Positions 1-64,000 of a stretch of DNA of 64,000 nt are shown piece after piece (position 1 is the first letter of the stretch; every line of letters starts with the position of its first letter). This DNA is from Fibrobacter sp. GTDB taxonomy: Bacteria > Fibrobacterota > Fibrobacteria > Fibrobacterales > Fibrobacteraceae. Below the pieces are notes generated by a model that worked only from the letters and a program-made list of their open reading frames with translations, made no database searches and had not been told where the DNA came from. A program made the translations under genes and the position numbers. The stretch is taken from the NCBI GenBank assembly GCA_012523035.1, contig JAAYJH010000041.1, positions 1 to 64,000 on the forward strand, in the 5' to 3' direction.

Positions 1-94
1 ACTCAATCGTTTTTTGGTCGTATAACCAAAGAGGGGTGCCAAAATTCTCGACACCCTGCTTTAATATTTGAAACGGAATACTATGCTTAGACAT
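1..94 (-). CDS. lysA: Diaminopimelate decarboxylase, N-terminal fragment (runs off the left edge)
   Basis: Only the first 31 codons are present; the rest lies beyond position 1. Reading the minus strand from the ATG at 94-92 gives a short N-terminus followed by FGTPLWLYDQ. This resembles the (Y/F)GTPLYVYD opening strand of fold-III PLP decarboxylases, best known from diaminopimelate decarboxylase, which makes lysine from meso-DAP. The start overlaps the stop of the upstream glycogen-binding gene by 8 bp, so the two are probably translationally coupled. Related decarboxylases (carboxynorspermidine, arginine) share this opening, so the exact substrate is not settled from this fragment. Confidence 0.6.
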   Translation of the reverse strand, partial: MSKHSIPFQILKQGVENFGTPLWLYDQKTIE

Positions 95-515
95 TTTTGA
101 TTTTGTTATCGCCTTCATCCCAATTCACTGAGTCACACACAAATTTATACTCGTAAACACCTGGTTCCAAAGAAAGCGTAATGGACCACAATCCATCTTT
201 TCCTTTTTTAAGTTTATTTTTGGTAGGATTCCACTCATTAAAGCAACCTGCAATAGAAACCGTAGTCGCTAAAGGAGCATCGATACTAAAAACAACTTTT
301 TCTTTAGCATCTTTTTTTGCAACTGTTTTTTTTGCAGTCGTCTTAGTCACTTTAGTTGCGGCTGCTTTAGCAGTTTTAGTCGCAGCACTTGCAGTTTTAG
401 CCACTTTCTTCACAGTTTTTTGAGTACTTTCGACAGCTTTTTTGGCAGCAGTCTTGGCTACTTTAGTCGTAGCAGCCTTTGCCGTTTTGGTTAACTTAGA
501 TTTTTTTACAGTCAT
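87..515 (-). CDS. Glycogen-binding (CBM48/AMPK-beta-like) domain protein with histone-H1-like basic tail
   Basis: The 142-residue protein has two parts. Residues 1-72 are almost only Lys, Ala, Thr and Val in KTAAK/ATKVAK-type repeats, like the tail of histone H1 or bacterial Hc1-type proteins. Residues 73-142 form an E-set glycogen-binding module: VSIAGCFNEWNP, a turn with KKGKDGLW, then PGVYEYKFVCD. The aromatic residues of the AMPK-beta/CBM48 family are largely kept, but the C-terminal end of the module is short. No catalytic domain is present, so a binding or tethering role is inferred. The RBS is a good GAAGGAG before the ATG at 515. The gene overlaps lysA by 8 bp and is divergent from rpe. 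Elsewhere in the window are glycogen synthase and malQ, its possible pathway partners. Confidence 0.75.
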   Translation of the reverse strand: MTVKKSKLTKTAKAATTKVAKTAAKKAVESTQKTVKKVAKTASAATKTAKAAATKVTKTTAKKTVAKKDAKEKVVFSIDAPLATTVSIAGCFNEWNPTKNKLKKGKDGLWSITLSLEPGVYEYKFVCDSVNWDEGDNKIKNV

Positions 516-619
516 TTTTTACTCCTTCTCATATAAAATAGAAATCTCAAAAGAATTTAATGCAATCTTTCCCCTATAAAAAAAAGAAAAGAGCCAATAA
601 ATGCAAAAAAAAACCTCTT

Positions 620-648
620 TTTAGAAACTTCTTATAAATAATTATAAT
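620..648 (+). promoter_or_regulatory. Candidate sigma-70 promoter for rpe
   Basis: A perfect TATAAT at 643-648 lies 17 bases after TTTAGA (620-625, a partial -35 match). The predicted start, near 655, leaves a leader of about 25 bases before the rpe ATG at 680. The call rests on motif and spacing only. Confidence 0.4.
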
Positions 649-679
649 AAAAAGATGGCAAACTGACTATATTTAATTC

Positions 680-1348
680 ATGAATTTAACACAAATCATA
701 GCCCCAAGCGTATTGAACGCCAACTTTTTAGAATTAGGAAAAAACCTCCAAGCTATCGAACAAGGTGGTGCAGAACTCATCCATCTGGATATCATGGACG
801 GTCACTTTGTCCCCAACATTAGTTTTGGGCCTACTATAGCTCAAAACATAAAAAAAGGCACCTCACTCCCACTCGACTGTCATCTTATGATTTCAAATCC
901 CGAAAATTATGTCGAAGCCTTTGCCAAGGCGGGTGCTCATTACATCTGCATACACGCCGAAACCACTAATCACTTAGATCGTTTGCTCCATCGCATCGAA
1001 GAACTAGGCTGTATCCCTGCTGTATCTATAAACCCCGCCACTCCTATTGAAAGTATTCGCCATAGTTTAGACATAGTTCAAATGGTGCTCATCATGTCTG
1101 TGAACCCTGGTTTTGGTGGTCAAAAACTCATTCCCTACACCTTAGACAAAATCAAAAATCTACGAGACCAAAAACCCGAACTCAACATCCAAATCGACGG
1201 CGGCATCAAACTGGACAACATCCAAGAAGCTCAAAACGCTGGAGCCAACATTTTTGTAGTCGGCAGTGCCATCTTTGAAAGTCCGGACCCTCAAGCCACC
1301 TGTCAAAAATTTGTAGAAAAAATCAAAAATCCATCTTCTATAGATTAG
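680..1348 (+). CDS. rpe: Ribulose-phosphate 3-epimerase
   Basis: This 222-residue protein interconverts ribulose 5-phosphate and xylulose 5-phosphate in the pentose phosphate pathway. The length and the TIM-barrel motifs are standard. HLDIMDGHFVPNISFGP contributes metal-binding His and Asp, DCHLMISNP follows, VNPGFGGQ is the phosphate loop region, and IQIDGGI carries the second catalytic Asp. The next phosphate-binding strand reads FVVGSAIF. The ATG at 680 fits the family N-terminus. The gene stands alone, is followed by a copy of the dispersed motif, and ends with a hairpin terminator at 1425. Confidence 0.95.
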   Translation: MNLTQIIAPSVLNANFLELGKNLQAIEQGGAELIHLDIMDGHFVPNISFGPTIAQNIKKGTSLPLDCHLMISNPENYVEAFAKAGAHYICIHAETTNHLDRLLHRIEELGCIPAVSINPATPIESIRHSLDIVQMVLIMSVNPGFGGQKLIPYTLDKIKNLRDQKPELNIQIDGGIKLDNIQEAQNAGANIFVVGSAIFESPDPQATCQKFVEKIKNPSSID

Positions 1349-1370
1349 GGTAGTCAGAAGCGCCTATACT
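1348..1370 (+). repeat. Dispersed motif GGGTAGTCAGAAGCGCCTATACT, copy 1
   Basis: The copy starts at the last base of the rpe stop codon. The arms GTAGT and ACTAC can pair around the core. The core TCAGAAGCGCCT recurs exactly at 9880, 33069 and 55504, and as a TTAGAAGCGCCTA variant on the minus strand near 8330 and 39910. Confidence 0.75.
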
Positions 1371-1424
1371 ACAATAAAAGCCACAAGTTAAAACTCATAG
1401 AACACAAAAAATCGAATCTTGACT

Positions 1425-1446
1425 AAGCTCTTTTAAAGAGCTTTTA
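1425..1446 (+). terminator. Rho-independent terminator downstream of rpe
   Basis: Inverted repeat AAGCTCTTT/AAAGAGCTT followed by TTTTAT, about 75 bases after the rpe stop. The T-tract is short. It overlaps the approach to the 3' end of the convergent DUF4234 gene. Confidence 0.55.
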
Positions 1447-1453
1447 TCAAAAC

Positions 1454-1828
1454 TTAGTGCGAATCGTTATACCTTGCATTTACAAAATTCAATGCCTTAA
1501 TGAGTTTATTCAATGCAATAAAAGGTCCTACAATTATAAAAGAGCCTAAAATTTCCCATAATAAAATATTAGCTCCATCTATATTTGCTCCAGCATTTTT
1601 TAAGCGATCAGAAATATGATATAACCAAATAAAGTTATAAATACCAAGTGTAACAAGAGAAAGAAGTCCGGTAATAATAAGACCGTTAGTTTTCTTCCCA
1701 TCTCCAGCACAAGTTAAGTTCACTTCTCTAGCCGCTGTATAGATGAAATAGCATACATAAAAGCCAAAAGTTACGATACTAAGTAAAATAACAGAAGCAA
1801 GAGATCTTTATGAATTTAGTTTCTCCAT
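1454..1828 (-). pseudogene. DUF4234-family small membrane protein interrupted by an in-frame TAA
   Basis: Reading from the ATG at 1828-1826, preceded by a good AAAGGAAT ribosome site, gives MEKLNS and then TAA (1810-1808). The same frame continues without a break through RSLASVILLSIVTFGFYVCY to the stop at 1454. The part after the stop contains both transmembrane repeats typical of DUF4234 proteins (SIVTFGFYVCYFIY, then SLVTLGIYNFIWLYHISDRL). The stop therefore removes the first membrane segment if translation must restart at the GTG at 1723. A single substitution, a sequencing error or read-through could explain it. The gene sits 24 bases after the TM2 gene and probably shares its transcript. 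The family's function is unknown. Confidence 0.7.
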
Positions 1829-1852
1829 TTTTATTCCTTTTGTGAGTGATTA

Positions 1853-2248
1853 CTAGACAATAATATTTCCATTAGAATCTTCTGGCTTTGTTAGAGCTAT
1901 AATACCTTCAATAAACCCCACAACACCTGGAATAAAAGTCCAACAAAAAAGAAGGTAAAAAATTCCCATTCCAATTTTACCCGAGTAAAACTTATGTATT
2001 CCGAACGAGCCTAAAAAAACACCGAATAAAGCGTATGCCAGTTTATTTACTACCTTTCCATCAATAGTTTTTGGATTCATAGTTTCTTTTTTACATACTA
2101 TGACTTTATCGTTTTCTTCGAAAATTTCTACTTTGTCACCAATTTTTGGGATAAAGTTACAATCACTTTTTGAAACTTCTTTCAGTTTTCCAGAATCCAT
2201 ACCTATGGAAACCATTTCATCTGATATAGCAATAATTTTCGACATCAT
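1853..2248 (-). CDS. TM2-domain membrane protein
   Basis: The 131-residue protein has a soluble N-terminal half (about 1-65) with a small beta-rich stretch, GDKVEIFEENDKVIVCKKE. Two membrane segments form a TM2 domain from about residue 68: YALFGVFLGSFGIHKFYSGK, then GIFYLLFCWTFIPGVVGFIE with the usual GxxG/HKFY motif. TM2 proteins are small bacterial membrane proteins with no agreed biochemical role. The gene follows dppF by 33 bases and precedes the broken DUF4234 gene, so the two could be a co-transcribed tail of the dpp operon. An AGGATTAG site precedes two adjacent ATG codons; either may start translation. Confidence 0.75.
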   Translation of the reverse strand: MMSKIIAISDEMVSIGMDSGKLKEVSKSDCNFIPKIGDKVEIFEENDKVIVCKKETMNPKTIDGKVVNKLAYALFGVFLGSFGIHKFYSGKIGMGIFYLLFCWTFIPGVVGFIEGIIALTKPEDSNGNIIV

Positions 2249-2281
2249 CTAATCCTAAGAATAATATTCTATAAATTTCGG

Positions 2282-3103
2282 TTATGAAACTTTTTTGTTT
2301 TTTGCTCGATGGCTGTTTTTTATCCATTCCTCTTTGTGTACTTCTGGAATATCATCCAAAAGTTTAAGGGTATGTGCTTCTTCTGTCTTGTCTAAAACTT
2401 CTTCTGGAGTTCCAGCATTGACAATTTTACCTTCGTGCATGATAAAAATTCTATCGCTCACATAGTTAGCAAGACCAATGTCATGGGTAACGAAAACAAT
2501 GGTCATGTGCAACTCTTTTTTGAGCTTCATCAAGTAATCCAAAATATTGGCTCTAACACAAGCATCTACCATTGAAGTGGGTTCATCGGCAATCAAAACT
2601 TTTGGCCTTAAAGCAAAAATTCGAGCTAAAAGCATTCGCTGCATTTGACCGCCAGAGAGTTCAAAAGAGTATTTGCCTTCAATGTCTTTTGGAGTTACAT
2701 TCACCGCCAAAAGGCCTTCGTCCACTCTTCTTTTAATCTCTTCTTTAGATGGTTTTTTCTTAAAAATGTTAAAGGCATCTTCTAGCTGAGAGCGAATGGT
2801 GAAAAACTGATTAAAACAGCTAAATGGGTCTTGAAATACTGATTGTACCTCGCCCCAATGGCGTTTTAGGTTGCTAATCTTTCTACCGTTGTAGAGAAAA
2901 ACACCTTTGCTCGCAGGATAAAGCCCTAGCATAATCTTTGCTAGCACACTCTTTCCACAACCAGAACCACCCACTATAGATATGATTTCGCCATCATAAA
3001 TGTCAAAGGACACATCGTTTACTGCAGTGACTTGATTTTTACCTGCACCAAAAGTTTTGCTTACATTTTTTGCAGAAAACACAATAGATTCATTACTCAG
3101 CAT
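2282..3103 (-). CDS. dppF: Dpp/Opp-type ABC transporter ATP-binding protein (DppF-like)
   Basis: This is the second ATPase of the importer operon. Numbered from the GTG at 3109, Walker A is GGSGCGKS (47-54), the signature LSGGQ (151-155) is canonical, and Walker B is VLIADEP (171-177). The H-loop is THDIGLA. The C-terminus is short and lacks the oligo_HPY extension seen in the partner DppD. I place the start at the ATG at 3103, with GAGG upstream, giving an 11-bp overlap with dppD and implying translational coupling. It should pair with DppD to power the DppB-DppC channel. Confidence 0.9.
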   Translation of the reverse strand: MLSNESIVFSAKNVSKTFGAGKNQVTAVNDVSFDIYDGEIISIVGGSGCGKSVLAKIMLGLYPASKGVFLYNGRKISNLKRHWGEVQSVFQDPFSCFNQFFTIRSQLEDAFNIFKKKPSKEEIKRRVDEGLLAVNVTPKDIEGKYSFELSGGQMQRMLLARIFALRPKVLIADEPTSMVDACVRANILDYLMKLKKELHMTIVFVTHDIGLANYVSDRIFIMHEGKIVNAGTPEEVLDKTEEAHTLKLLDDIPEVHKEEWIKNSHRAKNKKVS

Positions 3104-4079
3104 AATCACACCTCACTTCGCGACCAGCTACTATTCTTAAGTTTTGTTTATTCTTTTTACATTCTGGACGAGCTATGGAACAACGATCTGCAAAACGACA
3201 ACCAATAATAGGTTTGTCTAAGCTAGGCGGCGCTCCTTCAATGGCCACAGGCTTGCGCGTCCTTTGGGCTTTTTCTGTGCTAAGCATGGCCCCCATCAAA
3301 GCCTTTGTGTAAGGATGACGAGGGTCTTTAACCACTTGCTCTGCTGTCCCCATTTCTACAAACTCTCCTGCATACATAATGGCTATATTGTCTGCCACAT
3401 GATACAATAAAGGGAGTTCATGAGTGATAAAAATCATGGTGGAGAATACACCTTTATCCAGCAGATCAAATATCATAGAAATCACTTCTTTTTGCGTACT
3501 CACATCGAGTGCCGAAGTTGGTTCGTCGGCTATCACCATTTGTGGGTTCAAAAGAGTGGAAATCCCTATAACTGAGCGTTGCCTTTCTCCGGCCGTCAAT
3601 TGGATAGGAAATGAGTTCAAAACTCTATCTGTATCCATTCCAAATAAATCAAAACGAGTCCTTAAACGCTGGTAAATTTCTTGTGCATTCATATGAACAC
3701 CAGAACTTTGATGGGCAGCAATCACATCGGCGGCTATGTCTTTGATTTTACGAACTGGATTCAAAGCGTTAAAAGCTCCTTGAGGGATCATCGACACCTT
3801 TTGTGCAAGCACATTGGCTCGAATGTCTTCAACAGTGCGATTCATCAAAGATTCACCTGCTACTCGTACATCTCCGCTTGTGGGGTATAAAGGAGGAATA
3901 CACATCCCCATCAGTCCACTCACTAAGGTGGATTTACCGCAGCCAGATTCACCAGCAATTCCTAAAATTTCACCTTGCTTCATTTTAAAAGACACATCTG
4001 TAACAGCGTGTGTTTTGTCTCCAAAACGACCTAAATAATGGAGGCTAAGATTTTCTACTTCAAAGATACTTTTAGACAT
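3093..4079 (-). CDS. dppD: Dpp/Opp-type ABC transporter ATP-binding protein (DppD-like) with altered signature motif
   Basis: The 328-residue ATPase has Walker A GESGCGKS (43-50), a Q-loop near 100, Walker B MVIADEP (181-187) and the H-loop His220. The C-terminus has the oligo_HPY region (HPYTKAL, 255-261) and a Cys-rich segment (CRFADRCSIARPEC) typical of DppD/OppD. The ABC signature reads LTAGE at 161-165 rather than LSGGQ, which may make one of the two ATP sites weak or asymmetric. An AAGGTG site precedes the ATG at 4079. The gene follows dppC by 14 bases. Confidence 0.9.
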   Translation of the reverse strand: MSKSIFEVENLSLHYLGRFGDKTHAVTDVSFKMKQGEILGIAGESGCGKSTLVSGLMGMCIPPLYPTSGDVRVAGESLMNRTVEDIRANVLAQKVSMIPQGAFNALNPVRKIKDIAADVIAAHQSSGVHMNAQEIYQRLRTRFDLFGMDTDRVLNSFPIQLTAGERQRSVIGISTLLNPQMVIADEPTSALDVSTQKEVISMIFDLLDKGVFSTMIFITHELPLLYHVADNIAIMYAGEFVEMGTAEQVVKDPRHPYTKALMGAMLSTEKAQRTRKPVAIEGAPPSLDKPIIGCRFADRCSIARPECKKNKQNLRIVAGREVRCDYAE

Positions 4080-4093
4080 ACAACACCTTACCC

Positions 4094-4939
4094 TTATTTG
4101 CGAAGTCTTGGGTTAAAGACACCTTCCATGGAAGTGTTAATTAGATATAAAGAAAACACAGTCAGTGTAATAATCAAAGTGGCAGGAAGAAATGCAATCC
4201 AAAGTCCATCAGAAAGCGCTCCGTTATCTTTTGCTTGATTCAAAATGATTCCCAAAGAAGTAGAATCTAAAGGACCAAGACCAATCATAGAAATAGAAGC
4301 CTCTGAAAGAATACCAGAAGAAACCTGCATGATAAACACCATAAATACATAAGACAACAAATAAGGAAGCACATGTTTGATCACAATGGTAAGTGAACTT
4401 GCCCCATTGATCTTTGCTAAAGCGATGTGATCTCGACTTCGAAGCGACGAAGCTTGTGCCCGAACAGCACGAGCAGACCAGCTCCATGTAGTGAGTCCAA
4501 TAATCAAGCCTATCAGTGTCAATGAACGACCATCTTTTACAGCAGAACTAATCAACACCAAAATCACAAACGAAGGGATGACTATAAATAAGTTGGTTCC
4601 CATATTGAGAAGTTCATCTATCCATCCACCGCGGAATCCGCCGAACAACCCAATAAAAACACCTAGCGTAGTAGCAATGATACCTGCCACAAAACCGACA
4701 TATAAAGAAGAGCGAAGCCCACTGATTAGTAGAGACATATAATCTCGCCCCAAGTGATCGGTCCCCAAAATATGACTAGCACTAGAAGGAGCATAAGCTC
4801 CGGCCACTACATCTCTAGCGTTGGTATCTACATTGTATAACAAAGGACCAAAAAAAGCTATCAACAGCGTTAGAATAAAGATAGAGATTCCCACCACAAA
4901 CATGGGGGATTTTAATAGATTTTTTAATAATTTAACCAT
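4094..4939 (-). CDS. dppC: Dpp/Opp-type ABC transporter permease (DppC-like)
   Basis: The 281-residue inner-membrane permease has a first membrane helix at about 14-33, then the DppC motif GTDHLGRDYMSLLISGLRSS before the core. The binding-protein-dependent transport domain follows, with the EAA-loop region around RSRDHIALAKINGASS. Five further membrane segments are visible. It is 2 bases downstream of dppB and should form the channel with it. Confidence 0.92.
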   Translation of the reverse strand: MVKLLKNLLKSPMFVVGISIFILTLLIAFFGPLLYNVDTNARDVVAGAYAPSSASHILGTDHLGRDYMSLLISGLRSSLYVGFVAGIIATTLGVFIGLFGGFRGGWIDELLNMGTNLFIVIPSFVILVLISSAVKDGRSLTLIGLIIGLTTWSWSARAVRAQASSLRSRDHIALAKINGASSLTIVIKHVLPYLLSYVFMVFIMQVSSGILSEASISMIGLGPLDSTSLGIILNQAKDNGALSDGLWIAFLPATLIITLTVFSLYLINTSMEGVFNPRLRK

Positions 4940-4941
4940 GA

Positions 4942-6249
4942 TTATTTATCTCCCATTTGTAAGCCAGCTTTTACGCGTGGGTCAAAAAGTGCAATAAGGA
5001 CATCCACTCCAAAGTTTGCGATAAGTACACAAATAGAAATCATTAGAGTACAGCCTTGAATAGTGGCGTAGTCATTTTGCTGAATAGCGGTGAGCATAGC
5101 CATACCCAAACCTGGATAAGAGAAAATCATCTCTGTGATCAACGCTCCTCCGACCATGGTACCCAAAGATTGAGCAAGACCTGTCAATTGAGGGAGCATC
5201 GCATTTCTAAATATATAACCTATGATTCGACCTTCTCGAAGCCCTAACCATTTGGCGTATTTCATATAATCTGTGCCAAGCTCATAAATACTCATCGATC
5301 GCATGCCTGTCGCTTGCCCACTGAGCAGGATAGGGAATACAGAGAAAAATGGAAGCACATAATAAAAACCCAAAGATTTAAAGAAATCCCATGAAAAGCT
5401 GGGCACCTTTTCTGGACCATAGGCCCCCATTGCTGGGAACCAACCTAGAGTAATGGAGAACAAAGCCACCAAAAGCATACCAAAGACAAAGAAAGGTACC
5501 CCATTTAAGAACATGGCTAATGGGAAGAACACCTTGTCAAAAATACCGCGTTTGTAAGCCGCAAAAGCACCTAATAAGTTACCAATTATCCATCCCAAAA
5601 GAATTGTTGGAAGTTGGATAGCCAAAGTCCACGGAAGACTTTCTTTAATAATTTCAATCACTGGTTTAGGGTATTGGCTATAGGACAAACCAAAATCACC
5701 CTTAAACACATTTTTTATATAGACGAAAAACTGTTTTAAGCCAGAAGCAAGTTCTGGATCTTTGGAATAAACCGGAACTTCTTTTTTAAGGGTGTCTTGA
5801 ATTTCGACAGCCACCTCTTGAAGCACAGCTTTCCCGTCGTTATCTAACACAGGATTTCCTTCTGAGTCAAGGACAGGCTGGGTCTCTGTTTTAGCTTTGC
5901 CATCGGCATCTAAAACGGGTTTGCTTTGAACCACAGGGTTCCCCTCTTCATCGAGTATCACTTGCATCTCTGTGAGAGGCAAACCTTTTTCATCGAGTGC
6001 TTGAGGGTATTTGACTGTGCCATCTGCATTGAGTTCTGCCATACCAAAAGAGATCAAAAGAGATTCTTTCTTCTTCTTGGCTTCGTCTGGGGAGAGGCCT
6101 TGAGCAGCCTTACCCATGATAATATCGACTGGATTGTTTTCACCTAAACGAGGCAAGGTAAAGTTAATGGCCACTGCTACAATAAAGGTTAAAAAATACC
6201 AGAATCCTTTTTGCAGGACATAGCGGAGGGTGGGATACTGTTTAAGCAT
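4942..6249 (-). CDS. dppB: Dpp/Opp-type ABC transporter permease (DppB-like) with a repeat-containing periplasmic insertion
   Basis: This is the permease partner of DppC. It has the DppB opening helix (about 13-33), then after a long insert the usual GDFGLSYSQYPKPV segment (184-197) and the permease core with the EAA-like stretch YMKYAKWLGLREGRI. At 435 residues it is about 100 longer than usual. The extra length is at 72-165, between the first helix and the core, and holds about five imperfect repeats around LD-x-(E/D)-G-(N/K/L), for example VLDSEGNPV. This loop should lie in the periplasm, where the binding protein docks. The gene is 13 bases downstream of the substrate-binding protein gene. 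Confidence 0.9.
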   Translation of the reverse strand: MLKQYPTLRYVLQKGFWYFLTFIVAVAINFTLPRLGENNPVDIIMGKAAQGLSPDEAKKKKESLLISFGMAELNADGTVKYPQALDEKGLPLTEMQVILDEEGNPVVQSKPVLDADGKAKTETQPVLDSEGNPVLDNDGKAVLQEVAVEIQDTLKKEVPVYSKDPELASGLKQFFVYIKNVFKGDFGLSYSQYPKPVIEIIKESLPWTLAIQLPTILLGWIIGNLLGAFAAYKRGIFDKVFFPLAMFLNGVPFFVFGMLLVALFSITLGWFPAMGAYGPEKVPSFSWDFFKSLGFYYVLPFFSVFPILLSGQATGMRSMSIYELGTDYMKYAKWLGLREGRIIGYIFRNAMLPQLTGLAQSLGTMVGGALITEMIFSYPGLGMAMLTAIQQNDYATIQGCTLMISICVLIANFGVDVLIALFDPRVKAGLQMGDK

Positions 6250-6262
6250 TTATATCGAGTCC

Positions 6263-8119
6263 TTATTTTGAAAGCTGGAGATTCCAAAGAATTTTTGTGC
6301 CAGATGCAATCCAAGGCAACTGAGGAGGAGCGTAAGGATTTTCGGCTGTTGGCCAATTAGTCCAAACACGATCACTAAACTCATAAAACTGTTCTGGTAA
6401 ATAAGTTAAAGGGATCGCAGGTTGATCTTCCATAAAAATTTGATTCAATTGACGGTAAGCCGCTTTAATCTCATCTCGATCTGTCATTAGAGGAATGGCT
6501 TTGATCAAACTATCTACTTCGGGGCGATATTCTGGAGTTCCGGGCTCGTTGTATCGTCCTATATTATTACCCGCCCAATCTCCAATTGGACGCCAATCTA
6601 AAGAAGACATAACGGCTTCAAAACGACTCCATGGTAAAGAGGGTGAAACATCGGCCACTGGCTTATGCATAATCAAGTCAAAATTTCCTGTACCCATAGC
6701 AGGCCAGTATTGCCCGTCATCTACAAAACCTTCTCGTACATCTATCCCTACTTTACGCATCCCTTCTACTGCAATAGTGACTATAGCAGTCCAGTCTGTC
6801 CAGCCAGCTGGGCATGTAATATAGAGTGTGGGTAGTTTTTCACCTTTTGCGTTTTCAAGATGAGACAATGAGCCATTTCTATTAAAAACAGAGCGAACTC
6901 CTGCTTCTGAAAGCATCTTTTTTACTTCTTCTGCTTTTTGTTCTTCGCTCAAGGAAAAATCCAAACCATACTTCGCATTGTCTTCGTAGTGGATATAATC
7001 TTTTTCAAGTGCAGTGGGCATAATCAAGCCAGAAGTGATATCGGAAGTATAATTTGAAACCGCAAACATTTTTATAGCGGCATAGTCGATTGCAGTGGCT
7101 AAAGCTCTGCGGAACACTTTATTGTTCAAAGGCTCTTTTGTGGTATTGACTACCAACATAGGCATGGCACCAGGTACAAAATAAGGTGGCTCATCAAACC
7201 AAGTTTTTACACCTGCTGGCTTTTTGTGCCAAATACGAGGTACAAAACTCATAGAAGCATCTAAAGAGGCTTCGCGAAGTGCAATGGTGCTATGCTCGTT
7301 ACTTTTGTAAATAGGGTGGACGATATATTTTGGAGCAGGGAGCTTTCCACCGTGAAGGGCTTCATTACCCCAGTAATCGTCTCGGCGTTTTAAGATGATT
7401 TTTGTGGATGAATAATCACTTAAATTATAAGGACCAGAAACGACAGGATTTTTGTCCATTTTCATTTTCTTTACTTCGTCTAAAGAATTGCCATTTTCGG
7501 CTAAAAGTTTAGAAAATATGTGTTCTGGAACAATTCGAATGGCTTGAAGTGCATCTTTAACGCTCAGAGGATTATTTCTTTTTTTCTTGTCGATTATGAA
7601 AGAGACCCTTTCGTTGAGCACCGTCTTTTCTCCACTCACCGAGTCTTCAACAAAAACAGTGTCTACATTTACGCCTGTAATTTGTTCTGTGACAAAACTA
7701 GTGACAGCACCAGAAAAATTAAAACCTAATTCAAAGATGAACTTCACATCTTTAGAAGTAACGGGAACTCCATCACTCCAACGCGCTTTTGGATTAATAT
7801 CTACTACAATACTATCGTTATTGGACAAAGAGTCTACAAGACTTCCTAATAAAGGCTCAAAATCACCATTAAGCGTATTATAAGTGATTAACGGTTCATA
7901 GATTAAGTTAAAGCGTCCACCCACTGGCCATGCAGCTTGCCAACTTTCGGCTAATGGGTTAAATGTTGCAGGAGAACCCCATTGCTGTCCAGAAAGATAG
8001 AGAGTTTCTTGACGAGGTAAAGATGCCTCAGAAGTGTCTTGTTGGTCACAGCTCACTAAAAAGGCTAGCAGCCCAGAAAATACGAAAGCCGTGCGAACAA
8101 ACTGTTTAATACCTACCAT
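6263..8119 (-). CDS. dppA: Oligopeptide/oligosaccharide ABC transporter substrate-binding lipoprotein (SBP_bac_5 family)
   Basis: I chose the ATG at 8119 because GAGGAT precedes it and the protein then begins with a lipoprotein signal: MVGIKQF, a hydrophobic stretch, then LVSC at the lipidated Cys. The mature part is a family-5 binding protein, with LSGQQWGSPATFNPL near the N-terminus, ARWSDGVPVTSKDVKFIFE, and a C-terminal DQPAIPLTYLPEQFYEFSD. It is the first gene of the five-gene operon A-B-C-D-F. Dpp/Opp members carry peptides, but binding proteins of this fold also carry cello- and manno-oligosaccharides in other bacteria. Given the nearby cellulases, cellodextrin is a reasonable alternative substrate that the sequence does not decide. 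Confidence 0.88.
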   Translation of the reverse strand: MVGIKQFVRTAFVFSGLLAFLVSCDQQDTSEASLPRQETLYLSGQQWGSPATFNPLAESWQAAWPVGGRFNLIYEPLITYNTLNGDFEPLLGSLVDSLSNNDSIVVDINPKARWSDGVPVTSKDVKFIFELGFNFSGAVTSFVTEQITGVNVDTVFVEDSVSGEKTVLNERVSFIIDKKKRNNPLSVKDALQAIRIVPEHIFSKLLAENGNSLDEVKKMKMDKNPVVSGPYNLSDYSSTKIILKRRDDYWGNEALHGGKLPAPKYIVHPIYKSNEHSTIALREASLDASMSFVPRIWHKKPAGVKTWFDEPPYFVPGAMPMLVVNTTKEPLNNKVFRRALATAIDYAAIKMFAVSNYTSDITSGLIMPTALEKDYIHYEDNAKYGLDFSLSEEQKAEEVKKMLSEAGVRSVFNRNGSLSHLENAKGEKLPTLYITCPAGWTDWTAIVTIAVEGMRKVGIDVREGFVDDGQYWPAMGTGNFDLIMHKPVADVSPSLPWSRFEAVMSSLDWRPIGDWAGNNIGRYNEPGTPEYRPEVDSLIKAIPLMTDRDEIKAAYRQLNQIFMEDQPAIPLTYLPEQFYEFSDRVWTNWPTAENPYAPPQLPWIASGTKILWNLQLSK

Positions 8120-8321
8120 TGTATCCTCTTTAAGAAATACGAAGAATTTAAGTGAATTCAAAACTAATATAATTTAATCAAATTGAAAATGCACAATAAT
8201 TTCTAAAAAGATATAAAAAACTCTAGAAAAAACTAAAATCCTTTAGTTTTAAGCTTTTATTTTACTTTATAGTTTTTATTGACATGTCCTTCATTTATAA
8301 GGAAGAGATAGGGTAGAAAAA

Positions 8322-8344
8322 GGCTAGGCGCTTCTAACTACCCC
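8322..8344 (-). repeat. Dispersed motif, TTAGAAGCGCCTAG variant, copy 2
   Basis: On the minus strand it reads GGGGTAGTTAGAAGCGCCTAG. A GGGTAG at about 8311-8316 can pair with the CTACCC end, so this copy can fold into a hairpin. It lies between the enolase terminator and the start of dppA. Confidence 0.7.
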
Positions 8345-8382
8345 AAAAAAACAAAAGGAGTTCACTACAGATAGTAAACTCC
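8345..8382 (-). terminator. Terminator downstream of enolase
   Basis: The arms GGAGTT-C-ACTA (8357-8367) and TAGT-A-AACTCC (8372-8382) pair with one mismatch. On the minus strand the hairpin is followed by a T-rich run (complement of 8345-8356). It begins 16 bases after the eno stop. Confidence 0.7.
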
Positions 8383-8397
8383 AATGGCTTGTTTCAA

Positions 8398-9765
8398 TTA
8401 TTTTTGTGGGTTTTTTGCGTATACTGCGTTCTTGCCAAGCTCTTCTTCGATACGAAGCAAGCGATTGTATTTGCAAACTCTGTCGGTGCGAGACAATGAA
8501 CCCGTCTTGATTTGACCAGCGGCTGTTCCAACAGCAAGGTCTGCAATAAAGGTGTCTTCGGTTTCGCCAGAGCGATGAGAAATGATTGCAGCGTAGTTTT
8601 TCTCTTGAGCTCTTTTGATTGCCGCTAAAGTTTCAGATACTGTGCCCACTTGATTGACTTTGATCAAAATAGCATTGGCAATACCAGCTTCGATACCTTC
8701 TTCAAAAATAGTAGGGTTAGTGACAAACAAATCATCGCCCACTAAGTTTACTGAATCACCGAGTTTATCGGTCAATACCTTCCAACCTTTCCAGTCATTT
8801 TCATCTAAACCATCTTCGATAGAGAAAATTGGGAATTTTTTGCATAGGCGTTCGTAATAGGCCACCATTTGCTTGCTTGTATAAGTTTTTCCTGTGGATT
8901 TTTTGAAAGTGTAAGTATTGTCTTCGCTATCTCTGTCATTGCCTTTAGTGTCACAAAATTCAGAAGAAGCCACATCTAAAGCGATTTGAATGTCTTTACC
9001 AAAATCGTAACCAGCTGCTTCGGTCGCTTTACCGAGCATAGTCAAAGCTTTTTCAAGGCTCATTACACCTTTAATGGTAAAGCCGTATTTTGCTTTTGGA
9101 TCTTTTTTTAGAGCAACACCTGGAGCAAAACCACCTTCGTCTCCTACAGTAGTGTCAAAACCACCTTCTTCCAAAAGATTTTTGAGAGCGTGGAAAATTT
9201 CGGTCACCATTTGAAGGCCCTTAGAAAAAGAGCTTGCCCCGACTGGAGCAATCATAAATTCTTGAAAATCAATAGGTGCAGAACTGTGAGCACCACCATT
9301 GATTACATTACACATTGGACAAGGCAATGAAACTTTTTTTGTGCCGTGCAATTGTGCAATATATTGATAAAGTGGAATGCCAGCATCTTTTGCAGCAGCA
9401 TCACAAACCGCCATAGAAACGCCCAAAATAGCATTGGCACCCAGTTTCTTTTTGAGCATGCGGTTTCCGTCAAGTTCAATCATTGCTTCATCTATTTCTA
9501 ACTGCTTAGAAACATCCATGCCTACAATTTTGGGAGCAATCTTTGTATTGACATTTTTAACGGCCTTAGTGGTCCCTTTCCCTAAATATACTTTTGCGTT
9601 TCCATCGCGAAGTTCGCAAGCTTCTCTTTCACCAGTAGAAGCACCGCTTGGAACAGCGGCATAACCTTGAATGCCATTGGCCAAAGTCACATCCACCTCT
9701 AGTGTTGGATTGCCGCGAGAATCTAAAATTTGACGAGCTACAATAGCTTTGATTTTTGAAGCCAT
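8398..9765 (-). CDS. eno: Enolase (phosphopyruvate hydratase)
   Basis: This glycolytic enzyme converts 2-phosphoglycerate to phosphoenolpyruvate. The family motifs are complete: [17 protein letters not shown] at the N-terminus, [15 protein letters not shown], the metal ligands in [10 protein letters not shown] and FSIEDGLDE, the catalytic Lys in [10 protein letters not shown], and [18 protein letters not shown]. At 455 residues it is slightly longer than the usual ~430, with extra residues around 260-290 ([14 protein letters not shown]). It is monocistronic with its own terminator. Confidence 0.97.
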
Positions 9766-9870
9766 GTTTTAACCTTTTTGTTAGTAGTGAGTGTTAATTC
9801 TGTGAATAAGACTAATATAAAAAACTTTCTTTATATTGTATCCTAAAAATCAAAAATTTTAACATTATTG

Positions 9871-9896
9871 GGTTGATAATCAGAAGCGCCTATACT
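9871..9896 (+). repeat. Dispersed motif TCAGAAGCGCCTATACT, copy 3
   Basis: Core TCAGAAGCGCCT at 9880-9891, preceded by GGTTGATAA. It lies about 110 bases upstream of the enolase start. The flanks are less palindromic than in copy 1. Confidence 0.7.
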
Positions 9897-10329
9897 AAAA
9901 AGAGCTAAAATCACCTTTAAACTTTTTAAACCTAAATAAACATCTCTTTTTTATTCATATTTTCAAAACACTTTTAAATCAGGGCCTATATATAAGTTTA
10001 TATTCTTTGAAATAGAAGGTGAACCGAAAGTCAAAGTTTTAGCATTAAATTCTCTTGACGACACTTAAATAGGCATTATTATAATAACATGTTTTTCGCG
10101 AAATTTCTTATGCTTTTAATTTTACTTTTTAAGTTTCGGTGAAAAAAAAATCAAGATCCATATACACCCAATCTAGTCCTGTTGAATCAAGGATTAAAAC
10201 AACTCTAAAGACGGTCTTCATTCTATTTTGAAAATCATAAAATCTTTGCCGTTACTTAAAATGGTATTATAAAACAATGATTTGCTTTATAACGGGTACT
10301 CCTAAGCAAGGTCATTCTTTTTTATGCCA
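9897..10329. other. Gene-free stretch with one promoter-like sequence
   Basis: No supported gene is seen on either strand. On the plus strand TTGACG (10055-10060) precedes an AT-rich TATTAT/TATAAT run at 10077-10085, spaced like a sigma-70 promoter, but no open reading frame or RNA that I recognise follows it. Confidence 0.4.
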
Positions 10330-10360
10330 TAAAAAAACCTCTAAATTTATTTTAGAGGTT
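10330..10360 (-). terminator. Terminator of the six-gene exported-protein operon
   Basis: Perfect arms AACCTCTAAA (10336-10345) and TTTAGAGGTT (10351-10360) with a 5-base loop. On the minus strand the hairpin is followed by seven T. It lies 10 bases after the last stop of the operon. Confidence 0.85.
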
Positions 10361-10370
10361 CATTTGAATT

Positions 10371-11426
10371 TTATTTTTTCTTAGGTTTATAATCTTTCTC
10401 GGGATAAAAGACAAGCCCAGTAGTCACTAACAAAGAAACTAATGGTTGCGTGTGATCCTGGCTTAAATCGTAAACTGCAATGCCAGCAAAACGATCTTTT
10501 AACTGAGAAGCAATGGCCTTCATAGTGGGGATACCTACGAAAACAATAGATTCTGTGGGTCCAACAGCTACTTCAGATTTAGAATTTTCATCAAAGGTCA
10601 CTTTATAAGAATCATCTTTAAATACTCGATCCATTAAATCTTTATAAGGAATATACCCTTCGTTTCCACTCCCTCTCCCTTGATGGGCTGTTCCTAAACC
10701 CTTGGCACCCATAAAAGTTTTAGCATAAAGTGGAACAATAGGGACTATTTTTGAAGAAGACACTCCCAAGTCGGTCAATAATTGTAAACCCTTGGAAACA
10801 TCTTTAGCACCGGTATTAGCTTTCAACACCGATTCTTCTTCTGACATTTGGTCTTTAATAAAAGCAGTGATGTAGTCAACTTTATTTAAAAGATCTGGAT
10901 CATATACTTCTACGCCATCCATAGGATAAGTAGTCAAAGAAAGCGTGGTAGATTTTTTTGATTCTAACAAAGTTTCTACTATTTTTTGGAAGTTTTCTTT
11001 GTTTTCTTCATCTAAACCTTGCCAGTCTAACTCTACTCCCGCTAAGGAATACTTTTCAATCCAAGATTGGATGTTTTGAGTGAAATTAGATAAATTCGCA
11101 TCTTCTGTTGCAATGGACTTAAAAGCTTCTTCTGTATCGTAGCCACCTATGACTATAATCAAATTGACTTTATTTTCTTTGGACAATTTTGCCAAAGATT
11201 CAAAGTTCACTTCGTCACTGGGGTCTGTAAAAGCAATATTACCATCTTCTGTCGGAGAGATTCCAACATAATTAATATCAGTTAATAAATTATAACGAAC
11301 ATCATTTGGTGTAAATTGAGAGTATTGCACCCAATAAGGATAAAAGCCTATAATTTTTGCTGGAGCAGCCCATAGAGATGCAACTAAAACAATGCTTAGT
11401 GAAAATAAAATAGTTTTAAATTTCAT
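10371..11426 (-). CDS. GH18-fold (chitinase-like) secreted protein lacking catalytic residues
   Basis: The 351-residue protein has a Sec signal peptide (1-21, ending in ASLWA). A GH18-like TIM barrel follows: KIIGFYPYWVQYSQF on strand 1, the VNLIIVIGG motif (87-95) on strand 3, and the strand-4 motif LAGVELDWQG (128-137). Active GH18 enzymes have DGxDxDWE there. Here the first Asp is Ala, the second is Glu and the catalytic Glu is Gln136. The later M-x-Y-D motif is also lost (VDYITAFIKD). Hydrolysis is therefore unlikely. A lectin or scaffold role, as in known inactive GH18 proteins, is inferred. It is the last gene of a six-gene operon, 15 bases after a lipoprotein gene. Confidence 0.75.
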   Translation of the reverse strand: MKFKTILFSLSIVLVASLWAAPAKIIGFYPYWVQYSQFTPNDVRYNLLTDINYVGISPTEDGNIAFTDPSDEVNFESLAKLSKENKVNLIIVIGGYDTEEAFKSIATEDANLSNFTQNIQSWIEKYSLAGVELDWQGLDEENKENFQKIVETLLESKKSTTLSLTTYPMDGVEVYDPDLLNKVDYITAFIKDQMSEEESVLKANTGAKDVSKGLQLLTDLGVSSSKIVPIVPLYAKTFMGAKGLGTAHQGRGSGNEGYIPYKDLMDRVFKDDSYKVTFDENSKSEVAVGPTESIVFVGIPTMKAIASQLKDRFAGIAVYDLSQDHTQPLVSLLVTTGLVFYPEKDYKPKKK

Positions 11427-11441
11427 ACTTTTACCTATTCC

Positions 11442-12098
11442 TTACTTGATAAGATAATTTATTTTAGAGTTCTTATCTTGACAGTAGCGATTGGGGCGAA
11501 AATCGGGAATATCCTTAGCGTTTACTTTCGCTTGATTAAGGTTTTGTTTAACAGTTTTTTTGTCGTCTTTGGTGCAGTATCTATAGGCCCTGCCGTTTAA
11601 TTCACCAAACATGGAATAATGTAAACTTACCAAAGAATAATCCACATTTTTTAGCTCTTCTTTCACGATATTTAAATCATCATTAGGTTTTTTATTGAGT
11701 GAATTATAGGGTGTAAAAAAATCTTTATAAATATCGACTTTAATGGTATCTTTTATAGAGTCTGCTTGGGAAATAAACAAATCCCAAGCTTCATCATTAG
11801 TTTTATAACCTAATAAATCAAACAACTCTTTAATTACAGAAGTGTCAGTCAAAAAAGCACTTAAATCAGCTATAGAATCAGCAGCACTATAAGCTCCTTT
11901 ATCTTTTAGTTTTTGATTAGACTCTTTGATTTTGGTCTCTACCTGAAAAGATACTACATCTGGATTAATTAAAGCATAATCCGTTACATTAAAATCACTA
12001 GGTAAAGCTGTTTCTATCGCATTATCTACTGCCATAGAAGAACATGCCATCATGATGCTCACCGGAATAAGCCACACTAAATATTTAATTTTTTTCAT
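11442..12098 (-). CDS. Lipoprotein of unknown function in the barrel operon
   Basis: I chose the ATG at 12098, preceded by GGAG at a 9-base spacing, over one at 12113 that overlaps the previous stop. The product begins MKKIKYLVW, has a hydrophobic stretch and a lipobox MMAC. The mature part of about 195 residues is mainly helical and charged, with four Cys-containing positions near the C-terminus (YRYCTKDDK, NRYCQDK). I recognise no family. Its position between an outer-membrane barrel and a GH18-fold protein suggests a lipid-anchored partner of the same envelope complex. Confidence 0.7.
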   Translation of the reverse strand: MKKIKYLVWLIPVSIMMACSSMAVDNAIETALPSDFNVTDYALINPDVVSFQVETKIKESNQKLKDKGAYSAADSIADLSAFLTDTSVIKELFDLLGYKTNDEAWDLFISQADSIKDTIKVDIYKDFFTPYNSLNKKPNDDLNIVKEELKNVDYSLVSLHYSMFGELNGRAYRYCTKDDKKTVKQNLNQAKVNAKDIPDFRPNRYCQDKNSKINYLIK

Positions 12099-12112
12099 AG
12101 TTGCTATCTCCA

Positions 12113-14260
12113 TTAGAAGTTCACCTTTAGACCAGCCATAATGATAAACTTATCAATATCCAAATCATTTTTTTTGCCAATCATGTCTAAGTAAGTAATA
12201 GAATTGTTTAAGACACCGCCTTGCAAGCTAAGGGATGAATTAGGAGCAATTTTATATTTAAGCCCACCCAAGGCGAAGAGTTCTTGAGTTTTTTGAACCG
12301 TTGCAGTAGTGACAAAGACCTCTGCATTTGGATCGTCTGGTGAAGGATATAATCCACCAAATGAAACTGGATCTTTTCCAAAATCTTTATTTAATATTTG
12401 AAGTCCTGCTAAAACACTCCATTTAGAAAGAAAACCGATATCTACCCCAGCATTTAATCGAGTTGTTTTTAATTCAGATTTAGATTCTTTAGCTTCTTCT
12501 GCAGAAAATGCAATATTTAAATCATTATGAAGAGCAAAAATCTCATCAACATTAGCCTTTAATCCAACTGCTATGGTAGTATAATCGATATCTATACTCT
12601 GTCGTTCTATTTTTGAAAAACGAGCATTGAGTTCAAACCATTTTTTATAGTCTGCATCTAAAGAAACTAAGACACCTTGACGATCTGGAGTAGCTAAACC
12701 AAGCGGAAGAGCCATATTCACAGATGGGTCTAAATCATCTACTAAAAACTCTAAGCGTTTCCAAGTATTTGCATTGTAAGCATTTTTATAAAAATGACCA
12801 AGCTTATAGTTGTTATACAAGCGAGACAAAACAAACCTACTATCAGAAGTACCATCGGATTCTAGAGTAGTGGAAGCATTAATTGTCATTAAATTTTGTC
12901 TATTGAGAACATTAGAGTTGTAAATTGAAAAATAAAGATTCTCTAGATTTCCGCTACGAAAAGAAGCGATTACACCGTCTAATAATTGGTTATCATAAAA
13001 TGCGTCGGCATTTAAGATAGAGATGTTCCTTTGATAAAGAGGGGTAGATGCCATTTCTGCCCAAAAATTACTGTCATTTTGTAGGTAGGTAGCTTTTAAG
13101 TCTAAATTGAATCCAAATAGGTCTGCCTTCACAAAAGGTGTGACATAAAAAGCATTGCCATCCTCTTTTAACAAGGTTTTGAGCTTCCAATCTTTTGAAG
13201 TGCTTTCTGTTTTTTGAACATAAAAACTGCTTTCGCCTTCATAGCTATTGATACGACTGATTCCTTCTATCAAGGAATAATGAGTCTTTGTTTTTTGAGT
13301 CAAAGAATCTGCTCTATAACGCCAATTAGACATAGCGAACTCTCCATCCACTCCAAACGAAATAGGAAGAGAAACAAGATTTTTTGAATCGAAACCAGCA
13401 TCTACAGTGAAAACTTTATTGAAGTCATAAAAATAGGCTGCTAGAGGATTAGGGCCTGCCACTGCACGAGTGGAACGAATGCGATCAAATGTATTGACAT
13501 AGTTTAAACCCAAATGAGCTCCATAAGCTTCTAAACCAGTACGACCACCTGCAAAATAACGGTCAGACCAATCAAAATCAAAGAAGACTTGGTCGTATTT
13601 TTTTGCTGTCGCTCTTAGGCGAGCACCTGTAGCTTGAGCATAAATGTTATCTAAGACTCCGAGTTTACCACTATTGTAGTGAACATTTAAACCCTGCAAT
13701 AAGCGGTTATTAGTAGTGTCTAAATTCCTATCTGCTAAAGCATCTACTCTATGTTCTTTAAAAATGGTAGGTTCTTGTAAAATTTCGGATTGAGGAGTAA
13801 ACAAAGTCAATGGCGTGTCTGAAACTCTCAGAAAGCCGAAATTAAAATCCACTATTTTATTTAAAATTTTACCATCGTAAGAAAACCAACGACCAATCAC
13901 TGGGTTAATCCCTTCTTCTTGCGCTTGATGCCAATCTTTATGAAGAGTAAGCTCTACTCGAGCATTAGTCTCTTTGCTTGGACGAGCATCTAAACGAAGC
14001 TTTAGATGGGTGTAAGCCTGGTTGTCTCTAGTTGGACTATTAGGGCTTAAGGGGTCAGAGGTTAATTTAGATGAAACAAAGCCTGCGGTGGCAGTACCTC
14101 CGAGTCGTAAACCCATAACACTATTATCTATAGAGTCTAGTTTCTGAATCATGACTTCTTGTTTTTGCACAAGAGAGTCTGTTGTAGCAAAAGCAGTCAC
14201 AGCAAAAAATAGAAGGACTATTTTAAAAACCATTGTGTGCATATTCTTTTTCAATTTCAT
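12113..14260 (-). CDS. Outer-membrane beta-barrel protein, paralogue 3 of the operon
   Basis: The 715-residue protein has a signal peptide (about 1-25, ending TAFA). A short heptad-like stretch follows (VQKQEVMIQKLDSIDNSV), then GLRLGGTATAGF and many alternating amphipathic strands ending in ...DKFIIMAGLKVNF, with the terminal Phe typical of barrels inserted by BamA. It shares with the next gene upstream the segment PLTLFTP...EP-x-(I/V)-F...N-x-RLLQG-x-N (about 155-200). I do not recognise a named porin family. It is 12 bases downstream of its paralogue and its stop overlaps the next gene. Confidence 0.75.
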   Translation of the reverse strand: MKLKKNMHTMVFKIVLLFFAVTAFATTDSLVQKQEVMIQKLDSIDNSVMGLRLGGTATAGFVSSKLTSDPLSPNSPTRDNQAYTHLKLRLDARPSKETNARVELTLHKDWHQAQEEGINPVIGRWFSYDGKILNKIVDFNFGFLRVSDTPLTLFTPQSEILQEPTIFKEHRVDALADRNLDTTNNRLLQGLNVHYNSGKLGVLDNIYAQATGARLRATAKKYDQVFFDFDWSDRYFAGGRTGLEAYGAHLGLNYVNTFDRIRSTRAVAGPNPLAAYFYDFNKVFTVDAGFDSKNLVSLPISFGVDGEFAMSNWRYRADSLTQKTKTHYSLIEGISRINSYEGESSFYVQKTESTSKDWKLKTLLKEDGNAFYVTPFVKADLFGFNLDLKATYLQNDSNFWAEMASTPLYQRNISILNADAFYDNQLLDGVIASFRSGNLENLYFSIYNSNVLNRQNLMTINASTTLESDGTSDSRFVLSRLYNNYKLGHFYKNAYNANTWKRLEFLVDDLDPSVNMALPLGLATPDRQGVLVSLDADYKKWFELNARFSKIERQSIDIDYTTIAVGLKANVDEIFALHNDLNIAFSAEEAKESKSELKTTRLNAGVDIGFLSKWSVLAGLQILNKDFGKDPVSFGGLYPSPDDPNAEVFVTTATVQKTQELFALGGLKYKIAPNSSLSLQGGVLNNSITYLDMIGKKNDLDIDKFIIMAGLKVNF

Positions 14261-14272
14261 AACCTATACCTC

Positions 14273-16423
14273 TTAAAATCCTACATTAATAGAAGCTTCT
14301 ATCAAGTATTGGGTGTAGCTGTGCTTATAAGAACCTGTTTCGTCGGAATCCGCAACATAATAACTCGGTAGATTTTTATATTCTGTCGAGCTACTTGTAT
14401 TGTATGTATTTTTGACGCCTATTTGCCCTACACTCATATTCAACCAAGCATTTTCAGAAAATCCGTAGTCTATACCAGCCATCCATTGCGTTTGGGTTCC
14501 CTTTAAGAGCGGCACATCATGACCAGGGCTAGTGACAGCTCTAAAACTGGCAGCGATGTCATTCATTTCTGTATTTATTAACTGAAATCCACCGCTAAGA
14601 GCTAAACGAGGAAGGAATGGAATGTATAAACCTGCGTTGATAAAATCTGTATTTAGGTTGGAATTTCCTACACTAATAAACTCCACTTTTCGTTGTGCGT
14701 GTTTATAACTACCAGAAATTGCAAGTTCAGAAAACGGTGTTTTAGAAAGTGCATTCACCCCTTTTAATGGTAAAACTTTGGCACCACCGCCATATTCTAC
14801 ATAAGAGGCTTTATCAAATGAAGCCATTGGTTTCACTTGACGATAAATGCTATATAAACCTTGAGCTTCAGCAAAATCACTCCAATTCACCTTCAGAGTT
14901 GCGGTTCCACCTTGTCTATTTGCTGTTGCAAATCCATTGGGTAAAGCCAACTGTAAAGCGGGATCTGATAGAGATTCTAATAAAGCTAATTCAGATTTTG
15001 TATATACGGTGGAAGTCCATGAGTTTTTATTAAATGGAGCTATATTGTAACTCTTTGTTTGACCGGATCCAATAGCATTGTCATCAGTCCCCAATGTAGT
15101 AGCTACAGGGGTAAATTTTGGACTAAAGTAGTATAAGGCTCCAAATGAACTGTAAAGAGGTGCATTTACACCGTATTTAATGTTATGCCCATCTTTGTCG
15201 GTATTTAATATGCGTCTTGCAAAAAACTGCGGAGATTGTGCTAGATTATTGAACCAAAGGCTATCATTTCGAATGACATTACTTTGAAGTGCGAGACTCC
15301 AAGAGGAGTTAATCTTATAGCCAGCATCTAGCGATACCAATAAAGCCGTTCCTCTTTCGTCTTCTTTTTTTAATTCAATAACTCCATTTTCAAAAGCTTT
15401 AAGGTTTAATTTTTCAACTTGATCGTTATCTGTAGCAAATTCTACCACAGTATTGAGTGTGAGCTTGTCACTATTTAAGATTTTAGCGACATCAACACCA
15501 GCACGAGCACTCATCACAGATGTTTTTTGTTCACTGAGATCAAAAGGATTGACTGGAGTGAATTGAAAGTCATCGTTATCATCCTTATGATAGGTATAGG
15601 TGAAACTTTTTTTGTCGTCAAAAATGTACATCCATGTGAAACCAATCAACAAGTTCTTATCTAAAGGTAGAAGTTCTATGTTACTGGACAATAAAAACTT
15701 ATCCATATTGGATGCCAGAGAAGCACCAGGAATGTCTTTTTCGGTGGGGATAAGATTTTGGTCTGGATTAGGAAGGATATTACCAACAGCTCCAGTAAAA
15801 TCTAAAACTTGAACTCGACGCAAACGCGCAGCAAGAGCTTCTGCTCTTAGCTCACCCACACTTTTATTAAAATAGTGTCTAAACTGAAGGTTAGCACCTT
15901 GTAATAAGCGTTGATTCCCGTCTAACATAGATTGCTCTTGAGCCATTTGGCGTTTTTGAGCAAAAACTAATGGTTCGTACATGACATCTATGCCTGGTGT
16001 ATAAAGAGTCAAAGGAGAGTACTGTTGACGGAAATTACCCACTACCCAATAAAAACTCGAAGCAATATTTCCTTCAATATTTAACCAAGGAGTTGAAATA
16101 CTCTTGGATGGCGAAGCAAAATAGTTTTGCATCCCTGCTTGCATTCGAAGTATTGCATTGACACGAACCGGTTCCCAAGGGCGAAATGTAAAAGCTAAAT
16201 CCGCATTGACAAATTGCATCCGTTCTGTGTCTGGCATTCTATTGATTCCGTCTAAATCTTGTTTAGAAGAAAATGTGGAATTCAAAAGCACCGCACGAAT
16301 ATCACCTCCAACTTGTAAACCTCTTTTGGCTTCTATAGAGTCCACTTTTTGTTCGAGGAGACTTGTGCTTGCCGAAACCGAAAGAGCGATCAAGAGGATA
16401 GAAACTAAAAACTTACGAGCCAT
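14273..16423 (-). CDS. Outer-membrane beta-barrel protein, paralogue 2 of the operon
   Basis: I place the start at the ATG at 16423, where AAAGGTG precedes a clean signal peptide (MARKFLVSILLIALSVSAS). A longer reading from 16486 would overlap the upstream gene and spoil the signal. The mature protein starts with a short coiled stretch (LEQKVDSIEAKR), then LQVGGDIRAV and a barrel ending YLIEASINVGF. The segment SPLTLYTPGIDVMYEPLVF followed by NQRLLQGANLQF matches paralogue 3 in order and spacing. It probably forms a large surface-exposed pore or adhesin; function is unknown. Confidence 0.75.
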   Translation of the reverse strand: MARKFLVSILLIALSVSASTSLLEQKVDSIEAKRGLQVGGDIRAVLLNSTFSSKQDLDGINRMPDTERMQFVNADLAFTFRPWEPVRVNAILRMQAGMQNYFASPSKSISTPWLNIEGNIASSFYWVVGNFRQQYSPLTLYTPGIDVMYEPLVFAQKRQMAQEQSMLDGNQRLLQGANLQFRHYFNKSVGELRAEALAARLRRVQVLDFTGAVGNILPNPDQNLIPTEKDIPGASLASNMDKFLLSSNIELLPLDKNLLIGFTWMYIFDDKKSFTYTYHKDDNDDFQFTPVNPFDLSEQKTSVMSARAGVDVAKILNSDKLTLNTVVEFATDNDQVEKLNLKAFENGVIELKKEDERGTALLVSLDAGYKINSSWSLALQSNVIRNDSLWFNNLAQSPQFFARRILNTDKDGHNIKYGVNAPLYSSFGALYYFSPKFTPVATTLGTDDNAIGSGQTKSYNIAPFNKNSWTSTVYTKSELALLESLSDPALQLALPNGFATANRQGGTATLKVNWSDFAEAQGLYSIYRQVKPMASFDKASYVEYGGGAKVLPLKGVNALSKTPFSELAISGSYKHAQRKVEFISVGNSNLNTDFINAGLYIPFLPRLALSGGFQLINTEMNDIAASFRAVTSPGHDVPLLKGTQTQWMAGIDYGFSENAWLNMSVGQIGVKNTYNTSSSTEYKNLPSYYVADSDETGSYKHSYTQYLIEASINVGF

Positions 16424-16476
16424 TCGTGCACCTTTAATTTTTTGTATAGTCAAATTCATATTCATTGTGTACCTCA

Positions 16477-18741
16477 TTAAAACCACATTTTTGTTTCAGC
16501 AGTGATATAATGACCAGACCAATCGTTTTCAGAAACGGTTTCGTCGGAATGAGTCATCCATTTATAACGCATATGTAAGCCTACACGATCAGAAAAATCC
16601 CAGTCAAACCCAAAACCAACCGCGGTTTGAAGGTAGTTTATTGGAGCTTTTTCAATGTAAGTATATCCATTCAATAGCGAATAATAATCGTGAGATTTCC
16701 CGACACCATATCCATTGGAAGCATATGATTCTAAGTCACGAGCTACATAAGCATGGTTAGAACGCCATGTTTCTAAACCAAAAATTCCAACCATATGTAA
16801 ATTTGGAGTGATAGCAACAGCTGGTTCAAACTGTCCGTAAAAACTCCACAAAAGCATACCAGATTGGGATTCACTATAAGCAAGTGGAGCTATAGTAGTG
16901 GAAACGCCAGAAACTGCAGCGTGCCCAGCCATCATGATGTCGCGGTCTGTATTAAACCAATGACCAATATCGTAACCAGCATCGATAGAGAGATAAGAAG
17001 ACCACTTGGTATGTGAAGGGATCTTTTTTTGTTTCACTTGATCTATGTTTTCATATGCCACAAAAGTTTCCCACAATTCCCATGTACCCCCGCGAAGTCC
17101 ACCTTGTTGACGATACATTTTAATACCTGTGTTGTCTACATCTTCTGAAAGGACTCCTACTCGTTCTACATAACCATTAGGAATACCATTTCCTGAGTCT
17201 GCCCAAAACAATGGATTGTGTTTGGTCCAAGAGTTGGTGCTCTCCCACATAGCACGACCATTGAGTCTATAGTTGAATAATAAGACATCGTTTCCTTCTT
17301 TAACTTGCCTGTGTTGACCATATTGAAGGTCTAAACGGCCTCGATTGAAGACAGGCTCTACTTTTAAGTTCAATCCAGTTAAATTTGGAGCATACCTAAG
17401 GGATCCGGAATTCAAATAAAACTCATCTTTACGCCATCCGGGAAACCGAGAAGGATTGGTTATAGAATACGGAGAAAAGAAGTCTTTACTAAAGTATATA
17501 CCTTCTAAAGTGATAGGGACATTTTCGATGTGCTTGGATTGAGCTTTCACATAAACACCGAATTCTGGAGAAGCTACAGAACGATCATAAGATGTCTTTT
17601 CGTAACTAGAGTCTCTTCTACCTGGAGGAGGAGGGACTTTATTGAAAAGAGAAGAATCGGTAATGCTTAGGGCCAAATCCGCCATTAAGTAAAACTTTGA
17701 ATTTATATTACCCTTAAAATCTATGGAAGCCACATGGGTATTTAAAAGGGTAGGCGGCATGTTTTCTCTAACCCATTGACTGTTAAATTCTGGTTCATAA
17801 ACAATAGCTTTATCAAAAGCCATGCCCAAATAATTAACACCAACAATCATATCACCCGCTATTTTTTCTTTGGCTAGGCGAGCATGATAAACATCTCCAC
17901 GAAATGTATAGTCACCGAACATTTCTAGTTCACTGGGTTGACCACCAAACATAGTTAAACCGTCTCTGGTGCCTGGGTCCATATCTGCAGGTTGTGAAAG
18001 CATGAACTGAGCTTTTAAGTCCATAGGAAGTTGGTAAAAGTTTACAAAAACTCCACCAAATGAACGGTTAGTCCAAAAAGCCCTACCCCCTTCTTTTACT
18101 GGCTTAAAGGATTTCTCTTTATAATAAGTACTGACCGTTTTCTCTTCCTCGAAAAGCTCATATTGAGATAAGAAGCGAGGGCTAGTTTCGCGTTCCCACA
18201 TGGTGAGTGGACTCGCATTTGCCCAAATAACACCTCCAGCGGTCACATAAGCTCCAAAAACTCCGGCGCGAATATCGACTCCTACATTCATTTCTTCGTT
18301 TACAGTAGGTCCATTGTAATCTGTGGAGTGGTCAAAAAGCACTCTTTCATATTTGTAAGAAGGATTCGAAGAAGGACGAGTGGAAAGGTGGTTAGCGTAG
18401 AAGCCACTCAAATCAAATGGAAAAGCTAAGTTTGTCCATAAAGTTAAGTATGAGTTGGGCATGCCTACTATAGACATTTGAAATAGAGCATCTACCGCGG
18501 TTCGAGCCAGGTCACTAGATTGTAGACCAGATGCTTTAGGATATTCAAAATTTTTCACTCGAAACACCATATACCCTGAAGCCGCAAGCGGGGCATCGTC
18601 TTTACCGATGAGCGTGGACTCCATATTGTTTGCCAAGGTGTCTAGCAAGCTGTCTACTTCTGCAATTTTTGCTTCGGTGCTTATGGCCCAAGAGCTTGTT
18701 AGTAAAGAAGCTATAAAGAAAGAAACTATTTTTTTACGCAT
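16477..18741 (-). CDS. Outer-membrane beta-barrel protein, paralogue 1 of the operon
   Basis: The 754-residue protein has a signal peptide (MRKKIVSFFIASLLTSSWA), an acidic heptad-like stretch (IAEVDSLLDTLANNM) and a beta-strand-rich body ending HYITAETKMWF. The landmark ASPLTMWE...RFLSQYELF (about 175-195) corresponds to PLT(L/M)-x-x in the two downstream barrels, so all three look homologous though divergent. AGAGG precedes the ATG at 18741. The gene follows the jelly-roll gene by 9 bases. Transport or adhesion is inferred; no family name is known to me. Confidence 0.75.
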   Translation of the reverse strand: MRKKIVSFFIASLLTSSWAISTEAKIAEVDSLLDTLANNMESTLIGKDDAPLAASGYMVFRVKNFEYPKASGLQSSDLARTAVDALFQMSIVGMPNSYLTLWTNLAFPFDLSGFYANHLSTRPSSNPSYKYERVLFDHSTDYNGPTVNEEMNVGVDIRAGVFGAYVTAGGVIWANASPLTMWERETSPRFLSQYELFEEEKTVSTYYKEKSFKPVKEGGRAFWTNRSFGGVFVNFYQLPMDLKAQFMLSQPADMDPGTRDGLTMFGGQPSELEMFGDYTFRGDVYHARLAKEKIAGDMIVGVNYLGMAFDKAIVYEPEFNSQWVRENMPPTLLNTHVASIDFKGNINSKFYLMADLALSITDSSLFNKVPPPPGRRDSSYEKTSYDRSVASPEFGVYVKAQSKHIENVPITLEGIYFSKDFFSPYSITNPSRFPGWRKDEFYLNSGSLRYAPNLTGLNLKVEPVFNRGRLDLQYGQHRQVKEGNDVLLFNYRLNGRAMWESTNSWTKHNPLFWADSGNGIPNGYVERVGVLSEDVDNTGIKMYRQQGGLRGGTWELWETFVAYENIDQVKQKKIPSHTKWSSYLSIDAGYDIGHWFNTDRDIMMAGHAAVSGVSTTIAPLAYSESQSGMLLWSFYGQFEPAVAITPNLHMVGIFGLETWRSNHAYVARDLESYASNGYGVGKSHDYYSLLNGYTYIEKAPINYLQTAVGFGFDWDFSDRVGLHMRYKWMTHSDETVSENDWSGHYITAETKMWF

Positions 18742-18750
18742 GCAAACCTC

Positions 18751-19488
18751 TTAAATCTCGTTGCGGAATGGATAACCGGCAGGCCCTTGGTAAGGTTGCC
18801 CTGTCTTTTTGATCACAATATCATCTATCCAAACTTTAAATTCAGTGTTTTCATCTTTTCGAACTTCGAGTCTAAAACCCTTAAAGTTGGCCCATCCAAA
18901 AGGCATCAAGACTTCTCGTTGATTTTTTTCATCCCAATAAACTCCTGTTTCTCCAAAAAGCTTTAAGGGGATACTAAAATGAGTCCAGTCGGTGGTGATT
19001 TCACCAAAACTTTTGGAGCGAAGCTTGACTTGCAAAGATTCTCCACTACTTTTCACACCATCATCGACCAGCACAAACAAGGCATTTTCTCCACCCTTGT
19101 TTCCTTTGATCCAAAACTCGATAACCCCTTCTTCCATATAGGGAGTAAGGTCAACAGAACCAGCTATACAGATGGCGACTCCAGAATAATCATCGGCGAT
19201 CAACTCAATTTCCATGGAGAGAGCCCCTTCGATGGCATGGCGGTCTGTCATAAACGGCTCTGGATTTTCTCGAGGGTATTGATAGGTGTAACCACCCCCT
19301 CTAGGAATCGATTCTCTCATCACTACGGTGACAATGTCTTTATCTGGACGAAAAGGCTTTGGTGTTTTAGGTGTGAAGCGATGGGCGTCGCGGTCACGAT
19401 AATCCCCAAAACTAGCCATAGATATAGAAACTAAAAGCAATATAGCGAGCATATGACTTCTTAGACTTAAATACGGTGTTTGTTTCAT
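18751..19488 (-). CDS. Secreted jelly-roll (CBM-like) protein, first gene of the barrel operon
   Basis: I chose the ATG at 19488, preceded by TTGGAG, over a TTG at 19506. The product (245 residues) has a signal peptide (about 1-28, ending MASFG) and a mature domain resembling galactose-binding-like or CBM11/CIA30-type beta-sandwiches: a strand with GVIEFWIKGNKGG, DWTHFSIPLKLFGE, FKGFRLEVRKDENTEFKVWI and the closing DDIVI typical of this fold. It lacks catalytic motifs, so carbohydrate or cell-surface binding is inferred. The following five genes lie 9, 53, 12, 14 and 15 bases apart. Confidence 0.65.
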   Translation of the reverse strand: MKQTPYLSLRSHMLAILLLVSISMASFGDYRDRDAHRFTPKTPKPFRPDKDIVTVVMRESIPRGGGYTYQYPRENPEPFMTDRHAIEGALSMEIELIADDYSGVAICIAGSVDLTPYMEEGVIEFWIKGNKGGENALFVLVDDGVKSSGESLQVKLRSKSFGEITTDWTHFSIPLKLFGETGVYWDEKNQREVLMPFGWANFKGFRLEVRKDENTEFKVWIDDIVIKKTGQPYQGPAGYPFRNEI

Positions 19489-19870
19489 AAGAATAAAAAT
19501 CTCCAATTACCAATATCTGCAATATAAATTGTTTTTTAGCAATATGGTGTAATAATAAGTAAAAAAGAGATAACAAAGACAAGTTTTATTTTAAAAACCC
19601 TCATAAAAGCTTTTTTTGAGTATTAAATGGCGTTTTCTATAGTAAACACTATCTGAAAAAAAAAGATTCCTTTTGATTTTTATTGATTCCTTTCGTTCAT
19701 TTTCATTGCTCTTTGAAAACTCACTTGTTTTATATTTTTTCACTTCGCTTCGTTTTTGGATAAAATGCTTTAAAACTCTTGAGTTCTACTAAAAAATGTC
19801 TAACAAAAACATGGCCTACTTTGTTTGGTGTAAATCGATACTTCTAAGTCTTGCCCAAAAAACTTCATTT

Positions 19871-19899
19871 TTTATAAAGTCTCACACACGCCTGGCTTT
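19871..19899 (+). repeat. Short repeat TATAAAGTCTCACACACGCC, copy 1
   Basis: This ~29-base segment matches 37492-37520 at all but a few positions (shared core AAGTCTCACA-x-ACGCCTGG). It lies in the gene-free DNA about 400 bases upstream of the GH5 gene; the second copy is 140 bases downstream of the GH45 gene. Confidence 0.6.
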
Positions 19900-20061
19900 G
19901 GATTTCATAGTTTAATGCCATTGTGATGACACAGCCACCTTTATTAAGTGAGAGGCTTTTTTTGAGGCTTTTGGATTGACACAATAATACTTTACTTAAA
20001 CACCTTTACTTGAAGTGGAGTTCAATACTTACAAAAAAAATAGTCTTGTGGTCGATTTTGC

Positions 20062-20176
20062 GTTAGGGATTGTAGCGAAAATCCTTTTTTGGTGGAGTGC
20101 TTGGATTGAAATTAAAAAAGATTGTAGCGTAAAGCCCGACCCGCCATTTTTTGTGTTTAATCTTTATTGTGGCGGG
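20062..20176. repeat. Compound repeat element with internal direct and inverted repeats
   Basis: GGATTGTAGCG at 20067-20077 is repeated as AGATTGTAGCG at 20119-20129. CCCGCCA (20140-20146) can pair with TGGCGGG (20170-20176) across a 23-base loop. There is no credible coding frame; a short open frame over it is read through these repeats. The element is more GC-rich than its surroundings. Confidence 0.5.
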
Positions 20177-20233
20177 GAACGCCCATCATTTGTTTGAGAA
20201 TGGTTCTATATGTGTACAAGTTTAAAAAAATGA

Positions 20234-20262
20234 TTGAATCTGTTTTTTTAAATTATTATAGA
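20234..20262 (+). promoter_or_regulatory. Candidate promoter for the GH5 endoglucanase gene
   Basis: TTGAAT (20234-20239) and TATAGA (20257-20262) are separated by 17 bases, about 35 bases before the ATG at 20298. The rest of 19489-20297 holds no gene that I can support. Confidence 0.45.
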
Positions 20263-20297
20263 TTATACTTAGTTTTATTTTATTTTTGAAGGTTTAT

Positions 20298-21677
20298 ATG
20301 CATACTTTATATAAAAAATCAACGATGCTAATTATTTTATTGCTTTCTTTTGCATTTTTCGCTTGCGATAATGGAGGAGGGCTTAGCCACGATCCATCAG
20401 GTAATAATGGAGCTAGTTCTGCCGCTGAACCTACAAGCTCTTCGAGTATAAAGGTCGAAAAAGTGGACTATTCTAAGGCGAGAGCCATGAATAAAAGACT
20501 GGGACGAGGAATTAATTTTGGTAATTCTTGGGAAGCTCCAGGATTATTAGATAATGGATGGGGTAACAAAATCCAAGATGAATGGTTTGATATTGTGAAA
20601 GAAGCAGGGTTTACTTCGATCCGTTTGCCCAACCGATTTAGCCAAAATGCCGAAGAAGAAGCCCCATTTACCATTAGCCAAGATCGTTTTGAAGCTTATA
20701 AAAAACATATAGATAGAGCTCATGAACTGGGTATGCCCGTTATAGTGGATTTTCACCACTATGATGAGTTGCTCGACGATATTAAACAATCTACCATAGA
20801 AAGAAATCGGTGGAGTGCAGAAATTAAAAATTTAAATGCTGAAATTTCAAAGCTAAATTTAGAACTCACTTCTAATGAGCTGAAAATGGACCGAATTTTG
20901 ACTTATGGTGCAGAGATTGCTCAAGAAATTGAAGCAGGATTTAGAGCCGAATTAATAGTTAAAGAAGCAAGAATAGTTGAGATAGAAGGGCTTATGAATG
21001 TGAAAAGTAAGGAGATGGAAAGATTTGCTGCGATTTGGGAGCAAGTGGCTGAGGCTTTAGATGTTTATCCCGATTCTATGCTTGTTTTTGAGGCTTTTAA
21101 TGAGCCCAACGGTATTTCTAATGAGATGGTGAATCTAATCAATAAAACCGCTTACGATGCTATCAGAAAACATAGTAAGGGAAAAACTATTATTTTGAAT
21201 CCTAATGAATTTGCGAAGTTTTATAAATTAAAAGATATGGTGATTCCTAAAGATGGTAATTTAATTATCACTGGGCACTACTATGAACCCTATGAATATA
21301 GCCACCAAGGGCATGGTTATAAATGTTTAGGAGATGAGGCCTGGGCCGGAGATAAAGAGGCTGTCCAGAAAATGAAGGCGGATTTTGACGAGTATGTGGC
21401 TATGGCTCAAGAATACTTTCCCGATGTGAATGGTGGGCATATCCCTTTGCATATGGGAGAATTTGGTGTCTCAGGTAAAAGTTGCAGGGGCGATGAAGAA
21501 GAAAACCCATCCGATGAGAGAAGAGCCCTCTGGACTAAAGAGCTGATTCAAATTGCTGAAAGCCACGATATTTCTTGGCACTATTGGGGTTTTGCTGGAG
21601 TGGGTGGTTTTGAAGCCTACGATAAAAAAGAAAAGGCGTGGTATCCAGGTATGCTAGAGGCACTTACTCAAGATTAA
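20298..21677 (+). CDS. GH5 endoglucanase lipoprotein with a coiled coil inserted in the catalytic domain
   Basis: I chose the ATG at 20298, preceded by GAAGG, giving 459 residues. The lipoprotein signal ends FFAC (Cys23), followed by a Ser-rich spacer to about 55. The GH5 barrel has GRGINFGNSWEAP (69-81), GFTSIRLP, PVIVDFHHYDE (147-157), the acid/base FEAFNEPNG (Glu269), GHYYEPYEYSHQG, and the nucleophile LHMGEFG (Glu388). Between the HHYDE loop and the helix ERFAAIWEQVAEAL lies an extra charged helical pair at about 163-238 (AEIKNLNAEISKLNLEL and following) that GH5 enzymes normally lack. The enzyme should cut beta-1,4-glucan at the cell surface. A terminator follows at 21686. Confidence 0.9.
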   Translation: MHTLYKKSTMLIILLLSFAFFACDNGGGLSHDPSGNNGASSAAEPTSSSSIKVEKVDYSKARAMNKRLGRGINFGNSWEAPGLLDNGWGNKIQDEWFDIVKEAGFTSIRLPNRFSQNAEEEAPFTISQDRFEAYKKHIDRAHELGMPVIVDFHHYDELLDDIKQSTIERNRWSAEIKNLNAEISKLNLELTSNELKMDRILTYGAEIAQEIEAGFRAELIVKEARIVEIEGLMNVKSKEMERFAAIWEQVAEALDVYPDSMLVFEAFNEPNGISNEMVNLINKTAYDAIRKHSKGKTIILNPNEFAKFYKLKDMVIPKDGNLIITGHYYEPYEYSHQGHGYKCLGDEAWAGDKEAVQKMKADFDEYVAMAQEYFPDVNGGHIPLHMGEFGVSGKSCRGDEEENPSDERRALWTKELIQIAESHDISWHYWGFAGVGGFEAYDKKEKAWYPGMLEALTQD

Positions 21678-21685
21678 AGTTTTAG

Positions 21686-21713
21686 AAGAGTCCTGTTTTT
21701 GGATAGGACTCTT
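21686..21713 (+). terminator. Hairpin terminator downstream of the GH5 gene
   Basis: Perfect 9-bp arms AAGAGTCCT (21686-21694) and AGGACTCTT (21705-21713), 8 bases after the GH5 stop. The T-tract is weak (GATTTATT). It could also serve the convergent lpxA. Confidence 0.65.
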
Positions 21714-21760
21714 GATTTATTCGTCGATGCCAATAAACATTTGAAATAGCTGAGGATTAT

Positions 21761-22522
21761 TTAAGGCCTTATTAAGTTTTGTATGTTTTGATTGAAGAAA
21801 GTGGAGAACAAAGAGTCTTCACTTTTTTTTATTTGTTCTATGCTTTCTTTGATGGGCCGTTTGGATCTGTATAATTCTCGATAAATTTTGTCTATGGAAA
21901 GGATCCTTTCTGGAGGGAATAGAGCGGGAAACCTTTTCAATGCATGCAAGTTGATAGAGGCCCACTTTAATGGATTGCCAAGAGCTTTGCTTGCTGGAGG
22001 TACATCTCTGTCTACTTTGAGCGTGCCCCCTATAAAAGAATAGGCTCCTATACGACAAAATTGATGCACTGCGGTGTTTCCACCAATGGTAGCATAGGCT
22101 CCAACCTCGACATGCCCCCCCAATTGAACACCGTTGGCTAGTACAGCCCCCTTTTCTATTCTGCAATCATGACCAATGTGAGAATAGGCCATGATTAAGA
22201 CTTCGTCTTGGATGATGGTTTTTTGAGTGGCAATGGTTCCACGGTTCAATGTGCAATATTCTCGAATGACGCAAGACTCCCCTATTTCTAGTGCGGTGGC
22301 TTCGCCTTTGTATTTTAAGTCTTGAGGTGCCGCTCCTAAAACAGCTCCATCGTATACAATCGTGTTTTTTTTAATTTTTGTGCCAGAGACTACTCGAACT
22401 CGAGCTTCTAAAACTACCCCGCTTTCAATTTCTACGCCTTCTTCTACTATGCACCAAGGGCCTATTTTGGCGTCGGTATGGATTTTTGTGTGTTTGTGGA
22501 CTAATGCTGTAGGGTGTATCAT
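21761..22522 (-). CDS. lpxA: UDP-N-acetylglucosamine O-acyltransferase
   Basis: This 253-residue cytoplasmic enzyme carries out the first step of lipid A synthesis. It begins with MIHPTALVHKHTKI and left-handed beta-helix hexapeptide repeats. The catalytic His lies in LIMAYSHIGHDCRI, and GGHVEVGAYATIGGNTAVHQFCRIG follows as the core. The helical C-terminal region starts at about 190 (HALKRFPALFPPERI). It shows that the organism has an LPS-type outer membrane. It is divergent from the GT2 gene with only 25 bases between starts. Confidence 0.95.
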   Translation of the reverse strand: MIHPTALVHKHTKIHTDAKIGPWCIVEEGVEIESGVVLEARVRVVSGTKIKKNTIVYDGAVLGAAPQDLKYKGEATALEIGESCVIREYCTLNRGTIATQKTIIQDEVLIMAYSHIGHDCRIEKGAVLANGVQLGGHVEVGAYATIGGNTAVHQFCRIGAYSFIGGTLKVDRDVPPASKALGNPLKWASINLHALKRFPALFPPERILSIDKIYRELYRSKRPIKESIEQIKKSEDSLFSTFFNQNIQNLIRP

Positions 22523-22547
22523 ATGGAAGAATATATATTTAAAGTCT

Positions 22548-23654
22548 ATGAGTGTATTTATTTTAATTGTGATTTCTGGATTTTATGCCTTCTTGATTTT
22601 GTTTTTTAGTGTTGGTATTTTGAAAACAAAAAAGAGATCGGTTGTTAAAACTTCTCCGTTGTCTGTTTCTGTGGTGGTGCCCATGCGAAATGAAGAGGAG
22701 TTTTTACCTAGAACCTTGAAGGCTTTGGCAGAGCAAGATTTTGAGGGAGATTGGGAAGTGATTTTGGTGAATGACCGCTCCACAGATGCTACGCCTGAGA
22801 TTATTGAAGATTTTTGTAAAAAAAACAACTTGTTTCGATGCTTGCACTTGGATCATAGCTTACCCGATGTTGAAGGCCCCAAAAAAAGAGCCTTAGAGTA
22901 TGGATTTAAAGAGGCTAAATATGAGGTGCTCTTGATTATGGACGCCGATTGCATGCCTTCTAAAACCTGGGTTTCTTCGATGCTCGATTGCTTCGACGAA
23001 AACATACAAATTGTTCAAGGGGCTAAAAAAAACACTGGGACTGCTTCTATTTTACATAGAGTGCAACAATTGGAAACACTGGGTTTTACTGCAATAGAAG
23101 CGGCTGGCTACACGCTAGGAGTCCCTATGCTTGCTAGTGCGGCTTCATTAGCATATCGAAAAGACTTGTTTTTTAAAGTGAATGGCTTTGAGGATTTAAT
23201 GGGCTACTCTTCTGGAGATGATGATATGCTAATCCACAAAATGATACAAGAGGAGGGTGTTGGTTATTGCTATAATTTAGACCCAAATGCAATTATGAAA
23301 ACTGCCCCCGTGGATTCTTGGAAAGCTTTATTTTACCAGAGGGCACGATGGTCTAGCAATGGAGCTAAATACCAAAATCCTTTTTATGTTTTGCTTTTAT
23401 CTTTGATTTATTCTTTCTTTGTTTGGCTTTTTGTCAGTCCGTGGCTGGCTTTGTTCTTGAAGTTTCCATGGCAATGGTTTTGGGCCCCGTTTTTGATGAA
23501 ATGCATGTTAGATTTTATTTTTTTAGGGATTGCAGCCTTTAAATTGGAGCAAAAGAAATTGCTTTTTTCTTTGCCCTTAGTAGAGTTCATTCAGGTGCCT
23601 ATGATTGTATTGAGCGTGCCTTTTGGATGGTTGGGTTTGTTTAAATGGAAGTGA
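22548..23654 (+). CDS. Membrane-bound family 2 glycosyltransferase
   Basis: The frame is open far upstream across lpxA, but the likely start is the ATG at 22548, giving 369 residues beginning MSVFILIVISGFYAFLILF (membrane helix). The GT-A domain has SVSVVVPMRNEEEFLPRTL, VNDRSTDAT, the DxD region IMDADCMPS, a GDDDML acceptor motif and the QRARWSSNG motif of processive-type GT2 enzymes. Two more membrane segments close the protein. It probably transfers a sugar to a lipid or polysaccharide on the inner membrane; the acceptor is not known. Its last 14 bases overlap the convergent cca gene. Confidence 0.85.
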   Translation: MSVFILIVISGFYAFLILFFSVGILKTKKRSVVKTSPLSVSVVVPMRNEEEFLPRTLKALAEQDFEGDWEVILVNDRSTDATPEIIEDFCKKNNLFRCLHLDHSLPDVEGPKKRALEYGFKEAKYEVLLIMDADCMPSKTWVSSMLDCFDENIQIVQGAKKNTGTASILHRVQQLETLGFTAIEAAGYTLGVPMLASAASLAYRKDLFFKVNGFEDLMGYSSGDDDMLIHKMIQEEGVGYCYNLDPNAIMKTAPVDSWKALFYQRARWSSNGAKYQNPFYVLLLSLIYSFFVWLFVSPWLALFLKFPWQWFWAPFLMKCMLDFIFLGIAAFKLEQKKLLFSLPLVEFIQVPMIVLSVPFGWLGLFKWK

Positions 23655-24963
23655 TGACTTGACGCAACCAGTCTATTGCTTCTTTTTGAGTTTTAATTTT
23701 TCCTTCCAGTTGCTGTTCAAAGCATTCTTGTATATATACTCCAAATTTGGGACTGGGTTTTAGGCCTTCTGCAACGAGTAATTTTCCAGTCAAAAGAGCC
23801 TTTGGAGGCTTTTCAAATACATCCAAATCTTTTGCTTTTTGATAGAGTGCCTGTAAACACTTTTGAGACTGTTCGTTTTGGTATAATGGATGAGATTCCC
23901 AATAATATTTCGCTAAAAAAAGTCCATTGAGTTTGAGTGACAAACGGCGTACTTGTGAATCAGTGAAGCTTTGTTCCACTTCTAAATCCTTTCCCTTCCA
24001 TAAGATTTCTATGTCTCGTATCAATTTCACCTCATTAGTGATTTTTGCTAAAAAACTTTGTAAATCTTGAAGTTTTTGAGTCTGATCTAATAATGCTGTG
24101 AAAAACAAAACACATCGATTGTGATCGATTAAATCTAAGGAATTTTCTTGTAGATGATCTAAAAACTCACCCAATAATGACCATGAATAATGAGTGGCTT
24201 GTATCTCTGGGAAAAATCGTTGTAAATCCATTTGCAAAAATGCGGCTAAACCATATGACGCTTTTCCTGGTTTCAAAAACCATTTTTTAAACTCTTCGAA
24301 AATTCGCTCAAATGAAAGGTCTTCTATGCTTAAAGAACGGCAAAGAGCTGCTGTTTGAATGTCCAGACTTAAACTAAATCGAGAAGCAAATTGAACCCCT
24401 CTTAATACTCGAAGAGAATCTTCTGCAAAAGACGCCCCGACATGCCTTAAGACTTTTTTCTTTAGATCCGATTTACCATCATATGGGTCTTCTAAACTTA
24501 AATCTGGAAGCCTCATCCCCATGGCGTTGATTGTGAAATCGCGACGGTAAGCTGCTTTTTCAAAACTTAAATCGGAATGAGTTTGGACCAAAAAACCACG
24601 ATGCCCCTTGCCTATTTTATTTTCTGTTCTAGGGAAAGAAAAATCCAATGCATAAGTTTTGTACATCAAATGTATAACACCAAAAGCACGCCCGACTAAA
24701 TTAGGACGCGCATATTGAGACAATATTTCTATGAGTTCTTCTTGACTTAACCTATAAACTTCTATGTCAAAATCTCGACTTTCTAAACCTAAGAGGGCGT
24801 CTCGAACCCAGCCCCCCACCAAATAAGAGTCACCACCTTTGGATTTTATTTTTTGAGAGATTTCAAACAATACTTCTGGAAAAACAGGACTAAAAAGTAC
24901 ACCATCAATACTTTGAATTTGTATATCCTGTTTCAAACACTGCTTTTTTATAGGTTTTGACAT
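23641..24963 (-). CDS. cca: CCA-adding tRNA nucleotidyltransferase / poly(A) polymerase family
   Basis: The class II nucleotidyltransferase (440 residues) has the head motif SYLVGGWVRDALLG (45-58), the catalytic pair in SRDFDIEVY (Asp-x-Asp, about 64-66), RRDFTINAMG, and the LRVLRGVQFASRF neck motif. The tail is helical and divergent. The one tRNA gene in the window does not encode its CCA end, which fits the need for this enzyme. A poly(A) polymerase role cannot be excluded from sequence alone. Confidence 0.88.
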   Translation of the reverse strand: MSKPIKKQCLKQDIQIQSIDGVLFSPVFPEVLFEISQKIKSKGGDSYLVGGWVRDALLGLESRDFDIEVYRLSQEELIEILSQYARPNLVGRAFGVIHLMYKTYALDFSFPRTENKIGKGHRGFLVQTHSDLSFEKAAYRRDFTINAMGMRLPDLSLEDPYDGKSDLKKKVLRHVGASFAEDSLRVLRGVQFASRFSLSLDIQTAALCRSLSIEDLSFERIFEEFKKWFLKPGKASYGLAAFLQMDLQRFFPEIQATHYSWSLLGEFLDHLQENSLDLIDHNRCVLFFTALLDQTQKLQDLQSFLAKITNEVKLIRDIEILWKGKDLEVEQSFTDSQVRRLSLKLNGLFLAKYYWESHPLYQNEQSQKCLQALYQKAKDLDVFEKPPKALLTGKLLVAEGLKPSPKFGVYIQECFEQQLEGKIKTQKEAIDWLRQVITSI

Positions 24964-24971
24964 CTTCTCCC

Positions 24972-27203
24972 TTAGTGTATAATCAAAATCTTCCCTTTTT
25001 CTAACTTAGTGCCGTCTTTTATAAAATAATGATAAAGGCCAGGAGCTAATAGTTTTCCATTTTTATCCAATAGATTCCACTCCACACGACCACCCTCTAA
25101 ATCTTGATTTTTAAAAACTTTGACCAGTGAACCGCCAGAGTTAAAAACTTGAATATGTGCAGACTCTGGGACATAGTCTATCACTATTTTTTCATGTTGT
25201 TTTTTTAAAAATGGATTAGGATAAACCAAAGGTTTTTGAGGGGCATCTGGTGTCATGAATTTTTCTGCACTTCGAAGTTCTTTTCTAAGCATTCGTGTGA
25301 CTCCCAAATCATGAGCCACCCAAAGCATCCCTAAAACAGAATCAATCCCTATATCATAAACTTCATTGCTGAGCAAACCATTGCTTTCTTTAAAATGCAA
25401 AGTTTCTAAAGTATCGGGAGAAGCATTTTTTAAATGAAAGCGATAAAGACCTTGATTGCCTCCCACCCATAGATTCCCTTGCACATCGACTTGAATAGAA
25501 GAATTACTAGCACCAGAATAACTGTTTATTTTTTGTGGACTTTGAAACTCTGTATCAAAAGGCTCTAAATACGCCAAACTTCGGTGACCTAAACCCCAAA
25601 GACGGCCTGTGGCATCAAAATCTAAATCTACAATTCGTTCTTCATTAGCCATTTTATAGGTTTTTAGCTGAACCTCTGTGAGCCTTCCCCCTGATTTTGC
25701 GGGAGACCTGAAACTAAATACATCTAAAGCACCACTTCCTGTAGGCACTTGAGTGCTTGCCGCACTAGAATATAGCAACCATTCATTAGGATCTTCTGGT
25801 GAGAATCTCGCTTTTAAAACTCCTGAATGTGGAGTACTGCCTATATTGTTAGCACAACTGACATTGCCTTCTAAATCAATATATGCAAAACCATATTTCT
25901 CTTTTCCCCAATAAGAAACTAAAAACCCAGATTCATCGGGAGCTACGGTAGAACTTGTTGAAACTATATAATAATCCAAGAACTCTTCTATACAAGAAGC
26001 CTTTGGCTCTATCCACTTAAAAAATTCAAAACCATTGTTTCTTTGTAAAATGTAACCCCCACCCCACAACGAATAAATCATATTTCCATTTCTATCTACA
26101 CTCACTGATTTTGTATGATGTTCTATAGCAGACAACTCAGAACTATAGGGAGTAAAATTAACTAGCACAGGATCTGCCCAAGATATTCCGTTACTATATG
26201 CGATAGAATCATGAGTAGAAACCGCTAAAACCCCTCCGCTTACCATAGGCAATATCTGAAACACCGCCCCTAAACGGTATTCATCCCAAGTTGAAAAATC
26301 TATATAGCCAGATTTATTTTTGAGAATCACCTTGTTGGGACCTATTAAGTAAAAAGCATCTTTATATTTAAGAACCCACTCTACCTCGCTTTTCTTGTCT
26401 GTGATAAATTGTGGATCTTTATAAGATTTACCTTCTAATAAAATATTTTCTAAGCCAAGAGCTGCTTGCGTCTTTTCTCCTTTTGGATTGAATTCAAATG
26501 TGCCTCTGTGAGGAGAGAAAACAAGAGAATCTCCTCCCCATGTCATAGCACGGACTGTGTCTCTAGGGTTTTGCCTCCACTTCTTCCATGAATCTGGATT
26601 AGCTAATAAAACATCGTTTGATAAATTCTTCCAATCCATTTTGCGAACAAATACATTTGTCCCCAATGCTACAAATAAAGAATCTCCTTTTTGATAAAGG
26701 GCTGTGATTGGATTAGAAGTCAATCGATACCCTGCAATCGAGTGGAGTGAAATAATAGACCTGTCGGTATTCAAATCAATAAAAGCAAGTTTATCATTGA
26801 AGCCAAGCACTAAAACCCACTGGTTCACAATCGCTATAGAAGGGATTAATTCACTAGAAAGACTCACAAAAGAACGATTCACTACCTGAAATGGCTTTAA
26901 TGCCGCATCGGTTTTAAGAATCAAAGCGTTTTTTGAAATTGCATAGACAAAATCTTCGTTTGCCACTACTGTCAAAAATGAAGTTTCTTCTAAACCATCA
27001 CTAGCAGTATAAAGCTTAGAAAAAACTTCAGGATTTAAAACTCGAATGCCGCCATCTGTAGCCAAAAACAAATTATCTTGAAATAAGCTTGCAGAATGTA
27101 TGTTTTGCGGTATAGAAAAACCTTTTATCCCATTTGCTAACACAACAAACGGAATCCAGCACAGCATTAAAAACGCATAAAAAAAATTCTTTTTCAAAAA
27201 CAC
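24972..27203 (-). CDS. Secreted beta-propeller protein with T9SS/FlgD-like C-terminal domain (PorZ-like)
   Basis: The 743-residue protein has a signal peptide (about 1-23, ending VVLA), then repeated propeller blades such as SLFQDNLFLATDGGIRVLN and TASDGLEETSFLTVVAN, resembling the N-terminal part of PorZ and two-component-regulator propellers. Residues about 655-743 read YPNPFLKKQHEKIVIDYVP, then IQVFNSGGSLVKVF and LAPGLYHYFI, like the FlgD-Ig or type A C-terminal domain used for type IX secretion. No ATG fits: the start is a GTG at 27203 or, better spaced from AAAGG, a TTG at 27197. An ECF sigma gene is 101 bases upstream in the same direction. Confidence 0.7.
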   Translation of the reverse strand: MFLKKNFFYAFLMLCWIPFVVLANGIKGFSIPQNIHSASLFQDNLFLATDGGIRVLNPEVFSKLYTASDGLEETSFLTVVANEDFVYAISKNALILKTDAALKPFQVVNRSFVSLSSELIPSIAIVNQWVLVLGFNDKLAFIDLNTDRSIISLHSIAGYRLTSNPITALYQKGDSLFVALGTNVFVRKMDWKNLSNDVLLANPDSWKKWRQNPRDTVRAMTWGGDSLVFSPHRGTFEFNPKGEKTQAALGLENILLEGKSYKDPQFITDKKSEVEWVLKYKDAFYLIGPNKVILKNKSGYIDFSTWDEYRLGAVFQILPMVSGGVLAVSTHDSIAYSNGISWADPVLVNFTPYSSELSAIEHHTKSVSVDRNGNMIYSLWGGGYILQRNNGFEFFKWIEPKASCIEEFLDYYIVSTSSTVAPDESGFLVSYWGKEKYGFAYIDLEGNVSCANNIGSTPHSGVLKARFSPEDPNEWLLYSSAASTQVPTGSGALDVFSFRSPAKSGGRLTEVQLKTYKMANEERIVDLDFDATGRLWGLGHRSLAYLEPFDTEFQSPQKINSYSGASNSSIQVDVQGNLWVGGNQGLYRFHLKNASPDTLETLHFKESNGLLSNEVYDIGIDSVLGMLWVAHDLGVTRMLRKELRSAEKFMTPDAPQKPLVYPNPFLKKQHEKIVIDYVPESAHIQVFNSGGSLVKVFKNQDLEGGRVEWNLLDKNGKLLAPGLYHYFIKDGTKLEKGKILIIH

Positions 27204-27304
27204 CTTTTAAAAATACAAAAATTCATCTCAAATAATGTTAAAACCGAAAGAAGAACCCTATTTTTGTTGGATTGTGAAAGCAAATAGTTTTTTTTGTGAA
27301 AACA

Positions 27305-27826
27305 CTAGTTTAATAGCAAATAAACCTTTCTTAACGATTTTTTGATTTTATTACTGATTGCTGAAATGGAGATCCCCAAATGCTCACTAATTTCACTTTG
27401 CGTTTTCCCTTCAAAGTAATACATATAAATCACTTTTTTATTCTTAGCATCTATATTTTGGAATAGAGAATTTATTAAGGTCATACAGTTTTTTTTCTCT
27501 GATAAATGGCTGTTTTCTATAGAATATGTACTAAAAAAATCTTTAAGTAAAAAATTGTTCCAGTTTTTATTGTTTTGTCGCCAACGATCTATAACTAAGT
27601 TTTTACAAGTCACCCATATCCAAGCCTCTATATTTTCATGTTTTGACAAGGACTCGGTATTTCGTAAAATTTTCAAATAAATCTCTTGCCGCAAATCTCT
27701 AGCATACTCAGGGTCCCTAGAAATTAAAAGACAAATTGCATAGACTTTATTAAAATATTCAGAAGAAAAAAGGTGAGACCTATCTAAGTTGGTTTTCTTT
27801 TCCTTAATTTTTATATTGTAGTGCAT
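27305..27826 (-). CDS. ECF-type RNA polymerase sigma factor
   Basis: The 173-residue protein has sigma region 2 (about 22-92: FNKVYAICLLISRDPEYARD, then AWIWVTCKNLVIDRWRQ) and region 4 (about 118-170: KKVIYMYYFEGKTQSEISEH with the helix-turn-helix LGISISAISNKIKKSL). No extra C-terminal domain and no anti-sigma gene are seen next to it. The next gene in the same direction is the PorZ-like protein. In Bacteroidota an ECF factor (SigP) with PorX/PorY controls type IX secretion genes; a similar link here is inference. Confidence 0.88.
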   Translation of the reverse strand: MHYNIKIKEKKTNLDRSHLFSSEYFNKVYAICLLISRDPEYARDLRQEIYLKILRNTESLSKHENIEAWIWVTCKNLVIDRWRQNNKNWNNFLLKDFFSTYSIENSHLSEKKNCMTLINSLFQNIDAKNKKVIYMYYFEGKTQSEISEHLGISISAISNKIKKSLRKVYLLLN

Positions 27827-27883
27827 TATAAATCAACACTCCACAGTGTTATCATTTATAATTAACCATAGCGAGTAAAATTT

Positions 27884-29770
27884 ATGTATTTTATAAAAAA
27901 AACAAATATTCTTTTTAATTTTGCAAGGTCGAGCTTGCAACACACTTTGTTTTTTAGTCTTTTTTTTGTTTTTAATCTTGTTTTTGCCAATTTATCAAGT
28001 GTAGAAATTAACACTTCTAGCATGCCGCCCCCACAATTAAAAATCCTTTACCCACCCCACTCATTAAAAATAAATGACACTCTTATTGTAGAAGTCAGTG
28101 TAGCAGAAAACTGGCATGTGAATGCTAATATAGTGAGTGATGAGTTTTTAAAAGCCTCTAGTATAGAAATTCAAGCCAATGGCATTTCTTTCGATGAAGC
28201 GATATGGCCACCTTACCAAAAAGATACGAATGAAATTTTAGAAATGGAAATCTATGTCTTTAACGGTGTTTTTGAAATTAAAATCCCTATTCAAGCTCTA
28301 GAAACTCAATACGACACCACTTCAACTAAAGCCGTTTTTCACTACCAAGCTTGCAGTAACTCCATATGTTTAGCTCCCAATCAAGTAGAAGTCACATTAA
28401 ATCCATCTAATCCACCTCTACTAAACTCTGCAAATTCAAATTTAGAAACTAGCAACACATACACTCCTTTAGAAGAGCAAAGCGATATAAAAAAAAACAC
28501 TAGTTTTTTAGTTTTACTTTTTTTTGCTTTTGTGGGTGGCTTAATTCTTAATTTAATGCCCTGCGTTTTGCCTGTTTTGTCTATCAAGCTCTTTTCTTTG
28601 ATTAAACAATCAGGAGAATCTAAAAAAACTCTTGCTCTTTTAGGTTTATCGACCAGTGCTGGCGTTTTGGTTTCTTTTTGGGCCTTGGCCACTGTGATTA
28701 GTGTGCTTCAATCGGCAGGTGCTTTGGTGGGTTGGGGCATGCAATTTCAAAACCCCGGGTTTATTGCTTTTATGGTGGCTATTTTAAGTATTTTTAGTAT
28801 GAATTTTTTCGGTTTTTTTGAAATCTGGTTACCGGGTAAAACCTTAACACAAATGGACACAGCCACTCAAAAAGAAGGGCTTATAGGTGCATTTTTTACG
28901 GGAGCATTATTAGTTTTATTGAGCACCCCTTGTTCAGCCCCATTTTTAGGTTCTGCTATGGGTTTTGCCTTTGGTGCAAGCACTTCTACTTTATTTTTGT
29001 TTTTTACTGCTGCTGGATTAGGTTTAAGCACTCCATATCTGTTAGTGGCTCTATTTCCAAAATTTCTTTCTGTGCTCCCTAAACCTGGAGCATGGATGTC
29101 TGCACTACAAAAATGGATGGGCTTATTATTGATCGGCACAGTAGTTTGGCTTATTTGGGTGATTTATAAAATGCTAGGAATTTCTGCTGCGTATGTTTTT
29201 AGTTTTTTCTCAGTTTTTAGCATGCTTCTTGCTTTTATCATCGGAAAAGTAGCCCCGGCTTTTAGCTCTTTTTCAAAACAAATCCTTAGTTTATTTTCTT
29301 CTTTAGTTTTGCTACTTTTATTTTGGTTTTTAATTGGAAACCCCTTTATCCAAATGCTTGAATCTTCAAAAAAATCCGAAACTTCGATGGAAATCGATGC
29401 CGAGGGCTGGTATCCGTATAGTGAAAGCACACTGAATGACCATTTATCCAAAGGCAACACCGTGTTCTTATATATCACTGCAGATTGGTGCCTCACTTGT
29501 AAAGCCAATGAAACCGCTGTTTTATCAAGGACTTCCTTTCAATCCGCTCTTCAAGAAAGATCGGTGGTCAAACTAAAGGCAGACTGGACTCGAGAAAGTC
29601 TTGAGGTCAATACTCTTCTTAAACGCCTCCACAGGACAGGTGTCCCAGTTTATGCAGTTTATCATGCTTCTGAGCCCAAAACTCCAATTTTATTATCTGA
29701 ATTACCAACTTCAAAATCAATATTAGAAGCTATTGATAAAAAAACACCCCTCACTACATTAAAAAAATAG
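27884..29770 (+). CDS. dsbD: Thiol:disulfide interchange protein DsbD
   Basis: This membrane protein carries electrons from cytoplasmic thioredoxin to the periplasm. A signal-like helix (about 20-36) precedes the periplasmic N-terminal domain (about 45-165). The membrane domain starts near 205 and has the redox Cys in LNLMPCVLPVLS and LLSTPCSAPFLGSAM. The C-terminal thioredoxin domain has ADWCLTC with Cys536 and Cys539. The usual domain order is complete at 628 residues. It is divergent from the ECF sigma gene and 54 bases before glycogen synthase. Confidence 0.93.
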   Translation: MYFIKKTNILFNFARSSLQHTLFFSLFFVFNLVFANLSSVEINTSSMPPPQLKILYPPHSLKINDTLIVEVSVAENWHVNANIVSDEFLKASSIEIQANGISFDEAIWPPYQKDTNEILEMEIYVFNGVFEIKIPIQALETQYDTTSTKAVFHYQACSNSICLAPNQVEVTLNPSNPPLLNSANSNLETSNTYTPLEEQSDIKKNTSFLVLLFFAFVGGLILNLMPCVLPVLSIKLFSLIKQSGESKKTLALLGLSTSAGVLVSFWALATVISVLQSAGALVGWGMQFQNPGFIAFMVAILSIFSMNFFGFFEIWLPGKTLTQMDTATQKEGLIGAFFTGALLVLLSTPCSAPFLGSAMGFAFGASTSTLFLFFTAAGLGLSTPYLLVALFPKFLSVLPKPGAWMSALQKWMGLLLIGTVVWLIWVIYKMLGISAAYVFSFFSVFSMLLAFIIGKVAPAFSSFSKQILSLFSSLVLLLLFWFLIGNPFIQMLESSKKSETSMEIDAEGWYPYSESTLNDHLSKGNTVFLYITADWCLTCKANETAVLSRTSFQSALQERSVVKLKADWTRESLEVNTLLKRLHRTGVPVYAVYHASEPKTPILLSELPTSKSILEAIDKKTPLTTLKK

Positions 29771-29824
29771 CCGATATTCATAGCTCTTTTCACATTTTTA
29801 TAAAGAAAAAGTTATCTTAAAGCT

Positions 29825-31066
29825 ATGAAAATAGCTCTTTTAACCAATGAATTTCCTCCACATATCTATGGTGGTGCAGGTGTCCATGTCAAATACCTTA
29901 GCCAAGAACTTCAAAAACTAGCCTTTATTGAAGCTCGTTTTTTTGGTCCTAATTCTGCCACTGAAGCTTCTATGCATTCCATTGGTTTTTCTGAAAAAGA
30001 ATTTTCTCCCACTGACAATGAGAGCCCTTTTAAGAAAATTTTAAGCCCCTTAAACATCAATTTACAATGGGCTCATACACTCAAAGACATAGACATTATC
30101 CATTGTCACACTTGGTACAGTCATTTTGGTGGAGTATTGGCCAGTCGACTGCTATCTTGCCCTTTAGTCTTGACCACACATTCCCTAGAACCTCACCGTC
30201 CATGGAAAGTCGAAGCTTTGGGAGAGGGTGGTTACAACATGAGTTGCTGGATAGAAGAAAGTGCATACCGAAGTGCAGATGGTGTTATCGCTGTGAGTGA
30301 TGGAATGAAGCGAGATGTAATGGAACTTTATGGAGTCCCAGAAGATCGCATTAAAGTCATCTATAACGGCATTGATCCTGATTTTTACAAGCCTACCTTT
30401 AACAAAGCATTGCTTTTAAAGTGGGGCATCCATCCTGATAAGCCTTTTATTTTATTTGTAGGGCGAATCACACGACAAAAGGGAATTTCTCAACTCATTA
30501 AAGCAATACCTCTGATTGACCCTAATACACAAATCGTTTTATGTGCAGGAGCCCCAGACACCGAAGCCTTAGCTAAAGAGTGTAAGGATTTAATCTATGA
30601 CGCTCAAAATAAAAGAAACGGGATTATATGGATAGAAGAAATGCTTCCGCACACAGAGCTTCGGGTTTTATACAGTCACGCTAGCGTATTTGTGACACCT
30701 TCTCTTTACGAACCTTTTGGAATCATTAATTTAGAGGCTATGAGCTGTGGGACTCCAGTGGTGGGTAGTGCTGTTGGTGGCATACCAGAAATCATTGTCG
30801 ATTCTAAAACGGGTTATCTAGTCCCTCTAGTTCCACGGTCTAACACCGATTTTGAGCCTCAAAACCCAAGTGAGTTTCAGCAAAATCTAGCTCAAAAAAT
30901 CAATCATATTTTACAAAACCCAGAATTAGCCAAAGAAATGGGAGAAAACAGTCGTCAACGGGCTGTGGATGTTTTTAGTTGGAAGAGTATAGCCAAGCAA
31001 ACTTTTGAGTTTTATCAAGAGTGCATAGAAAGGTATAAAAAAGAAGGAAAAAAACCGTTGGTATAA
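29825..31066 (+). CDS. glgA: Glycogen synthase (GT4-type)
   Basis: The 413-residue GT-B enzyme starts MKIALLTNEFPPHIYGGAG, the sugar-nucleotide loop motif of glycogen/starch synthases. HCHTWYSHFGG and GVIAVSDGMKRDVMELYGV follow. The C-terminal domain holds FVGRITRQKG and the E-x7-E motif in YEPFGIINLEAMSCGTPVVG. Length and motifs match the GT4 actinobacterial-type synthase rather than the ~480-residue GT5 enzyme. It would extend alpha-1,4-glucan from ADP- or UDP-glucose. The RBS is weak. malQ and a CBM48 protein elsewhere in the window fit the pathway. Confidence 0.85.
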   Translation: MKIALLTNEFPPHIYGGAGVHVKYLSQELQKLAFIEARFFGPNSATEASMHSIGFSEKEFSPTDNESPFKKILSPLNINLQWAHTLKDIDIIHCHTWYSHFGGVLASRLLSCPLVLTTHSLEPHRPWKVEALGEGGYNMSCWIEESAYRSADGVIAVSDGMKRDVMELYGVPEDRIKVIYNGIDPDFYKPTFNKALLLKWGIHPDKPFILFVGRITRQKGISQLIKAIPLIDPNTQIVLCAGAPDTEALAKECKDLIYDAQNKRNGIIWIEEMLPHTELRVLYSHASVFVTPSLYEPFGIINLEAMSCGTPVVGSAVGGIPEIIVDSKTGYLVPLVPRSNTDFEPQNPSEFQQNLAQKINHILQNPELAKEMGENSRQRAVDVFSWKSIAKQTFEFYQECIERYKKEGKKPLV

Positions 31067-31078
31067 GTCTAAAGCTTG

Positions 31079-31642
31079 TTACGGTGCATGCACAGTCGCC
31101 ATAAACTCTGCTCTCGTTTTTTCGTCTGTTTTAAAACGCCCTAGTAGCTTGGTGGTCACCATCATAGCACCCGCTTTTTTAATGCCTCGAATAGTCATGC
31201 AAGTATGACTTGCTTCTAAAACAACGGCAACCCCTTTAGGATTTAGTGTCTTTTGAATCAAAGAAGCAATTTGATAGGTCATTCGCTCTTGAACCTGTGG
31301 GAATCGGGCATAAAACTCGACAACTCGGGCTAATTTAGAAAGGCCTACAATAGAGTCTCCCGGAATATAGGCCACATGAGCTCGTCCTGTGAAAGGCAAA
31401 AAATGATGCTCACACATACTTGCAAACTCAATGTTTTTTAAATACACCATTTCATCGTATTTTTCGTGGAATTGTGTTTTTAACAGATCCGATTCTTTTA
31501 AATCTCCAGAAAGGCCGCTCATCAGTTCCGCATACATTTTGGCCACCCTTTTAGGAGTATCCACCAAACCTTCACGATTCACATCTTCGCCCATCCCTTC
31601 TAAAATTAAGCGAAAACCCTCTTCCATTTTTTTTAGATCCAC
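31079..31642 (-). CDS. folE: GTP cyclohydrolase I
   Basis: This 187-residue enzyme makes 7,8-dihydroneopterin triphosphate from GTP for folate (and possibly queuosine) synthesis. The zinc ligands are in MCEHHFLPFTG and HTCMTIRG, the signature AHVAYIPGDSIVGLSKLAR is intact, and RFPQVQERMT follows. Its ATG overlaps the stop of argA by one base. The folate gene folD is about 3.3 kb away on the other strand. Confidence 0.95.
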   Translation of the reverse strand: MDLKKMEEGFRLILEGMGEDVNREGLVDTPKRVAKMYAELMSGLSGDLKESDLLKTQFHEKYDEMVYLKNIEFASMCEHHFLPFTGRAHVAYIPGDSIVGLSKLARVVEFYARFPQVQERMTYQIASLIQKTLNPKGVAVVLEASHTCMTIRGIKKAGAMMVTTKLLGRFKTDEKTRAEFMATVHAP

Positions 31643-33000
31643 TACAACTTCTCCAATGGATAAATTAAAACTCTCGACTTACGATCTATGTTATACGCCT
31701 TTCTTTTACTCAAAGGCAAATCCGAGACTTCTCCATCTTCGAATCCAAACTGATAAAACCAATCTAAAGCTTGAGTCGTTAATAAAAATATTGTTTTATA
31801 GGATCTTATTTTTGCTGCAGACAACAGGTATCTGACTATAGCATCTCCTACGCCTGATTTTCGATAGTTGGCTGCCACCGCCACTCCTGCAATTTCTGCG
31901 TGAGTATCTTCGTAGGGGTGCAAAGCCCCACAACCCAAAATAGCATTATCAATCACATAAACCACATAATCTTTTAAATTCTTGAGGATATCTTCTTGAC
32001 TTCTGGGCACCAAAAATTGTTTTTCTATATAATCTTGCATGATACGCAAAATATCTGCAATATCATCCACAACCGCAGGGCGGATAGAAAAATATTGCGT
32101 TGAATACACCATGGTTCCATCACCACGACTCGAAAAAACTTCTTGAAGCACACTCCCTTGAATTTCACCACTAATCAAATGCACGCGAGAAGCTCCTGCC
32201 TTGCAAGCCATAATCGCATTATTCAAATAATCTTTTTGAGCAAAATTTAAGCTGTCTTTATTTTCATCTAAAATTTCTCGAGCTTGTTCCACATCTAAAG
32301 CCGAAATAGCCCCTCGATCGGTAAGCTCTAAATATTGCGTTAATGGGCCAAATTTTAATGAAGTCGCCGAAATACCATTTTCTGCTCCAATAAAAAACAA
32401 TTTAGCCACTTGCAGATACTTACAAAGTTCTGTTGCAAGCTCTGTACTCGATACATTATAAGCAAAACCTAATTTATTCCATCCTATAGGAGAAAAAATT
32501 GGAATAAAATTTTCATTTAAAAGCCGTTCTATAATATCTCTTTGGATTTTTTCTATACGCCCCGTACGCATATAATCAACACCATTCACAATCCCTAGGC
32601 TTCGAGCAGAAACCCAATTGCCTTGAATACCATGGCAACCAGCCGCAGTCAAATGGCTCATAATCCTTTGTGAAACTCCAAGAGATGCTTGCTCTATCAA
32701 CGGAAGAGCTTGCTCACTAGTCAATCTCACTCCATTATAAAACTCATATTTAATATTCCATGCTTCTAGTTGAGCATCGATACTATGCCGAGTTCCAGGA
32801 ACGATAATGATTTTAATCCCAGCTTTGTGCAAATAAGAAATATCCTTGATGAGCACTGGAAACAAAGGGTGCTCCATTAGGCTATCTTCTACTTTTAAAA
32901 TAAATAGCTGGCCTTTGAACCGCGAAATATAACTAAAGACCTCGCGTATAAAACCAGCGACTTCTAATTTTTGTTCTTTAAAATCTGGAACCATAGACAT
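31642..33000 (-). CDS. argA: N-acetylglutamate synthase (amino-acid kinase fold plus GNAT)
   Basis: The 452-residue protein has an amino-acid-kinase-like domain (about 1-290, with LHKAGIKIIIVPGTRHSI and YNGVRLTSEQALP), then a GNAT acetyltransferase domain (about 305-450) with the acetyl-CoA loop AEIAGVAVAANYRKSGVGDA. This is the classic ArgA layout, catalysing acetyl-CoA + glutamate to N-acetylglutamate, the first arginine step. The kinase-like part usually senses arginine. The stop codon overlaps the folE start. Confidence 0.9.
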   Translation of the reverse strand: MSMVPDFKEQKLEVAGFIREVFSYISRFKGQLFILKVEDSLMEHPLFPVLIKDISYLHKAGIKIIIVPGTRHSIDAQLEAWNIKYEFYNGVRLTSEQALPLIEQASLGVSQRIMSHLTAAGCHGIQGNWVSARSLGIVNGVDYMRTGRIEKIQRDIIERLLNENFIPIFSPIGWNKLGFAYNVSSTELATELCKYLQVAKLFFIGAENGISATSLKFGPLTQYLELTDRGAISALDVEQAREILDENKDSLNFAQKDYLNNAIMACKAGASRVHLISGEIQGSVLQEVFSSRGDGTMVYSTQYFSIRPAVVDDIADILRIMQDYIEKQFLVPRSQEDILKNLKDYVVYVIDNAILGCGALHPYEDTHAEIAGVAVAANYRKSGVGDAIVRYLLSAAKIRSYKTIFLLTTQALDWFYQFGFEDGEVSDLPLSKRKAYNIDRKSRVLIYPLEKL

Positions 33001-33060
33001 ACTCCAAATATAAGAAAGCTATAAAAAAAACAAGATGAAAATAAAATAAAAGAAAGGATT

Positions 33061-33084
33061 AGGGTAATCAGAAGCGCCTATACT
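33061..33084 (+). repeat. Dispersed motif TCAGAAGCGCCTATACT, copy 4
   Basis: Reads AGGGTAATCAGAAGCGCC and continues TATACT. It lies 60 bases upstream of the argA start, between that gene and the terminator of the FKBP gene. Confidence 0.75.
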
Positions 33085-33113
33085 CCGTTGGATAGGCTCA
33101 AAATGAAGTTTTC

Positions 33114-33139
33114 AAAAAAAAAGACTGCCTGAGCAGCCT
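33114..33139 (-). terminator. Terminator downstream of the FKBP lipoprotein gene
   Basis: On the minus strand AGGCTGC-TCAG-GCAGTCT (one G-T wobble) is followed by a run of nine T. It starts 15 bases after the stop. Confidence 0.8.
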
Positions 33140-33153
33140 TTAAAATCTCACTG

Positions 33154-34287
33154 TTATTTTTTTTCTTCTGCTTTAGCATCAGCTTTTGGAGCGGCTTTCT
33201 CTGCTTTTGCATCAGCTTTTGGAGCGGCTTTTTCTGCTTTTGCATCGGCCTTTGGAGCGGCTTTCTCTGCTTTAGCATCGGCCTTTGGAGCGGCTTTTTC
33301 TGCTTTTGCATCAGCCTTTGGAGCAGCTTTCTCTACTTTTGCATCAGCTTTTGGAGCGGCTTTCTCTGCTTTAGCATCAGCTTTTGGAGCGGCTTTTTCT
33401 GCTTTTGCATCAGCCTTTGGAGCGGCTTTTTCTGCTTTAGCATCGGCCTTTGGAGCGGCTTTTTCTGCTTTTGCATCAGCTTTTGGAGCTTCCCCTTCTG
33501 ATTTTTCTTCAACAGAATCTGGCACAGAAGCTTCTAATTCTGGCACTACTGAAGGAATCACCTCTAAAAGCTCTACCTCAAAAATCAAAAGAGAGTTGCC
33601 AGGAATAATAGGTTCTGCTCCTGCTTCTCCATATGCGATATCACTAGGGATCCATGCCTTCACCTTCATCCCTGGTGACATATAAGTCATCAATTCTTGC
33701 CAACCTTCTATGACATTGGCCACTTCAAAGCTAAGAGCTTCCCCTCTTTTAATAGAACTGTCAAACTCTGTCCCGTCTAATAAAGTTCCAACATAATGAA
33801 CTTTCACTATATCAGTTCTTTTTGGACTATTGCCTTCACCATTTTTTAATATTTTATATTGAAGGCCGCTTTCAGTGACCTTTACAGTAGAGTCTAATTT
33901 GTTTTTCTCTAAAAAGTTTGCTTGTGCTTCTTTGGCTTGTTGGGCCTCTTCTTTGGCTTTTGTCTCTCGCATTTCTTGAACCTGGATCAAAAGAGACTCT
34001 AAAGCAGCTTCTATCTCTTCATCAGTCATTAAAAGAGGTTTAGCTTCCATCTCATGGCTAACAGCTAAATTAAAAGCCTCCATGTCCATTTCGACGCCAA
34101 TATTTTTTAGTGTTTGCCCCACATCTGCACCAAGAGCATAACTGTATTTTTGAACCATAGTGATCAACGAATCTTTTGTAAATTCTACAGCTACTGGTTC
34201 AGCCTCTACCGCTGGTTTTGGCGAACTGCTGCAAGCAGTCAGAACCAAAAACACGCCAAAAACAAACAATGAAATAATATGTTTCAT
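33154..34287 (-). CDS. FKBP-type peptidyl-prolyl isomerase lipoprotein with a repetitive Lys-Ala tail
   Basis: I chose the ATG at 34287, preceded by AGAGGAA, giving 377 residues with a lipobox LTAC (Cys20). Residues about 40-130 form the helical dimerisation region typical of FkpA/Mip proteins (YSYALGADVGQTLKN). The FKBP domain spans about 140-240: VTESGLQYKILKNGEG, VHYVGTLLDGTEFDSS, VIEGWQELMTYMSPG and IPGNSLLIFEVELLEV. An acidic spacer leads to a tail of ten near-identical APKADAKAEKA units that reaches the C-terminus. The catalytic domain should fold proline-containing proteins in the periplasm. The tail is net positive and may bind cell wall, nucleic acid or LPS (inference). Confidence 0.9.
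   Translation of the reverse strand: MKHIISLFVFGVFLVLTACSSSPKPAVEAEPVAVEFTKDSLITMVQKYSYALGADVGQTLKNIGVEMDMEAFNLAVSHEMEAKPLLMTDEEIEAALESLLIQVQEMRETKAKEEAQQAKEAQANFLEKNKLDSTVKVTESGLQYKILKNGEGNSPKRTDIVKVHYVGTLLDGTEFDSSIKRGEALSFEVANVIEGWQELMTYMSPGMKVKAWIPSDIAYGEAGAEPIIPGNSLLIFEVELLEVIPSVVPELEASVPDSVEEKSEGEAPKADAKAEKAAPKADAKAEKAAPKADAKAEKAAPKADAKAEKAAPKADAKVEKAAPKADAKAEKAAPKADAKAEKAAPKADAKAEKAAPKADAKAEKAAPKADAKAEEKK
33157..33489 (-). repeat. 33-bp in-frame tandem repeat, ten units
   Basis: It encodes the APKADAKAEKA tail of the FKBP lipoprotein. Units differ mostly at third codon positions (for example GCATCAGCTTTT against GCATCGGCCTTT); the fifth has Val for Ala. It is coding, with no unique spacers. 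Confidence 0.95.
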
Positions 34288-34543
34288 AAATTCCTCTTTA
34301 AAAATGGAATACAACACTCCAAAAAAAACATAAGCACATCTAATGCCAAAAATTTCTTTCTCATAATCTAGTATTTTAAAAAGATTTAAAGTATAAAAAC
34401 ATAAAATTTAAAACCAAACAAGCGTGATAATTCAAATAAACCATCAGAAGAGTAAATTTATGTTTACAAATCACAGGTTTATTACTATAATTATAAATAT
34501 TGAATTTTTACTTATCATTTAAATATGCTTTCAAGGATATCGT

Positions 34544-34774
34544 GTGGACACTTCATTAAAAAAAGTTATTCATTCTATAAAAGATAAAAAGGCATCCTTT
34601 CAAATAAACAAGGATTATCTCGCAGCTTATTTAAATAATTTAATACAAGAAGAAAATTTCGATGAGCAGCTTCCGCTCCAAGATGCTCTCTATAGGCCTT
34701 CCAAAACAGGGTGGATTCCGGGCGTTCTTTCTTATCCATGGATTTTTTCATTTTTATTTTTTTTGAAGCCATAG
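34544..34774 (+). CDS. Possible small protein, uncertain
   Basis: A 76-codon frame starts with GTG at 34544 behind AAGGATATC, a fair ribosome site. The N-terminal half is charged and helical (VIHSIKDKKASF, DYLAAYLNNLIQEENF); the last 15 residues are hydrophobic. I recognise no family. An opposite frame at 34575-34799 is about as plausible, and both could be chance. The remainder of 34288-34900 contains no other gene that I can support. Confidence 0.25.
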   Translation: MDTSLKKVIHSIKDKKASFQINKDYLAAYLNNLIQEENFDEQLPLQDALYRPSKTGWIPGVLSYPWIFSFLFFLKP

Positions 34775-34900
34775 ATTTTACTAAAACAAAATCAAACACT
34801 GTTATCCAATCTTAAAAATAAAATTTTATCTTTATCTTTCGAATCCAAGAAGTTGGAGGCGTTGTTTTTAAAGTTTTAAAGATGCCTTTTAGGAGTATTT

Positions 34901-35758
34901 ATGAGTGCCCTTCCCTTAGATGGTAAAAGTTTAGCAAAAGAAATGGAGTCTATATTAAAAGAAAGAGTTTCTTTTTTGGCAGAATCTTTTAAACATGTAC
35001 CCAAACTAGCTACTATTTTGGTAGGAGATGACCCTTCTAGCGCCACTTATGTGAAAATGAAAGCTTTAGCCTGCCAAAGAGTAGGAATGGCTAGCGTTCG
35101 TGTAGAATTGCCTCACAACACCACTACAGAGGAACTCCTTCAAAAAATTCATGAACTCAACCAAGATCCTCTGGTACACGGGATATTACTCCAGCATCCA
35201 GTCCCTAGTCACATTAATGAAAGGATGGCTTTTGAGGCCATAGATATAAATAAAGATGTCGATGGAGTGACTTGTCTAGGTTTTGGACGCATGGCCATGG
35301 GCGAGGCAGCTTATGGATCTGCGACTCCTGCTGGAATCATTTCTCTTTTAGAGCATTATAAAATTCCATTAGAAGGAAAACACGCAGTAGTGGTGGGTCG
35401 CAGTGCTATACTTGGCAAACCCATGGCTTTAATGTTACTCCAAAAAAATTGCACCGTCACTATTTGTCACAGTAAAACACTCCATTTAGAGAAATTCATT
35501 GCCGAAGCAGACATATTAGTAGGAGCGGTAGGAATTCCACATTTTATAAAAAGCAAATGGATCAAAACAGGAGCAGTGGTGATAGATGCAGGCTATCATC
35601 CTGGAGGGATTGGAGATATAGAAAACACAAAGCTTAGCTCCATTGCAAGTGCCTATACCCCTGTTCCAGGAGGAGTGGGCCCCATGACCATCAGCACTCT
35701 CATTCGACAAAGCATCGAAAGTGGGGAAACTCAAATTAAATCATTAAAAACACTTTAA
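34901..35758 (+). CDS. folD: Methylenetetrahydrofolate dehydrogenase / cyclohydrolase
   Basis: This 285-residue bifunctional one-carbon enzyme has [18 protein letters not shown] (the catalytic Tyr and Lys), [14 protein letters not shown] and NKDVDGVT. The NADP-binding [17 protein letters not shown] and the C-terminal [14 protein letters not shown] are also present. AGGAG precedes the ATG. It is monocistronic. Confidence 0.96.
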
Positions 35759-35967
35759 TATTAGTGTTTCACCTCTTTATTTGAGAACAAAAATAGAACA
35801 CTTATATCACAGAAATAAAAATTTACAATACATTTAGACAATTACTATTTATATTAAAGTAGTGTTACATTAAAAAAACAAATAAGGTTTAATTTTATAA
35901 AGTTTCCTTTTTTGTTTTAGTGAAAAGCAAAGGTGAATGCCTTTGGTTTTTGGATAAGGAATATATT

Positions 35968-37350
35968 ATGAAGTTTTATTTATTTAGTCTAACTACAGCA
36001 GTATTTTTATTATTTGGTTTTTGGGCTTGTGATTCTCTGGACGAAGAAGCAATAAAAGCAAACAATAGTTTAGCACAAGAAATATACCCTGTACTTCATC
36101 CCGATGGCTTCTTAATTTACCCAAACGGTGCTGTACATAGTCCTGATGGAGAGCTACTCGGCTATTATGAAAATGGATCTATCTTTAGCGTAGACGGGAT
36201 TCTATTAATAGAGAACATTGATAAAAAACACCTCAATGCTTATAACCCAGCTGGATTTATAATCGATGAAAATTTACAGGTATTTCAAAACGGTGAAATG
36301 GTCGGGAAGATGGATGCTGAAGGCAATATCATTTTAAATAATGGGGCTATTTATTCTGTTTATGGAGAAATGCTCCAACCACCTACAACTATTGATCCAA
36401 ATTTTCCAGTGGACCCAAACCTTCCTATAATTCACAGCAGCTCTTCCATCGTACCTCCTGTAGTTCATAGTAGCTCTTCTACAACTCCTCCTGTAGTTCA
36501 TAGTAGCTCTTCTACAACTCCTCCTGTAGTTCGTAGCAGTTCTTCTACAACTCCTCCTGTAGTTCGTAGCAGTTCTTCTGCAACTCCTCCCAACAACGGT
36601 GATGGAAATAATACTGGATCATGCCCTACTTTGAATCCTACTGGAAGTTCACAACAAGGTTGGGCTTCTCGCTATTGGGACTGCTGTAAACCCCACTGCG
36701 CTTGGACTGGCAACACTAGCAATCCCTGTAAAACTTGTGACCAAAATCATAATGAAATTGGCCTAGACGGTCAAAGTGGTTGTGAAGGAGGAAACTCTTT
36801 CGTTTGCTTAAGTCACGCTCCATATGCTGTTTGCGATAAAATTTCTTATGGTTTTGCAGCAGTGCCAGCTGAGCTAGGTGGACAATGCGGCAAGTGTTTT
36901 TTACTCACCTTTGACGGTACAGGACAACACGGCACCAATGCTAACCATAGAGCCATTAAAGGCAAGCAAATGGTAGTCATGGTCTCTAATATTGGTGGTG
37001 ATGTACAAAGTGGTCAATTCGATATAATGATCCCAGGAGGCGGAGTAGGTCTATTTGATGGCTGCAGTCGCCAATGGGGGGTGAGCAACGATAAAATGGG
37101 TGCACAATATGGTGGTTTACTCACGGATTGTGAAAACAGTCTAGGCTATAATGCAAGTAAAGAACAATACAAAAGTTGTTTAGAGCAAAAATGCCGTTCT
37201 TTATTTTCTGATTCCAAGCTCAAGCAAGGCTTAGATGGATGTTTGTGGCATGCCAATTGGCTAGAAGCCGCTAACAACCCTAAGTTTACTTACCAAGAAG
37301 TTGCTTGCCCAGCAGAATTAGTCAGTAAATACGCCAGCACCAAAAAATAA
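35968..37350 (+). CDS. GH45 endoglucanase lipoprotein with Ser/Pro/Val linker
   Basis: I chose the ATG at 35968 with AAGGA upstream; the upstream in-frame GTG has no support. The lipobox is FWAC (Cys21). Residues 40-135 hold imperfect beta repeats around YPNG and (S/P)DG. At 156-208 five repeats of HSSSSTTPPVV form a linker like those of Fibrobacter cellulases. The catalytic domain (219-455) has the GH45 signature ASRYWDCCKPHCAW with the base Asp238, VSNIGGDVQSGQFDI with the acid Asp345, then PGGGVGLFDGC and a C-terminal CPAELVSKY. It should cleave cellulose internally by inversion. GH45 is rare in bacteria, and Fibrobacter is the known host. A strong terminator follows. Confidence 0.92.
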   Translation: MKFYLFSLTTAVFLLFGFWACDSLDEEAIKANNSLAQEIYPVLHPDGFLIYPNGAVHSPDGELLGYYENGSIFSVDGILLIENIDKKHLNAYNPAGFIIDENLQVFQNGEMVGKMDAEGNIILNNGAIYSVYGEMLQPPTTIDPNFPVDPNLPIIHSSSSIVPPVVHSSSSTTPPVVHSSSSTTPPVVRSSSSTTPPVVRSSSSATPPNNGDGNNTGSCPTLNPTGSSQQGWASRYWDCCKPHCAWTGNTSNPCKTCDQNHNEIGLDGQSGCEGGNSFVCLSHAPYAVCDKISYGFAAVPAELGGQCGKCFLLTFDGTGQHGTNANHRAIKGKQMVVMVSNIGGDVQSGQFDIMIPGGGVGLFDGCSRQWGVSNDKMGAQYGGLLTDCENSLGYNASKEQYKSCLEQKCRSLFSDSKLKQGLDGCLWHANWLEAANNPKFTYQEVACPAELVSKYASTKK

Positions 37351-37366
37351 ACTTTTCTCCTTGTTT

Positions 37367-37393
37367 AAGCGGCTTTTATAGCCGCTTTTTTTT
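37367..37393 (+). terminator. Rho-independent terminator downstream of the GH45 gene
   Basis: AAGCGGC (37367-37373), 7-base loop, GCCGCTT (37381-37387), then a T run, 17 bases after the stop. Confidence 0.9.
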
Positions 37394-37491
37394 ATTGAAG
37401 CTAGACTTTTTTAGCAATAAAAATTCCTTTAAAGCAAAACATCCAGCTCAATCTTATAAAAACAGTCGAGATATTTCATTGCCTCCCTTTA

Positions 37492-37520
37492 TTTATGAAG
37501 TCTCACAAACGCCTGGTTTT
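37492..37520 (+). repeat. Short repeat TATGAAGTCTCACAAACGCC, copy 2
   Basis: Second copy of the element at 19871-19899. It shares the core AAGTCTCACA-x-ACGCCTGG, and most flanking bases match too. Confidence 0.6.
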
Positions 37521-37571
37521 TAATGATGAAAGTGAAAAATTATTGATATTTAGAGATAAGTATCTTTTACG

Positions 37572-37677
37572 GGCACGCACTTCGACAGGCTCAGTGTAGC
37601 ACATTTTGCATGGACTTGCCACGAGCAAAGCTCGTAAACAGGCTAAAAATTTTGCTATCTGGTGGCACGGAGCTTTT
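37572..37677 (+). repeat. 106-bp direct repeat, copy A
   Basis: It starts GGCACGCACTTCGACAGGCT and ends GGTGGCACGGAGCTTTT. It differs from copy B at only three positions. It contains the hairpin ACGAGC-AAA-GCTCGT and a CTTCGACAGGCTCAG stretch resembling REP/RAYT-type palindromic repeats seen in many bacteria. No protein is encoded. Confidence 0.9.
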
Positions 37678-37978
37678 GTAAATAACAGTGAGAGTGCTCA
37701 ATAGTTTGGCTTTTGATTTATCATTTTTTGACACGCATTTCGATTAAATTTTGCATGTTTTCACCTTTCAGGAGCATTTTTATCATACATTTCAAGCAAA
37801 GCATTTGTTTCAATTTTCGAAGAACACTCCCCAATTTTCAAACACTCACTTCACTGTTATAGCAATTCACCTACTCGTCATTGTGAGTACAACGCGGCAA
37901 TCCATACGAGATGTAAAGATGAAGTTTGAAGTCGGAAGTAAAAAGTTTTTAGTATTTAATAATTAGCACCATATTTCT

Positions 37979-38084
37979 GGCACGCACTTCGACAGGCTCA
38001 GTGTAGCACATTTCGCATGGACTTGCCACAAGCAAAGCTCGTAAACAGGCTAAAAATTTTGTTATCTGGTGGCACGGAGCTTTT
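37979..38084 (+). repeat. 106-bp direct repeat, copy B
   Basis: 103 of 106 bases equal copy A, same orientation, 407 bases downstream. One of the three changes (CAAGC for CGAGC) breaks a base pair in the ACGAGC/GCTCGT hairpin. The 300 bases between the copies contain no supported gene. Confidence 0.9.
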
Positions 38085-38145
38085 CAAAATGACAACTAAT
38101 ATCACAGTTATACTGTACAGTGATGGTCTTTTTTGTCGGCAGCAA

Positions 38146-38185
38146 AAGATTACTGAGAAACGCGGGTTTCTAACGCTGTAATCTT
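38146..38185. repeat. Nested inverted repeat
   Basis: Outer arms AAGATTAC (38146-38153) and GTAATCTT (38178-38185) enclose inner arms AGAAAC (38156-38161) and GTTTCT (38166-38171). There is no T-tract. It lies 87 bases beyond the 3' end of the transglutaminase-like gene. Confidence 0.5.
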
Positions 38186-38271
38186 GAAATGCATATATGA
38201 TATGCTGTGTTTTTAATCACTTCTATGAGCTTTCAAAAACACAGAATGGAGGAGAACTTATTTTTTATGCG

Positions 38272-39597
38272 TTAAGGGATAGCGTTTGGAGTGATCCCTT
38301 CTTTTCTAGCTTCACTCACATACACAATACGCGATTTTTCAGAATCGAAATTTCCAAGTTCGACTTCTTTTTCATAGCTTTCTACTGCAGAAGAAACAGC
38401 ATCTTCAAAAGAGACAGGGGTTTCGTTCCACGCTAAAGTGGTTTCTAAAAAGTTTAATTTAGAAGACTCTTTTTCGGTTTTCCATGCTATAAAAGCGTGG
38501 CCTGGGACATCCACTATAGCCACATCTATCCCTATGGATTCTAAAATACTGGCAAACAAAAGAGCTCCTTCGATACAATTCGCTTGCTTTGTTCGCAACA
38601 CTTCTATTGGGTATTTTATTTTTTGACCTGAAGAGCCTACTGTTGTATTGCTCACATATTGAATGCCTTTGTCTCGTAAAACTTCGTAAACGGTTTGTAC
38701 TTGTTTGTTGATGCTTTCTTCCATGCTATCATAGCCAAATAATTGATAACCTCCATAACTAGGCATTATTTTGGACATCTCGCTATGAATGGAACTTATG
38801 GAGTCCATATTGGGTGTGACCCATACATTTTGCCACAGGGTTAAATCTACCCCTAAATACTCTGGGCCCATCAATTGCATGGGTTCAATATTGGCTAGAT
38901 AGGATTCAGAAAAAATCAGTATTTCTAGGTTGTTTTCTAATACATAGGCTCTGACTTGAACTTGCACAGGAGTGCTGGCTGTAATTTTAAGGAGTTTTTC
39001 TGGGATAAAATTAATTTCAGGCCCAAAAGATTCCGTTTTCCCTGGATTGAGCACCAAGGTCACATTGCCCGTATCACTGTATTCTGGAATCCAAGTTTTT
39101 ACAGTAATATAGTGCCATTGAGTGTCTGTATTTTTGACTCTGACTTCGAGCACAGCGTTAGAATCATCCTTATACATGATAGGATAATGATTGGCAAAAG
39201 CCCCATTAAAAGCCTCTTTTTTTCTATAAATATAGCTTTGAAATAATTTGTTGAGACTTTTTTTATAAATGTCGTCGTAAACGGTTTCGTATAGCGCATT
39301 ATAGAGTGAATCATAAGCGTTGTCTAGTAAACTATCTACCAAGGCTTGTTTCGTAGAATCCATCCAAATTTTGTGAAAAGAACTGCTAAAGATAGTATCG
39401 TAAACCGAATCTAAAACAGCTTCGGATTGGATAGAATCCCACAACTCTTCCATGATATTATTTCGAATGTAAAGAGCCAAACTATCTGTATCGACTTCTT
39501 TTGCACTTTTGCCGTCGACTCCATCTACCCCTGATTTGCCTGTACATGCTACTAAAGCTATGATGAGGCTCAAAAATAACCATATTTTTATTTTCAT
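38272..39597 (-). CDS. Lipoprotein with transglutaminase-like (cysteine protease fold) domain
   Basis: The 441-residue protein has a lipobox LVAC (Cys18), a short Gly-rich collagen-like run (GVDGVDGK), and a long acidic helical region (about 35-125). A middle beta-rich domain (about 130-270) follows. The C-terminal domain (about 285-420) looks like a transglutaminase core: QANCIEGALLFASIL gives Cys341, PGHAFIAW gives His367, and LETT gives Glu385 in the usual triad order. In bacteria this fold acts as a protease, amidase or cross-linker; the substrate here is unknown. It is convergent with the repeat-rich DNA after the GH45 gene and has no operon partner. Confidence 0.75.
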   Translation of the reverse strand: MKIKIWLFLSLIIALVACTGKSGVDGVDGKSAKEVDTDSLALYIRNNIMEELWDSIQSEAVLDSVYDTIFSSSFHKIWMDSTKQALVDSLLDNAYDSLYNALYETVYDDIYKKSLNKLFQSYIYRKKEAFNGAFANHYPIMYKDDSNAVLEVRVKNTDTQWHYITVKTWIPEYSDTGNVTLVLNPGKTESFGPEINFIPEKLLKITASTPVQVQVRAYVLENNLEILIFSESYLANIEPMQLMGPEYLGVDLTLWQNVWVTPNMDSISSIHSEMSKIMPSYGGYQLFGYDSMEESINKQVQTVYEVLRDKGIQYVSNTTVGSSGQKIKYPIEVLRTKQANCIEGALLFASILESIGIDVAIVDVPGHAFIAWKTEKESSKLNFLETTLAWNETPVSFEDAVSSAVESYEKEVELGNFDSEKSRIVYVSEARKEGITPNAIP

Positions 39598-40034
39598 AAA
39601 AATCCTTTAATACTATCCCAAAGCAAGCCACACAACCCTATGCAAGCCATGCTTGTGACAAATGTTTCTCATGCTTTTGCCTTTGCTGAACATAAACTTT
39701 AGTCATGGCATAAAACACGCTTTAAATATTATTTAAAACACCCACTAGATAATTTATATATTTATTTTTGTATTTTGTGTAAATATAAGTAAAATATATC
39801 ATTTTTAATAAGCTTTTGTGACTGGCTTATCTAAATGATTGAATCACTTTGAATCTTGAACAGATACTTTGCCCTTTTATGAGTTTTAGTATAGAAGCCA
39901 AAAGGATAGGCGCTTCTAACTACCCATAAAATGAAAGGAGTGTTTTTTTGAATTATACGCTTTAAAGTCTTTATGCAAGTTTTTATATTTACGCATATAT
40001 TGTTTTAGATTTTTTGATTTAGGAGTTCAATCGC
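39598..40034. other. Intergenic region between divergent genes
   Basis: This region should hold the promoters of both the transglutaminase-like gene and ahcY. Apart from one copy of the dispersed motif (39887-39925) I see no RNA gene, riboswitch or reading frame I can support. Confidence 0.5.
39887..39925 (-). repeat. Dispersed motif, hairpin-forming TTAGAAGCGCCTA variant, copy 5
   Basis: TAGTATAGAAGCC (39887-39899) can pair with GGCGCTTCTAACTA (39909-39922) with one bulge. On the minus strand the motif reads GGGTAGTTAGAAGCGCCTAT. It lies about 110 bases upstream of ahcY. Confidence 0.75.
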
Positions 40035-41495
40035 ATGGATTATAAAGTAAAAGATTTGAGTCTGGCTGACTGGGGTAGGAAAGAAATTGACTTGGCCGAG
40101 ACCGAAATGCCCGGTTTAATGGCTCTTAGGGCTGAATTTGCCAAAGAAAAACCTTTGCAAGGGGCTCGAATTATGGGTTCTTTGCATATGACCATTCAAA
40201 CGGCTGTGTTGATTGAGACTTTGACAGAGCTAGGGGCCGATGTTCGCTGGGTTTCTTGTAATATTTTTAGCACGCAAGATCATGCGGCGGCGGCTGTAGT
40301 GGTGGGTAAAGAGGGTTCTGTTGAAAATCCAAAAGGTTCTCCTGTTTTTGCCTGGAAAGGAGAAACTCTTGAAGAGTATTGGGATTGTACTGCAAGGGCT
40401 TTGGCGTGGCCAGACGGTGGGACGGCTAATTTGATTTTGGACGACGGTGGAGATGCCACTATGCTGGTGGTGCGTGGAGCAGAGTTCGAAAAAGCAAGAC
40501 AAATTCCTCCATTTAATCCCGATGTAGATTCTGAGGAGTGGGGTGTGTTTTTAAATTTGTGCGAGAAAATTTACAAGCAAAATCCGACTCGATGGACTGA
40601 AACAGCAAAAGCCATTGTTGGAGTTTCAGAAGAGACTACCACAGGAGTGCATCGACTTTATGAAATGGCGAGAAGTGCTCGCTTGCCTTTTGCAGCTATT
40701 AATGTGAACGATTCTGTGACAAAATCTAAATTTGATAATTTATATGGTTGCAGACACTCTTTGATCGATGGAATCAATAGGGCCAGTGATGTGATGATCG
40801 CTGGTAAAGTGGCGGTCATTTGTGGCTATGGAGATGTAGGGAAAGGCTCGGCTCAATCTTTGCGTGGACAAGGGGCTAGGGTGATTGTCACCGAAATCGA
40901 CCCAATTTGTGCATTGCAAGCCGCCATGGAAGGCTATGAAGTGAAAACTTTGGAAGAAGTACTGCCTTTTGCCGATATTTTTATCACCACAACGGGCAAT
41001 TATAAAATTATTAGTGCCGAGCATATGTCGAAAATGAAGCACCGTGCTATTGTTGGGAACATTGGACATTTTGACAATGAAATTGATATGGCAGGACTCA
41101 AAAAATTCCCCGGAATTAAACGGACCGAAATCAAACCCCAATACGATGAATGGACTTTTCCAGACGGTCATAGCGTTTTAATTTTGGCAGAAGGTCGTTT
41201 ACTCAATCTTGGATGTGCCACCGGACACCCCAGTTTTGTGATGAGTGCTAGTTTCACCAATCAAACCATTGCTCAAATCGATCTTTGGCTGAATGCTCAA
41301 AATAAAGAAACACTTTCTCTCACAAAATACTCTCCTGGCCAAGTTTATACCCTGCCAAAAATATTAGATGAAAAAGTAGCCCGCTTGCATCTAGAAAAGT
41401 TGGGAGTTCAACTGACAACTTTGAGTCAAGAGCAAGCCGACTATATTGGAGTTCCAGTGGAAGGCCCTTATAAAGCCGACCACTATCGATACTAA
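40035..41495 (+). CDS. ahcY: Adenosylhomocysteinase
   Basis: The 486-residue enzyme hydrolyses S-adenosylhomocysteine to homocysteine and adenosine in the methyl cycle. Motifs include [44 protein letters not shown], the NAD-binding [28 protein letters not shown] and the C-terminal KADHYRY. The 40-residue insertion typical of many bacterial SahH proteins is present around 150-190. AGGAG precedes the ATG. Its last bases overlap the convergent BtuG-like gene by 4 bp. Confidence 0.97.
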
Positions 41496-42652
41496 AACTC
41501 TATCACAGCCATGCTAGAAGGTGGAAGCATATCTTTTGCTTCTGCCCTCACATAGCCCGCCGACTTATTATAAATCAAAAGTCCGGCTCGATCGTAAGAT
41601 CGGTCTCCGATATAAAGAGACTGGCTATGCTCATACCAAAACACAAAACCGCTAGCGTCTCGAACTGTATTATGGTGCTTTAATTTTTCTTCTTTTAGAC
41701 TCAACTCCATCACTTTAGTGTTGCCATCTTCTTCTGTGATACTTGCATAGATTTTTTGAGCTTTAGTGTCCATAGTAAAGCTAGAAACTCCTCCACCTAG
41801 TTCTTTGCCGGTCCATACAAAACTCGATTTTTTAGTTTTCACTTCTATTTTTTCGACACCGCGAGTGGAATCTGCATCACTTCCATATTTTTGATTGAAT
41901 GCCCCCAAAGAAGATACCCATAAGGATCCATTTTCGATATACATTTGCGTTGGATTTTTACCTTGAAGCGCAATAGTGTCTAAAACACGCCCATCTACGG
42001 CATCTAGCATCACCACTAATCCATTTAAAACAGGCACATAAGAGTCCAAGCGTTGTAAAAGAGCCCATAAAGTGTCTCCTTGAAGTGCTAGGTCGACCAA
42101 ATTAGGGCTTAAATTATCCCCCACTATAAACGCACTTAAATCCACTTCTTTTATCACTTTTGCTTTTTCTTTAGGGTTTATTTTTAAGAGTTTGGGCAGT
42201 CCCTCTAAACCTAGCCAAGCTTCGGTCGGGCTTATCGACACTATGGAACTAGGGTTAGCCCCCTCTTCTAAAGCACTTTGATACAGCACAGATATTTTTA
42301 AGTTTTTCATTTTTTTTGCATCTAATTCTACAATATTATCGGCACCAAAACGCTCTAATATAAAAACCTGATCTTCTTGCACAATGATTTTTGAATCCGA
42401 ATGAAAACTAAGCGATGTTTCTAGAAGCTTTCTTTTTTCGATGTCTAATAAACGCAATTCTCCGTTGACATAATCGCTGGTAAAAATTAATCCTAAGTGT
42501 TTTGAAGTTTCAGAAGCGCCTGGCTTAGAAGGAGTTTCAGAGGAACAAGCGTGGAGCAAAAGTAAAGCCGATAAAGCACTCCACAAAAGGACTTTTTTTC
42601 GAAGGCTACTCCAGTGGAAATACGAGTGTTTTTGAGTGTGTGAATTTGTCAT
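41492..42652 (-). CDS. Surface beta-propeller lipoprotein next to BtuB (BtuG-like candidate)
   Basis: The 386-residue protein has a long N-region and lipobox LLHAC (Cys36), followed by a YncE-like propeller of repeated blades: [49 protein letters not shown] and [13 protein letters not shown]-type edges. AAGGAATATC precedes the ATG at 42652. The gene is 9 bases downstream of a BtuB-like receptor that has a cobalamin riboswitch, so both are probably B12-controlled. In Bacteroides, BtuG is a surface propeller lipoprotein that binds B12 and sits on BtuB. A BtuG-like role here is inferred from fold, lipobox and operon only. Confidence 0.65.
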
Positions 42653-42661
42653 GATATTCCT

Positions 42662-44683
42662 TTATGGGATAGGGTTTTGTGAGAATGAGATAGGATGAAC
42701 AAAACTAAGAGAGTAAGTCCTACCCGGTAACGGGAAGGCTGAATAAATATTTTGATAATCTGAATCGCCTAAGTTTTGAATAGAAAAATAAAGTTTGCTT
42801 TTATTAAAAAGCCCTAGAGACCAGTGACTATGATAAATTGCTTGAGCAGGTATTTTTTGCAAATTGGCTCTATCCTTAAAAAAGTGTCCCCTAAACTCCA
42901 TTTGAAAGGCCCACTCTATTTGATAAGGAAAAGACACCGTAAATTCTGCAAAATGACTCCTAAAAGCTTGATCTGGTAGTCTTTTGTTTTGATAAATAGG
43001 CTGAGAAGACTGGTCTAAAGCATTTTGAAAAGTACTTTGCAAGCGAGTGTGTAAAAATGAAAAAACTTGACTTTGCAAGCTGGCCTCCACCCCTCGAACT
43101 CGACTTCGATTCAAATTGTAAGCTTTGGAAAAAGAGTGATTGCTAAGCCAATACACTCCATTTTTTTGATGTGTTTCAAAATATTGTAGCGAAACTTTGG
43201 ATTTTTGAGAAGGGCTTTTGAAGTCAAAACCTAATTCTGCAGTGATTCCAGTTTCTGCTTTTAAATGATGATTAGGAAGGGTGTTTCGATACACTCCATA
43301 CAGCTGCATGAGTTGTGGTTCTCGGAAATAATGCCCCAAAGAGACAAGACCCTGCAAAAGGTGCTTGGGCTCGCCTAAATGTAACGCGAGCCTTTCGGAG
43401 TGCAAAAGGTAAAAAGAAGAGGAAGCATCGATGGTATCGTTTTGAATGGGTAAATACGAGACGCCACCGGTATTTTTATTTTTAAAAGCTTGGAGTGAAG
43501 CCTCGGTTTGAATATTCAAAAAAGAACTTGCTTGAATAGAATAATAAGGGACAAAAGAGAGTGTGGATCGATTCAGCCTCCAATCATATGCAGAAAGTAT
43601 TTGATTATTGTCTCTTTTTTGCAGTTCCTCTATACGGCTTGATATGTGCACGCCGGCTTTCCATGAACTAGACTTTGACTGGAGTCTCTCTAAGTTTATT
43701 TTTGGTTCTAAAAAATAGTGGATGGCACCGTATTGCATAAAATGAGGGTGCGGAAAGCCTATTTTATCTAATGGATAATAAAAATGAGCCATCGATTTTT
43801 CTATTTGACCCGATAAACTCACTTGAAAAGTGTAATTTTGACGCCAATCTCCTTCTAAAGCATAATACAAAAACCCAAAATCTCGATCAAAACCAGCCAC
43901 TTCTGTTTGATTGGATTCTTTGCCAGGATTGCCTCCTTTTTCGGATTCGTGTCTCAATGTAATCGTAGAAAACAAAGAATTAGAGTGGGTTTTGTACAAA
44001 GAGTGAGTTCCAGAAAAACTCCGATACCATGCATTTTTTCTCTTTTCCAAAAAATCATCTTCTGTGTTATATTCTGTCCCATTTCTATTTAAAAACTCAT
44101 AGTCATTATCGCAATACCGATACGAGACACTGCTCGATGCTCTGATAAACGGTGATAAGGGATAAAACAAAGAAAAGCTAGCCCCTTGATAGCGATGAGA
44201 TCCATAAAAAAGCTGTAAATCTCCGCCTGTATTGACCCGTTTTTTTGAAATCAAATGAATGGCACCCCCTATCCCATTTCCTCCTAAAAATGCAGGGACA
44301 TATCCTTTATAGACTTCTATTTTTTCGATTAAAGCCAAGTCTATGGAGCCTAAATTAACAGCACCTCCTCCTGGATCGACGAGCTCTATTCCATCTATAA
44401 AAACTTTGATACCGTTTGCACTAGCCCCTCGAATAGAAATGCGTTCAAAAGAGCCCAAGCCCCCTTGTCGATCACTTTGAATGCTGCCATGACTAGATAA
44501 AACTTCACCTAGAGAAATGGCTTTGCCTTCCCAAGCGTCTTTAAAAATAACAACTTGAGGAGCAAAAGAAGAATCCTCGTTAGTCAAAAAGACTTCACTT
44601 TCTCCAAGGTCTTGGATTTCATTGCTATAGACAACGAAAAAAGACCCTAGTAATAAGGCCAAAAGGAGTGATGTCGTTCGCAC
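42662..44683 (-). CDS. btuB: TonB-dependent cobalamin receptor (BtuB-like)
   Basis: The 673-residue outer-membrane receptor starts with GTG at 44683 behind AGAGGT; the signal peptide is about 1-20 (ending VVYS). The plug domain (about 40-150) has FERISIRGASANGIKVFIDG, DPGGGAVNLGSIDLALIEKIE and VYKGYVPAFLGGNGIGGAIH. A 22-strand-type barrel follows and ends PGRTYSLSFVHPISF. A cobalamin riboswitch lies directly upstream, which is the main reason for choosing BtuB over other TonB receptors. A TonB box is not obvious near the N-terminus. The next gene is the propeller lipoprotein. Confidence 0.85.
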   Translation of the reverse strand: MRTTSLLLALLLGSFFVVYSNEIQDLGESEVFLTNEDSSFAPQVVIFKDAWEGKAISLGEVLSSHGSIQSDRQGGLGSFERISIRGASANGIKVFIDGIELVDPGGGAVNLGSIDLALIEKIEVYKGYVPAFLGGNGIGGAIHLISKKRVNTGGDLQLFYGSHRYQGASFSLFYPLSPFIRASSSVSYRYCDNDYEFLNRNGTEYNTEDDFLEKRKNAWYRSFSGTHSLYKTHSNSLFSTITLRHESEKGGNPGKESNQTEVAGFDRDFGFLYYALEGDWRQNYTFQVSLSGQIEKSMAHFYYPLDKIGFPHPHFMQYGAIHYFLEPKINLERLQSKSSSWKAGVHISSRIEELQKRDNNQILSAYDWRLNRSTLSFVPYYSIQASSFLNIQTEASLQAFKNKNTGGVSYLPIQNDTIDASSSFYLLHSERLALHLGEPKHLLQGLVSLGHYFREPQLMQLYGVYRNTLPNHHLKAETGITAELGFDFKSPSQKSKVSLQYFETHQKNGVYWLSNHSFSKAYNLNRSRVRGVEASLQSQVFSFLHTRLQSTFQNALDQSSQPIYQNKRLPDQAFRSHFAEFTVSFPYQIEWAFQMEFRGHFFKDRANLQKIPAQAIYHSHWSLGLFNKSKLYFSIQNLGDSDYQNIYSAFPLPGRTYSLSFVHPISFSQNPIP

Positions 44684-44699
44684 CGGTACCTCTTTAAAA

Positions 44700-44862
44700 T
44701 CTTACAGTTCTTCTGACTCGGGGATCTATCTACTTCTAGTTCCTTCACGCCTCAATGGCATTGGTTTTCCGGAAAAATTCCTCTTACTAGGTTCGTACTC
44801 CCATACAGCGGCGAGACCGTTCTTGATTTACACAAGATTATCTTGGTTTATAACCAGCTTTT
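44700..44862 (-). promoter_or_regulatory. Cobalamin (AdoCbl) riboswitch upstream of btuB
   Basis: Read on the minus strand, the segment contains in order AATCTTGTGTAAATCAAGAA (the stem with the GTGxAAATC box) and CGGTCTCGCCGCTGTATGGG (like CGGxCxCGCCxCTGTA). The B12-box region follows as CCAATGCCATTGAGGCGTGA, and the end is GAGTCAGAAGAACTG, like the GAAGTCAGxAGACCTG end of the class. The position, 17 bases before the btuB start with the SD just after it, suggests control of translation: B12 would hide the RBS. The call rests on motif order, not on a covariance search. Confidence 0.85.
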
Positions 44863-44987
44863 CATGGCATAAGATTTTAATTGTATAAGGTCTTTTAATT
44901 CATTTTAAAAGACTCTCTCAAAATAGCAAATAAACTCTTAGTGTCAATGATATTGAGTTTTATGGGCAAGTTTAGAGACTAAATATT

Positions 44988-46346
44988 CTATGTTTTTTGA
45001 TTTTGTTCGGCGCGCATTCGCTTTCGAGCACGGCTTCCAGGGCGATTTCTGGATGGACGAGTTTGCTTCAAGTCTGTTTTAGAGTTTTCCTCAAAATTTT
45101 CTTTGTTTTTGACTTTTAACTTTGTTTTTTTGCTTGCTTTTCTCTGCGTTTTTGGTTTTGGTGCCACTCGTGGAGTTTTTTCTTTTTCTAAAGGCGCTTC
45201 TGATTTTAATAATAAAGAGAAATCACCTATAGGTATTTTTTGTTGGGTGGCTTTTTCGATGCCTTTTAATTCGGATTCTTGTTCTGGACTGCAAAAAGAA
45301 ATGGCAAAGCCAGATTTGCCTGCACGAGCGGTGCGGCCAATGCGATGCACATAGGTTTCTGGGACTTCGGGTAAATCATAGTTAAAGACATGAGAAACAG
45401 ATTCTATATCAATGCCTCGAGCGGCTATGTCTGTGGCGACTAAGACGCGGATTTGTTCGGTTTTAAAATTTCCTAAGGCTTCTTGACGACGCGTTTGACT
45501 TTTGTTTCCATGGATGGCGGCACAGGTGATTTTCGCTTTTTCTAGTTGAGTCACTATTTTATTGGCCCCGTGTTTGGTGCGACTGAATACCAAAACTTTG
45601 TTCATTTCGGGGTGTTCTAAAAGTAAGGCTTTGAGTAAAGCAGCTTTTCTTTTGCGATCGATTTTATAAACCAATTGTTCAATACGCTCTACTGGCGTAC
45701 TTTGAGGGACTACTTCTATGCGAATGGGGTCTTGGTTCAAGATGCTTTTGGCTAGAGAAGCAATGGTTGGAGGCATGGTTGCCGAAAAAAACAGGTTTTG
45801 CCGCGCAGGCGGAAGCCAATGGATGATTTTTTTGATGTCTTGAATAAAACCCATGTCGAGCATTCTATCGGCTTCGTCTAAGACAAAGGTTTCTAAAAGT
45901 TTAAAAGAGACGGCTTTTTGAGAGAGTAAATCCAATAAGCGGCCAGGTGTGGCGACCAATACATCCACTCCCCTTAAAAGAGCTTTTTTTTGGGGTATAT
46001 CGCTCACTCCTCCAAAAACACATGCCACAGAAATAGCACTAAAATGTGCGTATTTTTCAAAAGATTCTGCGACCTGAATGGCGAGTTCTCGAGTGGGGAG
46101 CAATACCAATACTCTGGTGCATTTGGCTTTTCTGCGAGGTGGTTCTTTTAGCAATAAATTTAAAATGGGAAGGGCAAAAGCTGCGGTTTTCCCTGTTCCA
46201 GTTTGAGCGATTCCCAGCAAGTCTTTTTTTTCTAAGAGTGGTGGGATTGCCTTGGATTGAATGGGGGTTGGCTTTTGGTAAGACGCTGCTTTGATGGCTC
46301 GAGACAAAGTAGGGTGTAAAAGAAAATCATCGAAAGAATCAATCAT
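44988..46346 (-). CDS. rhlE: DEAD-box RNA helicase (RhlE group)
   Basis: I prefer the ATG at 46346, which gives the family N-terminus MIDSFDDFLLHP. The core has the Q motif PTPIQSKAIPPLL, motif I AQTGTGKTA, PTRELA, motif II DEAD, SAT, and motif VI HRIGRTARAG in the second RecA domain. A basic tail of about 80 residues (from ~375) ends in Arg/Lys-rich sequence and probably binds RNA. RhlE proteins act in ribosome assembly and RNA turnover. The gene ends about 130 bases before the btuB riboswitch, in the same direction. Confidence 0.93.
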   Translation of the reverse strand: MIDSFDDFLLHPTLSRAIKAASYQKPTPIQSKAIPPLLEKKDLLGIAQTGTGKTAAFALPILNLLLKEPPRRKAKCTRVLVLLPTRELAIQVAESFEKYAHFSAISVACVFGGVSDIPQKKALLRGVDVLVATPGRLLDLLSQKAVSFKLLETFVLDEADRMLDMGFIQDIKKIIHWLPPARQNLFFSATMPPTIASLAKSILNQDPIRIEVVPQSTPVERIEQLVYKIDRKRKAALLKALLLEHPEMNKVLVFSRTKHGANKIVTQLEKAKITCAAIHGNKSQTRRQEALGNFKTEQIRVLVATDIAARGIDIESVSHVFNYDLPEVPETYVHRIGRTARAGKSGFAISFCSPEQESELKGIEKATQQKIPIGDFSLLLKSEAPLEKEKTPRVAPKPKTQRKASKKTKLKVKNKENFEENSKTDLKQTRPSRNRPGSRARKRMRAEQNQKT

Positions 46347-46390
46347 AAGTCTGTAAATTAGCATTTAAATTGGCAAAACACAGCCCTATA

Positions 46391-46423
46391 AAACAAAAAC
46401 TCACACTGGATAGTGTGAGTTTT
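46391..46423 (-). terminator. Terminator of the tRNA-Ser gene
   Basis: ACTCACACT (46399-46407), loop GGAT, AGTGTGAGT (46412-46420), extended by A-T pairs. On the minus strand it is followed by TTTTTGTTT. It lies 5 bases after the tRNA 3' end. Confidence 0.88.
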
Positions 46424-46427
46424 GAAG

Positions 46428-46516
46428 CGGGAAGGGCGAGATTCGAACTCGCGATAGGATTAAGTCCTATACGTCCTTAGCAGGGACGCGCCTTCGGCCA
46501 GCTCGGCCACCTTCCC
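46428..46516 (-). tRNA. tRNA-Ser (anticodon GCT)
   Basis: The 89-nt transcript folds as a class II tRNA. The acceptor stem is GGGAAGG/CCTTCCC and the anticodon stem CGTCC/GGACG with loop CTGCTAA, giving anticodon GCT for AGC/AGU codons. The long variable arm is TATAGGACTTAATCCTATC, and the T arm GCGAG-TTCGAAT-CTCGC. The discriminator is G. CCA is not encoded (the DNA continues CTTC), so the cca product must add it. Confidence 0.96.
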
Positions 46517-46528
46517 CTTTGTACCTCA

Positions 46529-46557
46529 ATTTTAAATAAAAAAGCTCTATATTTCAA
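46529..46557 (-). promoter_or_regulatory. Promoter of the tRNA-Ser gene
   Basis: On the minus strand TTGAAA (46557-46552), 17 bases, then TAAAAT (46534-46529). The tRNA 5' end is 13 bases downstream. Near-consensus boxes at ideal spacing. Confidence 0.65.
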
Positions 46558-46677
46558 GCGAATTATAAAAAAAAGAGTAAAATACCGAATAACTTAGCCT
46601 TTTTTGTGTGAATATTATAAAATATCCTCTTAAATTTTTAAATTGATGTGCTGAACTCATGGATGCTGGAATTTTTA

Positions 46678-49600
46678 ATGCGTTTTTTTAAAAAATTATT
46701 CTTTTTGTTATTGGCATTTTTTTTAATTGGACTCTTATGTTTGATCCCTGCATATATTGTAGTATTTAAAATATTGCCCCTCAAAGACCCTGATTTTCTA
46801 TTCAATAGAAATACTATTATTAAAACCCTATCTGGAGAAACTAGAGTTTTTTATAACGATGCCCAAACTCATTTAGGGGCTTTTTTTGATATCAATCACC
46901 GTGTTTATGTGCCCTACGGTGAAATTCCAGAAGACATTGTCAATGCACTGGTCGCAGCAGAAGACGCTCGATTTTGGAAACACAATGGTTTTGATTTTAG
47001 AGGCTTTTCTAGAGCCATGCTTCACAATATTCGTCTTCGAAAGCTAAGGCAAGGGGGCTCTACTTTAACTCAACAAACAGTGAAAAACATTTTTGGGAGA
47101 GAAGAAACCTCGGTTAAAGAAAAATGGAAGGAGCTTATCAACGCCCTCAGGATGGAAAAACACTTTAATAAAGAAGATATTTTAGAGTTTTATCTCAATC
47201 AGTTCCATGTTTCTGGTACTGGAAAGGGAGTGGCTATTGCTGCACAGTATTTCTTTGATAAAAATGCAAGGGACTTGTCTCTGGCTGAATGTGCTTTTAT
47301 TGCCGGTTCTGTAAAAGGACCATTCAACTACGATCCTTTTATTCAAAAAACTTTAGAAGCCAAAGAAGCTGCTATTCAAAGAGGAGAGGCTAGGTTAAAA
47401 TATGTTTTAGATAGAATGGTTTCTGAAAAATATATCTCTGCCAAGTCCAGAGACTCTGCTCTAGCCACTCCATTGCAATTTAAACATGGTGACTTTAGGT
47501 TTAGCCTTTCTACCACTTTGGCTATGATAGAAGAACAACTAAATTCAGAATTTTATCACGATATTTTTGAAAAGTATCAAATTGAAGATTGGAAAAAAGC
47601 TCAATTGCAAATCATCACGACGCTAGATGCAGACTACCAAGATGCAGCCTCCAGAGCCATGCAAAATAACATCTCTAACTTACAAGTCCGGCTAGGTGGA
47701 TTTACTTTGCCCAAAGCTGAATTTCCTAATCGAGCCACAAAAGCTAGAAAGGGAGATTATCTATACGGTTCTATTGATTCTGTAGCCTATGATACCCTTG
47801 GGAAAATCAATGAAATCACACTTTCTTTTGGTCAATTAAAAGGTTTTGTGGATTCTAAAGCTCTGGCTCAGTTTGGAAAATCTGTGCAAGGAGATCCCAA
47901 TAAGATTTTAGCCGCCCATTTGGCTAGAGGGGCCATCCTGCTGGTGAGCGTGATAGATACAGCTAAAGTGAATGGACGAGTGCCTTGTAAAATAGAAACC
48001 GAACCAGAACTGCAAGGAGCCCTTTTGGCTATTCAAAATGGTAAACTCCTTGCTAACCAAGCAGGATTTCATAATACTGGTTACAATCGTTCTTTTAATG
48101 CCTTACGACAGTTTGGTTCTAGCTGGAAACCTTTACTTTTTGGTTTAGCCATACAGCACCATTGGAACTATTTAGATGAGATAGAAAACACTTTTAACTT
48201 GTTTCAGTACCAAGATCAATTTTATTTCCCCAGACCAGACCACAAAGACAAAGGGGATGTGGTGAGTATTTTATGGGCTGCCACTCGATCCGAAAACATT
48301 GCCAGTGTTTGGCTATTAGAACACCTTTTGGACAAACTTTCTGACGAAGAATACCAATCTGTGGCCATGCAAAACAACTACCTTCAACTAGAAGAAGAAT
48401 CAGATAGAGCTTATTACGAACGGCTTAGAGATGATTTGGGGTTGACATTGACTGCACAAGCCAAAAATGAAATTGAGTTTTCTAAAGCAAAAGCTCGTTT
48501 AGTCAAACACTACGAGTACGAAGGTTTTTTACAAAAAGCAAGGAATTTAAAACAATTGTTTTATGGCCGTTTTGTAGAAAAAGCTCTAAAACAAAAAACG
48601 ACCACCGCCGATCAACGAAAACTCTTGAATCACAACTTTTTACGATACAAAGAAATTTTAAGAACGCGTTCTGCCAAAGAACTAGACCCTGATTTATATC
48701 TTACACTTCCACCCCTGGAATCTATCCAACTCTTTGAGCACTTTAACTTGGCCGACTTTAAGCGACTCACCACACTTATAGAGCCTACAGATCCAGAAGA
48801 CAATTACTATGATATTCAAAGTTTGCGTCATTGGCCCGATTTTAATCGTTCTTTGGCCATGGCTGAGTTTGCTCGATTTTTGAAACAAATTGGTGTGCAG
48901 CAAAAACTACAAAAAGTGCCTAGCATGTCTCTAGGTGTTAATGATATTTCTCTTGCAGAGCTCACCGTTGCTTACCAGACTTTGCTCACAGGTAAAACAT
49001 TTAAAGCCCTAGATGGCGATTGGAACGATGTTTCTTTGATCCAAGAGATTCGAGATAAAAATGGCAGGATTTTATTTAAAAATGAGATGGAAACTCAAAA
49101 AATTTTAAATGACACCACCACCGCTCAAATGGGAGTTCTATTGCGTTCTGTTTTTGAAAATGGAACAGCTAGGAGCCAAGTGCAAAACATAAAAGTATAC
49201 TCCAAAGACAAACAGGTTTCTTTGCTGTACCCCGTGCTTGGCAAAACAGGAACCACCAATAGCTACAGAAATGTTGCTTTTGTAGGTGCTATCCCTACTT
49301 ATAATTCAAACACCAATGGAATTACTCTGGATTCTGTAATTAGTGTTGGTAGTTATGTAGGTTTCGATAATAATAAGCCTTTACAATCTGGACGCACTCG
49401 TATTGCAGGAGCCTCTGGAGCCCTTCCCCAGTGGGCAGAGTTTTCACAAGAAGTCATTCAATTAAGAAAAGAAAGTGATAAAATCGACTTTTTAGATATG
49501 AAACTTTTAAGTCAAAAAAAGCTCCCCATTCAATTTGTGGCTGAAAAAGGCAGTATTCCTGTGTCTGCTGTGACTGGCTTAATAGACACTTCTAGTGGAG

Positions 49601-49890
49601 TTCGATTGATAGATATCCCTTGGATTGATATTTCTGGTTACTCACCCTATATGCTTATCACGCAAGCCGACACAAACTCAAATAATATGGATACTGCAGC
49701 TAATAGAGGGATAGACTCCTTGAGCTCTAAAATGCGAATCCTTACAGACACGAGTTTATTCCTCCAAAACCAACTGCCTACCAATAAGCTCCTCCACTCT
49801 TCAAGTCCAGAAGAAGATTGGGAACTCCCCGCTGACTTTTCTGGTAAAGCACAGTTTGTGCCTATTGAACCCGATTTTGACAACCAATAA
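46678..49890 (+). CDS. Class A penicillin-binding protein (PBP1A-like) with a large insertion
   Basis: This bifunctional peptidoglycan synthase is anchored by one N-terminal helix (about 7-30). The GT51 transglycosylase has AAEDARFWKHNGFD (catalytic Glu95), RQGGSTLTQQTVKN and FHVSGTGKGVAIAAQYFF. The transpeptidase has SSWK (Ser481, Lys484), RSENIAS near 537 and GKTGTTNS (Lys856). Between the SEN and KTG motifs, at about 545-720, lies an extra charged helical stretch of roughly 170 residues. At 1070 residues it is longer than usual PBP1A proteins. I chose the ATG at 46678 (GGA upstream); a GTG at 46648 would add 10 residues. A lipoprotein gene follows after 9 bases. Confidence 0.9.
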   Translation: MRFFKKLFFLLLAFFLIGLLCLIPAYIVVFKILPLKDPDFLFNRNTIIKTLSGETRVFYNDAQTHLGAFFDINHRVYVPYGEIPEDIVNALVAAEDARFWKHNGFDFRGFSRAMLHNIRLRKLRQGGSTLTQQTVKNIFGREETSVKEKWKELINALRMEKHFNKEDILEFYLNQFHVSGTGKGVAIAAQYFFDKNARDLSLAECAFIAGSVKGPFNYDPFIQKTLEAKEAAIQRGEARLKYVLDRMVSEKYISAKSRDSALATPLQFKHGDFRFSLSTTLAMIEEQLNSEFYHDIFEKYQIEDWKKAQLQIITTLDADYQDAASRAMQNNISNLQVRLGGFTLPKAEFPNRATKARKGDYLYGSIDSVAYDTLGKINEITLSFGQLKGFVDSKALAQFGKSVQGDPNKILAAHLARGAILLVSVIDTAKVNGRVPCKIETEPELQGALLAIQNGKLLANQAGFHNTGYNRSFNALRQFGSSWKPLLFGLAIQHHWNYLDEIENTFNLFQYQDQFYFPRPDHKDKGDVVSILWAATRSENIASVWLLEHLLDKLSDEEYQSVAMQNNYLQLEEESDRAYYERLRDDLGLTLTAQAKNEIEFSKAKARLVKHYEYEGFLQKARNLKQLFYGRFVEKALKQKTTTADQRKLLNHNFLRYKEILRTRSAKELDPDLYLTLPPLESIQLFEHFNLADFKRLTTLIEPTDPEDNYYDIQSLRHWPDFNRSLAMAEFARFLKQIGVQQKLQKVPSMSLGVNDISLAELTVAYQTLLTGKTFKALDGDWNDVSLIQEIRDKNGRILFKNEMETQKILNDTTTAQMGVLLRSVFENGTARSQVQNIKVYSKDKQVSLLYPVLGKTGTTNSYRNVAFVGAIPTYNSNTNGITLDSVISVGSYVGFDNNKPLQSGRTRIAGASGALPQWAEFSQEVIQLRKESDKIDFLDMKLLSQKKLPIQFVAEKGSIPVSAVTGLIDTSSGVRLIDIPWIDISGYSPYMLITQADTNSNNMDTAANRGIDSLSSKMRILTDTSLFLQNQLPTNKLLHSSSPEEDWELPADFSGKAQFVPIEPDFDNQ

Positions 49891-49899
49891 AAGGAAGCT

Positions 49900-51051
49900 A
49901 TGTGGTATAATATTTTTTTAATAGGCTTTATGATGTTTTTGGCTTCTTGCGGAGCACAACAGGCAAAACTACAAACGACACCCACTCCGATTGATGGCCA
50001 TTCAAAAGAACTTCCAGACGGTCCAGATTCTATTGCCAAAGAAACTCCCAAAATTGAAGAGCCAAAACGGGACACACTCCTACAAATTTCCACCGAAAGC
50101 ATAGATTCCATTGCCTCCTCTGACAATAAAAAAGAAAGCTCTGTGATTCAAGACCCTTATACAGAACTTCCTCTTTTAATAGATCGAATCTTAAGCCACG
50201 CCGATTCTCTCTTGCTACACGGAGATTCAGATGCGGCTCGTTATTATTTGGAACGATTTATTGTATTAAAACCCCTTTGGGAAGAATGGCAAAACCAAGC
50301 CCAACAACAATATGAATTGATACTGCAAACACAAAATAAGAACGCTTTAGACTTTAAACCTTTGGTACTTCAAATTAGCAATATGGTTTCTGTAGGGAGT
50401 AGTTACGATTTAGTCAAAACTTTTACAGATAGTTTAATTCAAATGCACCCAGGTGATTCTCTGGTGCACTGGGCTCAAATGCAAAACAAAATCACGCTTC
50501 AAAAAAATCTTAAAAAAGCAAAAAAAGAGCTCGAACATATATTAAGTTCAAGTCAAAAAACGGGTGAGATAAAAAAAGCCAAAGAAGAGGTCTTCAAGTT
50601 AAAATCAAGAAGCTATTTTCTTTTAGATTCTATAGACTTTGAATCTGCAATCCTTCAACTGGAGTTATTTTCAAAAAACATTGAAGAAAACGATAAATTA
50701 TACTGGAAATCTCACTCTCCCTCAAAAGCTTTAGAAGAAGCAAAAAAACAAATCGAGAAACAAAAGTTTTTAGAAGCAAAAAAAATGCTATTCAAACTAC
50801 TTTCTAGCCCTCTTCGAAGCGAAGCCATGCAAGAAATAGAACGGTTATCCGATACATTTTGTATCATGAATCGAAAAAAAGCATCTGAATTATTCCTAAG
50901 CTCTCAAAAGTCAAAAGGGAGCAATAAAGAACAAAAAATCCAAAATGCAATCCGGCTTTTAGAGCAATGCTTAGAAGAATTTCCTAACTACACTCAAAAA
51001 GAAACTGTTCTAGACAACAAGGTGTTTTTAGAAAGCGAGTTGAAGAAGTAA
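49900..51051 (+). CDS. Helical lipoprotein co-transcribed with PBP1A
   Basis: The 383-residue protein has a lipobox LASC (Cys17), then a Thr/Pro/Glu-rich spacer to about 85. The rest is helical with TPR-like pairs (SLLLHGDSDAARYYLERFI, AKKELEHILSSSQ, AKKQIEKQKFLEAKKMLFKL). I recognise no named family. It starts 9 bases after PBP1A with AAGGAAG upstream. In other bacteria, lipoproteins such as LpoA (also with TPR-like helices) activate PBP1A from the outer membrane; a similar activator role is an attractive inference from position and fold. Confidence 0.7.
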   Translation: MWYNIFLIGFMMFLASCGAQQAKLQTTPTPIDGHSKELPDGPDSIAKETPKIEEPKRDTLLQISTESIDSIASSDNKKESSVIQDPYTELPLLIDRILSHADSLLLHGDSDAARYYLERFIVLKPLWEEWQNQAQQQYELILQTQNKNALDFKPLVLQISNMVSVGSSYDLVKTFTDSLIQMHPGDSLVHWAQMQNKITLQKNLKKAKKELEHILSSSQKTGEIKKAKEEVFKLKSRSYFLLDSIDFESAILQLELFSKNIEENDKLYWKSHSPSKALEEAKKQIEKQKFLEAKKMLFKLLSSPLRSEAMQEIERLSDTFCIMNRKKASELFLSSQKSKGSNKEQKIQNAIRLLEQCLEEFPNYTQKETVLDNKVFLESELKK

Positions 51052-51054
51052 TCT

Positions 51055-51813
51055 ATGGAATGGTGGCAATATCTTATTTTTTTCTTTTTAAGCATGCTGG
51101 TGAGTATCATTAATAGTTTAGCAGGTGGTGGAAGCACCCTTAGCTTGCCTATTTTAATTTTCTTAGGCCTGCCTGCTACAGTTGCAAACGGTACCAATCG
51201 TATTGGACTTTTGGTTGGAAACTTTAGCTCTATGCTCAACCTTAAAAAACACGGGCACCTCTACGCTCCAGTCTTTAAGCAACTCTTTTTACCTACTTTT
51301 TTAGGTTCTATTATTGGCGTCTTCGTTTTGGTACAAATGAACGACAAGCTTTTTCAAGCTATTTTAGCAATAGTGATATTTTTTGTAGTTATCGCCACTA
51401 ATGTAAAGAAAAACATTTTAGGAAAGCCCCCTTCATCACCACCTCAAAAAAGAAGTCTCAAAAGTTTTGTGGGTTTTTTATTTATAGGTCTCTATGGAAG
51501 CATTGTTCAAGTAGGAGTTGGTTTTTTACAAATATTTGCCATTTCCAAATATAGCGGTTTGAGCTTAATTCAAGTCAATGCTCTAAAAAGTGCACTCACC
51601 TCTATTTTTCTAATCATTAGCACTATAGCTCTTTGTATTTCGGGTAAAGTGCTTTGGGATGTCGCTCTCACCATGGCTTTAGGGGCTTGGCTTGGTGGTT
51701 ATTTTGGAAGTTCACTCCAGAGGAAACATGGCAATGAATTTATAGAAAAGTCCATTGCCATCATCAGTCTCATCATGGCTGCTTATTTAATTTATGACTT
51801 AATAAAATCTTAA
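51055..51813 (+). CDS. TauE/SafE family membrane transporter
   Basis: This 252-residue integral membrane protein has about eight helices. It shows the family features: INSLAGGGSTLSLPIL (about 18-34), ANGTNRIGLLVGNFSSM, and the second-half repeat VQVGVGFLQIFAIS with VNALKSALT. The family is linked to export of sulfite, sulfoacetate or other organic anions; the substrate is not known here. It begins 3 bases after the lipoprotein stop and so ends the PBP1A operon. Confidence 0.88.
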   Translation: MEWWQYLIFFFLSMLVSIINSLAGGGSTLSLPILIFLGLPATVANGTNRIGLLVGNFSSMLNLKKHGHLYAPVFKQLFLPTFLGSIIGVFVLVQMNDKLFQAILAIVIFFVVIATNVKKNILGKPPSSPPQKRSLKSFVGFLFIGLYGSIVQVGVGFLQIFAISKYSGLSLIQVNALKSALTSIFLIISTIALCISGKVLWDVALTMALGAWLGGYFGSSLQRKHGNEFIEKSIAIISLIMAAYLIYDLIKS

Positions 51814-51837
51814 ATAGACCTATGCTCATCCATTAGA

Positions 51838-52500
51838 TCAAACATGTTTTAACACTTCTTGGACTATTTGCATCGAAAGCACATTACTTAGCACAAATCG
51901 TTTCACTTCTGAAGGATTGATACGAGCATACTCACAGAGAGCCCGACCTATTCCATTTCGAATGTAAAAATCTTCGTCGTCGGCACAAGTGACGCAACAC
52001 TCTCTGAGCAGCGACCAATCTGTTTTTTCTCTGTATTGCAATTGAAAAATCAGAGCACTTCGACGAATCCAAATATTGGGGTCTCGAATCCAAACTGCAA
52101 TTTTTGAACGAACTGCAGGCAATCGCCACGCCAAATCCCCCAATATACTAGTCGCAATCACATCAACGGTATCACGCCAAGCTCTTGTCTTGATTAATTT
52201 TTTTAAAAACCCCAAATGATTTCCCATTAAGAGTTCTCGGTGACGGAACAGATAATCACAAGCCACATATTGAAGCTCCCTATAAGGTAGTCCCCACAGC
52301 TCTTCAACCCTGCGTATCAAGTCGTCACTATTTTTAGGAATATGTTTTTCAAAGATAGGGTATGTTAGTTCTCGCCGAGTGATAACCTTTACGCCCAAAA
52401 ATTCAAATTGTTCTTTTACATTTTTGGACATACTACGGGCTTCGGTTTCGTCTGCAACCCTTTTTAGAGTATAAAGTATTTCTTGAGTAAATGTAAGCAT
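51838..52500 (-). CDS. DNA alkylation repair protein (AlkD-like HEAT-repeat glycosylase)
   Basis: The 220-residue all-helical protein has the AlkD pattern: MSKNVKEQFEFLGVKVITRR, then WGLPYRELQYVACDYL, DTVDVIATSILGDL, DPNIWIRRSALIFQLQY and the closing DDEDFYIRNGIGRALCEYAR. The conserved Trp, Asp (DTVD) and Arg of the lesion-binding groove are present. It should excise bulky or cationic alkylated bases such as 3-methyladenine. An inverted repeat lies between it and the divergent gene at 52637. Confidence 0.88.
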   Translation of the reverse strand: MLTFTQEILYTLKRVADETEARSMSKNVKEQFEFLGVKVITRRELTYPIFEKHIPKNSDDLIRRVEELWGLPYRELQYVACDYLFRHRELLMGNHLGFLKKLIKTRAWRDTVDVIATSILGDLAWRLPAVRSKIAVWIRDPNIWIRRSALIFQLQYREKTDWSLLRECCVTCADDEDFYIRNGIGRALCEYARINPSEVKRFVLSNVLSMQIVQEVLKHV

Positions 52501-52514
52501 CTCTTCTAAAAATA

Positions 52515-52540
52515 ACCTAGAACACTATTATTTTCTAGGT
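52515..52540. promoter_or_regulatory. Inverted repeat ACCTAGAA-N10-TTCTAGGT, possible operator
   Basis: Perfect 8-bp arms lie 15 bases upstream of the alkD start. The right arm is directly followed on the plus strand by TTGACA (52542-52547), a consensus -35. It sits between divergent genes with no T-tract, so an operator seems likelier than a terminator. The sites are not from a regulator I recognise. Confidence 0.45.
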
Positions 52541-52636
52541 CTTGACAACATTATTTTTCAAGTTTTTCTACATTTAGCGTACTTTTTGTGCTTTTTTCAC
52601 AAAAAACATGCTATTTATCTTAAAACTTACAAATTT

Positions 52637-53143
52637 ATGACTATTAAAAAAAACGGTATCATAGAAGTTCCTCCCGAATTAAGAGGACTCTCTGACGAAG
52701 AAATTCTAGAATTAAACAAAAACAGAGAAAATAGGACTAGTGCCTCTGGTCGGCCTTCCAAAAAAGAACGACAAAAATTAAAAGAAAAAAAAGAACGAGA
52801 ACATCTCCAAAAAATCGTAAAAAAAGACGAAGAAAAGCAGACACATAGAAATTATAAAACTGCTATGTCCAAAATACCCATGCCCAAAATCAGTGAATTT
52901 GAAGCACAATACAAGAGCACTCCTAAACCTTCTTTTCAAAAAAAAGAAACAGATATTTTATTTGACAACAACAAAGACACTGAGTCCATAAAAAAACCTA
53001 AAAAAGAAATGAAATCTCTTTTATCTTCTCCCCCAAAACCACACTCTGGACGAATATTAAAAGGAGTTTTTGGGGTTCCTTCTTCAAACTCTGTTAAAAA
53101 GTTTCCAACAAAAAGCAATCCTTTTAAAAAAAACAATCCCTAA
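52637..53143 (+). CDS. Lys/Glu-rich hypothetical protein
   Basis: I start at the ATG at 52637; the frame is open upstream to 52586, but that part looks random. The 168-residue product begins MTIKKNGIIEVPPELRGLSD and EEILEL. A highly charged helical stretch with KKERQKLKEKKEREHLQK (about 40-75) follows, then a Lys/Pro/Ser-rich tail. No signal, membrane segment or domain is seen. The order and acidic N-terminal motif suggest a real gene, perhaps binding nucleic acid; I do not recognise it. Confidence 0.6.
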   Translation: MTIKKNGIIEVPPELRGLSDEEILELNKNRENRTSASGRPSKKERQKLKEKKEREHLQKIVKKDEEKQTHRNYKTAMSKIPMPKISEFEAQYKSTPKPSFQKKETDILFDNNKDTESIKKPKKEMKSLLSSPPKPHSGRILKGVFGVPSSNSVKKFPTKSNPFKKNNP

Positions 53144-53185
53144 ACCTTGTAATACAGACATTAGTCTAAAATTCAAAAACTAATT

Positions 53186-53410
53186 TTATGTTTCAAAGGT
53201 TTTGGATGGCTTTGAGGGGCTTTCTTCGATTCCATCTGAACTTTTTTTATCAATCATAGAAGCACGGGTACTTTTTTTCTCTAGTTGCTCTTTTAAACCA
53301 AAAACAAAACGACCTCGTAGCACACAACCGGGTTCTCCAGGATCGCACTCTTTTGCTCTTTTATTGCAATAAGTCCCTCGTAAATACCGACACTCATAAC
53401 TCATAAGCAC
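53186..53410 (-). CDS. Small four-cysteine protein
   Basis: The protein of 72-74 residues has a start at 53410 or, two codons later, 53404. The N-terminal half has MSYECRYLRGTYCNKR and then ECDPGEPGCVLRGRF, giving four Cys with spacing C-x7-C-x6-C-x6-C. This could bind zinc or an iron-sulfur cluster. The C-terminal half is Ser/Lys-rich and probably disordered. AGGAGTGCTT lies upstream. I recognise no named family. Confidence 0.6.
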   Translation of the reverse strand: MLMSYECRYLRGTYCNKRAKECDPGEPGCVLRGRFVFGLKEQLEKKSTRASMIDKKSSDGIEESPSKPSKTFET

Positions 53411-53504
53411 TCCTTTTGGATTATTTAGAAACTTTTAATTCAAATCTTTCAAATAAGATACATATATACAATGCTTTTTTACAATAATAATTTATCTTTT
53501 TATT

Positions 53505-55484
53505 ATGAGATATGGAAAATTTGATTCATTTGAAACAGGCGTTGCCATCCCTTTATTTAGTCTAAAGACAAAAAACAGCATAGGCATAGGGGAATTTTTA
53601 GATCTAATTCCTTTTGCAACCTGGTCTAAATTTTGTGGTTTCAATATCATTCAAATACTTCCTGTAAACGACACCGGTAACGAATCCAGTCCATATAGTG
53701 CCAGAAGTGCTTTTGCTTTACACCCTGTTTTTTTAAATCTACAATCCATAGCTGGGTCCAAAGAATTTAAAGATGAAATCTTAAATGCCAAACAAAAATT
53801 TGACAAGCTCCAACAAATAGACTTTGAATCCATTGTCCAATGGAAGCTTTCTCTTTTAAGAAAAATTTACAACCTAAACCATCGATCTATTTCAGAAAAC
53901 AACACCATCGCTCAATGGATAGACTCCAATCCTTGGATAAAACCTTATTGTGTTTATGCCCTACTCAAAGCCAAAAACAAAGAATCCAGTTGGCAAGCAT
54001 GGAGTTCTAACCAAAATCCCAGCGCTCAAGACATTGAAGAACTTTGGCAAAAGAACCTCAAAGAAGCTTTGTTCCATGCCTGGATGCAATTTGAAGCCGA
54101 GGCACAGTTCAAAGCGGCCGTGCAAAGTTTATCTAAATTAAACATTAAACTCAAGGGAGACATCCCCATTCTCATCAACGAAGATAGTGCCGATGTCTGG
54201 TATCATCGACATCTTTTTTCTTTAGAAAATCGGGCAGGAGCTCCTCCAGACATGTTTAGCTATACAGGTCAAAACTGGGGCTTTCCTACTTATCATTGGG
54301 ACAAACTGGCAGCCGAAGACTATCAATGGTGGAAAAATCGTTTACACCAAGCCAGTAAATTTTACCATGCTTATCGCATCGATCATGTACTTGGTTTTTT
54401 TAGAATATGGACCATCCCTCAAAAAGAAGTCACTGGAGCTCTAGGATACTTCAATCCATCCATTCCTTTAAAAGTCGATGACTTAGTCTATCAAGGCATC
54501 CCCAAAGAAACGCTCCATTACTTAAAAAACCCCAATTATTCCACAGAACAAATCCTTTCTTTTTTTGACGAAACACCCTCGAAGGCTGTTTTAAATGAAT
54601 TTTTCGAACTGTTAGCCCATCACAAAGACCGTTATATATTCAAAGAAAAGTACCAGTCCGAAAGGGCTATTTTAAACAGTCACTTTGAACAAAACATCAA
54701 AGATGCTTTACTTAAAATTTATTGGAATCGAGTCTTTATCCCACACCCATCTGAGCACGAACTCTATCCTTTTTGGTTTTGGCACGAACAAGCTGTCCTT
54801 AAAACCTTGCCTGACTATGAACAAAAAATCATCCAAAACGCCATCTACAAAAATGCAGAGTCTCAAGAAAATCTATGGCAAGAAAACGCCCTTCGGCTTT
54901 TGAGTGTCTTAAAAAACGAGACCGACATGTTAGTATGTGCAGAAGACCTAGGAGCTGTACCTCGCAGTGTTCCTTATGTATTAAACAAACTCAACATTTT
55001 ATCTCTTCGGGTCGAAAGGTGGGAGCGCGACTGGGATCTTCCATACTCTCCGTATTACGATATGGACGCCTACCCAAGGTTATCGGTAACCACCACCAGC
55101 ACACATGACACCTCTACCCTAAAAGGACTCTGGAATGAATCCGATTTTGATCGAGATTTATTTTGGTCTCACGCACATCAATTAGGAATTGCTCCAGAAT
55201 CACTTTCTCCAACCCACATCAAAAAGCTACTCCAAAACACCCTTCGTTCCAATAGTTTGCTCTGTATTATTCCTTTTCAAGACTATCTTGGATTGTCTGC
55301 ACAATTTAATAAAATAAAGCCCGAAACCGAACGAATCAACATACCTGGCACCATTGGCCCTCAAAATTGGTCTTACCGAATACCTTGCCTAGTCGAAGAT
55401 CTTCAACATTACAGTGCATTAAACTCCGATATTCGAAGTCTAATCGACGAAAGAAAGCAAAGACACACCCACAACTTGCTTTAA
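53505..55484 (+). CDS. malQ: 4-alpha-glucanotransferase (amylomaltase)
   Basis: This GH77 enzyme (659 residues) moves alpha-1,4-glucan segments between maltodextrins and glycogen. It starts TGVAIPLFSLKTKNSIGIGE, with FNIIQILPVNDTG and SSPYSARSAFALHP. The catalytic residues are Asp293 in YRIDHVLGFFRIW, Glu480 in CAEDLGAVP and Asp535 in STHDTSTLKG. It is longer than the ~500-residue MalQ core; the excess is mainly at 95-200, where plant-type DPE2-like members also extend. It ends 14 bases before a copy of the dispersed motif. Confidence 0.93.
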   Translation: MRYGKFDSFETGVAIPLFSLKTKNSIGIGEFLDLIPFATWSKFCGFNIIQILPVNDTGNESSPYSARSAFALHPVFLNLQSIAGSKEFKDEILNAKQKFDKLQQIDFESIVQWKLSLLRKIYNLNHRSISENNTIAQWIDSNPWIKPYCVYALLKAKNKESSWQAWSSNQNPSAQDIEELWQKNLKEALFHAWMQFEAEAQFKAAVQSLSKLNIKLKGDIPILINEDSADVWYHRHLFSLENRAGAPPDMFSYTGQNWGFPTYHWDKLAAEDYQWWKNRLHQASKFYHAYRIDHVLGFFRIWTIPQKEVTGALGYFNPSIPLKVDDLVYQGIPKETLHYLKNPNYSTEQILSFFDETPSKAVLNEFFELLAHHKDRYIFKEKYQSERAILNSHFEQNIKDALLKIYWNRVFIPHPSEHELYPFWFWHEQAVLKTLPDYEQKIIQNAIYKNAESQENLWQENALRLLSVLKNETDMLVCAEDLGAVPRSVPYVLNKLNILSLRVERWERDWDLPYSPYYDMDAYPRLSVTTTSTHDTSTLKGLWNESDFDRDLFWSHAHQLGIAPESLSPTHIKKLLQNTLRSNSLLCIIPFQDYLGLSAQFNKIKPETERINIPGTIGPQNWSYRIPCLVEDLQHYSALNSDIRSLIDERKQRHTHNLL

Positions 55485-55497
55485 TTTTGATAATGTT

Positions 55498-55519
55498 GGG
55501 TAGTCAGAAGCGCCTATAC
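55498..55519 (+). repeat. Dispersed motif GGGTAGTCAGAAGCGCCTATAC, copy 6
   Basis: Identical to copy 1 over 22 bases (1348-1369). It lies between malQ and secDF, 110 bases before the secDF start. Confidence 0.75.
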
Positions 55520-55628
55520 ACATTAATATTCGAGCTAAACACACAAATATTCTAATATTATTATCTAAAAGCTTAGATAATTACTAAATTTGAAATCGAC
55601 TTTTTGCTTTAATGCCTAAGGGATAACC

Positions 55629-58289
55629 ATGAACAAAAAAACATTTGGCATGCGAGAAATGATTATTCTCGCCATCTTTCTTTTATCTTGCTACACATTG
55701 TGGCCTTCCATTCAAATCCACTCCAAATTTGGAGAGGAAAAGAAAAACTTCGTTAAAGACAACCCTAAGCTTGCAGGCAAGTCTATTAACTTTGGCTTAG
55801 ATCTAGCCGGAGGGACAAGCATCACTCTTGAAATCGATAAAACCGGTTTAAAAGAATCCGACATCAGTGATATACAATCACAATCTCTAGAAATTGTGAG
55901 AAATCGTGTGGACCAATACGGTTTATCTGAGCCTCAAATTGCACCCAGTGGCAACAACCGCATTGTAGTAGAGCTTGCTGGAGTCGATGACTCCACAGCC
56001 AAAGAGTTAGTCGGTAGCACCGCCAAATTAGAATTCAAAATTTTAGCCGAAACCGAAAAGTTCACTCAAGTCATCTCTTTAATCGATAATTATTTAGGAC
56101 GACAAAACACAAGTGACACTCCAAGCGACTCCGTAAATAAGTCTGCAACAGACTCTCTTGTTGCTCAAAACGATCCTACAAACACAGACAGCACTGAACC
56201 AGAGACTCCAGTCAAGCTTTCTGACGATGAACTTTTACAAGGCATCTCAACCACTCCAACTGCCTCAGCTGAAGCTGCCCCCGCCACAGAACAAGCATCA
56301 GAAAAAAACACCGAGTTTGACACAGCACCTCTCTCTAGTTACTACTTGTCTTATGGGAATGGTGGATTCATCTCTATAGATAATATCGAAAAAGTAAAAC
56401 AAATTTTAGAACACGAAACCGTTCAAAAATTAATCCCACGAGACATTATTTTTGCTTGGGGCAGCGGTCTTGAAAAAGTTTCTCAAAACTCTGCTGTGAC
56501 CGCCAAAAGACTCTACCTATTGAAAAGACGCGCCGAAATGAATGGTGAAGACATCACCGATGCCAGACCTCACCGTGTAGGAGACGGCACCAATGCCGGA
56601 GAAGTTGCCGTAAGCCTTAAGTTTGGTGGCATAGGTCCCAAAAAGTTTTCAGCAGTCACTGCAGCCAATGTCGGCAAACAAATGGCCATTGTCTTAGACG
56701 ACCAAGTGATCAGTGCTCCAGTCATTCGTGACCGTATTCCCAACGGTGAAGCCCAAATCACAGGCATCGAAAGCATGGCCGAAGCCAACCGCTTGGCAGT
56801 CGTTTTGCGTGCTGGTGCACTCAAGGCCCCTATGAACATCATTGAATCCAGAAACATTGGAGCCACTCTTGGTGTCGAAAACATTAAAGCTGGCTTTGGC
56901 TCTGGAATCATAGGTTTAATACTCTGCTTAGTCTTTATGGTGGCGTATTATCGATTTGGAGGTCTTGTAACCTCTATAGCAGTCACTATGAATATCGTCA
57001 TTACTGCCGCTGTTCTCTCCGTCTTTAATGCTACTTTGACTCTACCAGGTATTGCTGGTTTTATCCTTGTCGTTGGAATGTCCCTAGATGCCAACATTAT
57101 TATTTACGAACGCATCCGAGAAGAATTTAAAAACGGTCTCAAAGCTAGAGCTGCTGTCGCTAAAGGTTACGAAAAAGCTTTTAGTGCTATTTTTGACTCT
57201 AACCTCACCACTTTTTTCACTGCCGCTATCTTATATAAAATTGGAACTGGTTCGGTCAAAGGTTTTGGTCTTACCCTTATGATTGGTATCGCCACCTCTC
57301 TATTCACAGCCCTTACCGTCACTCGTGCTATTATAGATTTCAAACTCTCCAAGCAAGACTCTAACCGTCTCAATATTGGAACTGGCATTCGAGCCATTAA
57401 CGAAGTCAACCTCCCCATTATTTCTAAATCCAAACTCTTCACCAGCTTCTCTGGTATTTTAGTGCTAGCAAGCTTTGCTCTTTTTGCTGTCAAAGGTTTT
57501 GATTGGAGCATCGATTTCTTGGGTGGCCAAGTATATACCGTCCAATACGAAGATGAAATAAGCCACGAAAACGACTTAAGTCAGATCCTTTCTAATGCGG
57601 GTTTTTCTGAAGCTAAAGTGCGTCATTTAGGTGGAACCACCGCTAATTCATATCAAATTAGCATCAAAAATTTAGAAGAAGGTTCTTTTAAAAACCAACT
57701 CACTTCAATCCTAGAAAACGCTCAACAAAATGCAACCATTGTCTCAAGCGACAACATTGGCCCCACTATTGGTAAAGAGCTTCGTTTCAACGCCATACTA
57801 TCCCTTTTCTTTGCTTGGTTAGCTATATGTCTTTATATCTGGTTCCGTTTTGGTAAAATGGGGCTTGGCTTTGGTGTAGGAGCTCTGGTCGGACTCCTAC
57901 ACAACACCATCATCACTCTAGGCTTTATTTCATTACTAGGCTTGTCTTTTGACGGTGCTTTGATCGCTTCTTTACTCACCATGATTGGTTATTCTGTGAA
58001 CGACACTATTATTGTTTTTGACCGAGTTCGAGAAAACACTGCCTTCAGTGGTCGTCGAAACTTTGCCAGTGTTGTAAACAAATCCATTAACGAAACTTTT
58101 AGCCGAACAGTTATTACTTCTTTAACCACCCTCTTTGTTTGTGTTGTCCTAGCTCTTAAAGGTGGTTCTTCTATTAGAGACTTTGGTTTAGTAATGGTGT
58201 TTGGTATTATTGTAGGGACCTACTCTTCTATTGCAATTGCATCACCGTTTGTTGTATGGTGGTCCAAACGATTCAAGGGTGGCATATAA
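55629..58289 (+). CDS. secDF: Fused SecD-SecF protein-export membrane protein
   Basis: The 886-residue protein uses the proton gradient to pull exported proteins from SecYEG. The SecD half has a first helix (about 11-28), INFGLDLAGGTSITLEID, and the GMSLDANIIIYERIREE motif. The SecF half starts near 585, with FDWSIDFLGGQVYTV and MIGYSVNDTIIVFDRVREN. An acidic Thr/Ser/Pro/Ala-rich low-complexity insert occupies about 155-235 in the periplasmic P1 domain. AAGGGATAACC precedes the ATG. A terminator follows the stop. Confidence 0.95.
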   Translation: MNKKTFGMREMIILAIFLLSCYTLWPSIQIHSKFGEEKKNFVKDNPKLAGKSINFGLDLAGGTSITLEIDKTGLKESDISDIQSQSLEIVRNRVDQYGLSEPQIAPSGNNRIVVELAGVDDSTAKELVGSTAKLEFKILAETEKFTQVISLIDNYLGRQNTSDTPSDSVNKSATDSLVAQNDPTNTDSTEPETPVKLSDDELLQGISTTPTASAEAAPATEQASEKNTEFDTAPLSSYYLSYGNGGFISIDNIEKVKQILEHETVQKLIPRDIIFAWGSGLEKVSQNSAVTAKRLYLLKRRAEMNGEDITDARPHRVGDGTNAGEVAVSLKFGGIGPKKFSAVTAANVGKQMAIVLDDQVISAPVIRDRIPNGEAQITGIESMAEANRLAVVLRAGALKAPMNIIESRNIGATLGVENIKAGFGSGIIGLILCLVFMVAYYRFGGLVTSIAVTMNIVITAAVLSVFNATLTLPGIAGFILVVGMSLDANIIIYERIREEFKNGLKARAAVAKGYEKAFSAIFDSNLTTFFTAAILYKIGTGSVKGFGLTLMIGIATSLFTALTVTRAIIDFKLSKQDSNRLNIGTGIRAINEVNLPIISKSKLFTSFSGILVLASFALFAVKGFDWSIDFLGGQVYTVQYEDEISHENDLSQILSNAGFSEAKVRHLGGTTANSYQISIKNLEEGSFKNQLTSILENAQQNATIVSSDNIGPTIGKELRFNAILSLFFAWLAICLYIWFRFGKMGLGFGVGALVGLLHNTIITLGFISLLGLSFDGALIASLLTMIGYSVNDTIIVFDRVRENTAFSGRRNFASVVNKSINETFSRTVITSLTTLFVCVVLALKGGSSIRDFGLVMVFGIIVGTYSSIAIASPFVVWWSKRFKGGI

Positions 58290-58301
58290 AATTTAATCCT
58301 T

Positions 58302-58329
58302 AAAGACTTGGGATTAACCAAGTCTTTTT
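58302..58329 (+). terminator. Terminator downstream of secDF
   Basis: AAAGACTTGG (58302-58311), 6-base loop, CCAAGTCTTT (58318-58327), then T. It ends only about 20 bases before the corA start, so corA is probably expressed by read-through or from a promoter within secDF. Confidence 0.8.
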
Positions 58330-58349
58330 AATAAATGGGCTGGTGCTCT

Positions 58350-59291
58350 ATGCTCAAATACTACAAATTAGAAGCAGATCACATTGTTCTAGCCGAAGAT
58401 GAAGACTCTTCTGATATCATCATGATGAGTATTCCTACTTCGGAACAGCGAAGTGTTTTATTAAAAGAATACGAGATACCGGAACACACCATCACCTCTG
58501 CATTTGACAACGATGAGCTGTCTCGTATTGAATATGATGATGATTTTATGGCTATCGTATTTAAAAAGCCAAAAAATTACTCTGCCGAAGACAACTTCCA
58601 ATTCAGTGTAGAATCTTTTGGTATTTTCATATTTGAAGACTGGATATTGTTATTAACAAGTTCTGAATTCCCTCTCTTAGACAGACGCCGTTTTTCTAAA
58701 ATTAATTCTCTGAACACTCTAGTTTTAAAGCTATTAAACTATTCTATTTTTCACTTTAATGAACATCTCAATATCATCAATAGAATCAACAACGAGCTCG
58801 AAGAAAAACTCAAGTCGGCTATGGAAAACAAACACTTGCTTTCTATGTTTAGCTTGAACAAAGGGCTTATTTATTATACTAGTGCACTCAATTCAAACGG
58901 AATTTTACTCACTAAACTTCAACTAGGCCGTTCTCTAAAGTTCACCGAAACAGAGCGAGAACTTTTGGATGATATATTGATCGAAAACAAGCAGAGTCAG
59001 CAACAAGCCGAAATTTATGTCAATGTGCTTGCCAGTATGATGGATGCACGAGCAAGTGTGATCAACAACAATGTGAATTCTTTAATGAAGACCCTGAATG
59101 TGGTGACTATCGCACTCATGGGGCCTACCTTCATAGCTAGCGTTTTTGGCATGAATGTCACCTTTCCATTCACCTTAGGTGAATCGAATCCTAGCTCTTT
59201 TTGGATCATCATTATTATTTCTGTGCTTGCAATGTTGATTTCAGTGGTATCTGTAATTATCTTTATGTTCTTTTGGGAATCTAGACGATAA
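58350..59291 (+). CDS. corA: CorA-type magnesium/divalent-cation channel
   Basis: The protein is about 313 residues. The cytosolic domain (about 1-245) is alpha/beta then helical. The first membrane helix ends in SVFGMNVTFPF with the diagnostic GMN motif, followed by the short outer loop and second helix (WIIIIISVLAMLISVVSVII). The loop differs from the usual MPE-type motif. I prefer the ATG at 58350 (weak GGTG upstream); one at 58335 is also possible. It is convergent with the polyprenyl synthase gene, 12 bases apart. Confidence 0.9.
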   Translation: MLKYYKLEADHIVLAEDEDSSDIIMMSIPTSEQRSVLLKEYEIPEHTITSAFDNDELSRIEYDDDFMAIVFKKPKNYSAEDNFQFSVESFGIFIFEDWILLLTSSEFPLLDRRRFSKINSLNTLVLKLLNYSIFHFNEHLNIINRINNELEEKLKSAMENKHLLSMFSLNKGLIYYTSALNSNGILLTKLQLGRSLKFTETERELLDDILIENKQSQQQAEIYVNVLASMMDARASVINNNVNSLMKTLNVVTIALMGPTFIASVFGMNVTFPFTLGESNPSSFWIIIIISVLAMLISVVSVIIFMFFWESRR

Positions 59292-59303
59292 GCGGTTTTT
59301 GAA

Positions 59304-60308
59304 TCAATTGGATCGAAAACTCATAGAAGCAAAGAAGTTTTTTAATGCCTCTGCAAACTTAGAATCTGGAAGTCCCTTTGCTAAACTTAGTGCTAGATCC
59401 AAATGGTCGAGAGCCACTTCTTTAGTTTGCTCTATACACGAAGTTTCTATTAATCTTTGGACAATTTTTTGTGGCACGCCCTCTTCTTCTACAGAAGCTA
59501 TCAAAGATTTCATTTCCTTTGATTGAGCCTCACTACTATTCTTAAAGAAAAAGATTAAAGGAAGGGTGATTAGTCCATTATTAATATCGGTGAATTTATG
59601 TTTGTCTAAATCTTCGGCTCCCACACCATAATCTAACAAATCATCAATAATCTGAAAAGCAAGTCCAAAATGCACTCCCATTTCTGCACATTTTTCCACC
59701 ATATCAGCCTCATAATCAGCTAAAATAGCTCCAATGCGAGCCGAGGCTTCTACTAAAGCGGCTGTTTTGTTTTTCACAATCAAATTATAACGATCATAAG
59801 ACAAGTCCATATTAGAAGACTCATCTAGCTCCATGATTTCGCCAGCGATCAAATCATTGGCTGCATTGGAAAGGATAACCGGCAAGTCTCTTTTTTGTTC
59901 GTGTATCACGCAACGCATAGCCTGAGAAAGCACATAATCCCCTATCAGAACAGCAATCTTATTGCCCCATTCTTGATGAGCTGTTCTCACACCTCTTCTG
60001 ATTTCAGTGTTGTCAATAATATCGTCGTGGACTAAACTTGCTAAATGCAAAAGCTCAATGCTTGCACAAGCATGAGCAATTCGATCTCGATCCACTTCTT
60101 TAGTTCCAGAACGGGCTATAAGGCAAAGCAAAGTCGATCGAATTCGTTTCCCTTTTCTAGAAAAAAGCTTTTCTAGTCGAGAGCTAATCCCTTGTGGTGC
60201 ATTTTTAGCTATTCCTAAGATAATGTCTTCGGTACGAGCTAAATCCTCTTTAACTAGGGATCGAGCGTATTCTAAAACATCATTGTATTGATTTTTGGAT
60301 ACCTTCAT
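59304..60308 (-). CDS. ispB: Polyprenyl diphosphate synthase
   Basis: The 334-residue trans-prenyltransferase makes the long isoprenoid chain of quinones. The two Asp-rich motifs are VHDDIIDNTEIRRG (first DDxxD at 95-99) and AFQIIDDLLDYG (222-226); GKRIRSTLLCL and the KTAALVEASARIGA helix are also conserved. The residues before the first motif are small, which fits a long (C40-type) product. The gene begins 2 bases after gyrB. Confidence 0.9.
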   Translation of the reverse strand: MKVSKNQYNDVLEYARSLVKEDLARTEDIILGIAKNAPQGISSRLEKLFSRKGKRIRSTLLCLIARSGTKEVDRDRIAHACASIELLHLASLVHDDIIDNTEIRRGVRTAHQEWGNKIAVLIGDYVLSQAMRCVIHEQKRDLPVILSNAANDLIAGEIMELDESSNMDLSYDRYNLIVKNKTAALVEASARIGAILADYEADMVEKCAEMGVHFGLAFQIIDDLLDYGVGAEDLDKHKFTDINNGLITLPLIFFFKNSSEAQSKEMKSLIASVEEEGVPQKIVQRLIETSCIEQTKEVALDHLDLALSLAKGLPDSKFAEALKNFFASMSFRSN

Positions 60309-60310
60309 AT

Positions 60311-62284
<1,974 letters not shown>

Positions 62285-62317
62285 TTAAAATCATCTCTAT
62301 CACTTCTATAAGCCCTT

Positions 62318-62635
62318 TTAAAGAAAACGGATGTCTTTTATTATTGGGGCATTCAAAAGCAGATTACACTTAGTAATAATAGCTTTTTTTTGTAAAAATA
62401 ACTCTGATTTCCACACCGAAGAGGCTACTTTTAAGTATAAAACTGAGTTTTCTAAACTAAGCAAACTCACATGAGGCAACAAAGCTTTGCCCACCAGCTC
62501 TTCAAAATTTTTAGAAAGGATCAAATAGCCCGAATGCATTCCAAATTCAGGACCTTTTAAATAATTTTCTAGCACCACAGAAATGTCAGTAGGCTTTTTT
62601 GCCACCGTTTTTCTTCTTTTGGGTTTAAACTGCAA
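62318..62635 (-). CDS. DciA-like (DUF721) DNA-binding protein
   Basis: The 105-residue protein has a basic start (MQFKPKRRKTVAKK) and a fold with the DUF721 pattern: FEELVGKALLPHVSLLSLEN, SVLYLKVASSVWKSELFLQK, then IIKDIRFL at the end. DUF721 includes DciA, which loads the replicative helicase in most bacteria that lack DnaC. Its place next to gyrB, with replication-linked genes, supports that role. It is 10 bases downstream of mlaE. Confidence 0.75.
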   Translation of the reverse strand: MQFKPKRRKTVAKKPTDISVVLENYLKGPEFGMHSGYLILSKNFEELVGKALLPHVSLLSLENSVLYLKVASSVWKSELFLQKKAIITKCNLLLNAPIIKDIRFL

Positions 62636-62644
62636 GACACCTCA

Positions 62645-63439
62645 CTAGACTAATAAAAGTTTAGAAAGTACAAATCCACCAATCAAAATACTAGTCATGC
62701 CTGCGACCACTGTAGCCTTAGTATTTTTCCCGACTCCTTCTGCTCCACCATGAGTTGTGTAGCCAAAAAAGCATGCATAACTAGATATAAAAAAACCATA
62801 AAGCAAAGCTTTAATCAAGCCCACAGCAAAATCCCAGTTTTCATAAAACATCCGCACCCCATAAAAAAACACATGCCAAGAAACATCTTTTGCTAAATAA
62901 GCCACCACAAAACCGCCCAAAATTCCCACGAAAATACTGAAAATAGTCAACACAGGAAGCATTATCATAGTCGCAACCACTCGAGGCACCAACAAATAAC
63001 GAAAAGGATTCAAGCCCAAAGCTTTGTAGGCATCTAATTGTTCGGTCACCGCCATAGTCCCAAGCTCTGAACACATTGCAGCACCCACTCGACCAGCAAG
63101 CACCATAGCAGTCAAAATGGGGCAAAGTTCCACCATCACCGACTTGCCCACAGCCATGCCCACAAAAACCAAAGGAATCATATCTGCAAATTGATAGGCC
63201 AGCTGCCAAGCCATAATAGCTCCCGTGGCCACTGATGCCGCGAAAACAACAGGGATACTAGTCACACCCATCACATACATTTGTTCTACAGTCGTGTGTA
63301 AATTACTGATAGCAGCAGGAAGATTTTTGAAGATTTCCCAAATAAAATGAAAATAACTAAAAACTGTTTTTAAAAAACGCCGAATGTGTCGCCCTAAAGC
63401 TTCTACACTAGAATCAAAAGCTCTAAAGAATAAAACCAT
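62645..63439 (-). CDS. mlaE: MlaE-family lipid ABC transporter permease
   Basis: This 264-residue inner-membrane protein has about six helices and the MlaE motif region LAGRVGAAMCSELGTMAVTEQ, followed by DAYKALGLNPFRYLLVPRVVA. It forms the membrane part of the ABC system that moves phospholipid between inner and outer membranes. Its usual MlaF ATPase and MlaD partner are not adjacent in this window. An S41 protease gene ends 1 base upstream and a DciA-like gene follows. Confidence 0.93.
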   Translation of the reverse strand: MVLFFRAFDSSVEALGRHIRRFLKTVFSYFHFIWEIFKNLPAAISNLHTTVEQMYVMGVTSIPVVFAASVATGAIMAWQLAYQFADMIPLVFVGMAVGKSVMVELCPILTAMVLAGRVGAAMCSELGTMAVTEQLDAYKALGLNPFRYLLVPRVVATMIMLPVLTIFSIFVGILGGFVVAYLAKDVSWHVFFYGVRMFYENWDFAVGLIKALLYGFFISSYACFFGYTTHGGAEGVGKNTKATVVAGMTSILIGGFVLSKLLLV

Positions 63440-63440
63440 A

Positions 63441-64000
63441 TTATTTTTTTGCTTTTTTACTTTTAGGTGTCGCCTTTTTCTTGGCTGGTTTTAGCACCTC
63501 ATTGTAAAGTTTTGGGTTTTTTAAATATTGAATCGCCTTATTGACCTGATCATCACTTTTTATAGTAAAAGTAGTACTCAAAGAGTCTCCATGAAATGCA
63601 GTCAAAAACTCTCTTTTGATGGCATTTTTTATATACTGTTGATTTTTTTCAAATTGAATTTCTCTTTGAGCTTCTAAGGCTTTTTTTAGATCTGAAATCC
63701 GTTTGACTAGAACAGAATCTTTTAAAACTTCGGAAGAATCACCTAGGTATTTTTGCTCTCTAAGCAGCGTCTCTTCTAAAAGTTCTAAGGTCATAGAGGC
63801 ATTGCTTTTGATTTTAGTGTAATTGGTGTCTTTGTTTACAAACTCCTTGAACTCTGCAAGCATCTCATTAGAAACTTCCCAATCCAAATCCACCTTTACA
63901 CCTGATTTTTCTAAGAGTGGACGAGCTTTGACAGCGTATTTAAAATACATGGCCATGCGTTCTTGAACTTGCACTATCCACGGAATGGCCTGCATCTCTA
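63441..64000 (-). CDS. S41-family (CtpA-like) carboxy-terminal protease, C-terminal part (runs off the right edge)
   Basis: Only the last ~186 codons are present; the frame is open to the window edge, so the true start lies beyond position 64000. The visible part is the helical C-terminal domain that follows the S41 catalytic core in Bacteroidota-type tail-specific proteases: EFKEFVNKDTNYTKIKSNAS, a long helix with SDLKKALEAQREIQFEKNQQ, IKREFLTAFHGDSLSTTFTI, and DDQVNKAIQYLKNPKLYNEV. It ends in a Lys-rich tail. The PDZ and catalytic Ser/Lys residues are not in view, so the family call rests on the C-terminal region alone. Confidence 0.65.
   Translation of the reverse strand, partial: EMQAIPWIVQVQERMAMYFKYAVKARPLLEKSGVKVDLDWEVSNEMLAEFKEFVNKDTNYTKIKSNASMTLELLEETLLREQKYLGDSSEVLKDSVLVKRISDLKKALEAQREIQFEKNQQYIKNAIKREFLTAFHGDSLSTTFTIKSDDQVNKAIQYLKNPKLYNEVLKPAKKKATPKSKKAKK

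Follow-up and report, generated by a model that had tools for sequence, protein, structure and literature searches.

The locus that we investigated has three kinds of described counterparts: the Sus-like systems (SusC/SusD) of the Bacteroidota, the carbohydrate porins, and the family-5 importers of cello-oligosaccharides. Sus-like systems bring together in one locus surface glycan-binding proteins, a large outer-membrane barrel, a glycanase and downstream catabolism. The carbohydrate porins LamB/ScrY, OprB and chitoporin are outer-membrane barrels of 16-18 strands that are genetically tied to sugar use. The importers of the Thermotoga TM0031 type and Pyrococcus CbtA-F share a five-gene make-up, and we know of no outer-membrane barrels at the Thermotoga and Pyrococcus importer loci. 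Fibrobacter is a leading degrader of cellulose in the rumen and, to our knowledge, possesses neither a cellulosome nor an identified Sus system. In F. succinogenes S85 the mechanism of cellodextrin transport was stated to be unknown, and two ABC proteins similar to cbtF and cbtD (FSU_1687 and FSU_1688) are upregulated on cellulose (PMC6851124).

The locus described here would be Sus-like in role, but it is unrelated to SusC/D: it has no SusD and no plug domain, it encodes two or three different barrels from an unrelated family, and an ABC importer takes the place of the Sus-type inner-membrane steps. Unlike the carbohydrate porins, its barrels have 22 or more strands, share no common sequence family with those porins, and are linked to separate binding proteins. 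The importer has the five-gene make-up of its Thermotoga and Pyrococcus counterparts but is here linked to outer-membrane barrels.

The window (the whole stretch of 64,000 nucleotides that was analysed) belongs to a 2.20 Mb genome of the Fibrobacteraceae. Six open reading frames occupy positions 10371-19488 of its minus strand (Table 1), and each N-terminus resembles a signal peptide by eye. Provided that B starts at MARKFL and the lipoprotein at MKKIKY, the genes are separated by 9, 53, 12, 14 and 15 bases from 5' to 3'. This agrees with the preliminary description, which had read the genes as one operon of six exported products with these spacings. The strong terminator that it placed at the end of the operon is recognizable as a hairpin; however, "strong" is generous, because only 3 of the 11 stem pairs are G-C. 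The first product had been called jelly-roll-like and turned out to be a CBM30 protein, which scores 61.1 bits against a curated cut-off of 27 and finds its nearest solved structures in the CBM30 module 1wmx/2c24. Cellulose binding by this family is known in F. succinogenes (PMC3079729). The same 64 kb contain, beside the barrel operon, the ABC importer and the GH5 cellulase, a GH45 endoglucanase (35920-37350, plus strand, E=1e-43). A 743-residue protein with no Pfam match is encoded at 24972-27203 (minus strand), close to lipid A and Dsb genes.

Table 1. Features of the barrel operon and its surroundings, in positions of the window.
Feature	Position	Strand	Evidence
First gene of the operon: cellulose-binding protein (CBM30)	18751-19488	-	Pfam CBM30, E=1.6e-16
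Barrel A, 754 aa, large outer-membrane beta-barrel	16477-18741	-	AlphaFold; C-terminal Phe
Barrel B, 716 aa, outer-membrane beta-barrel	14273-16423	-	AlphaFold; C-terminal Phe
Barrel C, 715 aa, paralogue of B	12113-14260	-	Profile-profile match with B; C-terminal Phe
Lipoprotein, no Pfam family	11442-12098	-	Lipobox
Pseudo-enzyme of GH18 fold with Gln in place of the catalytic Glu (ELDWQ)	10371-11426	-	PF00704, E=2e-28
Terminator-like hairpin 3' of the operon	10335-10361	-	Consensus scan only
ABC importer: family-5 solute-binding lipoprotein, two permeases, two ATPases	2282-8161	-	
Enolase between ABC importer and operon	8398-9765		
Divergent GH5 endoglucanase, conserved neighbour	20286-21677	+	Pfam Cellulase, E=1.5e-33

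The three barrels had been described as related. Barrels B and C are indeed homologous (BLAST 8e-14; profile-profile probability 100), whereas A has no BLAST similarity to either and matches B marginally when profiles are compared (probability 83, E=9e-6). Kinship is therefore demonstrated for two of the three only, and A appears, by sequence comparison, to be either separate from the B/C family or a very remote relative, at most weakly related. AlphaFold models built on alignments of 39-40 orthologues predict 22 strands for B (pLDDT 84.1, pTM 0.85) and about 24-26 strands, by our own count, for A (pLDDT 76.7, with some weak regions). In both models a single N-terminal helix leads directly into strand 1, and a plug domain is absent. 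We speculate that these predicted helices may join the barrels. Profile searches of A, B, C and of the 39-40 orthologues of A and B likewise detected neither a Plug nor a TonB-receptor domain, and no SusD is found among the operon products; the earlier statement that SusC/SusD are missing thus stands.

None of the three barrels matched a curated Pfam family. Among the orthologues, the generic family OMP_b-brl was found in 7 of 40 sequences for B and in 4 of 39 for A, Porin_4 was found in 2 of the 40 B sequences, and no carbohydrate-porin family was matched for either barrel. Foldseek searches of solved structures with the A and B models returned only generic barrels such as chitoporins, AlgE (an alginate exporter) and usher pores, with TM-scores no higher than about 0.5. 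That the barrels are ordinary known porins, the outcome that would have overturned the preliminary description, was checked through these profiles and structures and is rejected: they fit no family and match only generic folds. A part in gliding or type IX secretion machinery is not indicated: the only match in that direction, of A to CglE, is sub-threshold (E=0.043), vanished in the family-wide scan and is probably noise. The C-terminal phenylalanine, the usual signal for barrel assembly, is present in 358 of 360 sequences (134/134 for A, 128/129 for B and 96/97 for C). In B, near-invariant residues abound in two loop stretches, one at about 134-170 that holds the PLT landmark and the other linking strands 13 and 14 (about 387-502); these loops may line or close the pore. 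In one locus (L155; G136:C15:113218-115431) A and B are seemingly fused in a single 1638-residue reading frame, reflecting either a sequencing error or a real fusion.

The lipoprotein carries the lipobox MMAC; the lipobox pattern recurs in 88 of the 94 matches to its family, and its cysteine is invariant across 18 aligned orthologues. The last product is similar to PF00704 over its full length. The catalytic glutamate of the GH18 motif DxxDxDxE is missing in all 78 Fibrobacteraceae orthologues, replaced mostly by Gln but also by Gly, Ile, Leu, Val, Met or Asp, and is kept in both orthologues from outside this family; the block around GLG..GSGNEG remains conserved. The GH18 fold had been called inactive, which this loss bears out, and chitin degradation by this protein is rejected for the same reason. 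In two class relatives (L034 and L036 in genomes G158 and G159) a catalytically intact GH18 (DIDWE/DLDWE) adjoins a locus of the CBM30-A-B-C form (type I, see below); these loci would offer a view of the stage before catalysis was lost.

The operon corresponds to FSU_2007-2012 of F. succinogenes S85, a match based on the order of the locus tags and the annotation of the end genes: FSU_2007/Fisuc_1525 encodes CBM30 only and FSU_2012/Fisuc_1530 encodes a GH18 protein (CBP-9), with four genes between them. FSU_2012 has been treated as a chitinase and tied to a measured activity (PMC6851124). However, FSU_3030 is a further GH18 gene of S85 (PMC3079729), and the measured activity therefore need not come from FSU_2012. 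The position of the catalytic glutamate is occupied by Gln in the F. succinogenes MAGs of our set (e.g., L136). The S85 papers that we consulted handled FSU_2007, FSU_2012 and the cellulase EGF as single proteins, and their main texts mention the end genes and not the four middle genes FSU_2008-2011. The locus is real and conserved, and as a unit it is undescribed in the open literature that we searched.

Barrel A was found in 145 of 168 Fibrobacterota genomes, as a rule in a single copy, and is the best conserved part of the locus; relatives of C, B included, occur in 145 Fibrobacterota genomes, and B adjoins A in nearly every locus. The complete order CBM30-A-B-C-lipoprotein-GH18, mostly with the divergent GH5 gene, recurs in 89 Fibrobacteraceae loci, a count in which some genomes occur in two collections and which includes Fibrobacter intestinalis ATCC 43854 (L205). 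This is far beyond chance and answers the question, raised in the preliminary description, whether related genomes keep these genes together. Outside the Fibrobacteraceae the locus consists mostly of A, B and a protein that we call CBMbig, composed of CBM30 and CBM11 and, in its long forms, GH51; this is the domain set of the S85 cellulase EGF (FSU_0382; CBM30/CBM30/CBM11/GH51). The window genome has a CBMbig-type gene on another contig (G000:C30). The tree of A shows a clean split (100/100) between type I loci (CBM30-A-B-C) and type II loci (A-B-CBM30/11/GH51). This split, together with the observation that genome G158 carries both types, reveals two old forms of the locus. In a scan with a single short pattern, the best 80 of 102 relatives were all from Fibrobacterota, and a spread of A on plasmids is rejected, as no match was found.

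In type II loci of several families a set of genes for a family-5 solute-binding protein (SBP5), two permeases and two ATPases adjoins A and B, and in about nine loci a GH94 phosphorylase lies beside the type II A-B pair. Outside the Fibrobacteraceae, a genome has only 2-6 SBP5 genes, yet in 16 of 22 genomes, and in 12 of 14 genera, one of them lies no farther than 10 kb from A, against 0.4 expected; these genomes are mutually related and were chosen by us, so that the linkage is weaker than a nominal p of 1e-23 would imply. In the window the importer lies 2.2 kb downstream of the operon, behind the enolase gene, and in two other Fibrobacter loci (L143 and L137) it is found, whole or mostly, upstream; within the Fibrobacteraceae it is usually not adjacent. 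The closest PDB entries for the SBP5 of the window are sugar-type family-5 proteins of Thermotoga (4pft, 1vr5, 2o7i and 4jsd) rather than peptide binders, and the composition of the gene cluster is that expected of a family-5 cello-oligosaccharide importer, as far as sequence can tell. The functional unit probably includes this importer.

At the level of whole genomes, GH9 cellulases are present in all 145 genomes with A and absent from 9 of the 23 without it (kinship ignored), so that A is lacking in all nine genomes without GH9. GH94 is widespread across the phylum with or without A; its genomic co-occurrence was therefore rejected as an argument, and only its position beside A and B is informative. 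Three genomes (G019, G006 and G165) have no detectable A despite four to at least nine GH9 genes, with at least nine in G019; a different route of entry or incompleteness of the genomes may be the reason. TonB-dependent receptors are present in all these genomes, and an argument from their absence in the phylum was discarded. One of only two such receptors in the window genome is encoded in the window (42662-44683, minus strand, Pfam Plug E=3e-15) and is a rival candidate for sugar import across the outer membrane.

We consider it probable (roughly 0.58) that the operon encodes an outer-membrane complex for the capture and entry of cellulose and cellodextrins. The CBM30 protein and the catalytically dead GH18 cleft would hold beta-1,4-glucan chains at the cell surface, the lipoprotein would help to anchor or assemble these binding parts, and A, B and C, as large barrels without a plug, would admit cellodextrins to the periplasm, from where the family-5 ABC importer would carry them to the cytoplasm for phosphorolysis by GH94. 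The binding role of the CBM30 and GH18 parts is supported by their families and by the S85 literature, in which the GH18 counterpart was reported as a cellulose-binding protein of the outer membrane (PMC3079729) and the CBM30 counterpart was detected in envelope and extracellular fractions. We infer the physical complex, its surface location, the driving force and the passage of sugars through A, B and C, the latter from gene linkage. What favors the entry of cellodextrins is the linkage, across the phylum, of the barrels with GH94, an importer of the sugar type and a protein that bears CBM30; this last protein is kept with A and B in both lineages of the locus. Against entry count the TonB receptors, which could import; the occurrence of GH94 regardless of A; the usual location of the importer elsewhere in Fibrobacteraceae; the cellulolytic genomes lacking A; and the expression of the S85 GH18 gene, which is constitutive, with a protein 1.3-fold lower on cellulose than on glucose. 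A surface complex for the binding or uptake of plant or chitin-like glycan had been suggested from the beginning. The plant glycan is now supported by CBM30, the reported cellulose binding of the S85 GH18 counterpart and the linkage to importer, GH51 and GH94, while chitin is disfavored by the lost glutamate; uptake would follow from the linkage.

The main alternative to capture and entry is a platform for adhesion or enzyme display, in which the barrels anchor the CBM30 protein, the GH18-like lectin and elsewhere the EGF-type cellulase, and sugars enter via other porins. Two of the parts are binding proteins, one with a counterpart that is reported to bind cellulose in the outer membrane, and a permanent surface organ would suit the constitutive high expression of Fisuc_1530 (>90th percentile with little variation; EGF, Fisuc_3111, exceeds the 99th; PMC6204037). 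However, three separate barrels of 715-754 residues far exceed what anchoring needs, and uptake is suggested by their recurrent linkage to GH94 and an ABC importer; we regard display without transport as an appreciable but clearly less likely explanation. It is unlikely that the barrels are meant for a substrate other than cellulose or work as general porins, with the cellulose genes as mere neighbors. Such a role would fit the retention of A by the great majority of Fibrobacterota, among them lineages with differing habits, and the substrate-independent expression of the S85 GH18 gene, but a CBM30-bearing protein is present at every A-B locus with sufficient flank, and no genome without GH9 has A. 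An export channel for cellulases or surface glycans, suggested by usher pores and AlgE among the structural matches and by a weak EpsL match of one B orthologue, is more doubtful still, as the TM-scores reflect barrel geometry only and the neighboring genes encode an importer and catabolism instead of secretion or synthesis.

The genes of the operon thus represent one ancient, phylum-wide unit, and our findings suggest that what has been annotated and described as a chitinase binds glucan but is catalytically dead. Candidate genes for cellodextrin transport, if capture and entry is the correct reading, are now named, and the question can be tested with few proteins. A further step, which we offer tentatively, is that the Fibrobacterota possess a TonB-independent machine of their own, in which cellodextrins, or even individual chains of cellulose, enter the periplasm through giant barrels that have no plug. 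If true, this would be a phylum-wide functional equivalent of the Sus system, built from unrelated parts.
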